Of a DNA stretch of 64,000 nucleotides, positions 1 through 64,000 are shown in pieces. The DNA is taken from the NCBI RefSeq assembly GCF_021190955.1, contig NZ_JAIOAO010000003.1, positions 682,001 through 746,000 on the forward strand, read 5' to 3'. The first letter of the stretch is position 1. Each line of letters begins with the position of its first letter. The stretch is from Parachryseolinea silvisoli. Its GTDB lineage: Bacteria; Bacteroidota; Bacteroidia; Cytophagales; Cyclobacteriaceae. Under the pieces are notes generated by a model, which did no database searches, had not been told where the DNA came from, and saw only the letters and a program-made list of their open reading frames with translations. Both the position numbers and the translations under genes were made by a program.

Positions 1-178
1 CGTAGCGACCAATGGCTTTCCCCGCTAGGTCGGCCTGCTATGAGGTGTCGAGGATTGGCCTCCAATGGGAACACCACGATGGTGTATATGTTTGTTTCCC
101 CATCCTAGCATTTGTATCAACGGCCCTGTTTATGCCATTTCCCAATAAACCTTATCTTTGGAACTGGTTTATTCCAGA

Positions 179-1966
179 ATGCCCTCAAAATCCTCTTTTT
201 GGCTGATAATCATTGCCTTAACCGGTGCCTATGGCGTCGCGTACGGCCAGGGCTTCACCCGCAAAACCTACCACGATCCGGAAAAGAAGAAGATCAAGGA
301 AGTCTATCAGGTTAAGGATACAATCCGCAACGTAGCCCACGGCCGCTATACGTCCTATTTTGTAAACGGCGGAGTCGAGTCCAAAGGCCAATTCGAAAAC
401 AACGAAACCACCGGCGTCTGGGAGTTCTTCTACGAGACCGGCAAGCTCAAAATGCGTGGCATCCTCTTCAAGAGCGCCAACTACGGCATGTGGGAGTACT
501 TCTACGAAGGCAGCGGCCAAAAGAGCATGGAGGGCATCATCAACGGCAAGAACCGCGAGGGCGAGTGGAAGTCCTACTACGAGAACGGGCACGTAAAGGA
601 GGTGGGCGGGTATAAAGAAAATCGCCACGTAGGCCTTTGGAAAAGCTACTTCGAAGACGGTGCCTTAAAAGGAGAAATCGTCTATAAGGACGACACCGGC
701 TACTACACGGAATATTACCACTCAGGCAAGCCGCAGAGTGAAGGCACGCGTGCCGGCACGCGTAACACCGGCCACTGGAAGTTTTACCGTGAAGACGGTT
801 CACTGGAAAGCGAAGGCGACTACGTCAATGGCAAGAAACACGGTCCCTGGAAGCGTTACTACTCCAACAGCACGGTAGCGGCAAAAGGCAACTATGCCAA
901 CGATGAGCCAGTAGGGCCGTGGGAATACTTTTACGAAAGTGGCGGTTTGCAGTCGTCCGGTGAATACGTGGCGGGCAAAAAGGAGGGGTACTGGAAGACG
1001 CTTAACAGCAACGGAACCCTGAAAAGCGAAGTGGCCTTCACCAAAGGCTCGGGCGAGTACCGCGAATATCACCCCAATGGCTCGCTAAAAGTAAAAGGCC
1101 CCATCCGCGACGGCAAGCGCCAGGGCAAATGGGAGTTCTTCTTGCCGGACGGCACCCGTGAAGGCGAGTGTGATTACAACTACGACAAAGGAACATTCTA
1201 CGGCTACTATCCCACGGGCGAGCTGCAAACCAAGGGTACCCTGGAGGGCGAGCTCAAGACCGGCACGTGGGAGATCTATGAAAAAGGCGGCAAGCTCTCC
1301 GGCTATTATAAACCCTTCTACGACGACCGCAAGCTAGGCAAGGAAATCGTCGCGTTGGCAACCACCAGCAGCGCACGCAAGGGGCGCAGTAAGTCGCAAG
1401 GCTTTCGGTACTTCCGCGAAAAAGGCAACGAATTTCACGGCGTGATTATGAGCACAAATCCCGTGTGGACAGCCGTGGGCCGCATTCCCCTTGGTGTCGA
1501 GTTTTACATAGAGGAGCGCCTCGGCCATGAGTTTGAGTTCCTCGGCATCCGCGATCCTTTTTTCACGGCCGACGCGGAGATCACGCCCGGCAAGCTCTTC
1601 GAGCGCGGCTATAGCATCAGCATCAAACAGAAGTTTTACAATGGTATGAAAGTTGGCATGTGGTACTTCGGCCACGAGATCCGCTTCACCAACCTGGGTC
1701 ATTTTGTAAACGAACCCCTATACAAATTCACGTTCAACGCCGTCGAACAACGCATCGAGTGGGGGCCTATATTGGGCTACCGTATCATGCGCCGCAACAA
1801 TGCCAGCGGCTTTACGGTTGATACATTTGCCTCCTTCAACATCGGCTATCGTGGCTTCGACATCGACCCCCTGTTTGCTTCGTATTTTGAGCCCCTGGAG
1901 CGTGACAAGTTTTCCAGGACCTTCCACATCGGCCTCAACTTCGGTAACGTGTTTTCCTATCGCTAA
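179..1966 (+). CDS. YwqK/MORN-like repeat protein with C-terminal beta-barrel-like domain
   Basis: Secreted or outer-membrane protein of about 595 aa; function unknown. I start at the ATG at 179 because it gives a clean signal peptide (basic start, hydrophobic LIIIALTGAYGV, end at AYGQ); an in-frame ATG at 158 adds seven residues. Residues about 54-385 hold roughly 14 repeats of 23-24 aa with the pattern G-x-W-x-x-Y-Y-x-x-G-x-L-x-x-x-G-x-Y, the YwqK/MORN-variant type. The last 200 residues have no repeats, alternate aromatic and polar residues, and end in strand-like segments (HIGLNFGNVFSYR), which suggests an outer-membrane barrel; that part is inference. YwqK repeats are often labelled antitoxin, but nothing here supports a toxin-antitoxin role. 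It is a single gene with no obvious operon partner. Confidence 0.75.
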   Translation: MPSKSSFWLIIIALTGAYGVAYGQGFTRKTYHDPEKKKIKEVYQVKDTIRNVAHGRYTSYFVNGGVESKGQFENNETTGVWEFFYETGKLKMRGILFKSANYGMWEYFYEGSGQKSMEGIINGKNREGEWKSYYENGHVKEVGGYKENRHVGLWKSYFEDGALKGEIVYKDDTGYYTEYYHSGKPQSEGTRAGTRNTGHWKFYREDGSLESEGDYVNGKKHGPWKRYYSNSTVAAKGNYANDEPVGPWEYFYESGGLQSSGEYVAGKKEGYWKTLNSNGTLKSEVAFTKGSGEYREYHPNGSLKVKGPIRDGKRQGKWEFFLPDGTREGECDYNYDKGTFYGYYPTGELQTKGTLEGELKTGTWEIYEKGGKLSGYYKPFYDDRKLGKEIVALATTSSARKGRSKSQGFRYFREKGNEFHGVIMSTNPVWTAVGRIPLGVEFYIEERLGHEFEFLGIRDPFFTADAEITPGKLFERGYSISIKQKFYNGMKVGMWYFGHEIRFTNLGHFVNEPLYKFTFNAVEQRIEWGPILGYRIMRRNNASGFTVDTFASFNIGYRGFDIDPLFASYFEPLERDKFSRTFHIGLNFGNVFSYR

Positions 1967-2024
1967 CAGCCCGAAGTCTGTCAAAAGGTCACAACTTCAG
2001 ATGCGGCGATGGATACAGCGGGAT

Positions 2025-2057
2025 AAGCCCTACTAAAGCCGTACTAAAGCCCTACTT
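2025..2057. repeat. Tandem array, three 11-bp units
   Basis: Three head-to-tail copies of AAGCCCTACTA, the second with C6 changed to G and the third with the last A changed to T. The array lies in the non-coding 239 bp between the YwqK-repeat gene and the FAD oxidoreductase gene. A related 11-bp array occurs at 56839-56871 in the opposite orientation. Confidence 0.8.
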
Positions 2058-2163
2058 AAGTGCACCCAAAGCCGTGTCGGCTCCAAACTACAAAACCTCG
2101 TTTTTCGCGTGTTTTGAATGTAGCGCGCAGAGGCTCTCCTGTCATGATGTCAGTGAAAAATAG

Positions 2164-2171
2164 TATCTTTG
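2164..2171 (+). promoter_or_regulatory. Bacteroidota-type -7 box (TATCTTTG)
   Basis: TATCTTTG fits the TAnnTTTG consensus of the Bacteroidota primary sigma factor and is followed by GC as in many such promoters. It lies 34 bp before the ATG of the FAD oxidoreductase gene. I see no good TTG at the -33 position, only ATG at 2144-2146. Confidence 0.5.
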
Positions 2172-2205
2172 CGTCCGGATTGAAGGATAAAAACCTTCCG
2201 ACAAC

Positions 2206-3774
2206 ATGAAGACAGCAGAAGTAGTCCTGACGCCCGAAGAGGCGTTTGAGGAAGAACAATTTACCGCCCACCTGTACCAAAAGCTGGGCTTACAAAACGA
2301 CGGCAGCGTCTATGTCCGTCCCACCAAACGCTCTATCGATGCCCGTTCCCGCCAGGTAGTGGTGCGCATTCAGTGCGAGATACTTTCTCCTGCGGAAGCC
2401 ACGCCGGAAGCGCCCCGCGCGGAATATCCCAACGTCACGAATGCACCGCGCGTAGTGATCGTGGGCAGCGGCCCGGCCGGGTTGTTTGCCGCGCTGCGAT
2501 TGATTGAGCTGGGCATCAAGCCCATTGTACTGGAACGCGGCGCCGACGTACAGGCCCGCCGTCGCGACCTTGCCGCGATCAACAAAGATCACATCGTCAA
2601 CCCCGAGTCCAACTATTGCTTTGGTGAAGGTGGCGCCGGCACCTACTCGGATGGTAAACTATATACCCGTTCTAAAAAGCGCGGAGACGTAAACCGCATC
2701 CTGGAGATTATGGTAGCCCATGGTGCCAAAGAAGATATTCTGTTCGATGCGCACCCGCACATCGGCACCAACAAGTTGCCGCGGCTGGTGGCGGAGCTGC
2801 GCGAAAGCATTCTGCAGGCGGGAGGTGAAGTACACTTCAATACCACCGTTACCGATCTGCTGATAAAAAACAGCAGCATCCACGGTGTAAAGACACACCG
2901 CGGCGATGCCATCGAAGGTGAGGCCGTCATTCTGGCCACCGGCCATTCCGCGCGCGACATCTTCCGGCTACTGCACGAAAAGCAAGTACTGATTGAAGAA
3001 AAGCCGTTCGCATTGGGTGTGCGGGTAGAACATTCACAAGAGCTGATCGACCGTATCCAATATCATTGCCCGACAGACCGCGGACCATACCTGCCGGCAT
3101 CGTCGTATGCGCTGGTGCATCAGGCCCGTGTGGGTGGAAAGGAGACAGGTGTCTTTTCATTCTGCATGTGCCCCGGCGGATTTATTGTACCGGCGGCCAC
3201 TGCGCCGGGAGAAATCGTGGTGAACGGCATGAGTCCTTCGCGCCGTGATTCTAAGTATGCTAATTCAGGTATCGTCGTCGCTGTCGACAGCGAAGACTTC
3301 AAGGCGTATCGCCAGTACGGCCCGCTCGCGGGTATGTACTTCCAGGCGGCCATCGAGCAGCAGGCTTGCCGCATGGCGGGCAACACGCAGACGGCGCCTG
3401 CGCAACGCCTCGTTGACTTTGTTGACAAACGCGTATCCACGTCCCTTCTGGAGTCCTCGTATCAACCCGGTCTGGCTTCTGTGGCCATGCAGGAAGTGCT
3501 GCCGTCGCGTATAACACAAGCGTTGCAGCAAGGGTTTAAAAACTTCGGTAGTAAGATGAAAGGCTACTTCACGAACGAGGCCCAGATTGTGGGCGTGGAG
3601 AGCCGTACCTCGTCGCCTGTTAAGATTCCCCGTGACAAAGAAACGCTGGAGCATCCGCAGATTCAGAATCTGTTTCCGTGTGGCGAAGGTGCTGGTTATG
3701 CAGGGGGGATTGTTTCGGCTGCTATGGATGGTGAGCGTTGTGCGGAGGCGGCGGTGCGGCGCATTAAAAAATAG
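2206..3774 (+). CDS. NAD(P)/FAD-dependent oxidoreductase (COG2509-like)
   Basis: Predicted cytosolic flavoprotein of 522 aa. The FAD-binding Rossmann motif GSGPAG is at residues 87-92 and is followed by the acidic strand end VLERG. A GEGGAGTYSDGK segment and a C-terminal glycine-rich GEGAGYAGGIVSAAMDG match the uncharacterised FAD-dependent dehydrogenase family COG2509, whose substrate is unknown. The roughly 80 residues before the Rossmann motif are a family-specific N-terminal domain. The ATG at 2206 follows the candidate promoter at 2164 and the gene ends inside a strong terminator hairpin, so it is probably transcribed alone. Confidence 0.85.
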   Translation: MKTAEVVLTPEEAFEEEQFTAHLYQKLGLQNDGSVYVRPTKRSIDARSRQVVVRIQCEILSPAEATPEAPRAEYPNVTNAPRVVIVGSGPAGLFAALRLIELGIKPIVLERGADVQARRRDLAAINKDHIVNPESNYCFGEGGAGTYSDGKLYTRSKKRGDVNRILEIMVAHGAKEDILFDAHPHIGTNKLPRLVAELRESILQAGGEVHFNTTVTDLLIKNSSIHGVKTHRGDAIEGEAVILATGHSARDIFRLLHEKQVLIEEKPFALGVRVEHSQELIDRIQYHCPTDRGPYLPASSYALVHQARVGGKETGVFSFCMCPGGFIVPAATAPGEIVVNGMSPSRRDSKYANSGIVVAVDSEDFKAYRQYGPLAGMYFQAAIEQQACRMAGNTQTAPAQRLVDFVDKRVSTSLLESSYQPGLASVAMQEVLPSRITQALQQGFKNFGSKMKGYFTNEAQIVGVESRTSSPVKIPRDKETLEHPQIQNLFPCGEGAGYAGGIVSAAMDGERCAEAAVRRIKK

Positions 3775-3798
3775 GCGGCTTACGGGGCCGCCTATTTT
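3768..3798. terminator. Intrinsic terminator, probably bidirectional
   Basis: Perfect 12-bp inverted repeat (AAAATAGGCGGC / GCCGCCTATTTT, arms 3768-3779 and 3787-3798) with a 7-nt loop. The stop codon of the FAD oxidoreductase (3772-3774) lies in the left arm. A/T ends on both arms allow termination from either side of this convergent gene pair. Confidence 0.8.
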
Positions 3799-3802
3799 AT
3801 GC

Positions 3803-3865
3803 CAGTCTGAAGACTGACATTAGACAGGCACAAGTCTCCGCCCGGGACGGGCTAAGACTTGCGCC
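3803..3865. repeat. REP-like pair of imperfect palindromes
   Basis: Two adjacent inverted repeats lie between convergent genes. The first is CAGTCT-GA-AGACTG (3803-3816). The second has 17-bp arms 3827-3843 and 3849-3865 that pair at 14 of 17 positions around a 5-nt loop. Both arms contain AAGTCT or its complement. Palindromes of this size after a stop codon resemble repetitive extragenic palindromes. This window holds only one copy, so the repeat family is an inference. Confidence 0.45.
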
Positions 3866-3878
3866 AGCAATCAGAAAA

Positions 3879-5795
3879 CTATTTCTTTAACCAGGAATTC
3901 CGTAACGCAATTTGTTCGGGGGTAGCGTCCGGATCAAACGCCAGGAGGTGTTTCTGGGAAACCTTCACCTTGCGCATGGGCGCCGAGAGCTCAACAGGTT
4001 GTTGCGCACCCGAGGCATCTTTCCGCAATACCGTAAACGCCATGGTCTTCAACGTAGGGAGCGCGTCGCGCTGGCGTTGCAAGAACGCGCCCAGCTCGGG
4101 ACCGAGGTCCGGCAACGTCTCTCCGTTGATCTTCTGCAGTACGTCGCCGTTCTGAAAGCCCAGCGCCACGCCCATCTCGTTCATGTTGGCCGTCGTGGAA
4201 ATCTCCAGCATCGGTTTGCCGTTTACCTGCGTAATGCCGATGTTGTTTTGGCTCAGGCCCATGGAATAGTCCTCTACCTGCACTTCATCTTTGTAGAGCA
4301 CGCCCGCCGTGCCCAGCACCTCTGCCAGCGGCAGCGGCTCCGTGCCTTTTACATGCTTGGCAAAGAACTCACCGATCTGCGGATAGGTCATCGCCGTGAT
4401 CTCATCGAACAGCACGTCGTCGCGGAACGATTTCTCCTTGCCATATTTCTTGGAGAGTTCCATCAACAGATCGGGAAGACCCGTCTTACCGCCCGACAGC
4501 TTCCGAAGTTTCAGGTCCAGGCACAAACCGATCAGCGCGCCTTTCATATATACGTTGCCGTATTGATCGTGGTATTTATCCAGCGTGAAGCGGCTGATGT
4601 CGGTAAAGGGCACGTCGTTGACGAACTGGTCGGCCGTGACCATTTTCTCGCGCAGCACGTCCAGGTATTCTTCGGGCGTAATCAATCCATAGCGTACCTG
4701 CACGCTACCGGCAAAGTATTCGGTTACGCCTTCATACATCCACAGGTGCTGCGACATCTTGGGGTCGTTGAAATCAAAGTGGCCGATCTCCTCGGAGTGG
4801 ATGGTGAGCGGCGTAACAATGTGGAAGAACTCGTGCGCGGCAAAGTCGCGCAGCTGTTGGTTCATCTCGTCAATGGTCTGCTCAGGCATGTAATAGAACG
4901 ACGAGTACGAGTGCTCCAATGCGCCGTAGCTCGTGACCGGCTGGTCGGTAAAATAGAAAATGAACGCGTATTTATTCACCGGCAGCTTGCCGCCCAGGAA
5001 CTCCTTCTGGGCCATCAGCACTTCGCGAATGCTGGCGGCAATTTGTTTCGCCGTCACGCGGTTGTTAGGAGAGTAGGCGCCGATCAATACTTCCGTGTTG
5101 GCCACTTTGATCACCGCCGTGTCGGGCTTGGCATACATCAGGGGCGAATCGATCAGCTCATCATAGTTGGTCGCCTGGAAGGTGTCTACACGCTTGGCTT
5201 TATCTCCGGTGCCGGCTTCTTTGCGCACAGTGCTCAGGGGCTTTCCCGTTTGCAGGGGGATGAGGCCGGACGATCCGTAAAAGGCCTCGGGGCGGATGAC
5301 GGAGAACTGGAAAGGAGTATCTTTTACGCCGTCCAGGTATCCAAAGAATCCGCTGGTGTTGAGTACGAAGTTTTTGCCGTCTTCAATGTTTGTACCGGCG
5401 GGCTGAAAAATTTCCGGGCCGGGCAGTTGTGTATCGTAGCTGTCTTCCACCCAGTAGCTGATCTTGGCCAGTTTCTTGGCGCCCTTGATCTTCCAGGCGT
5501 TGTCGTTCAGCTTCTCCGTTACGAGCTTGTTGCCTTTCTTATCGGCGGCCGTAAAGTCGGACACAAAACGTCCGTAGTCTTCGATGGAATATGTACCCGG
5601 CACCATCTTGGGCAGGTAGAAAGTTATTTCGTTCTGGCTGGTAGGAGGGGGTAGAAGTTCTACATATAGCTTGTCGTTAACGACGTTGGTAAGGTCTATC
5701 GTATACTGATAGCCTTTACCCTTTTTACCCTGGGGGTATGCGGTCAACACACACGCTAACAGCAACAAGCCCAGGAATGATCTTTTTATAAACAT
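3879..5795 (-). CDS. M61 family metallopeptidase (glycyl-aminopeptidase-like) with PDZ domain
   Basis: Secreted zinc peptidase of 638 aa. Residues 1-22 form a signal peptide (MFIKRSF, then a leucine-rich core, then AYPQ). The zinc motif HEFFH is at 321-325, and the glutamate of MYEGVTEYF (E355) is the probable third ligand, as in M61 peptidases. A PDZ-like stretch near the C-terminus contains LGFQNGDVLQKINGE. Length and domain order (N-terminal beta domain, catalytic domain, PDZ) fit the family. It probably acts in the periplasm; known M61 members remove N-terminal glycine or other small residues, and the substrate here is unknown. It is divergent from the CoA-binding gene, with 65 bp between them. 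Confidence 0.9.
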   Translation of the reverse strand: MFIKRSFLGLLLLACVLTAYPQGKKGKGYQYTIDLTNVVNDKLYVELLPPPTSQNEITFYLPKMVPGTYSIEDYGRFVSDFTAADKKGNKLVTEKLNDNAWKIKGAKKLAKISYWVEDSYDTQLPGPEIFQPAGTNIEDGKNFVLNTSGFFGYLDGVKDTPFQFSVIRPEAFYGSSGLIPLQTGKPLSTVRKEAGTGDKAKRVDTFQATNYDELIDSPLMYAKPDTAVIKVANTEVLIGAYSPNNRVTAKQIAASIREVLMAQKEFLGGKLPVNKYAFIFYFTDQPVTSYGALEHSYSSFYYMPEQTIDEMNQQLRDFAAHEFFHIVTPLTIHSEEIGHFDFNDPKMSQHLWMYEGVTEYFAGSVQVRYGLITPEEYLDVLREKMVTADQFVNDVPFTDISRFTLDKYHDQYGNVYMKGALIGLCLDLKLRKLSGGKTGLPDLLMELSKKYGKEKSFRDDVLFDEITAMTYPQIGEFFAKHVKGTEPLPLAEVLGTAGVLYKDEVQVEDYSMGLSQNNIGITQVNGKPMLEISTTANMNEMGVALGFQNGDVLQKINGETLPDLGPELGAFLQRQRDALPTLKTMAFTVLRKDASGAQQPVELSAPMRKVKVSQKHLLAFDPDATPEQIALRNSWLKK

Positions 5796-5860
5796 ATTGA
5801 AATGGAATTTTGAACGAAGATAATTTTATTTTGTTTTTATAATTAGATAATCCAGGACAG

Positions 5861-6250
5861 GTGGCAACAAATACAACAAATAATACCAAAAAGACGGTGA
5901 TCATCGGGGCCACGCCCGACCCCTCGCGTTACGCCTATCTCGCCGCGCAAATGCTGACGAGCTACGGGCATGAGATCGTACCCCTTAGCATTAAGACGGG
6001 GACGGTGTCGGGCGTGGAGATACTCGACCTCCGCCAGCGGCCCGCGGTAGAGGGGGTGGACACCGTTACGTTGTACATTGGCCCGCAACGCCAGCCTGAG
6101 TGGTACGACTACATTTTGAGCCTCAAGCCAAAGCGCATCATCTTCAACCCCGGCACGGAAAACGAGGAGTTTGAAAAGATGGCCGAAGCGCAGGCGGTCG
6201 AAGCCACGGAAGCATGCACGCTGGTGCTGCTGCGCAGCCGTCAATACTGA
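5861..6250 (+). CDS. CoA-binding domain protein (COG1832/YccU-like)
   Basis: Small cytosolic protein of 129 aa made of one Rossmann-type CoA-binding domain: TVIIGATPDPSRYA near the N-terminus, then GHEIVPL, IGPQRQPEWYDYI and IIFNPGTEN. This is the succinyl-CoA-synthetase-alpha-like fold of the YccU family, whose function is not established. The only suitable start is GTG at 5861, just before the Rossmann strand. gyrB follows 173 bp downstream but has its own candidate promoter. Confidence 0.85.
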   Translation: MATNTTNNTKKTVIIGATPDPSRYAYLAAQMLTSYGHEIVPLSIKTGTVSGVEILDLRQRPAVEGVDTVTLYIGPQRQPEWYDYILSLKPKRIIFNPGTENEEFEKMAEAQAVEATEACTLVLLRSRQY

Positions 6251-6259
6251 TCTTTCGCG

Positions 6260-6280
6260 AGGCCCTTTCGCGGCCTTTAT
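6260..6280 (+). terminator. Weak terminator-like hairpin after the CoA-binding gene
   Basis: AGGCC (6260-6264) pairs with GGCCT (6272-6276) around a 7-nt loop and is followed by TTAT. The stem is only 5 bp and the T-run is short, so the call is tentative. Confidence 0.35.
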
Positions 6281-6295
6281 GTCGTGAAAAAAAGC

Positions 6296-6326
6296 TTGAC
6301 AAAGCGGACGACGGTGCGCTACTTTG
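6296..6326 (+). promoter_or_regulatory. Candidate gyrB promoter
   Basis: TTG at 6296-6298 and TACTTTG at 6320-6326, followed by CGGC, resemble the Bacteroidota -33/-7 elements with a 21-nt spacer. The -7 box has one base fewer between TA and TTTG than the consensus. It lies about 100 bp upstream of the gyrB ATG. Confidence 0.5.
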
Positions 6327-6414
6327 CGGCCCCAAAACCAGGAAACTTTAACGCTAAAAATGTTGATCCGACCTGCGTTTGTAAGGCCAAAAAGATTATT
6401 TTTGACGGTTCTAA

Positions 6415-8382
<1,968 letters not shown>

Positions 8383-8405
8383 TAAGTAAAGCACTTTAAA
8401 CAGGC

Positions 8406-8451
8406 TTGCGGTTCACAGCACACGGTCGATAACGTGCGCTGTGAACCGTGA
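8406..8451. terminator. Long hairpin between gyrB and ppk1
   Basis: Arms CGGTTCACAGC (8409-8419) and GCTGTGAACCG (8438-8448) pair perfectly over 11 bp. After one mismatch another 4 bp pair, around an 8-nt loop, and the outer flanks add wobble pairs. There is no strong T-run on either strand, so it may be a factor-dependent or processed 3' end of gyrB, or a structure in the ppk1 leader. Confidence 0.55.
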
Positions 8452-8470
8452 CATTTTACCCCTTGTTGCC

Positions 8471-10606
8471 ATGGACGAATTGCAAGTAACCCTGGATAGT
8501 AAATTAGCACAACAGAAGATAGACGAAAGTAACTATATCAGCCGCGACCTGAGCTGGCTGAAGTTTAATTACCGCGTCCTCGACCAGGCACGCCACGTCG
8601 AGCGCAGCGTCTTCGACCGGCTCAAGTTCCTGGCCATCACCGCCTCCAACCTCGACGAGTTTTGCACCATTCGACTGGGGAGCTTATACAATTACCTCGA
8701 CTACGGCAAGGAACGCTTCGACTACAACGGCCTGCGCGAAGAACCGTTCCGCAAGCTGCTGTTGAATGAAACCAAGAAGTTCTACCACGATCAGAACGAG
8801 TATTATATCCGTAGCCTCAAGCCACATTTTGAGGAGAACGGATTTACCATCACATCGTACAACGACTTGTCGGTGGAAGATACGCAGCGCGTGGCCGACT
8901 ATTTCAACCGGACCATCTTCCCCATGCTGACGCCGATGGTCTTTGATAACTACCACACCTTCCCGGTGCTGATGAACAACCGCCTCTTGTTCGGAGTGGT
9001 GACCAAAGGCACGAACGAAGGACCGACCAACCAGCGGGTGTCGTTCATTCAAGTGCCGCAAAACCTGCCTCGCTTTTACGAGATCGATCACGACGACGAT
9101 AAGATTCTGTTTGTGCCCATTGAAGAGATCATCCGGCACAAAATTCACAACCTCTTCCGCAATGTCGAGATCGAGGCTGTCAACTTGTTCCGCATCAACC
9201 GGAACGGTGACTTCACCCTGGAGGAAAGCGAAGACATTGAGTCCAATTTCCTCGAAGATCTCAAACGCAAGCTGAAGACCCGCCGCTCGGGCCGTGTTGT
9301 ACGCCTGGAGATTGAAGAAAACCCCGACCCCTGGTTGATGCGTGTGCTCAAGATCCAATGGGATCTGGACGATTTCAACATCTTCTTCATACCCGAGGGG
9401 GGCTTGCCCGAGCTGTCCGGCTTAAACCAGATCGTGGGTCACAAAGAATTCAAAAGTAAGCGCGCCCAGACGCCGGCACCGATCAAACCGCTGAACTTCC
9501 CGGAGCAGGGCAGTCGCGACCTGTTCGAAGTGCTCAAAGAGCGGGATATCTTGCTGCACCACCCCTACAACTCCATGGAGCCTGTATTGGAGCTGTTGGA
9601 AAAAGCCGCTGACGATCCCTATGTGTTGTCCATTAAGATCACAATCTATCGTGTTGCCAAAGAGTCGCGGGTGACCAACGCGCTGCTGCGGGCTGCCGAA
9701 AACGGTAAGCACGTGTCGGTGTTGTTTGAGGTAAAGGCCCGGTTTGACGAGGAGAACAACCTGCGCGAGGCGCAACGCCTGCAAAAGGCAGGATGTTATG
9801 TGATCTATGGCGTCAGCAGCTTAAAGACTCACACCAAATTGCTGCTCATCGTCCGGAAGGAAGGTGATGACAAGGTGTATCGTTATGTACACCTGTCCAG
9901 CGGAAACTACAATGAATCCACCTCCCGGTTATATGTTGACATTGGTTTGTTAACAACAAAAGAGGTTTATGGCAACGACGTATCCGAGTTCTTCAACGTC
10001 ATCACCGGTCACTCACAACCGTCCACCTATCGCAACCTGATCACGTCGCCACGCGACATGCGCATACAACTGTGTAACCTCGTAAAACGCGAGGCTGAGA
10101 ATGCCCGCAACGGCGTTCCCGCAGGCATCGTCATCAAGCTCAACTCCTTGCAGGACAAAGAGCTGATCGACGAGTTATACGCTGCCTCGCAAGCCGGCGT
10201 GACCATCAAGCTGATTGTCCGCGGCATGTGCAGCCTGCGCCCGCAGCGCAAAGGGCTCAGCGAGAACATCGAAGTGATCTCGGTGGTAGGCGAATACCTC
10301 GAGCACTCGCGCATTTACTACTTCCGCAACGACGACAACCCGAAGGTCTACATCGGCAGCGCCGATGCCATGGTGCGCAGCTTCGACCGTCGTATCGAGT
10401 CGCTTTTCCTGCTCGACGACGATTTCCTGAAGAAACAAGCCATCAACAACCTGCGCTATAATCTGAAAGATAACGTCAATTCCTACATCATGCAGGAAGA
10501 TGGCAGTTATATCATCAAAGAGCTGAATGGCGAGCCGCCCTTCAATATTCACAAAGAGTTTTACAAGGTGACGCGCGAGATCGTCATGGAGGCCCGGCTT
10601 TTCTGA
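8471..10606 (+). CDS. ppk1: Polyphosphate kinase 1
   Basis: Makes inorganic polyphosphate from ATP (711 aa from the ATG at 8471). The N-terminal region has ISRDLSWLKFNYRVL and the ASNLDEF motif. The autophosphorylated histidine is H474 in YVHLSSGNYNEST, and the LKTHTKLLL segment lies upstream of it. The C-terminal phospholipase-D-like fold shows VYIGSADAMVRSFDRRIE. A GTG at 8441 is in frame, but it lies inside the right arm of the 8406-8451 hairpin, so I prefer the ATG. The gene ends 17 bp before a strong terminator. A Ppx/GppA phosphatase lies about 14 kb away, not in the same operon. Confidence 0.95.
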   Translation: MDELQVTLDSKLAQQKIDESNYISRDLSWLKFNYRVLDQARHVERSVFDRLKFLAITASNLDEFCTIRLGSLYNYLDYGKERFDYNGLREEPFRKLLLNETKKFYHDQNEYYIRSLKPHFEENGFTITSYNDLSVEDTQRVADYFNRTIFPMLTPMVFDNYHTFPVLMNNRLLFGVVTKGTNEGPTNQRVSFIQVPQNLPRFYEIDHDDDKILFVPIEEIIRHKIHNLFRNVEIEAVNLFRINRNGDFTLEESEDIESNFLEDLKRKLKTRRSGRVVRLEIEENPDPWLMRVLKIQWDLDDFNIFFIPEGGLPELSGLNQIVGHKEFKSKRAQTPAPIKPLNFPEQGSRDLFEVLKERDILLHHPYNSMEPVLELLEKAADDPYVLSIKITIYRVAKESRVTNALLRAAENGKHVSVLFEVKARFDEENNLREAQRLQKAGCYVIYGVSSLKTHTKLLLIVRKEGDDKVYRYVHLSSGNYNESTSRLYVDIGLLTTKEVYGNDVSEFFNVITGHSQPSTYRNLITSPRDMRIQLCNLVKREAENARNGVPAGIVIKLNSLQDKELIDELYAASQAGVTIKLIVRGMCSLRPQRKGLSENIEVISVVGEYLEHSRIYYFRNDDNPKVYIGSADAMVRSFDRRIESLFLLDDDFLKKQAINNLRYNLKDNVNSYIMQEDGSYIIKELNGEPPFNIHKEFYKVTREIVMEARLF

Positions 10607-10623
10607 GTAGGAGCGGTCTGAAT

Positions 10624-10656
10624 AAAAAAGGCTCACCAATTTGGTGAGCCTTTTTT
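10624..10656. terminator. Strong bidirectional intrinsic terminator
   Basis: Perfect 14-bp stem (10624-10637 with 10643-10656) and a 5-nt loop AATTT, with six A before and six T after the GC-rich core GGCTCACC. It ends ppk1 from the left and the minus-strand porP-like gene from the right. Confidence 0.95.
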
Positions 10657-10676
10657 ATTTATGATGGTATCTGCGA

Positions 10677-11618
10677 TTAACGATAGCTGTAATACTGCGG
10701 ACACTCGGGGTTCTTGTGCACGCCCCGGATGATGGAGCGGAAGTTCAGGATAAACTCATGTGAGCCGTTCGAGAACTTGTTCAGTGCCGAAGTGGTCCAG
10801 TCGTACGAGTAGGCAAAGTGGATTTTGTCGGTCAGCTTCAGATCGAGGAAGCCGATAAACGAGTCGCCGCTTCGCCACGCCGCGCCAATGCTAAAGATGT
10901 CATAGAAAATGAAAGAGTTGTTGATGTCGATGCTCAACGGCTGACCCTCCTGTGAACGCAGCAGGAAGGACGGGTTCATCTTCACTTTTCCAGCACGGTC
11001 CAGGGGGACATATACTCCCGAGCGCAGCATGTAGTAGCGCTTTTCGATAACCTCGGTGATGGCCCCTTCGAAGCCACCGCCCTCATTCGACTTGCTGTTG
11101 ATGATAAACGGCACCGACAGGCCTACAAAGAAATTCTTCTTGTTGAAAAACAACCCGGCACCGAAGTTCGGTTTAAACGTGTTCATCGAAAGGAATGACC
11201 CCGGGTCGTCATGCTGCAAGCTGAGCTTGCTGTAATCGGCACCCAGGAAGGTAAACCCTGCCTGCAAGCCCATCGACAGGGTGGCCTGGCCCATGTGGAT
11301 CTTATAGGCATAGCTGCCGTACACATGATCGTTGCCATAGCTGCCGATCTCGTCGTGGTTCACCATCAGGCCCACGCCGATCTTGTTCTTCATCAACGCC
11401 GTGTGGGCGGAGAAAGAGAATGTGCGCGGTGCCCCGGGAAAGTTCACCCACTGATTGCGGTACAGCGCCGTAGCGCTGAACTGCACATGTGCGCCGGCAT
11501 AGGCCGGGTTGATCGCCATTTCGTTAAAAAAGTACTGCGTAAACACCGGGTACTGCTGGGCGCGGCAGATTCCCGTAACGAAAAGCAGCAGACAACTGAG
11601 GTAAAAAAGTCGCATCAT
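10677..11618 (-). CDS. PorP/SprF family type IX secretion membrane protein
   Basis: Outer-membrane protein of 313 aa. Signal peptide MRLFYLSCLLLFVTGICRAQ; the start may be the first or second of two adjacent ATGs (11618 or 11615). The mature N-terminus QYPVFTQYFFNEMAINPAYAGAH is typical of PorP/SprF, and the chain continues as a beta-barrel-like sequence (SFSAHTALMKNKIGVGL) ending in a short strand. In the family, SprF helps deliver the SprB adhesin to the surface, and PorP-like proteins partner with type-B C-terminal-domain substrates. The start is 11 bp after the stop of the giant adhesin-like gene, so the two are almost certainly co-transcribed and probably work together. Confidence 0.9.
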   Translation of the reverse strand: MMRLFYLSCLLLFVTGICRAQQYPVFTQYFFNEMAINPAYAGAHVQFSATALYRNQWVNFPGAPRTFSFSAHTALMKNKIGVGLMVNHDEIGSYGNDHVYGSYAYKIHMGQATLSMGLQAGFTFLGADYSKLSLQHDDPGSFLSMNTFKPNFGAGLFFNKKNFFVGLSVPFIINSKSNEGGGFEGAITEVIEKRYYMLRSGVYVPLDRAGKVKMNPSFLLRSQEGQPLSIDINNSFIFYDIFSIGAAWRSGDSFIGFLDLKLTDKIHFAYSYDWTTSALNKFSNGSHEFILNFRSIIRGVHKNPECPQYYSYR

Positions 11619-11629
11619 GTCGTTGTAGT

Positions 11630-14600
11630 TTAATTCACAATCTCCAGATAACCGGCAAGAGGCTTCGACCCGTTGCGCTTATCAATCACATAGAAATAAG
11701 TACCATCCGGCAGGTTGTTGCCCATCGGGCTGATCCCGCGGTTGGACAAGCCATCAAACACTACCGAATTGTTATCGTACCCTTCTGCCTGGTACACCAG
11801 TGTACCGGCGCGGTTAAAGATCCGGACGACGTTACTTTGGAATTCTTCAATGCAGTCGATGTGAAAGTAGCTGTTTCGGTCGTCGCCGTTGCGCGAGATG
11901 CCATTGAACGGATGGATCTCCGAGCCGATCACGAACGTTGTATCCGCCGAACAACCCATAAGCGTGATGACCGTTACGGTATAAATTTCGCCAGGCTTGC
12001 TGGAAACAAGGCCACCCAGTTTCGGATCGCCGGAGATCGTGCCAGGATTAACATCCCAGATGATCTCGCCAATATCCACCTGATTCGTCAGGACCAGGCT
12101 GACCGTTCCGTCGGGATGGCCGCACGAGGCAGGTGTTACTTCAAGGTCGAATTGCGGGTATGTAGGCGTAAACTGAAGTGTTTCATATACAAGGTCGGAC
12201 TCACACTTCGTCGCGCGATCTACCGCAATCACGCCATACGGAATCTGTGCTGCGAGTGTGTCTCGGATGTCTCCGTAAGCATCGGGCGAAACGAGCTCAG
12301 TATTCGGCTTGGTCACCGTGTTGTCATACCAGCGGAAGATATAGTCCTGGATGTTGCCACCCACGGAGGCTGCCAGAGCGCCGTTGTTCTCAATACAGCT
12401 TGTAACCTGCGAGAGGATCTCGATCGTAGGAACGGGGACGGGCAGAGGCTGGTACGGTATTGTCAGCGTTGTGCTATCCATACAGCCGGAGATGAGGTCG
12501 ATCGCCAATACGGTATAGGTAAAGTCAGCACGTTTCAGGTTCTCAGCCATGAAGTCCGTGCGGAAAGCTGCTACGGGATTTAGCGGATGTGTGGCCGGAT
12601 CATCAAACCAGCTGAACTGGTAGTTCACAATGTCGCCGTTGACACTGGCAGAAGCCATACCGTTCGGAATCGTCTCATCGCAATTCGAGACAGCAGCCAG
12701 CACTTGCGTGGTAATAGGAAGTGTAGGCAATACTTTTTCGAGACGCACAATCGCCGTATCGCTCTTACACGCAGGGCGCGTATCATTTAGATCGAAGGCC
12801 ACGACTTTCAGGTCACGGTTGGCATATTCGGACGTCAGGTTCTCCAATGAGCGGCCCGTGTTAACCGGGGTAATCGGGTTGCCGCGCTCGTCGTACCATT
12901 CATACCGGTAGTTGGCTTCAATGATCGGACGGGGCTGGCCTGCCAGCGGATCAGACGGCGGCAATACGCCGGCCGAGGAGATGCGTGCAAAGACAGAACC
13001 ATTCTCGTTGATATTCGGCGTCAGGAATACGTTCACACAGTTGGTGAGCGGCAACGAAGATGCGCTTACGAAGAACTTGATCGTATCCATGGGCACCGTA
13101 TAGGTGTCTTCTATCCAGCAGTTGTTATTCGGGTTCAGTACCCGCACTGTGAAGTCATTCACAGAAAGTTGGTTTGCCAGGGTATTGCTGGTGCCAAGAA
13201 CCGGCCCCTGTACCGGGACGGGGTTCCGCACGCCACTGTTATTATACCCAAACCAGGTGAACTCGTAGTTCTGGCCCGTTTCCGGGAGGGCCTTGACATC
13301 CAGGAAGCCCGTGACAGGATCGACGCACATGATTTCAGTGCGGAAGCTCTCCAGTACGACATCCACCGTACCGAGGGTGCTGTCCTGAATCACAAAGTCA
13401 AAGTTCACATCGCAACCTGTAGCGTTATATTTCGCGATAGCTGTATACTTTCCGGAATCCAGGTTGACAATAGGGTTGGTGACAGAAGGCAACAGGGTGT
13501 TGGTGGCACGGTTCAGCCACGAGAACGTAAAGCCTGCGAACGGAGCGGCTACAGGCACGCCGTCTTTCTGAAGCTCAATAAACTCAGCCGATCCGTTGGT
13601 CATGATAGCTGATGTCGGGCTCCCCGGAATACACTGGGTAATAGCCTTTGTTTTGAAGTCGCCGTCCATGAGACGAAGATCTTGCTCGATCGCCGGGATC
13701 AGGAATGTGGCACGTCCGGAGCAACCTTCATTCCGCGCTGTTGTGGTAGTAAAGACCACCTCATAGCCAAGCTCATTGTCTACCATATTACGCAGGTCCT
13801 TATTATTGATCCCGAATTTCTTGCTGGCGGGTACCGGAGAGTTGTCATCCTTATTTGTCCAGACAAATGTAAAGTTGGCTGGGTCGGCGGCAACCTCTTC
13901 CTGCTTCAAGGCGATTGTTATAACGCCAGTGCCATTAATGATGGAGGCATCGCAGTTCATATTGGCCGTAATGCCGGTTAACGTTGCGTCAATCTCAGGC
14001 TTGAACTCCTTGCGGTCAATAAAGACGGCTTGCGCATAGCGACAACCTAGCAAGGGATCGCCAAGCTTCGTGTTCACGGCTACAACGGTGTAAGTGGTTT
14101 TGTCGAGGCCAATGTCGGTCTTATATTTATTTGGGGTGGCAGGAACAGCGCCGGGTATGATACCCTCAAAAAACGGTGGCGTATGTACGTTATAGGGATT
14201 TTTTGCATCCGGATCTTTCGTAGCCCTGTATAAGAGTATCTCGTAGTCAGCCTCGGTATAGGTACCGGGAGGATTGGGAGAGGGGCTCAGCGTCACGTCG
14301 ATGGAACCACCCGGATTCGGCTTACACTTGATAATGTCTTCGTGGGTAAGCGTGATGGAGTGACCGTTCAGGAACGGAATGGTGCCATAGGCTGTCGTGT
14401 CGCAGCCATTGTCCGGATTCGTAATCTTGACGGAATAAAGACCCGTGCCATTGATGATAGAATCACGCAGCACGCCAAGTTGTTCGTGCAAACTGCTACC
14501 ATCAATATCGTACCAGGCAAAATTAAACTTGCTGGGCGTCGTAGGCGCGGTTACTTCCACAGTAAAGATACCGTCCTTGCTATTCTGACAGTCCGATGCA

Positions 14601-17600
14601 GCTTTCAAATTGGGGTTGGTCAATACCATTTTCGGTACATTGTTCGCCACCTTCACAGTAACAGGCAGCGACCGGCAGGTATACTGTGTATGGACAGCAA
14701 CAACCTGGTAAGTGCCGGGCTCGAGCCCCTCTACCGTACCATCGGTGTCGGGCAGAGTGGTCTCAGGATCATCACTGATATTCGTCCAGATAAAGGTGTA
14801 ATCGCTCACGCTGGTACCGACATTCACCGAGGTAATTTCAATTTTACCATTGGCGGGCGCACAACTGCTCTTCGCAGTAGGAGTAGGCACTACCACTACA
14901 GTTTTACGACTGTCGAGCACACGGATCGTGTCAGACTTGGAACAACCCGTAGTTGACTCTACCACATTGATTGTATAAAGTCCGGCCTTCAAACCTGTAA
15001 CTGTGGCATTGGTCGCGCCCGGGATTTTGTTGACATCGGCCGTGCTATTCCCTGTATACCACTGGTAGACAACAGGCGTGGTCGCAGCCGTAGCCGTAAC
15101 CGTAGCCTCACCGGTCGGATTATCTTTGTCGCACGACAGCTGATCGTCCTTCACCAGACTGGTAATCTTAGGCGGGGTGGTTTGGGTCATCCATACGGTC
15201 TTTTTCGACTCGCACAAGGTGGTATTGTTAATGGCCGTCACCGTATACTTCTGCGCCTTCAGGTTATCATAGAACGGCGAGTTGGCCTTGTCCGGCGTTG
15301 GTTTCACTGTCGAACCATTGTACCAGTTGAAGGTATAGCCTGTTGTTTGGCCGTCGGCCAGGGCTTCGATCCTGCCTGAATTAACATTCGAGCATTTGAT
15401 GGTATCAATTTTAGTGGTAATAACCGGTAGGTTGATAACTTTCTTAACCTCTGCCGTCGACAAACTGGGGCAGCCGGTTTTTTTGTCTTGAACCCATACC
15501 GTATAACTGCCTTCGCTCAGCCCATCCAGGTCCGGGCTAAAGCCCAGGGTATCGCTCAGGGATACAGGGAACCATGTGATGTCATATTTGGTAGGATCGG
15601 TCAACACGGCACGCAAGTGGCCGTTCGGATTTTTACAATTCGTAAGATCGGTGATGATGTCAATGGATACGGTAATGGTGGGAGCAGGCTTGTCGTTGAT
15701 AATAACATGCGCCGTATCAGAACCACACTTTGCAGCTTTGTGCACAGCATATACCGTATATTCTCCGGCAGCAAGCCCGCTATAGGCAAAGCCCACATGG
15801 TCAGCTGTGCCAGGCGCGCCTGCGTCGTGGCCGTCAAACCAGTAGAAGGTATAATTCACGGAGTCTTTGCTGGGACCATAAGCCTTGGCAATCCCTTTAT
15901 CCGGGATGATCACCCCCCCGGGAGGCGAAGGACATTTTAAGTTGTCTATGGCTGTCGTGGTAAGAGCCGCCAGGCCGGGATCAACCGGAGCAAACAGCAA
16001 GTTGTCGCCGTAGTCGCACTCCATGATCCGGCCGGGTTGCTTGGTAATATCCAGCGGAATGGTAGTGCCATTGTCGTTCAGCGAAACATACAGCGTGAAG
16101 GGTGATCCATTCCCCGCAATCGTAAGCTTTTGAGTGATCGTATCACCCGGATTCATGTCCGACAATGTGATCTTCGTGGTAGAGATTTTGACCGCAGATG
16201 CGGTACGAGGATCTCCATTATAGAAGGTGATGTTCAGCCCACCCGAGATAGAAATGTCGCCCTTGTTCCTGAATTTGAATGTAACACCGATGTTCTTGTC
16301 CGGACAGGTAGGCGCGTCAATCAGCATCTGAGGCGCCGTTGGATCGCTCGGATCAAAAGGCACAACCGAAAGGTTCGGCGCTGCATACGACGGACATCCG
16401 TACGAGTTGAGGAAAGGAGCCTGGTTCAGGAAGTTGTTCAGCGGCCGGCTCTTTTTATCGACAGCACAAATAGCATTGTCAGAATATACCAGGTGATGTT
16501 GCTGGATTTGTTTAGGAATGGTCAGGTCGTCATTGACGTTCACCACGAAATAACCGTGTTGGTTCCAAACCTTACGGGCAGGTACCCACGGTACGTTGGC
16601 TGACTCGTACACGCGCACCTCGGCGTTAGTAAAAAGACCCATGCCGGCGCCAGGCTGGCTATCGTCAGAAGCACAGACAACGCAGATCTCGGTCGAGCCA
16701 TCGCCGTTCATATCCGCTACGATTGGGTATTCATTCGACGTACGCGACGCACAGCGGATCGGCGTACTGCGCGTTACTTTGGCGACACCGGCTACCAGGG
16801 TGGTTGTATAAATATAAAGATAGTCCTCATCGCGGTAGACGATTTCTGACTTGCCATCGGCATTGAAGTCAAACATGGTGCAGCCGGTATATCCCGACGT
16901 CTGTTCAGTTACATTCTCTCTCCAAAGAAGCTCGAGGTTACTGGCTCCTTCTTTGAGCGCATACAGCTGCCCACCCGATACATACACCGCATTCATCTTA
17001 CCGTCACCGTCAATGTCGGCGATGTTGATACGGCCCGTACCATTTTTCCAACCGTTTGCATAGATGCTGCCATCCTGATATGTTTTGACGACATTGTGTT
17101 CAACATCCCAAAAGAATATTGTTGTATTCTGATCGTTCCCACTCGTCGATCCCACCGCCACTACATCCAGAAAACCGTCAAGGTTAAAGTCGGCTATGCT
17201 TGTGCCACTGCCAGAGGTACGGCCGGTTCGTAAGAAATAGCTTGGGTCGCTCTTTGTAAGTGTCATCGTCGAGCCATTGACCGGTGGCGTGACTGCAGTT
17301 GGAAGCGTAACTCCGGGTGCTGCCGGACGATTGATATTGACCGTGTATATGCGACAACCCGCAATTAGCTCTTGGGCGGGGGAGGCTGTCAGAATGTTGG
17401 CTGCGATCGGCGCGTTGCTATTTTGCTTGATGTCATTATTAAAAAGGTTTTCGGCCATCTTGGTTCCTGTGTGCGCATCGTAAATTTGTGTGCGAACATA
17501 CAGCTCAACTGCACCGTCACCGTCGAAGTCAGTCAGACCAAGCGTGCCGGGATAATACGTAAAAGATATCGCGTTATTCCAAACTTTTTTACCGGTACAG

Positions 17601-18226
17601 TCATACGCAATGAGCTTGTAGCCAACGCCATCCGAGTCGGTGTGCAAGACGAAATACTCCACGCAGCCATCCTTATTAATATCGCCCATGGCAATGTCTT
17701 CAAACGTCGGTTTGAACCCGTCGGCCAATAAGTTTATCTGTTTATCTATGTTAAGCGTCGTACCCGTGGTGGGTGCTTGCAGCACGTTCAGAACCGCTTC
17801 GGTAGGGCTACCGTCGCCGTTACGGAAAGTGGTGACCAACTCCGGAACGCCATCGCTATCCACGTCGCCAACAATAAGTCGGTTCACGTGGTTAGCTGTA
17901 CCCGGCTGAGACTTGAATTTAAGCTTCATCTCAAAAGGAGGGAAGGTCTCAGGCTTAACGTTACACGTAACAGGTTTACCGATAAAGAAGTCTTTACAGA
18001 CCTGGCTCAGGACACACTCCTTGTCGTAGCAATCAATAAATCGGTCACCGTCATCGTCGATACCGTTGTCACAGATTTCACATGTCTTGGTGGGACACTC
18101 CAATGGATCAAGGCAGTCGATAAGACCGTTGCCGTCGTTGTCCATGTTGTCGTTGCAAATCTCCTGTGCATAGGAATAACCAGCACTAAGGCAGAACAGG
18201 GTGATCAGGAAGAAAAGCTTCTTCAT
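11630..18226 (-). CDS. Giant SprB-like surface protein: FG-GAP repeats, about 14 Ig-like SprB-type modules, T9SS type-B C-terminal domain
   Basis: Secreted protein of about 2198 aa. I start at the ATG at 18226 because it begins a clean signal peptide (MKKLFFLITLFCLSAGYSYAQ); an upstream extension to 18310 has no such feature. Next come two DxDxDG calcium-loop motifs with paired cysteines (DNMDNDGNGLIDC and DNGIDDDGDRFIDC), then seven FG-GAP/VCBS-type repeats (for example INKDGCVEY, FNLDGFLDVV, MNGDGSTEI). About 14 modules of 80-120 aa follow, each with a cysteine near both ends, an FxWY-like core and a GLxxGxYTV motif, as in SprB repeats. The C-terminus (NGDDRNSYF, VRIFNRAGTLVYQ, LPDGTYFYVID) is a gliding-type sorting domain. 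It is likely an adhesin or motility protein exported by the T9SS, with the adjacent PorP/SprF protein as partner. Confidence 0.88.
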   Translation of the reverse strand: MKKLFFLITLFCLSAGYSYAQEICNDNMDNDGNGLIDCLDPLECPTKTCEICDNGIDDDGDRFIDCYDKECVLSQVCKDFFIGKPVTCNVKPETFPPFEMKLKFKSQPGTANHVNRLIVGDVDSDGVPELVTTFRNGDGSPTEAVLNVLQAPTTGTTLNIDKQINLLADGFKPTFEDIAMGDINKDGCVEYFVLHTDSDGVGYKLIAYDCTGKKVWNNAISFTYYPGTLGLTDFDGDGAVELYVRTQIYDAHTGTKMAENLFNNDIKQNSNAPIAANILTASPAQELIAGCRIYTVNINRPAAPGVTLPTAVTPPVNGSTMTLTKSDPSYFLRTGRTSGSGTSIADFNLDGFLDVVAVGSTSGNDQNTTIFFWDVEHNVVKTYQDGSIYANGWKNGTGRINIADIDGDGKMNAVYVSGGQLYALKEGASNLELLWRENVTEQTSGYTGCTMFDFNADGKSEIVYRDEDYLYIYTTTLVAGVAKVTRSTPIRCASRTSNEYPIVADMNGDGSTEICVVCASDDSQPGAGMGLFTNAEVRVYESANVPWVPARKVWNQHGYFVVNVNDDLTIPKQIQQHHLVYSDNAICAVDKKSRPLNNFLNQAPFLNSYGCPSYAAPNLSVVPFDPSDPTAPQMLIDAPTCPDKNIGVTFKFRNKGDISISGGLNITFYNGDPRTASAVKISTTKITLSDMNPGDTITQKLTIAGNGSPFTLYVSLNDNGTTIPLDITKQPGRIMECDYGDNLLFAPVDPGLAALTTTAIDNLKCPSPPGGVIIPDKGIAKAYGPSKDSVNYTFYWFDGHDAGAPGTADHVGFAYSGLAAGEYTVYAVHKAAKCGSDTAHVIINDKPAPTITVSIDIITDLTNCKNPNGHLRAVLTDPTKYDITWFPVSLSDTLGFSPDLDGLSEGSYTVWVQDKKTGCPSLSTAEVKKVINLPVITTKIDTIKCSNVNSGRIEALADGQTTGYTFNWYNGSTVKPTPDKANSPFYDNLKAQKYTVTAINNTTLCESKKTVWMTQTTPPKITSLVKDDQLSCDKDNPTGEATVTATAATTPVVYQWYTGNSTADVNKIPGATNATVTGLKAGLYTINVVESTTGCSKSDTIRVLDSRKTVVVVPTPTAKSSCAPANGKIEITSVNVGTSVSDYTFIWTNISDDPETTLPDTDGTVEGLEPGTYQVVAVHTQYTCRSLPVTVKVANNVPKMVLTNPNLKAASDCQNSKDGIFTVEVTAPTTPSKFNFAWYDIDGSSLHEQLGVLRDSIINGTGLYSVKITNPDNGCDTTAYGTIPFLNGHSITLTHEDIIKCKPNPGGSIDVTLSPSPNPPGTYTEADYEILLYRATKDPDAKNPYNVHTPPFFEGIIPGAVPATPNKYKTDIGLDKTTYTVVAVNTKLGDPLLGCRYAQAVFIDRKEFKPEIDATLTGITANMNCDASIINGTGVITIALKQEEVAADPANFTFVWTNKDDNSPVPASKKFGINNKDLRNMVDNELGYEVVFTTTTARNEGCSGRATFLIPAIEQDLRLMDGDFKTKAITQCIPGSPTSAIMTNGSAEFIELQKDGVPVAAPFAGFTFSWLNRATNTLLPSVTNPIVNLDSGKYTAIAKYNATGCDVNFDFVIQDSTLGTVDVVLESFRTEIMCVDPVTGFLDVKALPETGQNYEFTWFGYNNSGVRNPVPVQGPVLGTSNTLANQLSVNDFTVRVLNPNNNCWIEDTYTVPMDTIKFFVSASSLPLTNCVNVFLTPNINENGSVFARISSAGVLPPSDPLAGQPRPIIEANYRYEWYDERGNPITPVNTGRSLENLTSEYANRDLKVVAFDLNDTRPACKSDTAIVRLEKVLPTLPITTQVLAAVSNCDETIPNGMASASVNGDIVNYQFSWFDDPATHPLNPVAAFRTDFMAENLKRADFTYTVLAIDLISGCMDSTTLTIPYQPLPVPVPTIEILSQVTSCIENNGALAASVGGNIQDYIFRWYDNTVTKPNTELVSPDAYGDIRDTLAAQIPYGVIAVDRATKCESDLVYETLQFTPTYPQFDLEVTPASCGHPDGTVSLVLTNQVDIGEIIWDVNPGTISGDPKLGGLVSSKPGEIYTVTVITLMGCSADTTFVIGSEIHPFNGISRNGDDRNSYFHIDCIEEFQSNVVRIFNRAGTLVYQAEGYDNNSVVFDGLSNRGISPMGNNLPDGTYFYVIDKRNGSKPLAGYLEIVN

Positions 18227-18246
18227 AGGCGAAAAGAAATTATGTA

Positions 18247-18254
18247 CAAATCTA
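18247..18254 (-). promoter_or_regulatory. Candidate -7 box for the giant adhesin gene
   Basis: On the minus strand the sequence reads TAGATTTG, matching TAnnTTTG, 20 bp before the ATG at 18226. No clear -33 TTG was found. A terminator at 18472-18494 separates this gene from the one upstream, so it needs its own promoter. Confidence 0.4.
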
Positions 18255-18471
18255 AAACACATGCCCCTAAATATGGCTGCTCTGAAATTCATATTTTGGT
18301 AACCGGTCATGTAAGGTATCCTACCCGTAGTGACACTTTATGTAGATATAATGTAGTCAGTACAAGTATTACCTCTACACTTTTATGGTGTGATAAGGAG
18401 GATTGTAACCATGCTATGTAAGTTTTGGACTCGATTTGACTATTCCGCCAGGGGGCTAATCGACGGCCTGT

Positions 18472-18494
18472 AAAAAACCACCGCCAGACGGTGG
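18472..18494 (-). terminator. Intrinsic terminator after the 1103-aa FG-GAP protein gene
   Basis: On the minus strand CCACCG-TCTGG-CGGTGG is followed by TTTTTT (stem 18478-18483 with 18489-18494; T-run 18472-18477). It begins 8 bp past the stop codon at 18502. Confidence 0.85.
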
Positions 18495-18501
18495 CTATAC
18501 C

Positions 18502-21500
18502 CTAGCGCAGCAATGTAATGCTGCCCGCGCGTGGAGTGCTTTCTTCGCCGTCGCAGCGGATAATATAGAAGTAAACGCCGTCGGGCAATTGCTTACCGTT
18601 AAAGGTGCCGTTCCAGTCGTTGTGGTAAGGTTTGGCCTCAAATACCTTCACACCTTTGTCGTCATAAACAGTGACTCCGCACTGCGCATAGGTAAGGATC
18701 TCATCGACCTGCCACTGTTCATTAGGGCCATCGTTGTTGGGCGAGAAGAAGTTATGGGGATTCAACTTGTTGACAATGGCTTCGCCGACTACTTGCAATA
18801 TAAAGATACCTGACCCCGGACATTCATTGGCGCCAACCCCCGTTACTGTATATTCAGTCGTCGTAACCGGCTGAGCAACAGGATTAGGGACCGTTGCGTT
18901 TGAAAGCGACTCGGCTGGCGTCCATTGATACGTGTCAAGACCGGAAGCTGTCAGCTGCGCCGTCTCGCCCTCATTGATCCGTTCGGGTGTACCCGTTACA
19001 ATTACCTCCGGAGCCGGGCGCTGTGTAACCTGTTTACTTTTGGTTACGACACATGACCCTGTTAAAAAGGCGACGTCTACCGTATAAGTACCTCCGTCCG
19101 GAACCGCAATGGAGGCTGTATTTTCCCCCGTCGACCAAAGATAACTTTTAACATCCGCCGTGCTGGACGCTTCCAGCAAGAGTGTTTCTCCCTCGCAGAA
19201 CTCGTCAAGGCCTTCGGGGTTTTCGATCAATACCTCCCCAGGGGGTAGGGTCACGGAAATAGGCTGCTCGGATATAGCCAGACAGACATTGTTGCCGTAA
19301 TGGATTGACAACCGTACGGTCTTTGACCCGGTTGTGGAATAGCTGGTTTCGGCAGTGGGAGCATTTGGGCCTTGGGCATTCGTACCGCCAACGTCGAAAT
19401 TCCACTGATAGACAGGCGGGGCAGTTGTAGTAGCCGTGCTGGTAAACGTAATGCGCTGATCTTTACAGACGGTGCCGTCAGGAGAAGAGGTCGTAAAGCT
19501 CACCAGCGGCTTCGTGGTGATAGTCACTTTCACAGGGTCCGTTGGAATGGGATCACCACATCCCGTACTGCTGGCTATTACAAAGTAGCTGCCGTTAGAG
19601 CTTGATTCTGTCAGAATAAGCGGAGACACGGCGCCTGTTCCAATCTCGGTGGCGTTGCCTTGCTTATACCATTTATAGGTAAAGGCCAGAGGTGCCTCGT
19701 CAAGCTGCAACGTAAAATCAGTGTCATCGACACACGCAACGATCTCCGCCTTGCCGCTGATCTTAAAGCTTGTGGCGGGCACTTCAATCACCTCGACAAC
19801 GGTGATGCCCCGGCCCGCGACGCAGCCGTTTTTAGTAGCTTCAACCGTATATTCACCCGCCTGCGCAACGCCTGTAGCAGCGAATGCAGGAGGCGAGTTG
19901 CTGGTAGTAGTTTGTGTGTAGTTAGGCCCCGTCCACTTGTAAGAATCAACACTGCCGGATGCGTTGGCAGAAAGTGTAATATTCGTACCCTTACAAACCG
20001 GGCCGTTGTTCGAAGGGCTAAGCGTTACGGCACTTTCAGATTGAATGGTAACGGTAACGCTTTCGGACGTCAACGCGCAGCTGCCCGCAGTACAAGAGGC
20101 GCCCCCTTCTGTGCGAATCGTTACGGTGTAGTCACCGGAGTTCGCCACAACGGTGTTGATCGTGTGGCTGTATAGCTCCTTGCCGCACGCCACGGTCACA
20201 CCATCTTTCTTCCAGTCGTAGTACGCGCCGGGAGTCCGTGTCGCGGTAAGTATATGCGTGCCCACTCCGGTACATAGGATGATATCCTCTTTCGGTTCGA
20301 TTTTGGGAAGCACACAATGTTTGTTCCGCAGAATCGAGACGAGGGGTGCCGTGGCATCGGCACCGGGAAAAACAATATCAGGCTTACCATCGCCATCCAT
20401 ATCGCCTATACGCACATATTTACTGACCAACGGGATAGTAATACCGGTAGGAGTAAAGGATAGCGCGCCGGGGGTGCTGTTATTGTTCAGAACGGTGAGT
20501 ACTTTGCTAAATTGATTAGCAAGGACGATATCGGTCTTGCCGTCGCCGTCGATGTCGCCAAAGTCCATGCCGTTCATTTGTCCGTCCGAATTAATCCGAA
20601 GGGATGTAAAGCTGAACGACGAGCCGCTGCCGGTGTTTCTCAAAACGTACGTTCCGCCAATCAAACTGTTGAAAGCAACATCGGGCTTTCCATCGCCATC
20701 GAGGTCACCCACGCGCATGCTTTGCACGGTAAAACCGTCTAGCGAATGCTTGGCAACCGTGCCAAAACTGACAACCCCCGCGTGACTCTGATTAGGAAAA
20801 ATCCACAGGTTGTTGTGGTTGGGTTCCTGAAGCAGGCTTATCATGATCTCGGGAAGGCCGTCGCCGTTCAAATCCTGAAGGGCAAGAGCATTTGTTCCTT
20901 TGAAAACCGAGGTTGATCCAACGACGTCCGGTGAAGCAACAAGTACAACGGGCGCCTCGGTAAACGAGATCGTAGTTCCCACGCTCGTGTTGCGCAGAAC
21001 GCCTAACGTGTTGTTTTCCGTCCGGTTTGAAATGACAAGATCGGGACGTCCGTCCAGGTCGATATCATTTATTTCAACATCCGACATGGCCCAGCCCGGG
21101 ATGGTGATGGGAATCACGGTAAAAGAAGAGCCACCCGAATTTTGGAGTACAAAAATCTTTTCAGCCGCGCTGGCGCTCCCGGTACCGGTAACAACCAGGT
21201 CGGGCCAGCCATCACCATTCAGGTCGCCGCATTTCACACGAAGTGAAAGCGTGCTGAAGCCGGGTCCCGGCAAGACAATTCGGTTCATGGCAAGTGTGCC
21301 GGGTGTGCTGGTGTTACGATGAATAGAAAGTGTATTTATGCTGTTGTGGGTTGTAATAACTTCCGAGCGGCCGTCGTTGTTGAGATCACACAGACAGATA
21401 TCTTCGACACCCTTGTCAGCAGAGAAGTCTTGCTGGTCGTCGAGGGAAGCGGCCGTAAAGGGATGCTCGCCGCTAAAGCTCAGTAAGAAAGGATTAGGGG

Positions 21501-21813
21501 AATATGCCGTTAGATGAGACGTTGTATTGGTTACCGACAAGTGCTGATACGTAGTTCCCGCCGGAATGCGCACTTTTATTGTTTGGTCGGTGGCGGACTC
21601 TATAATTCCTGGCGTAGCACCGAAACGGGCCTGTAGTTTGGTCTTATCACCTCCAAAGGAGGTGCCCTTGATCAGCACGAGCTGACCGGTGCTGCCGGAG
21701 ACTTGCTCAACGCCTTGGATCACAGGGCGCTGAGCCCATGCAGTGGTAGCCAGTAGCAGGAAAAATCCGGCCAGGAGAGAGGTCTTTACCGTCGGTGCCA
21801 ATGCCTGTTTCAT
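18502..21813 (-). CDS. Secreted IPT/FG-GAP/PKD protein with T9SS type-B C-terminal domain
   Basis: Secreted protein of 1103 aa. Signal peptide MKQALAPTVKTSLLAGFFLL through TTAWAQ. An IPT/TIG-like domain follows (residues about 29-110: RPVIQGVEQVSGSTGQLVLI). Then come about seven FG-GAP repeats with DLNNDGRSEV, DLNGDGWPDL and DIDLDGRPDL-type loops, suggesting a calcium-binding beta-propeller. The second half has cysteine-containing Ig-like modules and a PKD-like domain (CKDQRITFTSTATT, VYQWNFDVGG). The C-terminal 90 residues (FFSPNNDGPNEQW, VTVYDDKGVKVFE, LPDGVYFYII) are the gliding-type sorting domain. It is 20 bp downstream of a PorP/SprF-SPOR gene, implying an operon and partnership, and is followed by a terminator. 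The ligand is unknown. Confidence 0.88.
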   Translation of the reverse strand: MKQALAPTVKTSLLAGFFLLLATTAWAQRPVIQGVEQVSGSTGQLVLIKGTSFGGDKTKLQARFGATPGIIESATDQTIKVRIPAGTTYQHLSVTNTTSHLTAYSPNPFLLSFSGEHPFTAASLDDQQDFSADKGVEDICLCDLNNDGRSEVITTHNSINTLSIHRNTSTPGTLAMNRIVLPGPGFSTLSLRVKCGDLNGDGWPDLVVTGTGSASAAEKIFVLQNSGGSSFTVIPITIPGWAMSDVEINDIDLDGRPDLVISNRTENNTLGVLRNTSVGTTISFTEAPVVLVASPDVVGSTSVFKGTNALALQDLNGDGLPEIMISLLQEPNHNNLWIFPNQSHAGVVSFGTVAKHSLDGFTVQSMRVGDLDGDGKPDVAFNSLIGGTYVLRNTGSGSSFSFTSLRINSDGQMNGMDFGDIDGDGKTDIVLANQFSKVLTVLNNNSTPGALSFTPTGITIPLVSKYVRIGDMDGDGKPDIVFPGADATAPLVSILRNKHCVLPKIEPKEDIILCTGVGTHILTATRTPGAYYDWKKDGVTVACGKELYSHTINTVVANSGDYTVTIRTEGGASCTAGSCALTSESVTVTIQSESAVTLSPSNNGPVCKGTNITLSANASGSVDSYKWTGPNYTQTTTSNSPPAFAATGVAQAGEYTVEATKNGCVAGRGITVVEVIEVPATSFKISGKAEIVACVDDTDFTLQLDEAPLAFTYKWYKQGNATEIGTGAVSPLILTESSSNGSYFVIASSTGCGDPIPTDPVKVTITTKPLVSFTTSSPDGTVCKDQRITFTSTATTTAPPVYQWNFDVGGTNAQGPNAPTAETSYSTTGSKTVRLSIHYGNNVCLAISEQPISVTLPPGEVLIENPEGLDEFCEGETLLLEASSTADVKSYLWSTGENTASIAVPDGGTYTVDVAFLTGSCVVTKSKQVTQRPAPEVIVTGTPERINEGETAQLTASGLDTYQWTPAESLSNATVPNPVAQPVTTTEYTVTGVGANECPGSGIFILQVVGEAIVNKLNPHNFFSPNNDGPNEQWQVDEILTYAQCGVTVYDDKGVKVFEAKPYHNDWNGTFNGKQLPDGVYFYIIRCDGEESTPRAGSITLLR

Positions 21814-21833
21814 GTTCGGACTATAGATGCATT

Positions 21834-23147
21834 CTATTTCTCCCCGGTAACCACCAGAAGACGAGCGTTCTTGATTTTGGTATAGGTTTTCAGGTTCTTG
21901 ATCTCCTCGTGTGCTTCCGACGCCTTTGTCGTTTCCAGTACGTGCACGTAGTACTTCCGGTCCTGCGGGTTGTAGAAAATGTCGCCGTTGAACTGCTCAT
22001 TCTGCAGCCGGCGCTTATAGGCGTCCGCCTGGTTAAAATCAACAAAGACCTTGACTACCACAAAGTAACGCTTATTAGCGGACTCGGTCTGGTTGATCTC
22101 GTTCGGATCTGTTGTTCCTTCCTGGAAGCGTGCCGTATGTTTTTCCGCCGGATTTTTCGTCAGCGTAGAGCGCAGCACGGGCGCAACCCGTTTAAACTTC
22201 TTCTTCTGCCCCAGGCGCAGCCCCAGCATAAACTCGTGTGTGCCCTGTGAAAAGCCCTCTTCCGGCTGATTCACCGGCTCATAGGAATACGCGAGTATCA
22301 ACCGGTTTATCTTAAATCCGGTGTTGCCGGTTAACCCATAGGGCAAACGGTAGGAGCCACCCAGCCAGAAATGTTCTGACAGGTTGAGTTTTCCGAGCAA
22401 CTCAAATTGGCTTGTACCAAACTTCGAATATTTGTAATTGAAGTAAAACTCCAACGGCGCGATCGTCTCTTTTGTCTTCACCTTGCGCTTGACATTGCCA
22501 CTGCGTTTGCTGACGATTTTACTTTCAACCTTGCGCTTGTAATAAACGGTCACAAAAACATTGTCGGCTGGCGATACCGTGGTATTGGTAAAGCTACCAG
22601 GATTGTTGAATTTCGGCGGAAACAGTTGCGGCAACGAGAAGCCCAGGTTAAAACCGGAACCCGATCGGTATAGCATACCAAAGCTGGATACCGGCTGCAT
22701 GTTGTTAGCAGTATACTCCAGTAGCACCGGGTCGTTTGGATCGCTTACCTTGGCCATGTCAATCGTATTGGAGATAGCACCTCCTGAGAGCCCAAACATC
22801 AACCAGTTTTTTTGTCCCACGGGCATGGCATACGCGTAGGATAAAGTAATATCATTTGTCGTGAGCAACCCTCTTTTGTATTGGGAGATCTTGCCGCCAA
22901 AACCCGCCCGGCTTTCGTTCAACATCGTGTTAAACGTCAGTGTCGAAACCGTGGGCGCACCTTCAATACCCGTCCACTGCTGACGATGCAACGCGTACAC
23001 ATACGTGTAGTCCGTGACAGCCTCAGCAGGATTATAGAGGTACGGGTTGATGAAGAAATTATTATAAACAGGGAAATTCTGGGCATGGACAGACGTCATG
23101 CAAAAAAGCAGAGAGAGGGCAACACAGAAGTTAAAAAAATAAATCAT
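21834..23147 (-). CDS. PorP/SprF-like membrane protein with C-terminal SPOR-like domain
   Basis: Outer-membrane protein of 437 aa. Signal peptide ending VHAQ, then NFPVYNNFFINPYLYNPAEA, the PorP/SprF signature. The barrel part runs to about residue 320 (GTHEFMLGLRLGQ). After a charged linker, residues 360-437 form a SPOR-like fold (RYFVVVKVFVDFNQADAYKRRL, then KYYVHVLETTKASEAHEEIK). SPOR domains bind denuded peptidoglycan glycan strands, so this protein may tether a T9SS adaptor to the cell wall; that is inference. It is the first gene of a two-gene operon with the 1103-aa FG-GAP protein. Confidence 0.85.
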   Translation of the reverse strand: MIYFFNFCVALSLLFCMTSVHAQNFPVYNNFFINPYLYNPAEAVTDYTYVYALHRQQWTGIEGAPTVSTLTFNTMLNESRAGFGGKISQYKRGLLTTNDITLSYAYAMPVGQKNWLMFGLSGGAISNTIDMAKVSDPNDPVLLEYTANNMQPVSSFGMLYRSGSGFNLGFSLPQLFPPKFNNPGSFTNTTVSPADNVFVTVYYKRKVESKIVSKRSGNVKRKVKTKETIAPLEFYFNYKYSKFGTSQFELLGKLNLSEHFWLGGSYRLPYGLTGNTGFKINRLILAYSYEPVNQPEEGFSQGTHEFMLGLRLGQKKKFKRVAPVLRSTLTKNPAEKHTARFQEGTTDPNEINQTESANKRYFVVVKVFVDFNQADAYKRRLQNEQFNGDIFYNPQDRKYYVHVLETTKASEAHEEIKNLKTYTKIKNARLLVVTGEK

Positions 23148-23258
23148 CTACGTCCATTCATATGGGCAATAGTCCGAAGGTCACCAAAAAATCAGGTCCT
23201 GTCGCCAGGTTAGCCACCCCGATGCCATCGCCTTCGAGTGATGCATCAGGTTTTAAAG

Positions 23259-23266
23259 TACGTTTG
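23259..23266 (+). promoter_or_regulatory. Candidate -7 box (TACGTTTG) for the outer-membrane protein gene
   Basis: TACGTTTG fits TAnnTTTG and is followed by C. It lies in the 180-bp divergent region between the PorP-SPOR gene and the plus-strand outer-membrane gene. A second match, TATTTTTG, occurs at 23341-23348. No clear -33 TTG accompanies either at normal spacing. Confidence 0.4.
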
Positions 23267-23382
23267 CAGTAAACTCACGAATATACGGCGGTTTTCCGGT
23301 TTATTGGCAGACACGCCGCGTTAACTTGGATGAAATGAAGTATTTTTGTGTCGAATTAAATAGATTTCAAATTACACTTATA

Positions 23383-24189
23383 GTGAAAATAGGTTTACCT
23401 GTATTTTTTCTGCTGCTTTTGACTGTTGCCGAAGTGGCTGACGCACAAATTCTTGTAGGACCCGTGGCCGGCGCGAATTATTCCTGGATCTCGTTCGGCG
23501 AGAAAGATGAAAAAGCCGAGTACAAGATCAAGGGAAAGTATGGTTACCACTTTGGCGCCCATTGCGCATTTCGCGTGCGGAAGCGGTTTTTTCTTCATTC
23601 TTCACTGATTTATTCCACGAAAGGCCGGGAAATGGAAGGCAAAAATGAGTTTCTGAAATATGATATGACCTATCGTTACATCGAGCTACCCATCGTCTAC
23701 ACAGCGTATTTCAAAGGCCACGCGGGTACAAAAGAATTTAAATATTCACTCGGCATTGGTCCCAACATCAGTTATTGGCTGGGAGGTAAAGGTACGCTTG
23801 AAAGTACAGACACACACGAGTTTCATAACAGCACGGCAATTGTGCCGGTAAGCGTCGTCTTCAATAAAGATCCGGAATCGGCGCAGCAGCACGAAGTGGT
23901 AGTGCAGGACCCAACGCGCCTGCAGCTCGGTCTGAACTTCACCGCGGGCTTTCTGTTTGAGCCTGTGCCGGACCGTGAGATCGTCCTGACCTTTCGCTAC
24001 GAGCTCGGCCACAGCTACCTCAGTCGCGAAAGCTATGGCGCCTTTGATCCCACATTGACAGCATTCCAGGAGCCGCTAAAGGTACGCAACCAGGGCTTTC
24101 GGGTATCATTGGCCTATCTCATCGACCTCAAGGTCGAAAATCGTAAAAAGGGAAAGAGCACCAACGACCCGAGAAAACGGAGGTATTGA
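23383..24189 (+). CDS. Outer-membrane beta-barrel protein (PorT-like family)
   Basis: Predicted porin-like protein of 268 aa with function unknown. Glycine- and aromatic-rich strands are spread along the chain: VGPVAGANYSWISF, GYHFGAHCAFRVRKRFFLHS, YRYIELPIVYTAYF, YSLGIGPNISYW, LGLNFTAGFLFE, GFRVSLAYLIDL. The pattern of 8-10 long strands with short turns fits the outer-membrane beta-barrel/PorT family. I chose the GTG at 23383 because it begins directly with a signal peptide (MKIGLPVFFLLLLTVAEVADA, cut before QILVGP). ATGs at 23326 and 23335 are in frame but put about 20 non-signal residues in front. The C-terminal tail is strongly basic. The stop codon touches that of the convergent phosphatase gene. 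Confidence 0.7.
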   Translation: MKIGLPVFFLLLLTVAEVADAQILVGPVAGANYSWISFGEKDEKAEYKIKGKYGYHFGAHCAFRVRKRFFLHSSLIYSTKGREMEGKNEFLKYDMTYRYIELPIVYTAYFKGHAGTKEFKYSLGIGPNISYWLGGKGTLESTDTHEFHNSTAIVPVSVVFNKDPESAQQHEVVVQDPTRLQLGLNFTAGFLFEPVPDREIVLTFRYELGHSYLSRESYGAFDPTLTAFQEPLKVRNQGFRVSLAYLIDLKVENRKKGKSTNDPRKRRY

Positions 24190-25080
24190 TCAGAACAGCT
24201 TCGGCTGTAGTTTGTTCTTCTCGTAGAGATACAGCATGATGCCATCTTTTAAACCGACCTCGGGCACCAGAATGCTGGTGGCATGCGCCCACTCCATCAC
24301 TTTGATGTAGATATTGCTGGCGGGGATGATCACATCCGCCCGGTCGGGATTCATCTGCAATTTGTAAATACGATCCTCGATCGAATAGGCATTCACCATT
24401 TCACGTGTCTCCCGGATCTTCCGCAGCGAGACCGTCTTGCCGGGCTTGGATTGCGCCAGCTCGAAAAGCTTGCTGATGTTACCACCGGTACCAACAGCGG
24501 TTACTTTGCCATAGCTTTTTTTGACATGGTCCTTGATCCAACGCTCCATGTCCTCCCAGGCCTGGGGCGAGTCGTTTTTCTCGAGCACCCGCACTGAGCC
24601 AATTTTGAACGATCGCGTCTGGATCTTCTGCCCCGCCGCATAGAGGTTGAGCTCTGTGCTACCGCCGCCGACATCGATGTGCAGGTAGGTCTTGTCCGTC
24701 AGGTAGGAGTGGATGGCGCGATTGATCAGCTCGGCTTCGCGGTTGCCATCAATGATATGAATGACAATGCCAAGCTCATCCAATACCCGTTGCGCAAGGT
24801 CGGCGCCGTTTTCGGCTTCACGCATGGCTGACGTGGCGCAGAACATATAATCATCCACTTCGTAAAGCTCCAGCAACAGCTTGTAGGCGGCCATAAGCTT
24901 ACGGAATTTCTCCATGCTTTTGCTACTGACCCGGCCTGTCGCAAAAACGTCATGCCCTAAGCGTAACGGGAAGCGTACATACTCGAGCTTCTTAAAAACA
25001 ACCTGCGCGGTGTTATCCAACGCAGTGGAGACTTGAAAACGAATGGCGTTGGAACCAATGTCGATCGCGGCGAGCTTCAT
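24190..25080 (-). CDS. Ppx/GppA family phosphatase (exopolyphosphatase-like)
   Basis: Protein of 296 aa in the ASKHA ATPase fold. The phosphate-binding motif is MKLAAIDIGSNAIRFQV at the N-terminus, and a second loop is IDVGGGSTELNLY. The family hydrolyses polyphosphate or pppGpp; which one cannot be told from sequence. At about 300 aa it has only the two core domains and lacks the C-terminal HD-like domains of long Ppx proteins. The ATG at 25080 is preferred over an upstream TTG at 25089. Its stop and the stop of the convergent gene abut in the palindrome TGATCA (24187-24192), leaving no intergenic base. Confidence 0.88.
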   Translation of the reverse strand: MKLAAIDIGSNAIRFQVSTALDNTAQVVFKKLEYVRFPLRLGHDVFATGRVSSKSMEKFRKLMAAYKLLLELYEVDDYMFCATSAMREAENGADLAQRVLDELGIVIHIIDGNREAELINRAIHSYLTDKTYLHIDVGGGSTELNLYAAGQKIQTRSFKIGSVRVLEKNDSPQAWEDMERWIKDHVKKSYGKVTAVGTGGNISKLFELAQSKPGKTVSLRKIRETREMVNAYSIEDRIYKLQMNPDRADVIIPASNIYIKVMEWAHATSILVPEVGLKDGIMLYLYEKNKLQPKLF

Positions 25081-25139
25081 GTGTGTCAAAATTAAGCTAT
25101 TGCCTTTTTATTTTAAGCGCTTATTGTCTTTCTTTGCAG

Positions 25140-25270
25140 GGCTTATTCAGAAAGACGGAGGGATTGGGCCCTGTGAAGTCTTAGCATCCTATCCTCCAAC
25201 GTTTGCAGAGAGGGTGTTGTGCTAAATCCCACTCCCGGCTCCGGTCATCCTTGCCTGGAAAAGATAGGCA
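25140..25270 (+). promoter_or_regulatory. SAM-I riboswitch upstream of the metH genes
   Basis: The region has the SAM-I (S-box) core in order: CTTATTCAGA, then GACGGAGGGATTGGGCCC, TGTGAAG, TCTTAGCATCC, and later GTGCTAAATCC and AAAAGATAGGC. I can pair P1 as 25141-25147 with 25263-25269 (seven pairs, two of them GU). In the family, binding of S-adenosylmethionine lowers expression of methionine genes. The expression platform would lie in the 57 bp before the first metH start. I see no clear T-rich terminator there, so control may be at translation initiation. Confidence 0.85.
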
Positions 25271-25327
25271 CCCCGTCTCAACCACGGCTCTCTGGATAGC
25301 GCGAATCTGAAAACTATAGAGGGCTTT

Positions 25328-26332
25328 ATGAAAATCCAGGACATCCTAAAAGAACGTATCATGATCATCGATGGCGCGATGGGCACGATGATCCAGCGGC
25401 ATACGCTGACAGAAGAAGATTTTCGCGGCGAACGGTTTAAGAACCATACGCATCCACTAAAAGGCAACAACGATATCCTGTCGATCACCCGGCCGGACAT
25501 CATCCGCGACATACACCGTCTGTATTTTGAAGCAGGCGCCGACATCATTGAAACCAATACCTTCAGCGGGACCACGATTGCCCAGGCAGACTACCACCTG
25601 GAAGACGCTGTGTACGACATCAACTACGAGTCTGCACGCATTGCCCGCGAAGTAGCCGACGAGTTCACCGCCCGCGAGCCGCACAAGCCGCGGTTCGTTG
25701 CCGGTGCGATCGGCCCGACCAACAAGACGGCTTCTTTATCGCCCGATGTAAATAATCCAGGCTTCCGCGCCATTACCTTCGACGAGCTCGTAATAGCCTT
25801 TAAAGAGCAAGCCAGGGGGTTGATCGAAGGCGGGGTAGACATGTTACTCCTCGAAACAGTCATTGATACGCTCAACGTAAAGGCTGCCTTGTTTGGCGTC
25901 CAGGAATTGTTCGACGAGATGGGCCGCGAGCTGCCCATCATGGTTTCGGGTACCATCACCGACGCCAGCGGACGCACGCTATCCGGGCAAACAACAGAAG
26001 CATTTCTCATCTCGGTATCGCACGTGCCCTTGCTAAGCATTGGCCTGAATTGCGCCCTGGGCGCGAGCGCGCTGCGCCCGTACCTGCGCGTGCTGAAAGA
26101 ACAGGCACCATTCTTTGTTAGCGCATACCCCAACGCCGGCCTGCCCAACGAGTTCGGTCAATACGATCAGACCGCCGATGAGATGGGCGCGCAGGTCGAA
26201 GAGTTTCTCCAGGAAGGGCTGGTCAATATACTCGGTGGGTGCTGTGGCACAACGCCCGAACATATCCGGCGCATTGCCGAGATCGCCAAAAAGTACAAGC
26301 CCCGGCAGGTAACAGAACCCGAGCTGGTATAA
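25328..26332 (+). CDS. metH: Methionine synthase, homocysteine-binding module (split MetH, N-terminal part)
   Basis: 334-aa homocysteine S-methyltransferase domain of cobalamin-dependent methionine synthase. The N-terminus [13 protein letters not shown] and [13 protein letters not shown] are typical of MetH. The zinc ligands are C242 (GLNCALG), C305 and C306 ([10 protein letters not shown]). The protein ends right after this domain; the folate, cobalamin and reactivation domains are in the next gene, 70 bp downstream. This split is known in Bacteroidota. The gene lies directly behind a SAM-I riboswitch, so repression by excess SAM is expected. Confidence 0.93.
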
Positions 26333-26361
26333 TTAGTAAACAGATTACACAACAGACCCCT

Positions 26362-26386
26362 CCCGGTTTCCCGCAACGGAAACGGG
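26362..26386 (+). other. Hairpin between the two metH genes
   Basis: CCCGGTTTCC (26362-26371) pairs with GGAAACGGG (26378-26386) around a 6-nt loop, with one bulged G. It ends 16 bp before the ATG of the second metH gene and lacks a T-run. It may stabilise or process the transcript, or affect translation of the second gene. Confidence 0.5.
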
Positions 26387-26402
26387 CTTTGGATAATTGA
26401 CT

Positions 26403-29078
26403 ATGAACTATCGACTGAAACTCAGCGGTCTCGAAGCCGTTGAAATTACACCTGAATCCAACTTTGTCAATATCGGCGAGCGGACCAACGTTACCGGATC
26501 TGCTAAATTCCTGAAACTGATCAAGGAAGATAAGTTCGAAGAAGCACTCGAAGTAGCGCTCGATCAGGTGCGGGGCGGTGCCCAGGTAATCGACGTAAAC
26601 ATGGACGAAGGCATGCTCGATGCCAAATCGGCCATGGTGCGATACCTCAACCTCATGGCCTCCGAACCTGAGATTGCCCGCATACCCGTTATGGTCGACT
26701 CGTCCAAATGGGAGGTGATCGAAGCCGGGTTAAAATGCCTGCAAGGCAAGGGCATTGTAAACTCCATCAGTCTCAAATCAGGCGAAGAAGATTTTATACG
26801 CCAGGCCAAACTGGTAAAACGGTACGGGCATGCGGTAGTGGTGATGGCGTTCGACGAGCAAGGCCAGGCCGATACCTACGACCGCCGCATATCCATTTGC
26901 AAGCGAGCCTACGACATCATGGTCAACGTGGTGAAGTTTCCGCCGCAGGACATCATCTTCGACCCCAACATATTCCCGGTAGCAACCGGTATCGACGAGC
27001 ACCGGAACTATGCCATAGACTTTTTTCGCGCCACTAAGTGGATCCGCGAAAACCTGCCCGGGGCGCACGTGAGCGGTGGCGTGAGTAACGTTTCGTTCAG
27101 CTTCCGCGGTAACCAGAAGGTACGCGAAGCCATGCACTCTGTCTTCCTCTACCACGCCATCCGCAACGGCATGGACATGGGCATTGTAAACCCTACCATG
27201 CTGGAGGTATATGACCAGATCGATAAAGAGCTGCTGGAGCGCGTCGAAGATGTATTACTGAATCGCCGCGACGACGCAACGGAACGTCTGTTGGAACTGG
27301 CAGAGACCGTAAAGGGCTCGGCCAAAAAGAAAGAGCAGGATGACGAGTGGCGAAAAGGTACTGTAGAAGAACGACTCACACATGCCCTGGTAAAAGGTAT
27401 TATCGACTTCATCGACCACGATACCGAAGAGGCCCGGCAAAAATATGGCCGGCCCTTGTTTGTCATCGAAGGCCCCCTCATGGCCGGCATGAACGTCGTG
27501 GGCGACCTCTTTGGTGCGGGCAAAATGTTCTTGCCACAGGTAGTGAAGAGTGCGCGCGTCATGAAAAAATCCGTAGCCTACCTCACGCCGTACCTGGAAG
27601 AAGAAAAGCGACTCAATGGCACCTCCCACCAGGCGGCAGCCAAAGTATTAATGGCGACGGTAAAAGGCGACGTACATGACATCGGCAAGAACATTGTCGG
27701 TGTGGTGTTGGCCTGTAACAACTACGATGTAGTAGACCTTGGCGTCATGGTGCCCCCCGAGAAAATCCTCGAAGCGGCCCGCCGGGAAAAGGTAGACGTT
27801 ATCGGCCTGAGCGGCCTGATCACACCCTCCCTGGACGAAATGGTGCATGTGGCCCGCGAGATGCAACGGGAGAAAATGACCCTGCCGTTGTTGATTGGTG
27901 GCGCGACCACCTCCCGCATCCACACAGCCGTAAAGATCGATCCGGTCTACGACGGTCCCGTCGTACACGTACTCGACGCTTCCCGCTCCGTACCGGTAGC
28001 CAGCGAGTTGATCAGCACAACGACACGCGCATCCTTTCAGAAAAAGATGAAGGATGAATATGCTAAACTGCGGGTCGATCACGAAAACAGGAAGCAAACA
28101 AAGAACTATATCTCCCTGGTGGAGGCCCGGAAAAATCCGGTAAAGATTGACTGGAACGCGACGCAATACGCCACGCCTACGTTCACGGGCAGAAAAGAAC
28201 TGATAGCCTACCCGCTGGAAGAGATCCGTCCGTATATCGACTGGACACCATTCTTTCAGACGTGGATGCTGGCGGGCCGCTACCCTGGCATTTTCGAAGA
28301 CTCCGTCGTGGGGGTAGAAGCCAGGAAGCTGTACGTCGACGCCAACAAGATGCTCGACGAGATCATCCGCGATAAAAGCTTGCAGGCCAACGGTGTGCTG
28401 GCATTCTATCCGGCGGTCAATACAGGCGACGATGTCGATCTGTTCCAGAAGCAAGGTGATACATCACCAGTTGCCACCTTCCACTTCTTGCGGCAACAAA
28501 ACAAGAAAGCCCAGGGTTTGCCCAACTTCTGCCTGTCAGACTTCATTTCCCCCGAGCGCGGCAAAGACTACCTGGGCATGTTTGCGGTCACCACCGGCAT
28601 TGGATTAGAGAAACTCGTCGAGCGCCACAAGGCCGAGCAAGACGACTATTCCGAGATCATGGCAAAGGCCCTGGCCGACCGGTTAGCCGAGGCCTTCGCA
28701 GAGCTGCTGCACGAAAAGGTGCGCAAAGAGTACTGGGGCTATGCGCATGACGAAACGCTTACCAGCGAAGAGCTGATAGAGGAAAAGTATAAAGGTATAC
28801 GGCCTGCACCGGGCTACCCGGCGTGTCCCGACCACACCGAGAAGAAACTGCTGTTTACGATACTGGATTGCGAGCCAGTGGGTATTCAACTCACGGAGTC
28901 CTATGCCATGTATCCGGCGGCGGCCGTCAGCGGTTTTTATTTCGGACATCCCGACTCGAAATATTTTGGCCTTGGAAAAATCGAAAAAGACCAGGTAATA
29001 GACTATGCCCGCCGCAAAGACATGCCCCTGGAGGAAATCGAAAAGTGGCTGTCACCCAACCTGAGCTACGACCTGTAA
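26403..29078 (+). CDS. metH: Methionine synthase, folate-, cobalamin- and SAM-binding modules (split MetH, C-terminal part)
   Basis: 891-aa part of cobalamin-dependent methionine synthase, transferring the methyl group of methyltetrahydrofolate to cobalamin. Residues about 15-270 are the pterin-binding barrel ([26 protein letters not shown]). The cobalamin domain has the base-off ligand H425 in [10 protein letters not shown]. The C-terminal reactivation domain has the AdoMet-binding signature [12 protein letters not shown] at 800-811. I start at the ATG at 26403; an in-frame TTG at 26397 adds two residues. It must act with the preceding homocysteine-binding protein, either as a complex or by docking. 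metF follows 47 bp downstream. Confidence 0.93.
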
Positions 29079-29125
29079 GACTCCTGGCCACGGCTATAAC
29101 TGCAAAACGAAAAATAATCTGAGCT

Positions 29126-30082
29126 ATGAAGGTCATTGACCACCTGCGAAACGCTAACGGAAAGACGTTATTTACGCTAGAGATTCTGCCGCCACTGAAG
29201 GGCGAGAACATTAAGAACCTGTTTAGTAACATCGACCCGCTCATGGAGTTCAAGCCACCGTTCATAGATGTTACCTATCACCGCGAAGAGTACGTATACA
29301 AGAAAAAGGATGGGGGACTGCTCGAAAAGAGCACGACCCGCAAACGCCCCGGCACCGTCGGAATTTGTGCGGCCATACAGAACCACTACAAGATCGATAC
29401 GGTACCCCACATCATTTGTGGCGGCTTTAGCCGTGAAGAGACCGAAAACGCGCTGATCGATCTGCACTTCCTGGGCGTCGACAACGTCCTCCTGCTGCAG
29501 GGCGATGCCATCAAAAGCGAAGCGAAATTTGTCCCCGAGCCCGACGGCCACCGCTATGCGTCTGAACTGCTCGAACAGGTGGTAAAAATGAACCGCGGCA
29601 TATACCTCGACGAAGAGCTTGAGACGGCTGCGCCGACAGGCTTCTGCATCGGTGTCGCCGGCTATCCCGAGAAGCACTTCAATGCTCCGAACCTGAAGAC
29701 AGACCTCAAATACCTGAAACTTAAGGTAGACATGGGCGCACAGTATGTGGTCACACAGATGTTTTTTGACAACCAGAAATACTTTGAGTTTGTAGACCGT
29801 TGCCGGGAAGCTGGCATCCATGTGCCGATCATTCCAGGGATCAAACCGCTCACGGGCAAGGGACAGTTGACCATTCTGCCGAAAACATTTAACATCGATA
29901 TACCAGAGGCGCTTGTCGATGAAGCGGAGAAGTGTAAAGATAACGCTGCCGTAAAAGAACTCGGGATTGCCTGGTGTATCGAGCAATCGAAAGAATTGAT
30001 TAAAAAGGGTGTTCCAACCCTCCACTTTTACTCGATGGGAAAATCCGATCCGATCTATCGCATAGCAAAAGAATTATTTTAA
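29126..30082 (+). CDS. metF: Methylenetetrahydrofolate reductase
   Basis: 318-aa flavoenzyme that reduces 5,10-methylene- to 5-methyltetrahydrofolate, the methyl donor used by MetH. TLFTLEILPP near the N-terminus contains the catalytic glutamate (E19), and DNVLLLQGDA and GAQYVVTQMFFD are conserved FAD- and substrate-site segments. IPIIPGIKPL is also family-typical. Length is normal for bacterial MetF. As the third gene after the SAM-I riboswitch it should be co-regulated with metH. Confidence 0.95.
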   Translation: MKVIDHLRNANGKTLFTLEILPPLKGENIKNLFSNIDPLMEFKPPFIDVTYHREEYVYKKKDGGLLEKSTTRKRPGTVGICAAIQNHYKIDTVPHIICGGFSREETENALIDLHFLGVDNVLLLQGDAIKSEAKFVPEPDGHRYASELLEQVVKMNRGIYLDEELETAAPTGFCIGVAGYPEKHFNAPNLKTDLKYLKLKVDMGAQYVVTQMFFDNQKYFEFVDRCREAGIHVPIIPGIKPLTGKGQLTILPKTFNIDIPEALVDEAEKCKDNAAVKELGIAWCIEQSKELIKKGVPTLHFYSMGKSDPIYRIAKELF

Positions 30083-30123
30083 CCTATATTAGCGGTTGGT
30101 TTGCCTGCTGGTATTGTGTTCTG

Positions 30124-31569
30124 ATGAAGATTTTTGCTGTACTTGTGTTAAGTGTTTTGGGCCTGTCGGTTGCCGGCTTCGCCCAGCAGAGTAAGATAGA
30201 TTCTCTCCTGAAATCATTGCCTGCGGTAGGCGATCCGGTTAAGCGAATCGACCAGCTCAACAATATCGCCACGTATTACACCCGCACCTCCGTACAGGAA
30301 GCAGAGAAGACCGTACGTGAGTCTATTCTGCGGGCACGGGAGGCACACTATAAAAAAGGCCTTGCCGATGCACTCAAGATTGCCGGCGTAATCTATTATA
30401 TCCGAAGTGAATACACCGTTGCCATCGAATATTATTACCAATCCCTCAAGCTCTACGAAGACCTGAAGGATTCCGCCGGCGAGGCGAAGATATTGCACAA
30501 CCTGGCGCTCATCTTTAACATCAACAAAGAATACGAACAAGCTTATAAATTCGCGCGACGGTCTATCGAGCTGAAGCGAAAAATGGGCGATAGCCTGGGC
30601 GTTGCGAACTCCCTGTTGTCGGTGACGGACTACTATACCCATACAGGCAAGTATCCACAGGCACTGGAAGCCGGGCAAACCGCCCTGGAACGATATCGGG
30701 GACTACACGATGAGATCGGCATCAGCCATGCCTTGCTGCAGATCGGGGAGGTATATGCGCGGCAAAAAGACTTTCCGACGGCAACCGTGTTCTATAATCA
30801 AGGCCTGCAGCAGGCACAGCGCATAGAAGACTACCTGCAGATTGCCGCATCGTACAAAAAGTTTGGTGAGCTGTTCCTCGCGAGCGAACAATATGACTCA
30901 GCCTGCCATTACCTGCGAGCCACTATTGCCGTAGCCCATCGGCACGATATCCGGCGGGAGGAAGTAGAGGCCATGCGGTTCCTGGCGACATGTTTTGAAA
31001 AGACAGGAAGCCTTGACTCGGCCTTGTACTACACCCGCGCGTTGGCCGCCGTCGAGCAAGAGATTTTTGGCCGTCAAAGCAAAGAACAGATTGCCACCAT
31101 ACAGGTGATTTACGAATTTGAAAAGAAAGAACAGGAGCTGGGATTCCAAAAACGCATCGTGCGCAGGCAATACATCGCTATTGCCGGCGTAAGCCTGATA
31201 TTGATCCTGGCGATCATGCTGGGGTACAAATTCTATGGATTGAACAAAAGCAACGCAGAAGCCAAAGAAGCGCTCCTGAAGCTCAACCGCGAGATAAACC
31301 AGATGAACGAAAACCTGGAATCCATGGTACGCGAGCGGACCGAAGAGATCGCCGCTAAAAATCAACGCCTGCTGGAATATGCTTTTTTTACAGCGCACGA
31401 AGTGCGGGGCCCACTGGCCCGAATATTAGGCCTGGTAGAGCTGGCGAAGATTCAGGAGCTGCGCCACGAACATGAAGAGATTATCGTCCGTTTGCAAGAG
31501 GCCGCCAACGAGTTAGACGAGGTAATCCGCATCATCAACCGCAAGCTGGAAAGCACCAAACGAATCTAA
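30124..31569 (+). CDS. TPR sensor-like protein with a histidine phosphotransfer (DHp) domain but no ATPase domain
   Basis: 481 aa. Signal peptide MKIFAVLVLSVLGLSVAGFAQQ. Residues about 35-320 form tetratricopeptide repeats (for example EAKILHNLALIFNINKEYEQA). One transmembrane helix (IAIAGVSLILILAIMLGYKF, about 350-372) is followed by a coiled coil. The C-terminal 65 residues form a HisKA-like helical hairpin with H425 in FFTAHEVRGPLARILGL. The protein then ends; the HATPase_c domain that would follow in a histidine kinase is absent, and the next gene does not supply one. It could be phosphorylated by another kinase, or be signalling-dead. It is 41 bp after metF, but a functional link to methionine is not implied. 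Confidence 0.82.
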   Translation: MKIFAVLVLSVLGLSVAGFAQQSKIDSLLKSLPAVGDPVKRIDQLNNIATYYTRTSVQEAEKTVRESILRAREAHYKKGLADALKIAGVIYYIRSEYTVAIEYYYQSLKLYEDLKDSAGEAKILHNLALIFNINKEYEQAYKFARRSIELKRKMGDSLGVANSLLSVTDYYTHTGKYPQALEAGQTALERYRGLHDEIGISHALLQIGEVYARQKDFPTATVFYNQGLQQAQRIEDYLQIAASYKKFGELFLASEQYDSACHYLRATIAVAHRHDIRREEVEAMRFLATCFEKTGSLDSALYYTRALAAVEQEIFGRQSKEQIATIQVIYEFEKKEQELGFQKRIVRRQYIAIAGVSLILILAIMLGYKFYGLNKSNAEAKEALLKLNREINQMNENLESMVRERTEEIAAKNQRLLEYAFFTAHEVRGPLARILGLVELAKIQELRHEHEEIIVRLQEAANELDEVIRIINRKLESTKRI

Positions 31570-31734
31570 TCACCGTCCGCGAACGGACAGATAGTGTTCG
31601 CTTGTGGCCCGCGTCGTAACACAAATCCGCGCAATAGATCGATTTTAGATGCCTGGGATATGGCATCGTACTTGCCGCAACAGGGTGTAACCTTTCGGCC
31701 CAGGGCCGGTATACCTGTTAACGTCTGCTTGCCT

Positions 31735-34137
31735 ATGATCAAAAATTACTTCACAGCGGTGTTGCGCTACATATCGCGCAACAAGGGATTTACCGCCATC
31801 AATATCCTCGGCCTGGCCATCGGCATGATGGCGTGTATGCTCATCACACAATATGTGCTTCACGAATTCAGCTACGATGATTTCCATGACAAAAAGGATC
31901 GCATTTTTCGGGTACAGCTGGACCGGTACGATAAAGGTGAGCTCGCTACGCGGTGGGCTTCCGGGTGCGCAGGCATCGGACCTGATGTAAAAGCTGACTT
32001 CCCCGAAGTAGAGCGCTATGTACGGCTGTCCGGCACCAACGCGCTGCTGTCCCACGGCGATGTATACTTCAAAGAAGAGAATGTATTCTTTGCATCCGAA
32101 GACTTCTTCCGCATATTTTCCATCCAGCTACTGGAAGGCCAGGACTCATCCGTATTAAAAAAGCCATTTCAAATGGTGATCTCAAAAAGCCTGGCGAAGA
32201 AATACTTTGGTGACGAAAGCCCGGTAGGAAAGGTCATGAAGAACAACGGACGGACGGAGTATGAGGTCACAGGCGTGTTTGACGATCTCCCCGTCAACTC
32301 ACATATGCAGATCCAGGCACTTTTTTCTTTTGCCAGTTTGGAAAAATTGCAAAACGATCCGATGCGTTCGTGGATGTGGGATGGATTTATGACCTACATT
32401 CTGTTAGATGAGCACGCTAATGCAAACGCATTGGAGGCCAAGTTGCCGGCGTATACGCAAAAGAAGGTAGGCGAGGAGCTGAAACGATATAATGCCGACA
32501 TGAAGTTCCATCTTCAGCCCATAACCGACATTCACCTGGATTCCAACTTCATCGGCGAGTTTAAGACCAACGGCGATCGCCAGGCTACTTATTTTCTTTC
32601 CATCGTCGCCGTGCTGATCCTGATCATCGCCTGGATCAACTATATAAATCTGTCCACAGCAAAATCAGTCGAGCGTGCGCGCGAAGTGGGCGTACGAAAA
32701 GTAATGGGCGGATTCCGTTGGCAACTGGTGCAGCAATTTTTGTTTGAATCATTGCTTCTCAATGTAGTGGCTGTAGTACTGGCCATTTTATTGGCCGTCG
32801 CACTGATGCCATCATTCAGCACATTGACGGGCCGCGAAATTGGCTATACACTCTTTCAGCAACCATCCTTCTGGGGCTGGACGGCTGCGTCGATCATCAT
32901 AGGAGCCATTATCTCCGGCTTGTACCCGGCCTTTGTACTGTCGGCCTACCGCCCGGTGGAGGTATTAAAGGGGCGATTTAAGAATACAGCGAAAGGTGTG
33001 TTCTTTAGAAAGGGCATGGTCGTGGTACAATTCATGGCATCCGTCACGTTAATCGTGGGGACTTTTACCGTGTACCGGCAAATCAGCTTTATGCAAGACC
33101 AGCAACTCGGAGTTGATATACAACAAACCGTAGTCATTCACTCACCCAACATCGTCGACTCGACGTATAAAGACAAGTTTCAGGTGTTTAAGGAGCGCAT
33201 TAGCCAATATCCGGAAGTGGTAAGCGTCTGTGCATCGACGGAAGTGCCCGGCCGGCAACCCGGCTGGAATGCCGGAGGCATCCGTACCCTTAGCCAGACC
33301 GATGAAGATGCCAAACAATACCGTGTCATCATGATGGACGGCGGCTTTATTAAAGCTTATGGACTGGAGGTCGTGGCCGGACGAGAATTCGCCGACGCCA
33401 ATCAAGAGGAATACAAAAACGTGCTGTTGAACGAATCGGCTGCACGCCTCATGGGATTTAAGAAGATCGAAGACGCGCTCAACGACCAGATCTTTTTCTG
33501 GGGCGATACCTTCCGCATAGCAGGCGTTGTAAAAGACTACCACCAGGAGTCGCTCAAGAAGGCCTACGACCCGCTCGTCTTCCGATACAACAACGCCCCC
33601 GGGGGATTGTATTCCATCAAGTTCAACACCGACAACGTCAAAGAATCGCTTGTGCGGTTTGAAGCAGAGTGGAAGTCGGTGTTCCCCGGCAATCCGTTCA
33701 TCCATTTCTTCCTCGACGAGCATTACGAACAGCAATACCAGTCCGACAAACAGTTCCGGAGTGTCTTTAGCATATTCTCGGGGCTGGCCATCTTTATCGC
33801 CTGCCTGGGGCTGTTCGGTCTCTCCTCGCTCACAGCCATTCAACGAACCAAGGAGATTGGCGTACGGAAAGTACTGGGCGCCTCCGTACCCGGCATCTTG
33901 CGCCTGATGAGCAAGGACTATCTCATACTCATGATCATCGCCATTGCCCTCGCGATACCGTTGTCCTGGAGTGTGATGAATGCATGGCTGGAAGACTTTG
34001 CCTACCGCATTCCCCTGACCTGGTGGATTTTTGCATTGCCCAGTGTGGCGGTCGTGATCGTAGCGTTGCTGACCGTAGGCATACACACACTGAAAGCGGC
34101 GCGTGTAAACCCCGCCAAATCACTTCGGTATGAATAA
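31735..34137 (+). CDS. FtsX/MacB-type ABC transporter permease
   Basis: 800-aa membrane protein with two permease units. The start at 31735 (MIKNYFTAVLRYISRNKGF, followed by the first membrane helix INILGLAIGMMACMLI) is preferred; upstream in-frame codons from 31594 give no sensible sequence. A large extracytoplasmic MacB-like domain follows, then three helices (about 287-440), a second periplasmic domain and a final FtsX unit ending in ARVNPAKSLRYE. The QRTKEIGVRKVLGAS segment is the coupling-helix region typical of this family. No ATPase is encoded nearby. In Bacteroidota such permeases usually serve stress or peptide export with a separate ATPase. Confidence 0.9.
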   Translation: MIKNYFTAVLRYISRNKGFTAINILGLAIGMMACMLITQYVLHEFSYDDFHDKKDRIFRVQLDRYDKGELATRWASGCAGIGPDVKADFPEVERYVRLSGTNALLSHGDVYFKEENVFFASEDFFRIFSIQLLEGQDSSVLKKPFQMVISKSLAKKYFGDESPVGKVMKNNGRTEYEVTGVFDDLPVNSHMQIQALFSFASLEKLQNDPMRSWMWDGFMTYILLDEHANANALEAKLPAYTQKKVGEELKRYNADMKFHLQPITDIHLDSNFIGEFKTNGDRQATYFLSIVAVLILIIAWINYINLSTAKSVERAREVGVRKVMGGFRWQLVQQFLFESLLLNVVAVVLAILLAVALMPSFSTLTGREIGYTLFQQPSFWGWTAASIIIGAIISGLYPAFVLSAYRPVEVLKGRFKNTAKGVFFRKGMVVVQFMASVTLIVGTFTVYRQISFMQDQQLGVDIQQTVVIHSPNIVDSTYKDKFQVFKERISQYPEVVSVCASTEVPGRQPGWNAGGIRTLSQTDEDAKQYRVIMMDGGFIKAYGLEVVAGREFADANQEEYKNVLLNESAARLMGFKKIEDALNDQIFFWGDTFRIAGVVKDYHQESLKKAYDPLVFRYNNAPGGLYSIKFNTDNVKESLVRFEAEWKSVFPGNPFIHFFLDEHYEQQYQSDKQFRSVFSIFSGLAIFIACLGLFGLSSLTAIQRTKEIGVRKVLGASVPGILRLMSKDYLILMIIAIALAIPLSWSVMNAWLEDFAYRIPLTWWIFALPSVAVVIVALLTVGIHTLKAARVNPAKSLRYE

Positions 34138-34238
34138 GTCCCGGGCTGTGGACCGTGTATAGGCAACGGTTATCGCCCGAATGGTTCATTCATGGCAATT
34201 CCGTTGGCGGAAGAAGAGAGAAGAGGCATCTTCGGTAA

Positions 34239-34619
34239 ATGCATCTTCCTATGACTACGCTGCTAACCGACCGGAAGACCCTTTTGTACAAAATATACGA
34301 TTACATTAATGCCCGCGACATTGACGCGGCCCTGGAGCACATGCACCCGGACGTGAGCTGGGCAAACGGCATGGAGGGCGGGTTTGCTTTGGGTCACGAA
34401 GAGATTCGTCAATACTGGCAGAGACAATGGGAGTACATTGATCCGCATCTGCAACCGATCCAATGCGATGCCTCGGAGCCTGGCCAGGTCGTTGTGGAAG
34501 TGCACCAGATCATCCGTGATCTTTTGGGAAATATAATATCCATAAAAAATGTTCAACACGTATTCTGGTTTGAAGACGGCCGCATCCGCGCCATGCGTGT
34601 TAACCCTACTTCAGCGTAA
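34239..34619 (+). CDS. SnoaL-like / NTF2-like small protein
   Basis: 126-aa protein of the cystatin-like NTF2 fold: short N-terminal helix (LYKIYDYINARDIDAALEHMHPDVSWAN), then HEEIRQYWQRQWEYIDPHL and beta strands ending HVFWFEDGRIRAMRVN. Such proteins may be enzymes or ligand binders; the substrate cannot be told. The ATG at 34239 has an AGAAGAGAG purine run upstream; an ATG at 34251 is the alternative. It stands alone between the permease and the alpha-glucan operon. Confidence 0.8.
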   Translation: MHLPMTTLLTDRKTLLYKIYDYINARDIDAALEHMHPDVSWANGMEGGFALGHEEIRQYWQRQWEYIDPHLQPIQCDASEPGQVVVEVHQIIRDLLGNIISIKNVQHVFWFEDGRIRAMRVNPTSA

Positions 34620-34995
34620 AATCCACACCTTTTGACGTGATATTCTTCCGGGGATACCCGTAGGATTTTATACGTTTTCCAGCTACATTTCTAGTACTAT
34701 ATCTCAGCGCGCAAAAAGCACCTGTCCCGTGCATTCCACAGGCATAGGTTTTTATCTGTTGTTGGCATCAATTACTAGCTCTTAATAATCTCTTTATGAA
34801 AGCAACGATTTCCGGCCGGAATCTTTCCGCCTCAGGTATTTCATTGACCAAACGCCAGCAACCCAGCGCGGCCGAGAGCGCTGAGCGTACACTTTTACCG
34901 GTAAAGTCCGGTAGATACATTGGAAACCGCTATATCGAACGCTGGGGAGTTTTTTCCTCAGCGGCCGCACCAAAGAAATAAATAATTGCGATACC
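34620..34995 (+). other. Intergenic region before the glycogen-trehalose operon
   Basis: 376 bp with no convincing gene except a doubtful 61-codon frame at 34796-34981. The first half is AT-rich and probably holds the promoter of the GH57-glgX-treZ-treY operon. I could not place a convincing -33/-7 pair. Confidence 0.5.
34796..34981 (+). CDS. Doubtful small basic protein
   Basis: 61 codons starting MKATISGRNLSASG and ending SSAAAPKK. It has no signal peptide, membrane helix or recognisable domain and is rich in Lys, Arg, Ser and Ala. It ends 14 bp before the GH57 gene, so it could be a leader frame or a small gene of the operon, or simply chance. No function is proposed. Confidence 0.3.
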   Translation: MKATISGRNLSASGISLTKRQQPSAAESAERTLLPVKSGRYIGNRYIERWGVFSSAAAPKK

Positions 34996-36303
34996 ATGAA
35001 TGCTATGCCTAACGCACAACCAACTCAAGAACTAGTATTGTACTTTCAAGTACACCAACCACGCCGCCTCCGGCCGTTCCGGTTTTTCGACATCGGTTCA
35101 CAAGGCGAGTACTTTAATGACGATCTCAACCGCAGCATCGTCCAGCGCGTAGCACGTCAAAGCTATTTGCCCACCAATGCCTTACTGCTAAAGCTTATCC
35201 AAAAACATCCTGGAATCAAGATCACATTTTCGATCTCCGGAATGGCGCTGGATCAGTTTAAGGAATACGCGCCCGAAGTGTTGGATAGCTTTAGGGCCCT
35301 GGCCGCTACCGGTAGCGTGGAATTTCTGGCGGAGACCGACCAGCATTCTTTGGCCTGCATGATGCCGGGCGATGAGTTCGAGGTGCAAGTGCTCGATCAC
35401 GTCGCGAAGATCCACGAATACTTCGGGATACGGCCCACCGTATTTCGCAATACGGAGCTGATCTATAGCGACGACATCGGTCGCCGTGTAGAAGCCCTCG
35501 GCTTCACCGGCATCTTTACTGACGGTGTAGAGAAAATATTGCATGGGCGTAACCCGCATTACCTATATCAACACCCTGATCAGACCGGCCTGAAGATTTT
35601 GCTGCGTAATTACCGACTCAGCGATGACATTGCATTCCGTTTTTTCCAGAACAACCAGCCGCTGTCGGTTGAAAAATACATGTCCTGGCTGAATGGCATC
35701 CCGGCACACGAACAGCTGGTCGTGCTTGGCATGGACTACGAAACCTTCGGCGAGCATCAACGACACGAAAGCATCCTGAAATTCCTCGAGAAGTTTTTAC
35801 AGACGGTAATAAAACAACATCACTTTACATTGTCTACACCGTCGGAGGTTATCGCACGGACACCGGCTATCGGTAGCCTTTCGGTACCTTCCTATATATC
35901 CTGGGCAGACGAAGAGCGAGACCTTTCCGCATGGCTGGGAAATGATATGCAGCGCGACGCCTTCGAAACCATGCTGCGCATGGAGCAGGATGTTAAAAGT
36001 ACAGACAACCCTGAGATACTCGAGCGTTGGCGTTGGTTGCAGGCGAGCGACCACTTTTATTACATGTCGACTAAAAAAAGTAATGATGGCGAAGTGCACG
36101 CATACTTCAGTCCGTTTGCGTCCCCCTATGAAGCCTTCATGAACTACATGAATATTCTGAACGATTTTTCGTATCAGCTCAGCAAATACGAACGCACACC
36201 CGTAACCGAACAGCAAGAAGGTGCCCTTCGCTCAGAAGCCGATAGAAGAGAGATTCACATGCCCACCTGGGCGATGACCCTGCAGAACACGTATGAACAT
36301 TAA
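34996..36303 (+). CDS. Glycoside hydrolase family 57 alpha-amylase-like enzyme
   Basis: 435-aa cytosolic enzyme (no signal peptide) acting on alpha-1,4-glucans such as glycogen. The N-terminal YFQVHQPRRLRPF holds the GH57 HQP motif. E154 in FRNTELIYSD is the expected nucleophile and D247 in VLGMDYETFGEHQ the expected acid/base. The family includes amylases, branching enzymes and glucanotransferases; this short form with VHQPRRL is usually called alpha-amylase. The ATG at 34996 could be replaced by one at 35005. Its last 11 bases overlap the start of glgX, which suggests translational coupling in the operon. Confidence 0.9.
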   Translation: MNAMPNAQPTQELVLYFQVHQPRRLRPFRFFDIGSQGEYFNDDLNRSIVQRVARQSYLPTNALLLKLIQKHPGIKITFSISGMALDQFKEYAPEVLDSFRALAATGSVEFLAETDQHSLACMMPGDEFEVQVLDHVAKIHEYFGIRPTVFRNTELIYSDDIGRRVEALGFTGIFTDGVEKILHGRNPHYLYQHPDQTGLKILLRNYRLSDDIAFRFFQNNQPLSVEKYMSWLNGIPAHEQLVVLGMDYETFGEHQRHESILKFLEKFLQTVIKQHHFTLSTPSEVIARTPAIGSLSVPSYISWADEERDLSAWLGNDMQRDAFETMLRMEQDVKSTDNPEILERWRWLQASDHFYYMSTKKSNDGEVHAYFSPFASPYEAFMNYMNILNDFSYQLSKYERTPVTEQQEGALRSEADRREIHMPTWAMTLQNTYEH

Positions 36304-38473
36304 AGAACCCGAAGTAGCAAAAAAAGTTAAAGCGAAAGTATATCCCGGAAGTCCATATCCCCTGGGAGCCACCTGGGACGGTAAGGGCGTTAACTTCGCC
36401 CTGTATGCCGAAAATGCCACCGGCGTAGAGCTCTGTTTATTTAACGATCCAAAAGACGAAACGGAGGCTGTCAGAATCCCCATCACCGAACGCTCGACGC
36501 AGATCTGGCACGTATATATTCCGGATGCGAAGCCTGGCCAGTTATATGGCTACCGTGTACACGGACCGTATGATCCTGCTGCCGGCCATCGGTTTAATCC
36601 GGCCAAGTTATTAATCGACCCGTACGCAAAAGCCATTGCAGGGAAGATCGAATGGAGCGACGCTTTATTCGGATATGAGACCGGCAACGAGGCGGAAGAC
36701 CTGAGCATGTCCGAAACGGACAGTGCACCATTTCTTCCGAAATGCGTGGTCATTAACCCGGAATTTGACTGGGAGGGAGATCGTCCGCCGAAGATAGCCT
36801 ATCACAACACTATCATTTATGAGACGCATGTCCGCGGGTTTACAAAACTGTGCCCCGAGATTCCAGAGGAACTACGGGGTACCTACGCGGCCATCGGCCA
36901 CCCGGCGACAATCGGGTATTTGCAAAAGCTGGGCATAACGGCCGTGGAGCTCATGCCTGTACATCACTTCATTGCCGATCGGCACCTGGTAGAAAAGGGA
37001 TTGACAAACTACTGGGGTTATAATACCATTGGCTTCTTTGCACCCGAGGTTAGATATTCCGGCAGCGGCGTACTGGGCGAGCAAGTTAATGAGTTTAAGC
37101 AAATGGTAAAAGATCTGCATAAAGCAGGCATCGAGGTTATTCTCGATGTTGTTTACAACCATACTGCTGAGGGGAACCAGATGGGCCCAACCCTGTCATT
37201 TAAAGGAATTGACAATGCCAGTTACTATCGCTTAGCAGAAGACAAAAGGTTCTATTTCGATTATACGGGCACGGGCAATACACTAAACGCGAATCTGCCG
37301 AACGTACTGCGCCTCATGATGGACAGCCTGCGGTATTGGATACTCGACATGCACGTAGACGGCTTCCGGTTCGACCTCGCTTCGACACTGGCACGCGAGC
37401 TCCACGAAGTAAATAAGCTGAGCGCCTTCTTTGATATAATTCACCAGGACCCCGTCATATCACAGGTAAAGCTCATCGCCGAGCCCTGGGATATTGGTGA
37501 AGGTGGTTACCAGGTCGGAAATTTTCCGCCCGGCTGGGCCGAATGGAACGGCAAATACCGCGATTGTATACGTGACTACTGGCGTGGAGAGGATAGTATA
37601 CTCGGAGAGTTTGCACAGCGGTTTACGGGCAGCTCCGACCTTTATGGAGGAGGCTACAGAAACCCCACCGCCAGCATCAACTTCATTACGGCGCACGACG
37701 GTTTTACGCTAAATGACCTTGTGTCGTACAACGAAAAACACAACGAGGCCAACGGTGAGGATAACAACGATGGCGAAAGCCACAATCGCTCCTGGAACTG
37801 CGGCGCCGAAGGGAAGACCGACGATCAGGTCGTGAACGCACTACGCCAACGGCAGAAGCGAAATTTCTTAACGACGCTGTTCTTGTCACAGGGCGTGCCG
37901 ATGTTGGTGGCGGGAGATGAGATCAGCCGCACCCAACAGGGTAACAACAATGCCTACTGTCAGGACAACGAAATATCGTGGACAAACTGGGAGGGTGCCG
38001 ACAATGATCTGCTGCAATTCACCCAGGGCGTCATACAGCTCCGGAAAGAGCACCCCATGTTCTGCCGTCGCCGCTGGTTCCAGGGACAGCCCATAAAAGG
38101 TACGGGCCTTGAGGACATCGTCTGGTTTCTTCCAGATGGAACAGAGATGAGCGAAGAGCACTGGAATAATGGCTATGCCAAAACACTCGCGATATTTCTG
38201 AACGGCAGGGGTATACATACTCCCGGACCCAAAGGCGAGCAGATCGTGGATGACAGTTTTTATGTCATCTTCAATGCTCACCACGAGCCGGTGGAGTTTA
38301 AACTTCCGCCAGCAAAATATGGAAAAGACTGGGTGCAGGTATTGAACACCGTGGATAGCAAGATTGGGGCGCGCAGCAAGCACGCTCCTGACGAGAGCAT
38401 TCAGGTAGAGAGCCGATCCATCATGTTGCTCGAGCATAAGATTGTGTATGATAGCACCGGTAAAAATTCATAA
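36293..38473 (+). CDS. glgX: Glycogen debranching enzyme (GlgX/TreX type, GH13)
   Basis: 726-aa isoamylase-type enzyme that cuts alpha-1,6 branch points. An N-terminal CBM48-like domain (PLGATWDGKGVNFALYAENA) precedes the GH13 barrel. Conserved segments are DVVYNHTAEG, nucleophile D361 in DGFRFDLAS, acid E397 in LIAEPWD, and D469 in TAHDG followed by the GlgX-typical YNEKHNEANGEDN. It overlaps the GH57 gene at its 5' end (11 bp) and treZ at its 3' end (26 bp). It would supply linear chains to the TreY/TreZ route, as TreX does in other organisms. Confidence 0.95.
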   Translation: MNIKEPEVAKKVKAKVYPGSPYPLGATWDGKGVNFALYAENATGVELCLFNDPKDETEAVRIPITERSTQIWHVYIPDAKPGQLYGYRVHGPYDPAAGHRFNPAKLLIDPYAKAIAGKIEWSDALFGYETGNEAEDLSMSETDSAPFLPKCVVINPEFDWEGDRPPKIAYHNTIIYETHVRGFTKLCPEIPEELRGTYAAIGHPATIGYLQKLGITAVELMPVHHFIADRHLVEKGLTNYWGYNTIGFFAPEVRYSGSGVLGEQVNEFKQMVKDLHKAGIEVILDVVYNHTAEGNQMGPTLSFKGIDNASYYRLAEDKRFYFDYTGTGNTLNANLPNVLRLMMDSLRYWILDMHVDGFRFDLASTLARELHEVNKLSAFFDIIHQDPVISQVKLIAEPWDIGEGGYQVGNFPPGWAEWNGKYRDCIRDYWRGEDSILGEFAQRFTGSSDLYGGGYRNPTASINFITAHDGFTLNDLVSYNEKHNEANGEDNNDGESHNRSWNCGAEGKTDDQVVNALRQRQKRNFLTTLFLSQGVPMLVAGDEISRTQQGNNNAYCQDNEISWTNWEGADNDLLQFTQGVIQLRKEHPMFCRRRWFQGQPIKGTGLEDIVWFLPDGTEMSEEHWNNGYAKTLAIFLNGRGIHTPGPKGEQIVDDSFYVIFNAHHEPVEFKLPPAKYGKDWVQVLNTVDSKIGARSKHAPDESIQVESRSIMLLEHKIVYDSTGKNS

Positions 38474-40277
38474 ACGCTCGATTGGTGTCACGTTTGATTC
38501 ATCCGACACAGCATCGATACGCCTATGGGCCCCGCAGGCAAAAGCAGTAATGCTCCTGCGGGGCACCGGCAAGGCCAATGAGCCCTTACAGCAACAGCCG
38601 TACGGCTTTTGGGAGCTGTCGACGAATGCGCTCCGCGAAGGCGATACCTATCAGTTTCAACTCGACCAAAAGACAACCGTACCCGATCCTGCCTCGCTTG
38701 ATCAACCGGAGGGAGTGCATGGGCCATCACGTGTCCGTCAGATAGAGACGTTCCCGTGGACCGACACGACGTGGGTGAATCCTGCGCTGGCAGAATATAT
38801 TTTATATGAGATCCATACCGGCACCTTCTCAGCCACCGGTACCTTTCAGGGCATCGAAGAAAAATTACCCTACCTGCGTGAGCTCGGGATCACGGCGATA
38901 GAGATTATGCCCGTGGCACAGTTTCCTGGCGACCGGAACTGGGGGTACGACGGTGTATTCCCCTTCGCCGTGCAATCGTCGTACGGCGGCGCGGAAGGCT
39001 TGCAAAAGCTCGTGGACGCATGCCACGCACAAGGTATCGCCGTAGTCCTCGACGTGGTGTACAACCACTTTGGCCCCGAGGGCAACTACCTGCCATCTAT
39101 CGGACAATATTTTACCGACAAGTACAAGACTCCGTGGGGCGACGCCGTCAATTTTGACGACGCCGGATCCGACGTCGTACGAAGTTATTTTATAGAGAAT
39201 GTTCTCATGTGGTTTCGCGACTTCCACATAGATGCCCTGCGGATGGATGCTGTACACGCCATCCGTGACTTCAGCCCTAAACATATCCTGCGGGAGATAC
39301 GCGAGCATGTGGATGAGCTAATGGCGCAAACAGGCCGCAAACATTACCTCATCGTGGAGCTCGACCTGAACGACACGCGGTTCATCGATCCGCTGGATCG
39401 CCAGGGATACGGCATGCATGCTCAGTGGGTAGACGAATTTCATCATGCCCTTCGCGTAACGACAGGCCAGCCTGCCACAGGATATTATTCCGATTTTAAA
39501 GGCATTACCCACCTGGCAAAATCTTATCGCGATGCGTACGTATACGACGGCATGTATTCCGAGCATCGGCAGCGATCGTTCGGCGTAAAGACAGATGGAC
39601 ATCCCAGCGATCGATTTGTCGTCTTCTCGCAAAATCACGATCAGGTGGGCAATCGCATGCTCGGTGAGCGCACCAGCAGCCTGGTAAGTTTCGGGATGCT
39701 GAAGGTGCTTGCCGCCAGTACATTGCTTAGCCCCTTCGTGCCGCTGCTGTTTATGGGCGAGGAATATGCAGAAACCAATCCATTTTTATACTTCGTGAGC
39801 CATGGCGAAAAGAAGCTGATCGACGCCGTGCGGGAAGGGCGCAAAGCTGAGTTCGCCGCTTTTCACAACGAAGGCGAGGCGCCGGATCCCCAAGCGATCG
39901 AGACATTCCAGCAATCGAAGCTGGCGTGGTCACGCTTGCAAGAACCGCGACACAAGACAATGTTCGCGTTCTACCAGACCTTGATTGCCATCCGTAAACG
40001 TTCGGCGGCGTTGCGGTCCACGAATAGGAACCAACTTGCCGTCGCCGCACAAGAGGAGACGAAAACACTGCGGCTTGACCGCTGGTGTGAACAGGAACAT
40101 GCACTGTGCCTGTTCAATTTCTCAACGTCCCCGCAATCCATCTCCCTGGAGTCGGACGTCCCCTGGAATTGCGTGCTCAACTCCGCCGATACCCGTTGGG
40201 GTGGGCCCGGCACCTTGCCGTCCGTGGGCAGTAATGTCACGCTACAACCTGAATCGTTTATTTTATACTTGCGCTAA
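38448..40277 (+). CDS. treZ: Malto-oligosyltrehalose trehalohydrolase
   Basis: 609-aa GH13 enzyme that releases trehalose from maltooligosyl-trehalose made by TreY. The N-terminal domain (SIRLWAPQAKAVML) is followed by the barrel: NWGYDGVFPF, DVVYNHFGPEGNY, nucleophile D267 in ALRMDAVHAI, acid E304 in LIVELDLND, and FSQNHDQVGN. The ATG at 38448 is preferred to an in-frame TTG two codons earlier. It overlaps glgX by 26 bp and lies 5 bp before treY. Confidence 0.95.
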   Translation: MIAPVKIHKRSIGVTFDSSDTASIRLWAPQAKAVMLLRGTGKANEPLQQQPYGFWELSTNALREGDTYQFQLDQKTTVPDPASLDQPEGVHGPSRVRQIETFPWTDTTWVNPALAEYILYEIHTGTFSATGTFQGIEEKLPYLRELGITAIEIMPVAQFPGDRNWGYDGVFPFAVQSSYGGAEGLQKLVDACHAQGIAVVLDVVYNHFGPEGNYLPSIGQYFTDKYKTPWGDAVNFDDAGSDVVRSYFIENVLMWFRDFHIDALRMDAVHAIRDFSPKHILREIREHVDELMAQTGRKHYLIVELDLNDTRFIDPLDRQGYGMHAQWVDEFHHALRVTTGQPATGYYSDFKGITHLAKSYRDAYVYDGMYSEHRQRSFGVKTDGHPSDRFVVFSQNHDQVGNRMLGERTSSLVSFGMLKVLAASTLLSPFVPLLFMGEEYAETNPFLYFVSHGEKKLIDAVREGRKAEFAAFHNEGEAPDPQAIETFQQSKLAWSRLQEPRHKTMFAFYQTLIAIRKRSAALRSTNRNQLAVAAQEETKTLRLDRWCEQEHALCLFNFSTSPQSISLESDVPWNCVLNSADTRWGGPGTLPSVGSNVTLQPESFILYLR

Positions 40278-40282
40278 GACTT

Positions 40283-43200
40283 ATGTTTAATCCGGTTGCC
40301 ACATACCGCATACAGTTTCATAAGAATTTCAATTTCACTGATTTTGAAAAGATTATACCGTACCTGCAAAAGCTGGGTGTAAAAACGGTTTACGCATCGC
40401 CTATCTTCGAGGCGGTGCCCGGAAGTATGCATGGATACGATGTGATCAATCCGCATCGCATCAATCCCGAGATCGGTACGGACGGCCAGCTTCGCAGCAT
40501 CAGCAAAACGTTGCGTGAAGCCGGCATCTCCTGGTTGCAAGACATCGTTCCCAACCACATGGCCTACCATCCCGAAAACATCTGGCTGATGGATGTACTC
40601 GAGAAAGGTCGGAACTCGGTCTATGCTTCTTTCTTCGATCAGGCCTGGTCAAGCGAGCTTTTTCATGGACGCCTCACCGTGCCGATCCTCGGTGCATCGC
40701 TGGAAGATGTATTGTTCAACCAGGAGCTTCAGGTGATGCGTGCGGAACAACGACTGGTATTTAAGTACTACGACAACGCCTATCCGCTACATCCGCGCTC
40801 ATATACATCGATCTTGCAAGGCACGGATATGCCTGACGCGATAAATGTGTTCATCAATCAGATCGATGAACTGCACACAGTCGAAGAGCCCGTGGCCTAT
40901 ACGCTGCGGTGGCATGAGCTGATCTTGCAGCTCGAAGCGCTCACCCGGCAGGAAGACATGCTGGAATATATCGAGCAACGCATCCTGGCGGTCAATGACA
41001 ATAAAGAACTCTTACGAGCCATTGCCGCCGAACAAAATTACACATTCAGTGCCTGGCATCAGACCGATGAGCGCATAACCTTCCGACGCTTCTTTACGGT
41101 AAACGAGCTGATCGGCCTGAATATGCAATATGAGAAAGTGTTTGAGCACTACCATATGCTGATAAAAACATATGTCGACGAGGGTATATTTCAGGGGTTG
41201 CGCCTGGACCACATCGATGGTTTGTACGATCCTACGCAATACCTCGAACGCCTCCGAGCATTGGTAGGAGAGGATACGTACATCGTAGCCGAAAAAATTC
41301 TGCAACTGAACGAGGATATGCCGGCGTGGCCCATTCAAGGGACCACAGGGTATGAATTTCTGGCTTGGGTTAACAACCTGCTGACACCCCCCGAATCAGA
41401 AAAAACACTCTCGGCATTCTATAGCACGCTCGTGCCCGACGACCCGGCCATCCGTGGCCAGATCCGCGCCAAAAAAGCTAATATCCTGTTTCGCCATATG
41501 GTGGGCGAGCTCAACAATCTCTCCGGCTTCTTACAGGAGTTGAACTTGATTCCGAAAGAACAACGCGAACAAGTCTCGACAGAAGATCTTAAGTCGTGTC
41601 TGGCAGAACTGTTGATCCGTTTCCCAACGTATCGTGCGTATAGCAACAAGCTTCCGCTGGAACCGGCGGACGAACATCAGCTCCGCGCATTATTTCGGGA
41701 TATAAAGCAGGACTTGCCCCAACTTGCCACGGCCGTTGGTTTGTTGGAACAGGCACTACTGGAATCGACGAAAGAAGGCGACGAAGAATACAATACACGT
41801 GCCATCCGTTTCTTTCTTCGCTGCATGCAGTTTGCGGGTCCGCTCATGGCCAAAGGCGTAGAAGATACGCTCATGTATACCTATAATCGCTTTCTGGGGC
41901 ACAACGATGTAGGCGACTCGCCTGAATATTTTGGCCTGGCCGTAGAACAGTTTCACGACATCATGAGACACCGGCAGGAAGCCTGGCCGCTGGCCTTAAA
42001 TGCTACTTCCACGCATGATACCAAACGGGGGGAAGACGTGCGGGCACGTCTCAATGGATTGGCGGCCCTGGCCGGCGATTGGGTAGAGGCAGTGCGCACC
42101 TGGCAGAAACAAAACGCAGTCCTTCGCGAAAAAGACTGCCCGGATGCAAACGATGAGTATTTTATATACCAAACCCTTATCGGGGCACAATCGTCCGACG
42201 CACAGTTTCCCGAGCGGCTCGAAGCCTATTTCACAAAAGCCTTCCGGGAAGCCAAACGCCGTACCGATTGGGCCGCGCCCGATGAGGCCTACGAAGAAGC
42301 CGTCAAAAAATTCACTACGGGGCTACTGGCAGAACAAGGCACGTGGCAGAAATCATTCCGCGCGCTCTCCGCGCGCGTGGCGGAAGCGGGCCTACAAAAT
42401 ACACTCTCCCAGGTATTGCTGAAATTCACGTGTCCGGGCATTCCGGATGTATACCAGGGGTGTGAGCTGTGGGACCTGAGCCTGGTCGACCCGGACAACC
42501 GCCGTCCGGTGGACTATCGTCACCGCCTGGCGCGGTTGGAAGCGCTGGAACAAACTGCCGCCAAAGACCCCGCCGGCATCTGGAGCCAGCTTTGGCAAGA
42601 TCGCCACGACGCGGGAATAAAACTTTGGCTAACAGCCTGCCTGTTTCGCGAGCGGGCCACGTCAGCAGAAGTCTTTTCGCAAGGTGAATATATACCGCTG
42701 GCAGTGGAAGGTACGCACCGTAATCGCATAATTGCCTTTTCACGGAAATATAAAAAGACACAATATATAGTGATCGCGCCACTATACGCCACCGACCAAC
42801 CTGTGGATTGGCAGGACACCCGTGTGCAACTGCCGCCGGACGCGCCGGAGACATGGCAGAATGTATTCACGCGCGAGAAAACAAAGCAATCGAAACACAT
42901 CGCCGTAAAGGATGTGCTCGCAATATGCCCCGTAGGCTTATTAAGTGCCTCTGCCCCGCAAAGCAGCCGGAGTGCAGGTATTATACTGCATATTACGTCG
43001 CTGCCATCAGTGTTTGGCATCGGTGACCTGGGACCGCAGGCCTATTCCTTTGCCGACTTCTTGTATCGCGCCCACCAAACAGTGTGGCAGCTTCTTCCCT
43101 TAAACCCTACCTCGCAAAGTAGTGACGAGTCACCCTACAGTGCGTACTCCGCCATGGCCGGAAATCCCTGGCTCATTAGTCCCGAACTGTTGGCAGAAGA

Positions 43201-44464
43201 TGGTCTGCTCACAACGGATGAACTGGCTGCATCGAGAGTGCCCGCCACCGCAGCCATCGACTTCGCTGCAGTAAAGAAGATAAAACAGCCGCTGTATGAC
43301 CGTGCCTGGACGCGCTTTAAAACAGGAAACTACCCGGCACTGCAGCAGGAGCTCGACGCATTTGTGAAGACGGAGGCAACGTGGCTAAGCGACTTCTCAG
43401 CCTACGAAGCACTTCGCGAGCATCATCATGAAAAGAGCTGGGCATCCTGGCCGAAGGAATTCAGAATGCGCGACCCTCAGGCGTTGCAACAATTCTGTCA
43501 GGCGCATAGCGATCGCCTGGACAAAACGCGGTGGTTGCAGTTTATAGTCGATCGTCAGTGGAAGCGGCTAAAATCCTATTGCCGTAGTTTGGACATCAGC
43601 TTCCTGGGTGACATACCATTCTATATGAGCTACGACTCCGCCGACGTTTGGGCCAATCCAACACTGTTTGGTTTGGATGATAAGCTCCGTCCGCAATATA
43701 TCGCCGGCGTGCCCCCCGATTATTTCAATGATCAGGGGCAACTGTGGGGAATGCCGGTATATTGCTGGGATAAGTTGAAAGAGTCGGGATACGCGTGGTG
43801 GATCGATCGCTTGCGTAAAAATATTGAACTTTACGACCAGGTCCGCCTGGATCATTTTCGTGCGTTTGAATCCTATTGGGAAGTGCCCGCCGATGCGGAA
43901 ACAGCGGTAGGAGGAAAGTGGCAAAAAGGCCCGGGGGCCGATTTTTTCCATACGATAGGGCAAGCGTTAGGGAAATTGCCGTTCGTAGCAGAAGACCTGG
44001 GCGAAATAACCGAGGATGTATATGCTTTACGCGATGCGTTTGGTTTTCCGGGAATGAAAGTACTTCAATTTGCATTCGGCGACGAATTGCGATCATCGCC
44101 CTATGCACCGCATAATTTCGAAAACACAAACTTCATCGTGTACACGGGCACACATGATAATGATACAACACGCGGGTGGTTTACAGATTTGGATGCGGCG
44201 GTCCGCAAAACAGTGGTGGAGTATACCGGCACCACGGCAGAGATAAACACAGTGCCTTCCGCCCTGGTAAGACTTGCCCATGCTTCCATTGCGCGAATGG
44301 CCATCGTTCCCATGCAGGACATTCTCGGGTTGGCCAGCGATGCCCGCATGAACACACCGGGGTCGGTGGGAGCGAACTGGCGCTGGCGCATGGAGCCCCA
44401 CGCCATAACCGCGGCGACAGAAGAGTCGCTGCGTACGCTAACACAATATTATAACCGGGGTTAG
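40283..44464 (+). CDS. treY-malQ: Fusion of malto-oligosyltrehalose synthase (TreY) and 4-alpha-glucanotransferase (MalQ)
   Basis: 1393-aa two-enzyme protein. Residues 1 to about 880 are TreY (GH13): MFNPVATYRIQFHKNF, GSMHGYDV, nucleophile D309 in GLRLDHIDGLYD, acid E337 in IVAEKIL, and STHDTKRGEDVRARL. TreY converts the reducing end of a maltodextrin into a trehalose unit. From about residue 897 (SAGIILHITSLPS) the rest is MalQ (GH77), complete with D1190 (RLDHFRAFE), E1237 (AEDLGEI) and D1292 (GTHDNDTTRG). MalQ disproportionates short maltodextrins. The frame is continuous with a proline- and serine-containing junction near 890, so both halves should be made as one chain. It is the last gene of the operon. 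Confidence 0.93.
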   Translation: MFNPVATYRIQFHKNFNFTDFEKIIPYLQKLGVKTVYASPIFEAVPGSMHGYDVINPHRINPEIGTDGQLRSISKTLREAGISWLQDIVPNHMAYHPENIWLMDVLEKGRNSVYASFFDQAWSSELFHGRLTVPILGASLEDVLFNQELQVMRAEQRLVFKYYDNAYPLHPRSYTSILQGTDMPDAINVFINQIDELHTVEEPVAYTLRWHELILQLEALTRQEDMLEYIEQRILAVNDNKELLRAIAAEQNYTFSAWHQTDERITFRRFFTVNELIGLNMQYEKVFEHYHMLIKTYVDEGIFQGLRLDHIDGLYDPTQYLERLRALVGEDTYIVAEKILQLNEDMPAWPIQGTTGYEFLAWVNNLLTPPESEKTLSAFYSTLVPDDPAIRGQIRAKKANILFRHMVGELNNLSGFLQELNLIPKEQREQVSTEDLKSCLAELLIRFPTYRAYSNKLPLEPADEHQLRALFRDIKQDLPQLATAVGLLEQALLESTKEGDEEYNTRAIRFFLRCMQFAGPLMAKGVEDTLMYTYNRFLGHNDVGDSPEYFGLAVEQFHDIMRHRQEAWPLALNATSTHDTKRGEDVRARLNGLAALAGDWVEAVRTWQKQNAVLREKDCPDANDEYFIYQTLIGAQSSDAQFPERLEAYFTKAFREAKRRTDWAAPDEAYEEAVKKFTTGLLAEQGTWQKSFRALSARVAEAGLQNTLSQVLLKFTCPGIPDVYQGCELWDLSLVDPDNRRPVDYRHRLARLEALEQTAAKDPAGIWSQLWQDRHDAGIKLWLTACLFRERATSAEVFSQGEYIPLAVEGTHRNRIIAFSRKYKKTQYIVIAPLYATDQPVDWQDTRVQLPPDAPETWQNVFTREKTKQSKHIAVKDVLAICPVGLLSASAPQSSRSAGIILHITSLPSVFGIGDLGPQAYSFADFLYRAHQTVWQLLPLNPTSQSSDESPYSAYSAMAGNPWLISPELLAEDGLLTTDELAASRVPATAAIDFAAVKKIKQPLYDRAWTRFKTGNYPALQQELDAFVKTEATWLSDFSAYEALREHHHEKSWASWPKEFRMRDPQALQQFCQAHSDRLDKTRWLQFIVDRQWKRLKSYCRSLDISFLGDIPFYMSYDSADVWANPTLFGLDDKLRPQYIAGVPPDYFNDQGQLWGMPVYCWDKLKESGYAWWIDRLRKNIELYDQVRLDHFRAFESYWEVPADAETAVGGKWQKGPGADFFHTIGQALGKLPFVAEDLGEITEDVYALRDAFGFPGMKVLQFAFGDELRSSPYAPHNFENTNFIVYTGTHDNDTTRGWFTDLDAAVRKTVVEYTGTTAEINTVPSALVRLAHASIARMAIVPMQDILGLASDARMNTPGSVGANWRWRMEPHAITAATEESLRTLTQYYNRG

Positions 44465-44471
44465 CCCCGGT
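44454..44471. terminator. Hairpin at the end of treY-malQ
   Basis: ACCGGGG (44454-44460) pairs perfectly with CCCCGGT (44465-44471). The TTAG loop contains the treY-malQ stop codon. There is no T-run, so its termination strength is doubtful. It lies between two convergent genes. Confidence 0.4.
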
Positions 44472-44475
44472 AAAG

Positions 44476-45057
44476 TTAGTTGGCTTTCTTCTCTTCTTTG
44501 ATGCTTTCACGGGCCAGCTTCGCCATCTCCAGATGGTGTGCCAGGATTGGCAACTTAGCGGTAGCCCAGGCCTTCAGATCGCCATCATTCCCTTTCTCAG
44601 ATTCTTTTCGAAAGGTATCGATATCCTTCTGGTGATCGTCCACCATCATGTCGGCATAGGCCTTGTCAAAATCTTTTCCCGCCTTTTGAGACAGATCGTC
44701 TACCATACGCCGGCTCTTTTCGCTTAAAGAGTCGGGCAATGTTATATTCTTTTGCCCTGCCAGCGCCTTAAGTTCTTCGTTGGCTTTACTGTGGTCCAGC
44801 TCCATAGTCTTTCCCAGTTCCTGAATTGCCGGCGTGACGCTTTTTGTCTGCGCAAGCTTACCGAGCGTAACTTCCAGCAGACCGCCATCGGCCGCAGCAA
44901 CGGCAAACTCGCCGTCCGCTTCAAGATCGAGGGTGTCAAGTTTTTTGTCATTCTCAGCCTCGGCCGCCTCGGTGCTGTCTGGCGACTTGTTACCGCACGA
45001 GGTGAAGGACAACAGGGCCGCGAAAGCGACAAGGGATAGATAGATGCGCGTATTCAT
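44476..45057 (-). CDS. DUF4142 domain lipoprotein
   Basis: 193-aa predicted lipoprotein (lipobox LSFTSC, C21). The mature part is helical and acidic and fits DUF4142: LEVTLGKLAQTKS, ELGKTMELDHSKANEELKALA, MMVDDHQKDIDTFRKESEKG and LPILAHHLEMAK. This is the ferritin-like helical-bundle family of unknown function. It lies downstream of the nei-like gene on the same strand with 50 bp between them. Confidence 0.88.
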   Translation of the reverse strand: MNTRIYLSLVAFAALLSFTSCGNKSPDSTEAAEAENDKKLDTLDLEADGEFAVAAADGGLLEVTLGKLAQTKSVTPAIQELGKTMELDHSKANEELKALAGQKNITLPDSLSEKSRRMVDDLSQKAGKDFDKAYADMMVDDHQKDIDTFRKESEKGNDGDLKAWATAKLPILAHHLEMAKLARESIKEEKKAN

Positions 45058-45107
45058 AATGAATAATATTTCCTTGAAAAATTAAAAAAGTATGCCACTC
45101 ACAATGG

Positions 45108-45842
45108 CTAAACATATAACTTCTGGCATACGTCGCAGTAAAACGTGCGACGGTTCGTCTTGCCTAGATACTCTTTTTGAAGCGGCGCCCCATCGCGCGG
45201 GCAGGTCTTTTTAGTGTGCGCCTGCCAATGTTTTCGTAAGGTGAACTCCCGTTTCCAGGCTAAAAAGTCGAAGCTATAGCGGACTACTTCGTCGATCAGC
45301 TGTCGGCGCTTGGCCGCCGGTAATTTTCCCACGAGGCTTTGGGGATGGATGTGTGTCCGGAAAAGCACTTCGTTTTTGATAATGTTCCCCGAACCCGAAA
45401 AGATAGACTGATCCAGCAATGCGTCACACACCAGCATGTCGGGATTGTCCTTGAGCTTTTGCAGCGCCTGCGCCGGGTCCCACTGGTCGCTCATCACGTC
45501 CGCCGCCCAATCGTAGAGGTCGTCCAGCGGCTCTTCCAGTAGGCGCAATCCGCAAGCATAAAAATTTATCTCGCCGTTCTTGAATTGAAGGCTAAGACGA
45601 GGGGTTTTATCCTTGCGTTCGTTGATGAGATACGATCCGAACAATAAAAAATGAATTCGAAGCGTAAAGGTGGGGAAGCAAATTAGAAAATGCTTTCCCC
45701 AACTTTTAAAGCTGCGTATAGACTTACCTTCCAGCATCGCCGGATCAAACTGCTGGGTGTTGCCAGAAGCATGCAGTATTTTTTTTCGGGCATACACACT
45801 GACAGCTTCTTTCAGAATGATGATCGACGGACCTTCAGGCAT
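45108..45842 (-). CDS. Fpg/Nei family DNA glycosylase (endonuclease VIII-like)
   Basis: 244-aa base-excision repair enzyme. The ATG at 45842 gives MPEGPS, so after Met removal Pro2 is the catalytic nucleophile and Glu3 its partner; longer frames upstream would destroy this. FHL-type strand RIHFLLFGSYL and the helix-two-turn-helix SIFSGSGNIIKNEVLFR (Asn for DNA contact) are visible. The C-terminal zinc finger is unusual: the first pair is HTKKTCPRDG, with Asp where CxxC would be expected, while the second pair CDVC is normal; His may replace the cysteine. It follows the truncated oxidoreductase by 16 bp. Confidence 0.9.
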   Translation of the reverse strand: MPEGPSIIILKEAVSVYARKKILHASGNTQQFDPAMLEGKSIRSFKSWGKHFLICFPTFTLRIHFLLFGSYLINERKDKTPRLSLQFKNGEINFYACGLRLLEEPLDDLYDWAADVMSDQWDPAQALQKLKDNPDMLVCDALLDQSIFSGSGNIIKNEVLFRTHIHPQSLVGKLPAAKRRQLIDEVVRYSFDFLAWKREFTLRKHWQAHTKKTCPRDGAPLQKEYLGKTNRRTFYCDVCQKLYV

Positions 45843-45858
45843 AGTGGCAAGGGTAACG

Positions 45859-46737
45859 TTACGATTTGGACTCCACCGCGCTGCGTAGCGACACAACCTC
45901 CAGGTCTGCACTGGCAGGGCCGGTCAGCACCTTTCCGTCTGGCGAATACCGCGCGCCGTGGCAAGGACAATCCCAGCTTTGCTCCGCAAGGTTCCAGGCG
46001 ACATGGCACCCCATGTGGGTGCATGTCGGCGATACGGCATGCAACGCACCTTCACTGTCGCGGGACAAAGCAATCGACTTGCCTTCGTATTCTACAACCT
46101 GGCCTTCGCCGGGCGCAAGATTTGCCAGATCTTGTAAGGCCTCCGTGGCAAACCAACCGCCGATAAGGTTTTTCGCCACATCCAGGTTGTTCTGCATAAA
46201 GCTTGTAAAGCCTGCCACCGGTTTAATGCGCGAAGGACTGAACAGCTCCTGGTATACATTTTCTTGCTTCGTGATCAGGTCGCGCAGGATGCCTGCGGCC
46301 ACAGTGCTATAGGTCATGCCGTTGCCACCATACCCCGTGGCCACATAGATATTATTTCCATGCATGGGCAGGTTGCCGATATACGGTAGTCCGTCGACCG
46401 GTTCAAAGTATTGAGACGACCACTGATACGCGATCGACTCAACGGCAAAGTATTTTCGAACATGTGCCTCCAACGTACGGAAACACTTTTCCGTGTTTTC
46501 CTCATGCCCCGTTTTGTGATCTTCACCACCGGCAATTAAATACGACTTACCGTCGACAACCTGTGTGCGGTAATAGTGGTATGGATCATACATATCATAG
46601 CAAAGCCCTTCCGGGTATTGGCCGTCGGTCAGGGTGACGGCCATAGCATAGCTTCTCCAGGGGGCCAGGCGCAGGTGCAACAGGTTTATACCCGGCGGCG
46701 TGTGGGTGGCATACACCAGGTTAGCCCATAAGGTCAT
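45859..46737 (-). pseudogene. 5'-truncated FAD-dependent oxidoreductase with C-terminal Rieske domain
   Basis: 292 codons remain open. They start inside a conserved segment (NLVYATHTPPGINLLHLR) that in full-length DadA-like/Rieske fusion proteins lies some 220 residues from the N-terminus, so the FAD-binding Rossmann GxGxxG part is missing. The remainder has GYGGNGMTYSTVAAGIL of the oxidoreductase fold and a complete Rieske site: C239, H241 (CTHMGC), C257 and H260 (CPCHG). Homology begins at about 46722, only a few bases from where the HAD homology on the other strand begins. The ATG at 46737 is probably a chance start. It most likely encodes no active oxidoreductase, although a Rieske-containing fragment could be made. 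Confidence 0.75.
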
Positions 46738-47086
46738 GTGTATGGGGCCAGAAGAAGAGATATCCTCGCTGCAAGAAGCCCTCGAACGTGGCTTTTCAAC
46801 AGAAGTGCACGCCTATCGATCAAAATCCACCTACCTCGAAATAGCACCGCGTGCCATTTCCAAAGCATCGGGCATGGCACTGGTGCTCAAAACCTGCTAC
46901 GGCCTGAATGCCTCAAATGCTATGGCGTTTGGCGACAACTATAACGATATGGATATGCTCGCAGCGGCCGGGTGGGGGATTGCCGTGGCCAATGGTCGGG
47001 AAGAAGTAAAGGTACTGGCAAAAGAGATAACGCAGGCCAACATTGACGACGGCGTGGCGCAGGCCATCGAAAGATATCTGCTGTAG
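46700..47086 (+). pseudogene. 5'-truncated Cof-type HAD phosphatase
   Basis: 128 codons from a GTG at 46700. From HKVMCMGPEEEI onwards the sequence matches the second half of Cof-like HAD hydrolases: K55 in the motif III region (RAISKASGMAL) and GDNYNDMDML (motif IV, 78-87). The N-terminal half with the nucleophile DxDGT motif is absent. The first eight residues are translated from the opposite-strand oxidoreductase sequence and are not HAD-like. With no nucleophile it cannot work as a phosphatase. Confidence 0.75.
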
Positions 47087-47088
47087 CG

Positions 47089-47499
47089 CTAGCGCCGCAA
47101 GTCCGGCTGTTGGCGTACGCATTCGACAATAGCCGCAATCATTTCATTAAATCCTTTCACAGTAGACGGCTTGGTAATAAACAGGTCGGCGCCCAGCTGC
47201 AGGCATTGGTCGCGCTCCGGCTGCGAAGAAGCCGTCGTAAGAATAACCACCGGCAGACTTTGCAGGCGTGGCTGCGCTTTGAGGCGGGTTAAGATTTCCC
47301 GCCCGTGAAGTTTGGGCAAATTCAAATCCAGCACAACGATGTCCGGCAGCGTCTCACATTGCTCCAGGTGCGGCACCACCTTGTCACCCTGGCTGATCGT
47401 CTCCATATGGTACGGCACGTCGTTGTCGTGCAGCGCCTGTATCATCAACTCAACGTCGTCTGGATCGTCTTCAACCAACAGAATAGAATAGGTGTTCAT
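47089..47499 (-). CDS. Single-domain response regulator (CheY-like)
   Basis: 136-aa receiver domain with no output domain. The acidic pocket is EDDPDD at 10-15, the phosphoacceptor D58 is in VVLDLNLPKLHG, and T89 and K110 (TKP) complete the site. The ATG at 47499 begins MNTYSILLVEDD; upstream in-frame sequence is not receiver-like. This Rcp1/CheY-like type usually acts with a phytochrome-like or hybrid kinase; no kinase is adjacent. Its stop is 2 bp from that of the truncated HAD gene. Confidence 0.92.
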   Translation of the reverse strand: MNTYSILLVEDDPDDVELMIQALHDNDVPYHMETISQGDKVVPHLEQCETLPDIVVLDLNLPKLHGREILTRLKAQPRLQSLPVVILTTASSQPERDQCLQLGADLFITKPSTVKGFNEMIAAIVECVRQQPDLRR

Positions 47500-47549
47500 G
47501 GGTGCTAAAGATACAATTTCACACACGATAATCGCATCGCGAAAACGAC

Positions 47550-48644
47550 TTAATAGATGGTTCGGAAACAATTCCAGGGCGTGTTGCCCTTGTCCGCAGG
47601 GTCCTTTTTCTTACCATAATATCCATCCAGAAAACTGCGCGTGTCCGACCACACTGTTTGAATAATACCCTGAAAGTTCTCCTTTATTTCCGGCGTGGCA
47701 TCCCGCCGGAAGGTACGCATGTCTTCCACCTGGTTTAAGGCCACCGATGGATTACGCCACGGACACGTCGCCACTTTAAACCCTTTCATGGCAAAGTATA
47801 CCGGTGTCTTATCAGGGCGCTCATAATGCCAGTCGCAGATCATCACATCTTTGGGGATCATATCGATGGCCCGGTGTGTATTGTTCAGACTGGCCTCCCA
47901 CATCCCCAGTCCGGTAGTCTTACCATCGATCAGGCGGTCGCCCCAGATCCACAGTTGCCGGTTGCGCTGCGCCAGGTAGTCGCGTAACACCCGCACCTCA
48001 CCAGCAAAAAGCTCCGCCTTGTCGCGGCCGCCACACCGCGGACACTTATCGTCGCCGATATAGAAGACCTCGTCCATGCCGGCGTGAAACGCGTCCGATT
48101 CAAAAGCGTCGCAGATCTCATCCATCAGTGAAAACACGATTGGGTGCACTTCCGGGTGCAGGGGGCAATAGCTCTTGCAATACAGTCCGTCGGCGTTGGG
48201 CCAGCTATATTTTTCGGGCATCTTGACGTGGGGCGTCTCATCCAACTGCGGATAAACCCGCAGCAGGTTGTGAACGGTTCCTGCCCAGGACTGGTGGCCC
48301 AACAGGTTGATCTGCGGAATCACGCGAATGCCTCCGCGCTTACACGCCCAGACCATCTTCTTAACGTCGTCCTTGCTGAGGGCCACGCTGTCGCGTAGCT
48401 CGGGATGGTGAACAAACTGGTAGTTCCAGTCAATCCGTAAAATCAGGGTATTTACCTTTCGTGGAACCAGTTCCTCCGAAATAAACTTCACGAACTGATC
48501 GACGTCCGCCGGGCGCGGCGCAGCAATACAAAACCCGCGGAGCGGAAAAGTGACAATTTCTTTCTGCTGAGCAGGTAAAATACCGGGTAGCAAGAACAGC
48601 GCCATGGCCAGAAGCCGGAAGAATGATTTCGGAGGATTCATCAT
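47550..48644 (-). CDS. Glycoside hydrolase family 20-like secreted enzyme
   Basis: About 364 aa. Signal peptide MMNPPKSFFRLLAMALFLLP through PAQQ; starts at 48644 and 48641 are adjacent ATGs. The barrel has NTLILRIDWNYQ, GIRVIPQINLLGHQSW and the GH20 catalytic pair D191-E192 in FHAGMDEVFYIG. A CPRCGG metal-like motif (about 201-206) follows. GH20 enzymes are beta-N-acetylhexosaminidases, but this short form without the N-terminal GH20b domain may have another substrate. It is divergent from the GreA-like gene. Confidence 0.8.
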   Translation of the reverse strand: MMNPPKSFFRLLAMALFLLPGILPAQQKEIVTFPLRGFCIAAPRPADVDQFVKFISEELVPRKVNTLILRIDWNYQFVHHPELRDSVALSKDDVKKMVWACKRGGIRVIPQINLLGHQSWAGTVHNLLRVYPQLDETPHVKMPEKYSWPNADGLYCKSYCPLHPEVHPIVFSLMDEICDAFESDAFHAGMDEVFYIGDDKCPRCGGRDKAELFAGEVRVLRDYLAQRNRQLWIWGDRLIDGKTTGLGMWEASLNNTHRAIDMIPKDVMICDWHYERPDKTPVYFAMKGFKVATCPWRNPSVALNQVEDMRTFRRDATPEIKENFQGIIQTVWSDTRSFLDGYYGKKKDPADKGNTPWNCFRTIY

Positions 48645-48714
48645 GATAATACTAGGAAATATGGTATCCAAAATATCAATATTGTAGAATTTCACGAAGC
48701 GTTTTTAAACACAC

Positions 48715-49167
48715 ATGAGCACACACAAGCAAAAACTTTACGCGCTCTGCAGGGACCACGTACAGCGTCGCATCCAGGACATCAGCCAGGCCCTGGAAGA
48801 AGTAAAAGAGTCGGCCAATGAAGAGACTAAAAGCACCGCAGGCGATAAATATGAGACCGCCCGTGCCATGGCGCAAAACGAAATGGAGAAGCTCAATGCG
48901 CAGCTACAGGAAAACCGAAAGCTTCAGCAAGTACTGGAACAGATCGACCCGCTGCGAAGCGCCCCGATCATACAGCTCGGCAGCGCCGTAAGAACCACGC
49001 AGGGAAACTTCTATATAGCGGTAAGCGCCGGTGCACTCGGTGAGGGCAAAGAAGCATACTTCGCGATCTCCCCGGCATCACCGATCGGGACCCTGCTCAT
49101 CGGGCGGAAAGTGGGCGATGAATTTCAGTTTAACAAAAAAACATACCGCATCGATTCTGTTGAATAA
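48715..49167 (+). CDS. GreA/GreB-like C-terminal domain protein with N-terminal coiled coil
   Basis: 150 aa. Residues 1-80 are charged and helical (QDISQALEEVKESANEETKS, then NEMEKLNAQLQENRKL), like the GreA coiled coil but with little sequence identity. The C-terminus contains ISPASPIGTLLIGRKVGDEF, the signature of the FKBP-like domain of GreA/GreB. Homologues in Bacteroidota are often mislabelled as 3-oxoacyl-ACP synthase. It may bind the RNA polymerase secondary channel; this is inference. Confidence 0.78.
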   Translation: MSTHKQKLYALCRDHVQRRIQDISQALEEVKESANEETKSTAGDKYETARAMAQNEMEKLNAQLQENRKLQQVLEQIDPLRSAPIIQLGSAVRTTQGNFYIAVSAGALGEGKEAYFAISPASPIGTLLIGRKVGDEFQFNKKTYRIDSVE

Positions 49168-49435
49168 CCGGCTCGACCCCAGATCTTGTACACCCTGACG
49201 GTAACGACCTATGCCCCATATCTCGATCATTCCGCGAGGCGGTTGGAAATGAAAAGTGCCTGAATTGGCTGGGTTAATAGATAAAATCCCGTCTGCAGGG
49301 TTATGAATACGGGATAAAGATTTCCGGAATCCCGGAATTAAGATGTCAATCGCCGGAACTGATTGTTAAAAAACGTGTGTTATTGGAAAGAATTCTCGTT
49401 TTTTGTTTCAACAAGCATAGCTGACTGACCCGTGC
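49168..49435. other. Intergenic region with a 7-bp inverted repeat, before cysE
   Basis: 268 bp without a gene. ATCCCGT (49286-49292) and ACGGGAT (49309-49315) can pair around 16 nt. TTCCGGAATCCCGGAA lies shortly after at about 49321-49336. The last 60 bp are AT-rich and should contain the cysE promoter. No riboswitch was recognised. Confidence 0.45.
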
Positions 49436-50263
49436 ATGGATAAAACGTTCGTACGAAAGCTCTATCAATCACACCTGGTGTGCCCCACTTGCCCGTCGCC
49501 GGCAGAAGTACAGCATTTCTTTGTGGAATTGCTCGGAGCACTCTTTGCTGACTTCACGCAGCTGGCACACCTCTCGGAGGAACAATTTACCGAGCTTATG
49601 GAGCGGCTTCAACGCGACCTTGCCCGGCTACTGCAGAACAACGCCGCCACCGGCACGCTGAGCGCGGTGCAGATAGCAGCCGATTTCTTTGACGCCCTTC
49701 CCAACGTCTTTGAAAAGATACAACAAGATGTAGCCGCCATGTATGCCGGTGACCCGGCGGCGAAAAGCGCGGGTGAAGTGGTACGTACCTATCCCGGTTT
49801 CTATGCGATCGCCGCCTATCGCATGGCACACCAATTATACCGCCAGAATGTGGTAGACATCCCGCGGATCGTTACCGAGCATGCGCATAGCCGTACGGGT
49901 ATTGATATTCACCCGGCAGCAACCATCGGCGACTATTTCTGCATCGACCACGGGACGGGCGTGGTAATCGGCGAGACCACTATCATTGGCGATCATGTAA
50001 AGATATACCAGGGTGTTACACTGGGCGCGCTTAGTGTTAACAAAGAAGACGCCCGGCGCAAGCGCCACCCCACCCTGCAAGACAACGTCGTCGTCTATGC
50101 CGGCGCGACGATACTCGGCGGCGAAACAACCATTGGTCACGACAGCGTGATCGGTGGCAATGTCTGGCTTACACGCAGCGTACCCCCGCATTCGAAGATC
50201 TACTACCAGGCAAAAATGTTCAACGACGATACTAATCAGACCGACATGGTCATATTCAAATAA
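49436..50263 (+). CDS. cysE: Serine O-acetyltransferase
   Basis: 275-aa enzyme that makes O-acetylserine from serine and acetyl-CoA. An N-terminal helical domain of about 150 residues (TYPGFYAIAAYRMAHQLY) precedes the left-handed beta-helix of hexapeptide repeats (GIDIHPAATIGDYFCID, TIIGDHVKIYQGVTLGA). The catalytic histidine is H172 in IDHGTGVVIGET. cysM follows 17 bp downstream, so both steps of cysteine synthesis are made from one transcript. The N-terminus carries two cysteines (CPTCPS), unusual but not known to matter. Confidence 0.93.
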   Translation: MDKTFVRKLYQSHLVCPTCPSPAEVQHFFVELLGALFADFTQLAHLSEEQFTELMERLQRDLARLLQNNAATGTLSAVQIAADFFDALPNVFEKIQQDVAAMYAGDPAAKSAGEVVRTYPGFYAIAAYRMAHQLYRQNVVDIPRIVTEHAHSRTGIDIHPAATIGDYFCIDHGTGVVIGETTIIGDHVKIYQGVTLGALSVNKEDARRKRHPTLQDNVVVYAGATILGGETTIGHDSVIGGNVWLTRSVPPHSKIYYQAKMFNDDTNQTDMVIFK

Positions 50264-50280
50264 GGAATTTCAGACTTTAT

Positions 50281-51159
50281 ATGAACCTCGCAGACCTCAT
50301 CGGTAATACGCCCCTCGTAACCCTGCAGACCATCCCGGTCAACAAGCGGGTAACAATTTACGGAAAGCTTGAAGGAAATAACCCCGGCGGAAGCGTAAAA
50401 GACCGCGCCGCCTATGGTATGATTACCGCGGCGCTCCAACGCGGACAGATCAAGCCCGGCGATAAACTGGTGGAAGCCACCAGTGGCAACACCGGCATAG
50501 CGTTGGCCATGATCGCACGTATCATGGGATTGGAAATGACCCTCGTCATGCCCGACAACTCCACACGCGAGCGTGTTCTGGCCATGGAAGCCTACGGCGC
50601 CAGGGTCATTCTGACGCCGGCCGCCAGAACCATCGAATACTCGCGCGAGCTGGCGGAGAAAATGGCCGCCGAAGAAGGATATCACATTCTCAATCAATTT
50701 GGTAACGCCGACAACTACGGTATGCATTACCGCACCACCGGCCCCGAGATCTGGCGTGACACCGCCGGCAAGGTTACGCACTTTGTCTCGGCCATGGGCA
50801 CCACCGGCACCATCATGGGCGTGTCGCGCTTCTTGAAAGAACAAAACCCCGCCATACAGATCGTAGGCACGCAGCCAACCGAAGGCTCTTGTATTCCGGG
50901 CATTCGCCGGTGGTCTCCCGAATTCTTACCCAAGATCTTTGAACCGCACCGCGTGGACCGCGTCGTGGACGTGCGTGAACAAGACGCACGGACCTATACC
51001 AAACGGCTGGCGCGCGAAGAAGGTGTACTGGCCGGCATGAGCAGTGGTGGAGCGTTGAGCGCCGCCCTGCAGATCGCCTCCGAGATCACCGAAGGAGTGA
51101 TTGTATTCATTGTCTGCGATCGGGGCGACCGCTACCTCAGCTCCGACCTGTTCGAATAA
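50281..51159 (+). CDS. cysM: Cysteine synthase (CysM-type)
   Basis: 292-aa PLP enzyme that forms cysteine from O-acetylserine and sulfide or thiosulfate. The Schiff-base lysine is K40 in NNPGGSVKDRAA. The substrate loop is EATSGNTGIALA, and the phosphate-binding loop is SAMGTTGTIMGVS. GTQPTEGSCIPGIRRW and a short C-terminus favour CysM over CysK. It follows cysE directly and probably is the second gene of the operon. Confidence 0.93.
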   Translation: MNLADLIGNTPLVTLQTIPVNKRVTIYGKLEGNNPGGSVKDRAAYGMITAALQRGQIKPGDKLVEATSGNTGIALAMIARIMGLEMTLVMPDNSTRERVLAMEAYGARVILTPAARTIEYSRELAEKMAAEEGYHILNQFGNADNYGMHYRTTGPEIWRDTAGKVTHFVSAMGTTGTIMGVSRFLKEQNPAIQIVGTQPTEGSCIPGIRRWSPEFLPKIFEPHRVDRVVDVREQDARTYTKRLAREEGVLAGMSSGGALSAALQIASEITEGVIVFIVCDRGDRYLSSDLFE

Positions 51160-51196
51160 CTACAAGTCGTTCTTCAACATAATCCCATTCCTTTTA

Positions 51197-51850
51197 ATGC
51201 GAAACCTACTCCTCATCGCCAGCCTGCTGTTACTGGAATTTACAGCAGTTGCACAAGATCCACGGCGTTTTGAAACAGAAGTAACAAATCTGGTCGCGGG
51301 CGACACCACGGTAAAGAAGAAAAATCTCATATTGTTTACGGGTAGCTCCAGTGTCCGCCTGTGGCGGCCCGACATCGCCTCGTCATTTCCCGGCAAGAAT
51401 GTGCTAAACCGGGGCTTCGGAGGCTCACACATGAGTGACCTGATCTTTTATTTCGACAAGCTCATTTTACCCTATCATCCCAAACAGATCTTTATCTATG
51501 AAGGCGACAACGACCTGGCTTCCGGCAAAACGCCCGAAGAGGTCATGCGCCAGGCCGATAGTTTGTTACGCCTCATTCGCAAAAAAGTCTCTCGTCGGGT
51601 AAACGTAGTTTTCATCGCCGCCAAGCCGAGCCTCGCACGTTGGAATCTTCGAGAGACCTATACCACCTTCAATGGCATGCTGAAAGCATGGGCAGAAAAG
51701 AATAAACATGTTACCTATGCCGATGTATGGACACCCATGCTCGATCCCAACGGTAAGGTAAAAGGCGATCTGTTCATCGAAGACGGTCTGCACATGAAAG
51801 CTAACGGCTATGAGATCTGGGCGCGCGTGCTGGCCCCCTATGTGAAGTAG
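51197..51850 (+). CDS. Secreted SGNH/GDSL-type hydrolase
   Basis: 217-aa secreted esterase- or acetylhydrolase-like protein. Signal peptide MRNLLLIASLLLLEFTAVAQ; the ATG at 51197 is chosen because upstream codons overlap cysM and do not look like a signal. Block I is FTGSSSVRLW (nucleophile about S51), the block III asparagine is in YEGDNDLASG, and the Asp-His pair is in EDGLHMKANGYEIW. The substrate is not predictable. It starts 37 bp after cysM. Confidence 0.88.
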   Translation: MRNLLLIASLLLLEFTAVAQDPRRFETEVTNLVAGDTTVKKKNLILFTGSSSVRLWRPDIASSFPGKNVLNRGFGGSHMSDLIFYFDKLILPYHPKQIFIYEGDNDLASGKTPEEVMRQADSLLRLIRKKVSRRVNVVFIAAKPSLARWNLRETYTTFNGMLKAWAEKNKHVTYADVWTPMLDPNGKVKGDLFIEDGLHMKANGYEIWARVLAPYVK

Positions 51851-51854
51851 GGGA

Positions 51855-51874
51855 GTGAGGAAAAATATCCTCAC
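51855..51874 (+). terminator. Hairpin after the SGNH hydrolase gene
   Basis: GTGAGGA (51855-51861) pairs perfectly with TCCTCAC (51868-51874) around a 6-nt A/T loop. It begins 4 bp after the stop codon but no T-run follows, so termination is only possible. Confidence 0.4.
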
Positions 51875-51947
51875 AGATGAACGTGCTTGTCTTAGGCTGG
51901 CGGGAATGAAAATTGCGTCTAGGTTTACGAACCAACAATGAGCATGT

Positions 51948-52484
51948 ATGGAGTCAAAAACAGATGTTGAGAACGTGGCCAAGACCCAAATGGACAATCG
52001 TCTGGCAAAAGCAAAACCCACGAAACTGGGCTGGTCGCCCGAAGAAGTTGAGCGTATTTCACATGCGCTGAACGAAGTGCTGGCCAATTATAGCGTTCAC
52101 TATCAAAAACTGCGTAATTACCACTGGAACGTTAAAGGCTCCGATTTTTTCGACTTGCACGAACAATTCGAACAGCTTTATACAGAGACACTCATGAACA
52201 TCGATGAGCTTGCGGAACGCATCCGCGTGTTCGGCCAGACGCCCTTCAGCACGCTGAAAGATTACCTGACAGTTTCTACCATAAAGGAAACGGGAACAGA
52301 TCTCGAATCCAGCACCATGGTCCGCGAAGTACTGAGTGATTTTACCATCTTGCTGCATTTTATGGCCGACGCCGTTCACGCTGCCGCCGAACAAGGTGAC
52401 TCCGGTACTGAAGAGATGATCAAGAAGTTTATTAACAAGCTTGAAAAGCATCACTGGATGTTGACTGCTTTTTTGGCGAAGTAA
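51948..52484 (+). CDS. dps: Dps-family DNA-binding ferritin-like protein
   Basis: 178-aa iron-storage and DNA-protection protein. The four-helix bundle carries the ferroxidase ligands H59 (RNYHWNVKG), H71 and D86 with E90 (NIDELAER), in the Dps arrangement across subunits. LLHFMADAVHAA forms the central helix. The first 25 residues are charged and lysine-containing (NRLAKAKPTK), a possible DNA-binding tail. In the family expression rises under oxidative stress or starvation; no regulator site was identified. A strong terminator follows. Confidence 0.93.
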   Translation: MESKTDVENVAKTQMDNRLAKAKPTKLGWSPEEVERISHALNEVLANYSVHYQKLRNYHWNVKGSDFFDLHEQFEQLYTETLMNIDELAERIRVFGQTPFSTLKDYLTVSTIKETGTDLESSTMVREVLSDFTILLHFMADAVHAAAEQGDSGTEEMIKKFINKLEKHHWMLTAFLAK

Positions 52485-52508
52485 AAGTCGGTTAGGCTTA
52501 CAATCAGA

Positions 52509-52547
52509 CAGGATTGAATAACATTGTATTCAATCCTGCGTTTTTTT
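52509..52547 (+). terminator. Strong intrinsic terminator after dps
   Basis: Perfect 12-bp stem CAGGATTGAATA / TATTCAATCCTG (52509-52520 and 52527-52538), a 6-nt loop, then CG and seven T at 52541-52547. Confidence 0.92.
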
Positions 52548-52563
52548 ATCCAAAGACCGTAAA

Positions 52564-54912
52564 ATGAAGTTTTATTTTTTACCGCGCTTCCGCGAAACCT
52601 GGCGTCAAGTGTGGGTTTCGTTTCAGAGCCGCACGACGTTGCGAAAAGTAATGTATGTCGCCGGCGCGTTCATCGGAGCGTCCGTTTCCTGCGTGTTGAT
52701 CCTGTTTGTACTTACATGGACGGGGGCCCTCGGACATCTTCCCGATAAAGAAGAGCTGAAGGCCGTTGAAAATCCCCTGGCGACAGAAGTATATAGTGCT
52801 GACAGTGTGCTGCTGGGGCGCTACTTCATACAGGAACGCTCCAATGTTAACTATGCCACATTGCCGCGTCACGTGGTCGACGCCGTCGTAGCCACGGAAG
52901 ACATCCGTTTCTTTGAACATGGTGGTATAGACGGCAAGAGCCTCTTGCGCGTAATGGTAAAAAGCATCCTGCTGCAGCAGGAGTCTTCCGGCGGCGGCAG
53001 TACCTTAACACAACAGCTTGCCAAAAATTTATATCCCCGACGGGAGTACTGGCTTTTCTCGATGCCTATCAACAAAATTCGCGAAATGATCCTGGCCTCA
53101 CGGCTCGAAGCGGTATATAACAAAGAGTCCCTGCTGGCATTGTACCTCAATACAGTTCCATTCGGCGACAATACCTATGGCATTGAGGCTGCCGCGCAAC
53201 GGTTTTATTCGGTACACGCGGCCGCACTCACCGTCGACCAGGCCGCTGTGTTAGTCGGTATGCTCAAAGCCACATCGTATTATAATCCTCGTCTGCACCC
53301 CGAGCGAGCCGCACAGCGACGCAATGTCGTGCTGGCGCAAATGAAAAAATATAATAAGCTATCGCAGGAAGACGTCGCCGCTGCACAGGCGCTGCCGATC
53401 AAGCTCTCGTATAATCAGATCAGCCATCACTCCGGTTTAGCGCCGTACTTTCGCGAATATATCCGGGAAGAGCTGCAGGAGTGGTGTGAACAACATACAA
53501 AAGCCAACGGTAAGCACTATAACCTGTATACCGATGGCTTAAAGATCTATACCACGATCGACTCGCGATTGCAACAATATGCCGAAATCGCTGTGAGCAA
53601 CCAAATGGCGGGACTTCAGAAACGGTTCCTGGAACATTGGGGCAGTAAAGATCCCTGGTATAACAAACCGGCCGTCCTGGACAATGCCTTGCGTAAATCC
53701 GAGCGGTACCGGTCACTGGCTCGCCAGGGGCTGGGCCATGAAGAGATCATCCACGCCATGCAGGAGCCAGTCCTCATGAATGTGCTGGCAGAAGAAGGGG
53801 AGAAGGAACGTGTCATGAGCCCATACGATTCTGTTCGGCATTACCTCCGGTTTCTGCAGGCAGGCATGTTGGCCCTTGACCCGCGCCAGGGCGCCGTCCG
53901 TGTGTGGGTAGGGGGAATCAACCACCAGTTCTTTCAATACGACCATGTGCGGGAGAATACTCGCCGGCAGATCGGCTCGACGTTTAAGCCGATCGTATAT
54001 GCCGCGGCGCTGGAACAAGGTGTTGATCCCTGCGATTTTGTCTCCGCTGCAAAAACAGAATATACCAATGTCGAAGGCTGGAAGCCGGAAAATACCGAAG
54101 AGAACTACGACCGTAAGTACTCACTCACCGGGGGCCTGGCGTACTCAGTTAACACGGTGTCGGTACGCGTGCTGGAAAAAGCCGGCATCGACAACACTAT
54201 CGCGCTTGCCCGCCGTATGGGCATCGAAAGTGACCTGCCGGCAGTGCCCGCCATCGCCCTGGGCGCAGCCAACATCTCGATGATCGAAATGGTACGTGCC
54301 TATGCGTGCTTTGTTAACAACGGCAAGACGACTACACCCTACTATCTTACAGCCATCCAGGACCATACCGGCAAGTCATTGCAGGTTTTCACAGCATCCG
54401 ACGAGTCTGTACAGGCCATGTCGCCCGAGACAGCGCAGATGATGGTTGAAATGCTCAAACACACCGTCAACGAAGGCACTGCGACCGGCCTCCGGTCGCG
54501 CTATGGCATACACAACGACATCGCCGGCAAAACCGGTACGACGCAGTCCAACGCCGATGGCTGGTTCATTGCCATGACCCCGCGTCTGGTCATCGGTTCC
54601 TGGGTTGGTGCCGACGACCCGCGCATTCGGTTCCGCAAAACCTCGCTCGGTCAGGGAGCCCGCACGGCCCTGCCCATCGTCGGCGATTTCCTGCATCAGG
54701 TCAACGCCGATAACCGCTTTGCCAACATCAGTCAGGCCCGCTTCCCCGCGCTCTATCCATCCCTGGCCAACAAGCTTGCCTGCGATCTATACCGATCGGA
54801 CAGCAACATGTTCCAGCGCCTGTTCGGTAAAAAGAACAAAGAGGAAAAACGAGCCTTCGGCGAACCCGAAAAAAAGAAAAAGGGCTTTCTCAAGCGCTTG
54901 TTCGGACGCTGA
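52564..54912 (+). CDS. Penicillin-binding protein 1A (bifunctional transglycosylase-transpeptidase)
   Basis: 782-aa peptidoglycan synthase. One membrane anchor (about 30-52). The GT51 domain has catalytic E112 in ATEDIRFFEHGG, then GGSTLTQQLAKNL and NTVPFGDNTYGIEAAA. The transpeptidase domain has the active-site serine S472 in GSTFKP (K475), an SVN motif in YSVNTVSV and KTGTTQ. The C-terminal tail is very basic (KKKKGFLKRLFGR). Domain order and length are those of class A PBPs. It follows the dps terminator and precedes the helicase by 33 bp. Confidence 0.93.
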   Translation: MKFYFLPRFRETWRQVWVSFQSRTTLRKVMYVAGAFIGASVSCVLILFVLTWTGALGHLPDKEELKAVENPLATEVYSADSVLLGRYFIQERSNVNYATLPRHVVDAVVATEDIRFFEHGGIDGKSLLRVMVKSILLQQESSGGGSTLTQQLAKNLYPRREYWLFSMPINKIREMILASRLEAVYNKESLLALYLNTVPFGDNTYGIEAAAQRFYSVHAAALTVDQAAVLVGMLKATSYYNPRLHPERAAQRRNVVLAQMKKYNKLSQEDVAAAQALPIKLSYNQISHHSGLAPYFREYIREELQEWCEQHTKANGKHYNLYTDGLKIYTTIDSRLQQYAEIAVSNQMAGLQKRFLEHWGSKDPWYNKPAVLDNALRKSERYRSLARQGLGHEEIIHAMQEPVLMNVLAEEGEKERVMSPYDSVRHYLRFLQAGMLALDPRQGAVRVWVGGINHQFFQYDHVRENTRRQIGSTFKPIVYAAALEQGVDPCDFVSAAKTEYTNVEGWKPENTEENYDRKYSLTGGLAYSVNTVSVRVLEKAGIDNTIALARRMGIESDLPAVPAIALGAANISMIEMVRAYACFVNNGKTTTPYYLTAIQDHTGKSLQVFTASDESVQAMSPETAQMMVEMLKHTVNEGTATGLRSRYGIHNDIAGKTGTTQSNADGWFIAMTPRLVIGSWVGADDPRIRFRKTSLGQGARTALPIVGDFLHQVNADNRFANISQARFPALYPSLANKLACDLYRSDSNMFQRLFGKKNKEEKRAFGEPEKKKKGFLKRLFGR

Positions 54913-54945
54913 TGGCCGTCGCATCTTTTTCGTTATCTTGGGGCC

Positions 54946-56772
54946 ATGCTTTCCGCCCCCGTTGATATCGAACGAAATATACTCTTTGACATGGCGGAAG
55001 AGTTCATCCATCAAACCTCCCGGCCCGTGTTCCTCACAGGCAAGGCCGGCACCGGTAAGACCACCTTTCTGCGTCATATCAAGACGACCACAAAAAAAAA
55101 CACGGTTATCGTGGCGCCTACCGGCGTGGCCGCGATTCACTGTGGCGGCACCACCATACATTCTTTTTTTCAGCTGCCGTTCACGCCCTTTGTGCCCGAC
55201 GCAAAGCCTGGCTTCGAACATGCCGACGACATGAGCGACAAGTATTCGTTGCTGCAGGATCTTAAGCTCGATTCCGAAAAACGGGCTGTCATTCGCGCGC
55301 TGGAGCTGCTCATCATCGACGAAGTCTCGATGGTGCGTAGCGACACCCTCGATGCCATCGACACCGTGCTGCGATACATTCGGCGGAAACCATACCGCCC
55401 CTTTGGGGGCGTGCAAGTGTTATTCATCGGTGACCTGTTTCAGCTGCCCCCTGTTATCCCCGATGACCAATGGCGCATTCTGCGCGAGTATTACGACGGA
55501 CCGTTCTTTTTCCAGGCGCGCGTCCTGCAACAGGTAAAGCCTCTGTACCTCGAGCTAAAGAAAATCTACCGCCAGCGCGACCCCGACTTCATTCGCGTCC
55601 TGAACAATGTGCGCAACAATACCATGGAAGAGGAAGACTACCTCCGGTTGCACGAGCGGTATCAACCGGGCTTCCGCCCATCCGCGCAGGAACAATACAT
55701 CACGCTGACCACGCACAACCACAAAGCCGACGCGATCAACGCCGGCGAGCTCGAAAAGTTGCCGGGTCCTACCTGGCGCTTCGAAGGGGAGGTGCGCGGC
55801 GACTTTCCGGAACGCAACTTTCCAACCGACCGGGTACTGCACCTGCGCGTCGGCGCACAGGTAATGTTTATCAAGAACGACATGGAGCGCGTACGCCGGT
55901 ACTACAACGGCAAGATCGGACGCATCACCCACATCACGTCCGATCGCATAGTCGTTATTTTCCCCGGCGAAGGACCCGAGCTGGAGGTACAAAAAGACAC
56001 CTGGAAAAATATCCGCTATACATTCAATTCCCGCACGCGCCAGGTCGAGGAAGAGATACTCGGAGAGTTTACCCAGTACGCCATTCGGTTGGCCTGGGCC
56101 GTGACCATCCACAAAAGCCAGGGACTGACCTTCGAACGCGCCATTGTCGATGCAGGCAGCTCCTTCGCGGCAGGACAAGTATATGTGGCGTTAAGCCGGT
56201 GCACCTCGCTGCAAGGCATCGTGTTGCACTCCCGCATCCTGGCCAGCAGCATCATGACCGATGAACGTATCATTCGGTTTGCCCAGGAAGAAGCATCGCT
56301 CGAATCGCTAGGTCCGCTGTTGCAACAAGAGCGGCGACAGGTGGCGCTAGAGGCGGTAGCTGCTTTATTCGACCTGGCCGGCGTGCAAGACGAGCTCATC
56401 CGTTTTCGTGACGAATTGTCCCAACGCATGTTCCGCGACAAGGCCGACGCCGAAGCCATGACCGACGACATGGTCATGAAAATGAACGTACTGCAAAATG
56501 TAGCACAGCGGTTCCAGGAACAGCTCCGGCGTATCGTACAAGAGGCATCCGTCCAAAACGATTTCCAGCCAGTTTACGCTCGTCTCGAAAACGCGCGCGA
56601 ATATTTCTCCAACCGTCTGCGAGATGACTTTCAAGGCCTGCTCGAAGAACATTACGAGGTCATGAAAGACCGCCCCCGCGTAAAAAAATACCTGGGCGAT
56701 TTGCAGGCCCTCCGTGAAGCCATCGAACAGACATACACCGACGTCCAACGCTCCGCCGACGTAACCTTTTAA
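54946..56772 (+). CDS. Pif1/RecD-like superfamily 1B helicase
   Basis: 608-aa ATP-dependent DNA helicase. Walker A GKAGTGKT is at 32-39, APTGVAAIHCGG is motif Ia, Walker B IIDEVSMVRSD has D125-E126, GDLFQLPPV is motif III, and WAVTIHKSQGLTFERAIVD with YVALSRC are motifs V-VI. This order fits the Pif1 group. A C-terminal extension of about 150 residues is helical and charged, of unknown role. Bacterial Pif1-like proteins unwind DNA and G-quadruplexes; the role here is inferred from family only. Confidence 0.88.
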   Translation: MLSAPVDIERNILFDMAEEFIHQTSRPVFLTGKAGTGKTTFLRHIKTTTKKNTVIVAPTGVAAIHCGGTTIHSFFQLPFTPFVPDAKPGFEHADDMSDKYSLLQDLKLDSEKRAVIRALELLIIDEVSMVRSDTLDAIDTVLRYIRRKPYRPFGGVQVLFIGDLFQLPPVIPDDQWRILREYYDGPFFFQARVLQQVKPLYLELKKIYRQRDPDFIRVLNNVRNNTMEEEDYLRLHERYQPGFRPSAQEQYITLTTHNHKADAINAGELEKLPGPTWRFEGEVRGDFPERNFPTDRVLHLRVGAQVMFIKNDMERVRRYYNGKIGRITHITSDRIVVIFPGEGPELEVQKDTWKNIRYTFNSRTRQVEEEILGEFTQYAIRLAWAVTIHKSQGLTFERAIVDAGSSFAAGQVYVALSRCTSLQGIVLHSRILASSIMTDERIIRFAQEEASLESLGPLLQQERRQVALEAVAALFDLAGVQDELIRFRDELSQRMFRDKADAEAMTDDMVMKMNVLQNVAQRFQEQLRRIVQEASVQNDFQPVYARLENAREYFSNRLRDDFQGLLEEHYEVMKDRPRVKKYLGDLQALREAIEQTYTDVQRSADVTF

Positions 56773-56838
56773 TCCCAGCGCCCAGCGAGCCAAAACATAA
56801 ATGACGGTGTCATGAGCCTGTCCTTTAGCGCGGACTAA

Positions 56839-56871
56839 ACTCGGGCTATACTCGGGCTATACTCGGACTCA
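56839..56871. repeat. Tandem array of 11-bp units
   Basis: Two identical copies of ACTCGGGCTAT (56839-56849 and 56850-56860) followed by a degenerate third, ACTCGGACTCA (56861-56871). A partial related unit, GCGGACTAA, precedes them. Rotated and reverse-complemented, the unit reads GAGTATAGCCC and matches the rotated 2025-2057 unit TACTAAAGCCC at 8 of 11 positions. Confidence 0.75.
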
Positions 56872-56974
56872 ACACGGAGACATCCTCCCTTTATCGCTCC
56901 GGCTGACAGCCACTCTTCTTCATTGAATCAACTATTAAATTACTGATATACAGTGCGATATTAAAAATATTGCC

Positions 56975-57032
56975 ATTTGTTTAACAAAACATAGACAAAT
57001 CCCGTTATTTGTTTTACAAAACATATACAAAT
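56975..57032 (+). promoter_or_regulatory. Two 26-bp direct repeats, probable PadR operators
   Basis: Copies at 56975-57000 and 57007-57032 match at 24 of 26 positions and are separated by CCCGTT. Each starts ATTTGT, ends ACAAAT, and contains a perfect TTTGT-N3-ACAAA inverted repeat at its left side. The second copy reaches into the start codon of padR (ATG at 57031). The 32-bp repeat spacing is about three helical turns, so two dimers would sit on one DNA face. The position suggests negative autoregulation of padR and the downstream permease. Confidence 0.75.
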
Positions 57033-57363
57033 GAGCAAGGAATACCTCGGCGAATTTGAAGAATTGGTATTAACCATGGTAGGGGTATTAGGCGAAGAAG
57101 CCTATGGTAATGCCATCGTAACAGCCATCAAAGACCGCCTGGACCGCGAATCCAACCTTAGCGCCGTACACGTTACGTTGTACCGTCTCGAAGATAAAGG
57201 CCTGGTCAAGTCGGCCATGGGTGGTGTTACAAACGCCCGCGGAGGCCGGCGGAAGCGAATATTCAATATCACCAATGCCGGCCTGTCCATGTTGCGCACG
57301 ATGAAAGAAGCCCGCATGGACCTTTGGAAACTGATCCCACAGCTTGACATAACCGCGGCATAG
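57031..57363 (+). CDS. PadR family transcriptional regulator
   Basis: 110-aa winged-helix regulator. LGEFEELVLTMVGVLGEEAYGNAIV is the first helices, SAVHVTLYRLEDKGLV the recognition helix with the PadR-typical LYRLE, and GGRRKRIFNITNAG the wing. The C-terminal dimerisation helix is short, as in the PadR-s2 type. It is followed after 2 bp by a permease gene; in Bacteroidota such PadR genes often control the adjacent permease. The repeated operator at 56975-57032 is its likely target. Confidence 0.92.
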   Translation: MSKEYLGEFEELVLTMVGVLGEEAYGNAIVTAIKDRLDRESNLSAVHVTLYRLEDKGLVKSAMGGVTNARGGRRKRIFNITNAGLSMLRTMKEARMDLWKLIPQLDITAA

Positions 57364-57365
57364 CC

Positions 57366-59999
57366 ATGCGCCAGCAATCCGGACAACCACCTGTTACGGC
57401 CCTGCGCTTTCTGCGATGGTTCTGCCCACCGGCACTATACGAAGGTATCGAAGGCGATTTGCTCGAACAATTTGAAATAGATCGTGCTGCTGTCGGCCAT
57501 CGCATCGCCCGTCGCCGGTTTACCTGGCAGGTGCTGCGCTTTTTCCGCCCCGGCATACTGCTGCGAAACAAAATCTCATACACCCTAACCCCCGCATCGA
57601 TGATACAAAACTACGGCAAGGTCATGCTGCGCGTCCTGTGGAAGCAAAAGACCCAGTCAGCCATTCACATCTTTGGCCTCACCATGGGGTTGGCCTTCGC
57701 CTTGATGACCGGCATCTTTGTCGACCAGGAGCTTCGCGTAAACAACTCGTTGCGCGACGTCGATCGCCTGTACATGGCAGAAACTACCACGACCGACGGT
57801 GCTTTCTGGCATCCCTTCCTATCACCCGCCCCGCTGGCAGCGGTAGTCACTGAACAGTATCCCTCGTTGTTTGAAGGATACTATCGCTACTGGGACAAGA
57901 TGATCACCGTGTCCAGGGAAGACCAGCACTTCCGTATTCAGAGCCTGATCGGCGACTCGACGCTGATCTCGTTCCTGGGGCTGCCGGTACTGCATGGTGA
58001 CGTCGTAAAGCCCTTTCGCGATACACGCTCCATGGTAGTCACGCGGACTACCGCGCTCCGGTTCTTTAATCGCACAGACGTAATAGGAGAGATCCTCACA
58101 CTGTCGGGTGAGTCGGGCGATAACAAGCGCTACGACTATACAATAACCGCCGTCCTCGACGACCTGCCTCGAAACTCCATCACCGATTTGTTGGACATGA
58201 ATGCACAGATTTTCCTGTGCCTGCAAAAAAACGATGTATATAAGTTGAACGACCCCGGGAAATGGGAGAGTGGCGTTATGGTTAGCTACCTCAAGCTCCG
58301 CACAGGCGCCATGCGTTCAGATGCCGAACGGGCTATTGCTAAAATCATGCAGACGCAAACGCCCGAGTCCCTACGCAAGCTTATCGTATCGCTCAATCCG
58401 TTGCGTACCTACTACCTGGAGGCAAACGACGGCCGCGTCAGGAAACTTATCTATACCGTATCGGCCATAGCCGTTTTTATCCTGGTGCTTGCTGTGATTA
58501 ATTTTATTAACATCACGATTGGCAGCGCCTTAGGGCGCCTCCGCGAGATTGGCGTGCGCAAGGCCATTGGCAGTCGGCGGGGGCAGCTCATCACCCAGTT
58601 CTTGTCGGAGTCGATGGCCCTTAGCATCGGAGCGTTCCTGCTGGCATTGGTAGTATACATGCTGGCGCGTCCCTATGCGAGTGATGTGTTGGGTATCGCC
58701 CTGCCTGCGCTCGGTGAGCTGAGTATTAAGTTCACCGGCGTGATGCTGTTGCTTACGCTCACCGTCGGACTGCTCGCCGGTGCCTATCCGGCTTTCCTGC
58801 TTTCATCCTACAATGCCGTCGAATCACTTCGTAACAAGGCCTCATCGCTCAAGGCGGGCGGTGGCCTTTCGCGGTCCCTCGTAGCCATGCAATTTATACT
58901 GGCCATCGGTGTCTTTGCATTCTCCATCGTCATCACACGCCAGGTAGCATTCTTCTTACAAAAAGACCTCGGGTATAACAAAGACTATGTGTTGACAATC
59001 TCATCCGTTCCGCGTCGCTGGTCCGAAGAAGGTGTGCGTACGATGGAAGCCGCGCGACTGGAATTCCTGGCCTTACCGATGGTGAAAAATATAAGCCTGT
59101 CCTGGGAAATCCCCGCCGGCAACTATGGCAATCAGCTACAGTTCTATCGCCAGGGTGTGGAAGAAGACAAAGCTGTCGACATGCCCATGCTGATGACCGA
59201 CGAACATTTTGCCGATACCTACGGTATTCCCATGAAGGAAGGTACATTCCTGGCAGACGAACAACATACCTGGCACCTGGGGGACCTCGTCGTCAATGAG
59301 TCCGCCGGCAAAACACTCGGCGTGGGCGTAGGCGATAAGGTGCGAATAAAAGGCGACACGGTCGTGTTCACTGTCGCCGGTATCATCAAAGACTTTCACT
59401 TCTTTTCCCTCCACGAAAATGTGAAGCCCATGGCCTTCTTACACACCCGTGGCACGAAGGCCTTCCGGCATTTCTCGATCAAGCTGGAGGCGGGCGATAT
59501 GGCCGGCGCTGTGGCCGCCGTAGAAGCGAAATGGCGCCAGGTATTTCCCGACGACCCTTTCGTATATGCCTTCATGGACCAGGAACTGGCCAAACTGTAT
59601 AAGAATGAAATTCGATTGAAAAAAGCCTCCAATCTGGCGACAGGGCTGATGCTTGTTATTGTCTTCACCGGCGTGTTTGGGATGGTATCGCTCGCGGTAT
59701 CGAAGCGCACCAAAGAAATGGGCATTCGCAAAGTATTGGGCGCATCCGTCGACAGTATCATTCTACTTATGTCGAAACCGTATCTCATCCTGATTGGCCT
59801 GGCCTGCGCCGTGGCCACGCCGTTGGCCTATTACTTCAGTATACAGTGGCTACAGGCATTTACCTACCGGCTGCCGCCGGCATGGTGGTGCTTTGTGTTG
59901 CCCGTCGTGGCCATCCTGACGTTAACCCTGCTGTTAGTGGCCGCCAGATCCCTGCGCACGGCATCGGCCAATCCCACACGTGCCCTGCGGTATGAATAA
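57366..59999 (+). CDS. FtsX/MacB-type permease with N-terminal permease prefix domain
   Basis: 877-aa membrane protein. Residues 1-85 (PPALYEGIEGDLLEQFE, then FTWQVLRFFRPGIL) are the permease prefix domain 2 found in PadR-linked permeases. The first membrane helix is HIFGLTMGLAFALMTGIFV (about 103-121). Two MacB-type periplasmic domains alternate with FtsX membrane units, and the end SANPTRALRYE is typical. The KEMGIRKVLGAS coupling segment is present. The gene starts 2 bp after padR, so co-transcription and control by PadR are likely. No ATPase is near. Confidence 0.9.
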   Translation: MRQQSGQPPVTALRFLRWFCPPALYEGIEGDLLEQFEIDRAAVGHRIARRRFTWQVLRFFRPGILLRNKISYTLTPASMIQNYGKVMLRVLWKQKTQSAIHIFGLTMGLAFALMTGIFVDQELRVNNSLRDVDRLYMAETTTTDGAFWHPFLSPAPLAAVVTEQYPSLFEGYYRYWDKMITVSREDQHFRIQSLIGDSTLISFLGLPVLHGDVVKPFRDTRSMVVTRTTALRFFNRTDVIGEILTLSGESGDNKRYDYTITAVLDDLPRNSITDLLDMNAQIFLCLQKNDVYKLNDPGKWESGVMVSYLKLRTGAMRSDAERAIAKIMQTQTPESLRKLIVSLNPLRTYYLEANDGRVRKLIYTVSAIAVFILVLAVINFINITIGSALGRLREIGVRKAIGSRRGQLITQFLSESMALSIGAFLLALVVYMLARPYASDVLGIALPALGELSIKFTGVMLLLTLTVGLLAGAYPAFLLSSYNAVESLRNKASSLKAGGGLSRSLVAMQFILAIGVFAFSIVITRQVAFFLQKDLGYNKDYVLTISSVPRRWSEEGVRTMEAARLEFLALPMVKNISLSWEIPAGNYGNQLQFYRQGVEEDKAVDMPMLMTDEHFADTYGIPMKEGTFLADEQHTWHLGDLVVNESAGKTLGVGVGDKVRIKGDTVVFTVAGIIKDFHFFSLHENVKPMAFLHTRGTKAFRHFSIKLEAGDMAGAVAAVEAKWRQVFPDDPFVYAFMDQELAKLYKNEIRLKKASNLATGLMLVIVFTGVFGMVSLAVSKRTKEMGIRKVLGASVDSIILLMSKPYLILIGLACAVATPLAYYFSIQWLQAFTYRLPPAWWCFVLPVVAILTLTLLLVAARSLRTASANPTRALRYE

Positions 60000-60039
60000 A
60001 AAAAAGAGGTCCTGCGAACAGCATGTTGCAGGGACCTCT
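59998..60039 (-). terminator. Intrinsic terminator for the Calx-beta lipoprotein gene
   Basis: On the minus strand a stem of about 11 bp (arms 60005-60015 and 60028-60039, one bulge) is followed by eight T (59998-60005). It lies 15 bp past the stop at 60055. The stop codon of the convergent permease falls in the A/T tract. Confidence 0.85.
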
Positions 60040-60054
60040 AACAGTATGTATTTA

Positions 60055-61416
60055 CTAGCGTTTGTAACTCCGCAGCGTCGTCTTCAGACGATCGGAGCGA
60101 TCTCGGATCTTCGCCGGCAATGCTTTCAACGAAGGGCGGCGGCTGCCATCCTCGGCCACTGTGATATTGGAAATATCGACATAGGCGCCGTCTGTTTTGT
60201 AGAACGTCTGGGCAATGAAAGGTATCTGACCGGATTGTTGATCCCAGGTGTTGTTAATATTGTCCAGCGTATAGGTGGCGTCAAAAGCTACGTCATCTTC
60301 CAGGAAGTCGCCATCGGCAAACGTCACATGCACGACGCTGAAGCCGAGGTCGTCGACTGTACCACTATAGTAGATAAAGCTGAGTCCGAAATCGGCATCC
60401 GAAATGTCGAGCGCATCAGGAATAATAATGCTTTCAGCACCCTCCGTGTCCGGAAAAGCAGACGCAACGAAAGGACCGAGGTCCTCGCCGGGATCAGCGG
60501 CCCACAAGAGAAGGTCCATGTCAACGCCGGCTTCCGCATTCCAAAAGAGTAGAATCGCTCTTCCATCCTCCTGGTTAAGTTGAATCTTCGCCGGTGCCGG
60601 CGCTACTTGTGCAGCAACGGAATTTGATGTCAGCGAAATTTCAATGGTTTCGTCATTCTCCAGGAAGAAATCGGAGTAAATGTGAAGATCGATTTTAGCA
60701 GTAGTAGCACCTTTTTCAATTACAATCTTACCATCCTCACCGTTCACAACATAGTAGTCGGTAAATCTTGACGCGTCATTATCAAACGCTTTCATAGAAT
60801 CGAGCGCGTTGCCCGCCAGGGTATAGCTCAAGGTCAGCTTTTCAGGAGCAGCCTTGCTTAGCGTTAGCAGCACCGAAAGGTCGCGTGCATCTTCGCTCGT
60901 AACAATGCTCGGTTCATCGAACGAGATCTGTACGACGTCGCCTTCGTCCTCATCGTCCAGGATCGTTACTTTGGTCGTATTGTCCTCCGCAATATCTACA
61001 TTGTCGACATCGACATCGTCCAGGGTGATGTCGATGGTTTCGTTACCCTCATAGGTCCCGTCGGAAACAATTTGGATCTCGATCCCGCCGCTGGTTTCTC
61101 CTTTCTTGATGTCAACCTCGCCATGATCGCCAATGATTTCATAGTCGGCAGCCGCGCCCGACGATGCCGCGGTCAATTTATCGATGGCTGTTCCGGCCAG
61201 TGTATACGACACTGTCAGATCTTCCGTTGCCGCGCGATCCAGCACAATATTTACAGTAAGGACACCACTGCCTTCGCCGGCGGATACCGTACTTTTTTCA
61301 AAAGAAACAGTGGCGCGGGGCGTTGGCTCATTATCGTCGTCCTTACACGCCGATAGACTTACACCAACAACAGCCAGCGCAAGCAAAGATTTGGTAATTG
61401 GATAAGGGTTTCGCAT
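60055..61416 (-). CDS. Calx-beta domain surface lipoprotein
   Basis: 453-aa lipoprotein with lipobox LSAC (C24) followed by KDDDNE, the acidic stretch of Bacteroidota surface-export signals. Two Calx-beta domains are visible: about 35-155 (VSFEKSTVSAGEGSGVLTVNIVLD to TKVTILDDED) and about 165-280 (ISFDEPSIVTSEDARDLSVLL). These usually bind calcium. The C-terminal 170 residues have strand-like segments and an acidic, Asp-rich composition but no domain I recognise. It is the last gene of the SusD-led operon and is followed by a terminator. Confidence 0.85.
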   Translation of the reverse strand: MRNPYPITKSLLALAVVGVSLSACKDDDNEPTPRATVSFEKSTVSAGEGSGVLTVNIVLDRAATEDLTVSYTLAGTAIDKLTAASSGAAADYEIIGDHGEVDIKKGETSGGIEIQIVSDGTYEGNETIDITLDDVDVDNVDIAEDNTTKVTILDDEDEGDVVQISFDEPSIVTSEDARDLSVLLTLSKAAPEKLTLSYTLAGNALDSMKAFDNDASRFTDYYVVNGEDGKIVIEKGATTAKIDLHIYSDFFLENDETIEISLTSNSVAAQVAPAPAKIQLNQEDGRAILLFWNAEAGVDMDLLLWAADPGEDLGPFVASAFPDTEGAESIIIPDALDISDADFGLSFIYYSGTVDDLGFSVVHVTFADGDFLEDDVAFDATYTLDNINNTWDQQSGQIPFIAQTFYKTDGAYVDISNITVAEDGSRRPSLKALPAKIRDRSDRLKTTLRSYKR

Positions 61417-61471
61417 GATATTAAGATTTAGGTTTTGTAACGGATTATGGATGTAGTAAAGTATAGGTTTA

Positions 61472-62845
61472 TTATTGTGATGAAATTAAAAGCGTACTCC
61501 AGCCCGTGCACGGGTTACTGAATTCATAGACCCCGTCGCTGTATCGGAAAACGTAGGTGGTACCACCGTCCGTCAGGTGCTCAATATAGGTTTGGACCGC
61601 CGCCAGGTTTGCCGCTGAGGTCTGGGCATCACCGAACTGACTGATCTCCGGCGCAAAATTGAACTTCAGGTTGTTGTCTTCCAGGATCGGCACAAACTCC
61701 CACAACGCAAAGGTGATGGTGCCGTCTGGATTCTGTATCCGAAATCCAATGGCATTCAACACCGAGCCGTCGCCCAGGGAGTAATTGTAATATAACTGAA
61801 TATGCGTGGGTGTATTGATGTCAGCCGTTACTTGCTCATAGGCCGACTCCCCCAGGTACGCCACGTTGGCAGGAGGAGCCGAGAAGAAATCGTAGTCTGT
61901 AAAGGTCGCACCACTGGCGTCTGCTACCGATGTTTCCAACAAGACATTGTCGCCTGCCGAGGTCACACCTCTGTAGGCGTGCAACGGGATGGGGTCGGCG
62001 CACAGGTTTAGTTCGGTATTCTCCAGGCCCTTTACCTGGACGCCTTTCAGCGAAGTGGCAATGCCGACAAACGTTCCCGCCAGCGGCGTGTCAAAAACAA
62101 TGGAATCGTTCTTCAGATAATAACCCGTGGTGAAGTTTAGCTGTTGCGTATTGGCTGTGTTACTTTTCCTGGAGGCGGAGGAGATCGTCAGCACCCGATA
62201 AGATTCCTGCAGCGACATATAAAAAATCAAATCCTTGTTGGTATAGGTCATCTGTAGCGATGTCGTAATCTTGTGCAGATCGGCCGTCATGGTAGTGAGC
62301 TTCTGAGCCACTTGCAGGCCGAGGGCGTTTAGGTCATTTTCGGTCGCCTCTTCGAATAATAGCTGAGTGGGGTTGGAAGCATCTGATTTACTGCTAAACA
62401 GCAATGACCCGTTTTCGTTTTTACGCACATAGTTAAACTCAAACTCGGCGCCAAACGTAGCGCGGTCGAATTCGAAGAGATACGCAAAGAACGAGTAGTT
62501 CTCCATGATGAGTTCCAGGCCCAGGGAGCTGTCGATACGATAACCGACGGTTTGCTCGTAAAATTTGCCGTCGTCGGCGCCCAGATCGGTCTTGATCGTT
62601 ACTTTGTTATCATCCTGGAAATCGAGCAATACCAGAAACGATCCATAACCTTCCTGCGGTGTATAGAGCAATTTCCAGCCGTGCGCCGGGTCCACCAGGC
62701 TGCTTTTCAAATTGGCCTTGGCTTCGGCAATACGTTCGTCCGCCGACTTGTCGAATTTATTGAAATCGTCATCCTTACAGCCCGACAGTAAAAGCACGAA
62801 GCAGAACAACGTTAAAGGAATTGATTTTTTTATCGGTAAATACAT
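61472..62845 (-). CDS. DUF4302 domain lipoprotein
   Basis: About 457 aa. Lipobox LLLSGC (C23) with KDDDFNKFDKSADERIAEA next, typical of DUF4302 surface lipoproteins of SusCD loci. GWKLLYTPQEGYGSF and DNKVTIKTDLG are the DUF4302 start. I use the ATG at 62845; an ATG at 62854 adds three residues. It starts 19 bp after the metallopeptidase stop. The function is unknown; the family co-occurs with SusC/SusD and zinc metallopeptidases. Confidence 0.87.
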   Translation of the reverse strand: MYLPIKKSIPLTLFCFVLLLSGCKDDDFNKFDKSADERIAEAKANLKSSLVDPAHGWKLLYTPQEGYGSFLVLLDFQDDNKVTIKTDLGADDGKFYEQTVGYRIDSSLGLELIMENYSFFAYLFEFDRATFGAEFEFNYVRKNENGSLLFSSKSDASNPTQLLFEEATENDLNALGLQVAQKLTTMTADLHKITTSLQMTYTNKDLIFYMSLQESYRVLTISSASRKSNTANTQQLNFTTGYYLKNDSIVFDTPLAGTFVGIATSLKGVQVKGLENTELNLCADPIPLHAYRGVTSAGDNVLLETSVADASGATFTDYDFFSAPPANVAYLGESAYEQVTADINTPTHIQLYYNYSLGDGSVLNAIGFRIQNPDGTITFALWEFVPILEDNNLKFNFAPEISQFGDAQTSAANLAAVQTYIEHLTDGGTTYVFRYSDGVYEFSNPCTGWSTLLISSQ

Positions 62846-62864
62846 AATGACCATGGGTAGAAGG

Positions 62865-63743
62865 TTATTCAGATAGTTTCTCTTGAACAAGGGCTCGGAT
62901 CTCCAGCAAGTCTACGCCGGTATACTGCTTGTAATGCGCCAGAATTGCATTGTACTTCTGGCGGATCAACGCACGTCCCTCGTTTCGGGCGAAACAATCT
63001 GCCGTGGCACAGTTTGCCTCGTCATCGTAATAACGCTCATAGAAATTCGGGTAGTACAGCATAAACGCAACCGTCTCGGCAAAATCTTCATTGAATGCGC
63101 TGGTGGCATAAGGCGATACAAAGCCGCGCTGCAGCGCCTCTTCATCACTCAGCACAAACCACGATCCCGAAGAAGAATAGCCTTGCGGAGAGATGCTCTG
63201 AAAGTTGGGTGGCAACTTAAAGTTTTGGTGCATCACGTGCGCAAACTCGTGGTAGATGGTGCCAAGTTGCAGGAACAGCCATTGTTGGTCGAGCGTGTCA
63301 ATGTAGTTCACACGCGACAGTGTTATCCGTGCGCCCGCATCCGCCGTACCCAGGATTTCCGTGCCATCGGCGTTGTAAATGGTAGAACCAATGAACACGA
63401 CTTCGGAAGGCACGTACCGTTTAAAGAACTTGCTACCATTCGGCACGCTAACGAATGGCTCAATCCAATAGCTTTCTAAGAATTTCAGCATTGGAATAAC
63501 ATTATCGCGATCGGGCGGTGTCACCCGCTTGCTTGGATCTACGTATCGATCCACATAAGCATATCGTACGGCGATGCTATAGGGCTTGACGAAATTCTGT
63601 TGAATATAAACGTCCAACTCGTCTGTTGACGGAGTTGTTTCTCGCTGCGGAATAGTAACGTCGTCGCTTTGGTAGCAGGCAACCATCAGGAGCAACGGGC
63701 CGGCTAGCAATAACGAGGAAATTTTGGTGATGATATGTTTCAT
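62865..63743 (-). CDS. Putative zinc-binding metallopeptidase lipoprotein (SusD-associated)
   Basis: 292-aa lipoprotein (lipobox LLMVAC, C23). The zincin motif HEFAH is at 165-169, with a later NEDFAETVAFML as the likely third-ligand region. This matches the putative zinc-binding metallopeptidase family found with SusC/SusD and DUF4302. The ATG at 63743 begins the signal peptide; an upstream start at 63776 is not signal-like. It starts 22 bp after the SusD stop codon. Confidence 0.87.
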   Translation of the reverse strand: MKHIITKISSLLLAGPLLLMVACYQSDDVTIPQRETTPSTDELDVYIQQNFVKPYSIAVRYAYVDRYVDPSKRVTPPDRDNVIPMLKFLESYWIEPFVSVPNGSKFFKRYVPSEVVFIGSTIYNADGTEILGTADAGARITLSRVNYIDTLDQQWLFLQLGTIYHEFAHVMHQNFKLPPNFQSISPQGYSSSGSWFVLSDEEALQRGFVSPYATSAFNEDFAETVAFMLYYPNFYERYYDDEANCATADCFARNEGRALIRQKYNAILAHYKQYTGVDLLEIRALVQEKLSE

Positions 63744-63765
63744 ACGGAAAAAGTCGATGGGGTGA

Positions 63766-64000
63766 TTAACGTTCATTGGGAGTAAGTCCGCCGATGTCGA
63801 TGGCCGCCTGCGGTATCTGTATTATCTTACGCTTGTCAGTAGCTTCGAGGGTGATAATGCTTCCGTCCTGTAACCGGTGTTGCACGGGATAGCCATAGCG
63901 CTTGATGTCGAACCAGCGAAGACCCTCATGAATAAACTCTTTCTGTCGCTCTTCCAGGATATATGTCAGCGCGTTAAGCTGATTGTTGGAGCTGTTGTAG
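63766..64000 (-). CDS. SusD/RagB family nutrient-binding lipoprotein, C-terminal fragment (cut by window edge)
   Basis: The final 77 codons are in the window and the 5' part lies beyond base 64000. The translated tail has LEERQKEFIHEGLRWFDIKRYG, which is the SusD C-terminal signature (E-R-x-x-E-F-x-x-E-G-x-R-W-x-D-x-K-R), and ends IIQIPQAAIDIGGLTPNER. SusD proteins bind glycans or peptides at the cell surface with a SusC TonB-dependent transporter, expected upstream. Confidence 0.85.
   Translation of the reverse strand, partial: YNSSNNQLNALTYILEERQKEFIHEGLRWFDIKRYGYPVQHRLQDGSIITLEATDKRKIIQIPQAAIDIGGLTPNER

Follow-up and report, generated by a model that had tools for sequence, protein, structure and literature searches.

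The question raised by this locus is why two genes, an FAD/Rieske oxidoreductase on the minus strand and a Cof-type HAD phosphatase on the plus strand, both begin in the middle of a protein domain and meet head to head. The window analysed here, the whole stretch of 64,000 nucleotides, corresponds to C7:682001-746000 of a 7,945,725-bp assembly (13 contigs; completeness 98.34%), and the site at which the two genes meet is located inside a contig of 1.49 Mb. The two shortened genes, hereafter called stumps, and their immediate neighbours are the following:

45108..45842, minus strand: Fpg/Nei-type DNA glycosylase (nei), intact, downstream of the oxidoreductase; the order nei-oxidoreductase is also present in G003
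45859-46737, minus strand: oxidoreductase stump, open reading frame of 292 aa, 3' part of a DAO-type FAD oxidoreductase with a C-terminal Rieske domain
46700-47086, plus strand: HAD stump, open reading frame of 128 aa, 3' part of a Cof-type HAD-IIB phosphatase
47089..47499, minus strand: response regulator receiver protein (Pfam Response_reg), intact, the neighbour on the HAD side

Profile searches confirmed that both stumps start mid-domain. In the oxidoreductase stump the Pfam profile DAO was matched only from position 216 to 353 of 353, followed by the Rieske profile from 9 to 85 of 88; with this start of the DAO match, the N-terminal FAD-binding GxGxxG region is absent. The HAD stump matched Pfam Hydrolase_3 at 141-255 of 255 and TIGR00099 at 144-256 of 256, the latter with 89.6 bits at a cut-off of 137, and with these starts the nucleophile motif DxDxT is missing. 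Neither frame contains an internal stop codon. The preliminary description of this DNA had considered the Rieske part and HAD motif IV as intact, and indeed the Rieske domain and its frame as well as the stretch GDNYNDMDM are preserved.

Dawidia soli PWU37 (G002), the closest relative within the genus, was used as reference for the junction. It carries an intact divergent pair at the same place, with an oxidoreductase of 512 aa and a HAD protein of 278 aa whose start codons are separated by 153 bp. The oxidoreductase stump shares 89% amino acid identity with residues 255-539 of a 541-aa open reading frame in G002, and the HAD stump 83% with residues 159-278 of the 278-aa protein. The D. soli halves that lack a counterpart in the stumps contain the motifs VGGGITG in the oxidoreductase, which we take to be the FAD-binding site, and DIDGT in the phosphatase, presumably the HAD nucleophile. 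A comparison with solved structures left this reading unchanged: the D. soli oxidoreductase matched Rieske proteins and glycine/sarcosine oxidases (among the matches listed, 60 of 73 distinct sequences) and the phosphatase matched HAD hydrolases (22 sequences). The D. soli PWU37 locus was 100% identical to the N-terminal half of the G002 oxidoreductase and to the G002 HAD protein.

A base-by-base comparison of both flanks with the intact pair placed the oxidoreductase homology at 45859-46723 and the HAD homology at 46724-47086. The preliminary description had set the mid-protein starts at about 46722 and 46724 and the loss at more than 1 kb, both in close agreement with the junction obtained:

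46723..46724, no strand: putative deletion junction, 1301 bp of D. soli absent between these two bases

This size and the break points are relative to D. soli, a different species with approximately 76-84% nucleotide identity to the window. For the divergence between named species of Dawidia, PMC9296434 gives an average nucleotide identity of 83.85% for Dawidia cretensis and D. soli. The stump frames share 38 bases (46700-46737) in head-to-head orientation because each of them extends back into the former sequence of the other gene, and thus no intergenic region remains.

Outside the junction the two genomes are colinear. The blastn blocks against D. soli covered positions 129-46723 and 46717-63999 of the window without any change in order or orientation; a few gaps remained unaligned, and the longest of them (about 1.3 kb, at 60015-61333) has a similar length in both genomes. 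As a control, 36 open reading frames of 150 aa or more were taken from the corresponding D. soli region; 34 of them were matched in the window and two were without a match. Of the matched frames, 32 were covered to at least 85%, the two exceptions being the oxidoreductase and the HAD gene at the junction. Widespread frameshifts or poor sequence quality in the window were rejected on the basis of these 32 full-length frames. The response regulator next to the HAD stump has no internal stops, and in the 134 of its 136 codons that were compared it is 91% identical to D. soli at the amino acid level. Given the colinearity of the region and the shortening of only these two among 34 matched frames, the short stumps are not a product of chance. 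An intact divergent pair in a close relative, which the preliminary description had proposed to look for, is therefore present in D. soli, in a region that is otherwise colinear and 1301 bp longer.

The same alignment revealed further differences between the two genomes. Nucleotide identity to D. soli was 76% left of the junction (37679-46723) and 84% right of it (46717-56440). At 49177-49276 the window has about 100 bp where only about 11 bp separate the aligned blocks in D. soli; this segment is flanked by a GreA-like gene (48715-49167) and a serine acetyltransferase-like gene (49436-50263), both named by eye. A protein of 453 aa encoded at 60055-61416 is 38% identical to its syntenic D. soli counterpart, the neighbours reaching 84-85%, which would point to either fast evolution or the replacement of one gene.

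The arrangement of the two genes varies within the genus. In O. koreensis (G003) the nei-oxidoreductase order is kept, with about 55 kb between the oxidoreductase and the HAD gene (L097 7536-7895, L094 11996-12850). G005 and G004 show spacings of about 54 kb and 64 kb, respectively; in all three genomes the genes are on one contig and have the same relative orientations as in the window. With distances of 54-64 kb and an unchanged orientation in G003, G004 and G005, the genes were joined or parted by rearrangement within the genus. The adjacent divergent pair was seen only in D. soli, and we infer that the ancestor from which the window's lineage descends had it as well.

This mobility of the loci relative to each other is the one observation in favour of a chimeric contig or an inversion that unites distant loci and would place the two 5' halves opposite each other at another site. 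A distant join of this kind, which the preliminary description had offered as an alternative in the form of an assembly chimera, was ruled out by the colinearity with D. soli, where the genes are adjacent and the flanking sequence on either side keeps the order of the window. Moreover, the 5' halves should still be present after an inversion, yet the search of the assembly did not detect them. We regard a chimera or inversion as scarcely conceivable.

The search for the missing block covered all contigs of the 7.95-Mb assembly. With a 1296-bp query from D. soli representing the lost DNA, nothing in the assembly scored better than E = 0.1. Ten matches at E <= 1 were obtained with the missing oxidoreductase half (best E = 9.8e-9, identity 29%), and a single one (E = 0.006, 30%) with the missing half of the HAD protein. 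The lost 5' halves are thus represented in the assembly only by distant paralogues or chance-level matches. Inversion or relocation was rejected on these grounds, and a deletion is favoured since the 5' halves were not found elsewhere.

A local assembly error, in which the organism still possesses the 1.3-kb block and the assembler dropped it, has to be weighed in a draft genome of 13 contigs. The longest direct word shared by the D. soli break-point regions (80 bases each) comprises 8 bases, which is too short for an assembler collapse; besides, the site is embedded in a contig of 1.49 Mb and the missing block was not detected on any other contig. Such an error thus appears unlikely. The deletion itself may be a variant private to the sequenced culture. 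A single ordinary deletion of about 1.3 kb that removed the N-terminal halves of two divergent genes together with the 153-bp intergenic region is, in our judgement, a highly probable explanation of the locus. It is also the explanation put forward in the preliminary description, and it is supported by the intact pair in D. soli, the colinear flanks and the failure to find the lost halves elsewhere in the assembly.

The occurrence of the two genes was followed in a set of 39 genomes, the window's own and 38 others, all of other species. At E <= 0.001, matches to the oxidoreductase stump were obtained in 22 and matches to the HAD stump in 14 of the 39 genomes, the own genome included. The oxidoreductase frame has 520-545 aa in all six other genomes of the same genus. 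The HAD frame has 281-306 aa in five of these six; in the sixth it is 209 aa long, with 249 bases between the start of the match and a contig end. In a named collection, 48 oxidoreductase loci were chosen by patterns from the C-terminal part of the protein, in a search that may omit records near the window's own genome, and all 48 were full length, the criterion being a match that begins no later than residue 40 and reaches at least residue 490 of the 512-aa D. soli protein. The HAD gene was detectable at one of the 48 loci, that of D. soli, within stretches of up to about 4 kb on each side. The preliminary description had named relatives with the same short genes as the observation that would speak against a truncation; no such relatives were found among these loci and genomes, the oxidoreductase being of full length at 48 of 48 loci and the HAD frame spanning 281-306 aa in five of the six genomes of the genus, with the shorter sixth frame near a contig end.

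These data bear on the possibility that the stumps still work as short genes in their own right, one of them encoding, for instance, an independent Rieske protein that retains the C-terminal part of DAO. Their open frames, the conserved Rieske domain, the low dN/dS values given below and the presence of start codons (ATG at 46737, GTG at 46700) are in line with this reading. Many of the weaker matches to the oxidoreductase stump were Rieske-only frames of 143-237 aa with 28-44% identity, which demonstrates that the order includes free-standing Rieske proteins. However, both stumps start mid-domain, their start codons fall inside the former coding sequence of the opposite gene, and the oxidoreductase was full length at every fetched locus. 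We consider functional short genes very unlikely. Equally doubtful is the variant in which the deletion gave rise to two short genes, overlapping head to head, whose products are both still synthesised and of use to the cell, e.g. a Rieske electron carrier freed from its flavin domain; its probability is very low. Judged from their sequences, both stumps are most likely inactive remnants, as the oxidoreductase lacks the FAD-binding half and the phosphatase lacks the nucleophile motif.

The age of the event was approached through amino acid differences from D. soli, which were polarised by the agreement of four or six outgroups from the same genus. With four outgroups, the oxidoreductase stump had 5 changes on the window's lineage and 7 on that of D. 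soli, and the HAD stump 3 and 6, respectively. With six outgroups, both stumps showed 1 change on the window's lineage and 2 on that of D. soli. The dN/dS ratio against D. soli was 0.026 for the oxidoreductase stump, a value that is only indicative since the dS of 2.42 is near saturation, and 0.105 for the HAD stump; six valid neighbours ranged from 0.028 to 0.078. The HAD ratio is the highest of the eight valid rows, yet it was not raised by changes on the window's lineage. Purifying selection is visible on the stumps, and most of this signal must predate the deletion; taken alone, it would also fit functional short proteins.

For the neutral expectation, the neighbour dS of 0.83 (lowest valid value 0.81) was split evenly over the two branches and about 76% of the sites were assumed to be nonsynonymous. 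Stumps without selection over the whole branch would have acquired roughly 271 (oxidoreductase) and 114 (HAD) such changes. If the stumps are unselected, the few changes observed date the event to a short final portion of the branch, an estimate that is a rough bound because dS is high. The lack of an excess of changes on the window's lineage is expected for a recent event, and also for functional stumps. With open stump frames and no excess of amino acid changes on the window's lineage, the deletion is probably recent relative to the species split, in accordance with the recent event assumed in the preliminary description.

In the proposed course of events, a single deletion of about 1.3 kb late on the window's lineage would have left two 3' stumps head to head, and the promoters of both genes would have been lost along with the intergenic region. 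The most likely mechanism would be illegitimate recombination or replication slippage, since the exact junction shows practically no homology. A deletion between clear direct repeats was rejected because nothing of this kind is present there. In D. soli both break points have a 7-base direct repeat, CACCAGG, in their vicinity; there is also an inverted repeat of 8 bases, TTATGGGC/GCCCATAA, which extends across the left break point and directly adjoins the right one. Both repeats may be due to chance. Repeats of 7-8 bases are chance-sized for two stretches of 80 bases, an estimate rather than a computed value, and therefore no mechanism is claimed from them. The -33/-7 promoter pattern of Bacteroidota matched neither the junction nor the intact D. 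soli intergenic region. Of the removal of a shared promoter, as presumed in the preliminary description, the loss of the intergenic region thus stands, from which alone the loss of the promoter itself would follow.

The locus illustrates cleanly how a single short deletion can silence two divergent genes at once. For annotation it serves as a warning: both short open reading frames should be marked as remnants, since a domain-based annotation could wrongly credit the species with an active Rieske oxidoreductase and an active Cof-type phosphatase. With DAO-type FAD oxidoreductases carrying a C-terminal Rieske domain (PF01266 and PF00355) the stump shares the C-terminal DAO part and the Rieske domain, but it lacks the N-terminal FAD-binding half of about 220 residues. 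Similarly, the HAD stump corresponds to the C-terminal part of the Cof-type HAD-IIB hydrolase profiles (TIGR00099, PF08282) through to their end, but is devoid of the N-terminal half, where the catalytic DxD motif resides. What is seen here looks like an ordinary loss of genes through deletion and does not indicate a new system. Truncation pseudogenes in bacteria can arise by deletion, and the locus shares with them the loss of a coding block, stumps that remain in frame and intact orthologues at the syntenic position in the closest relative; it differs in that one event disabled two divergent genes and is otherwise ordinary.
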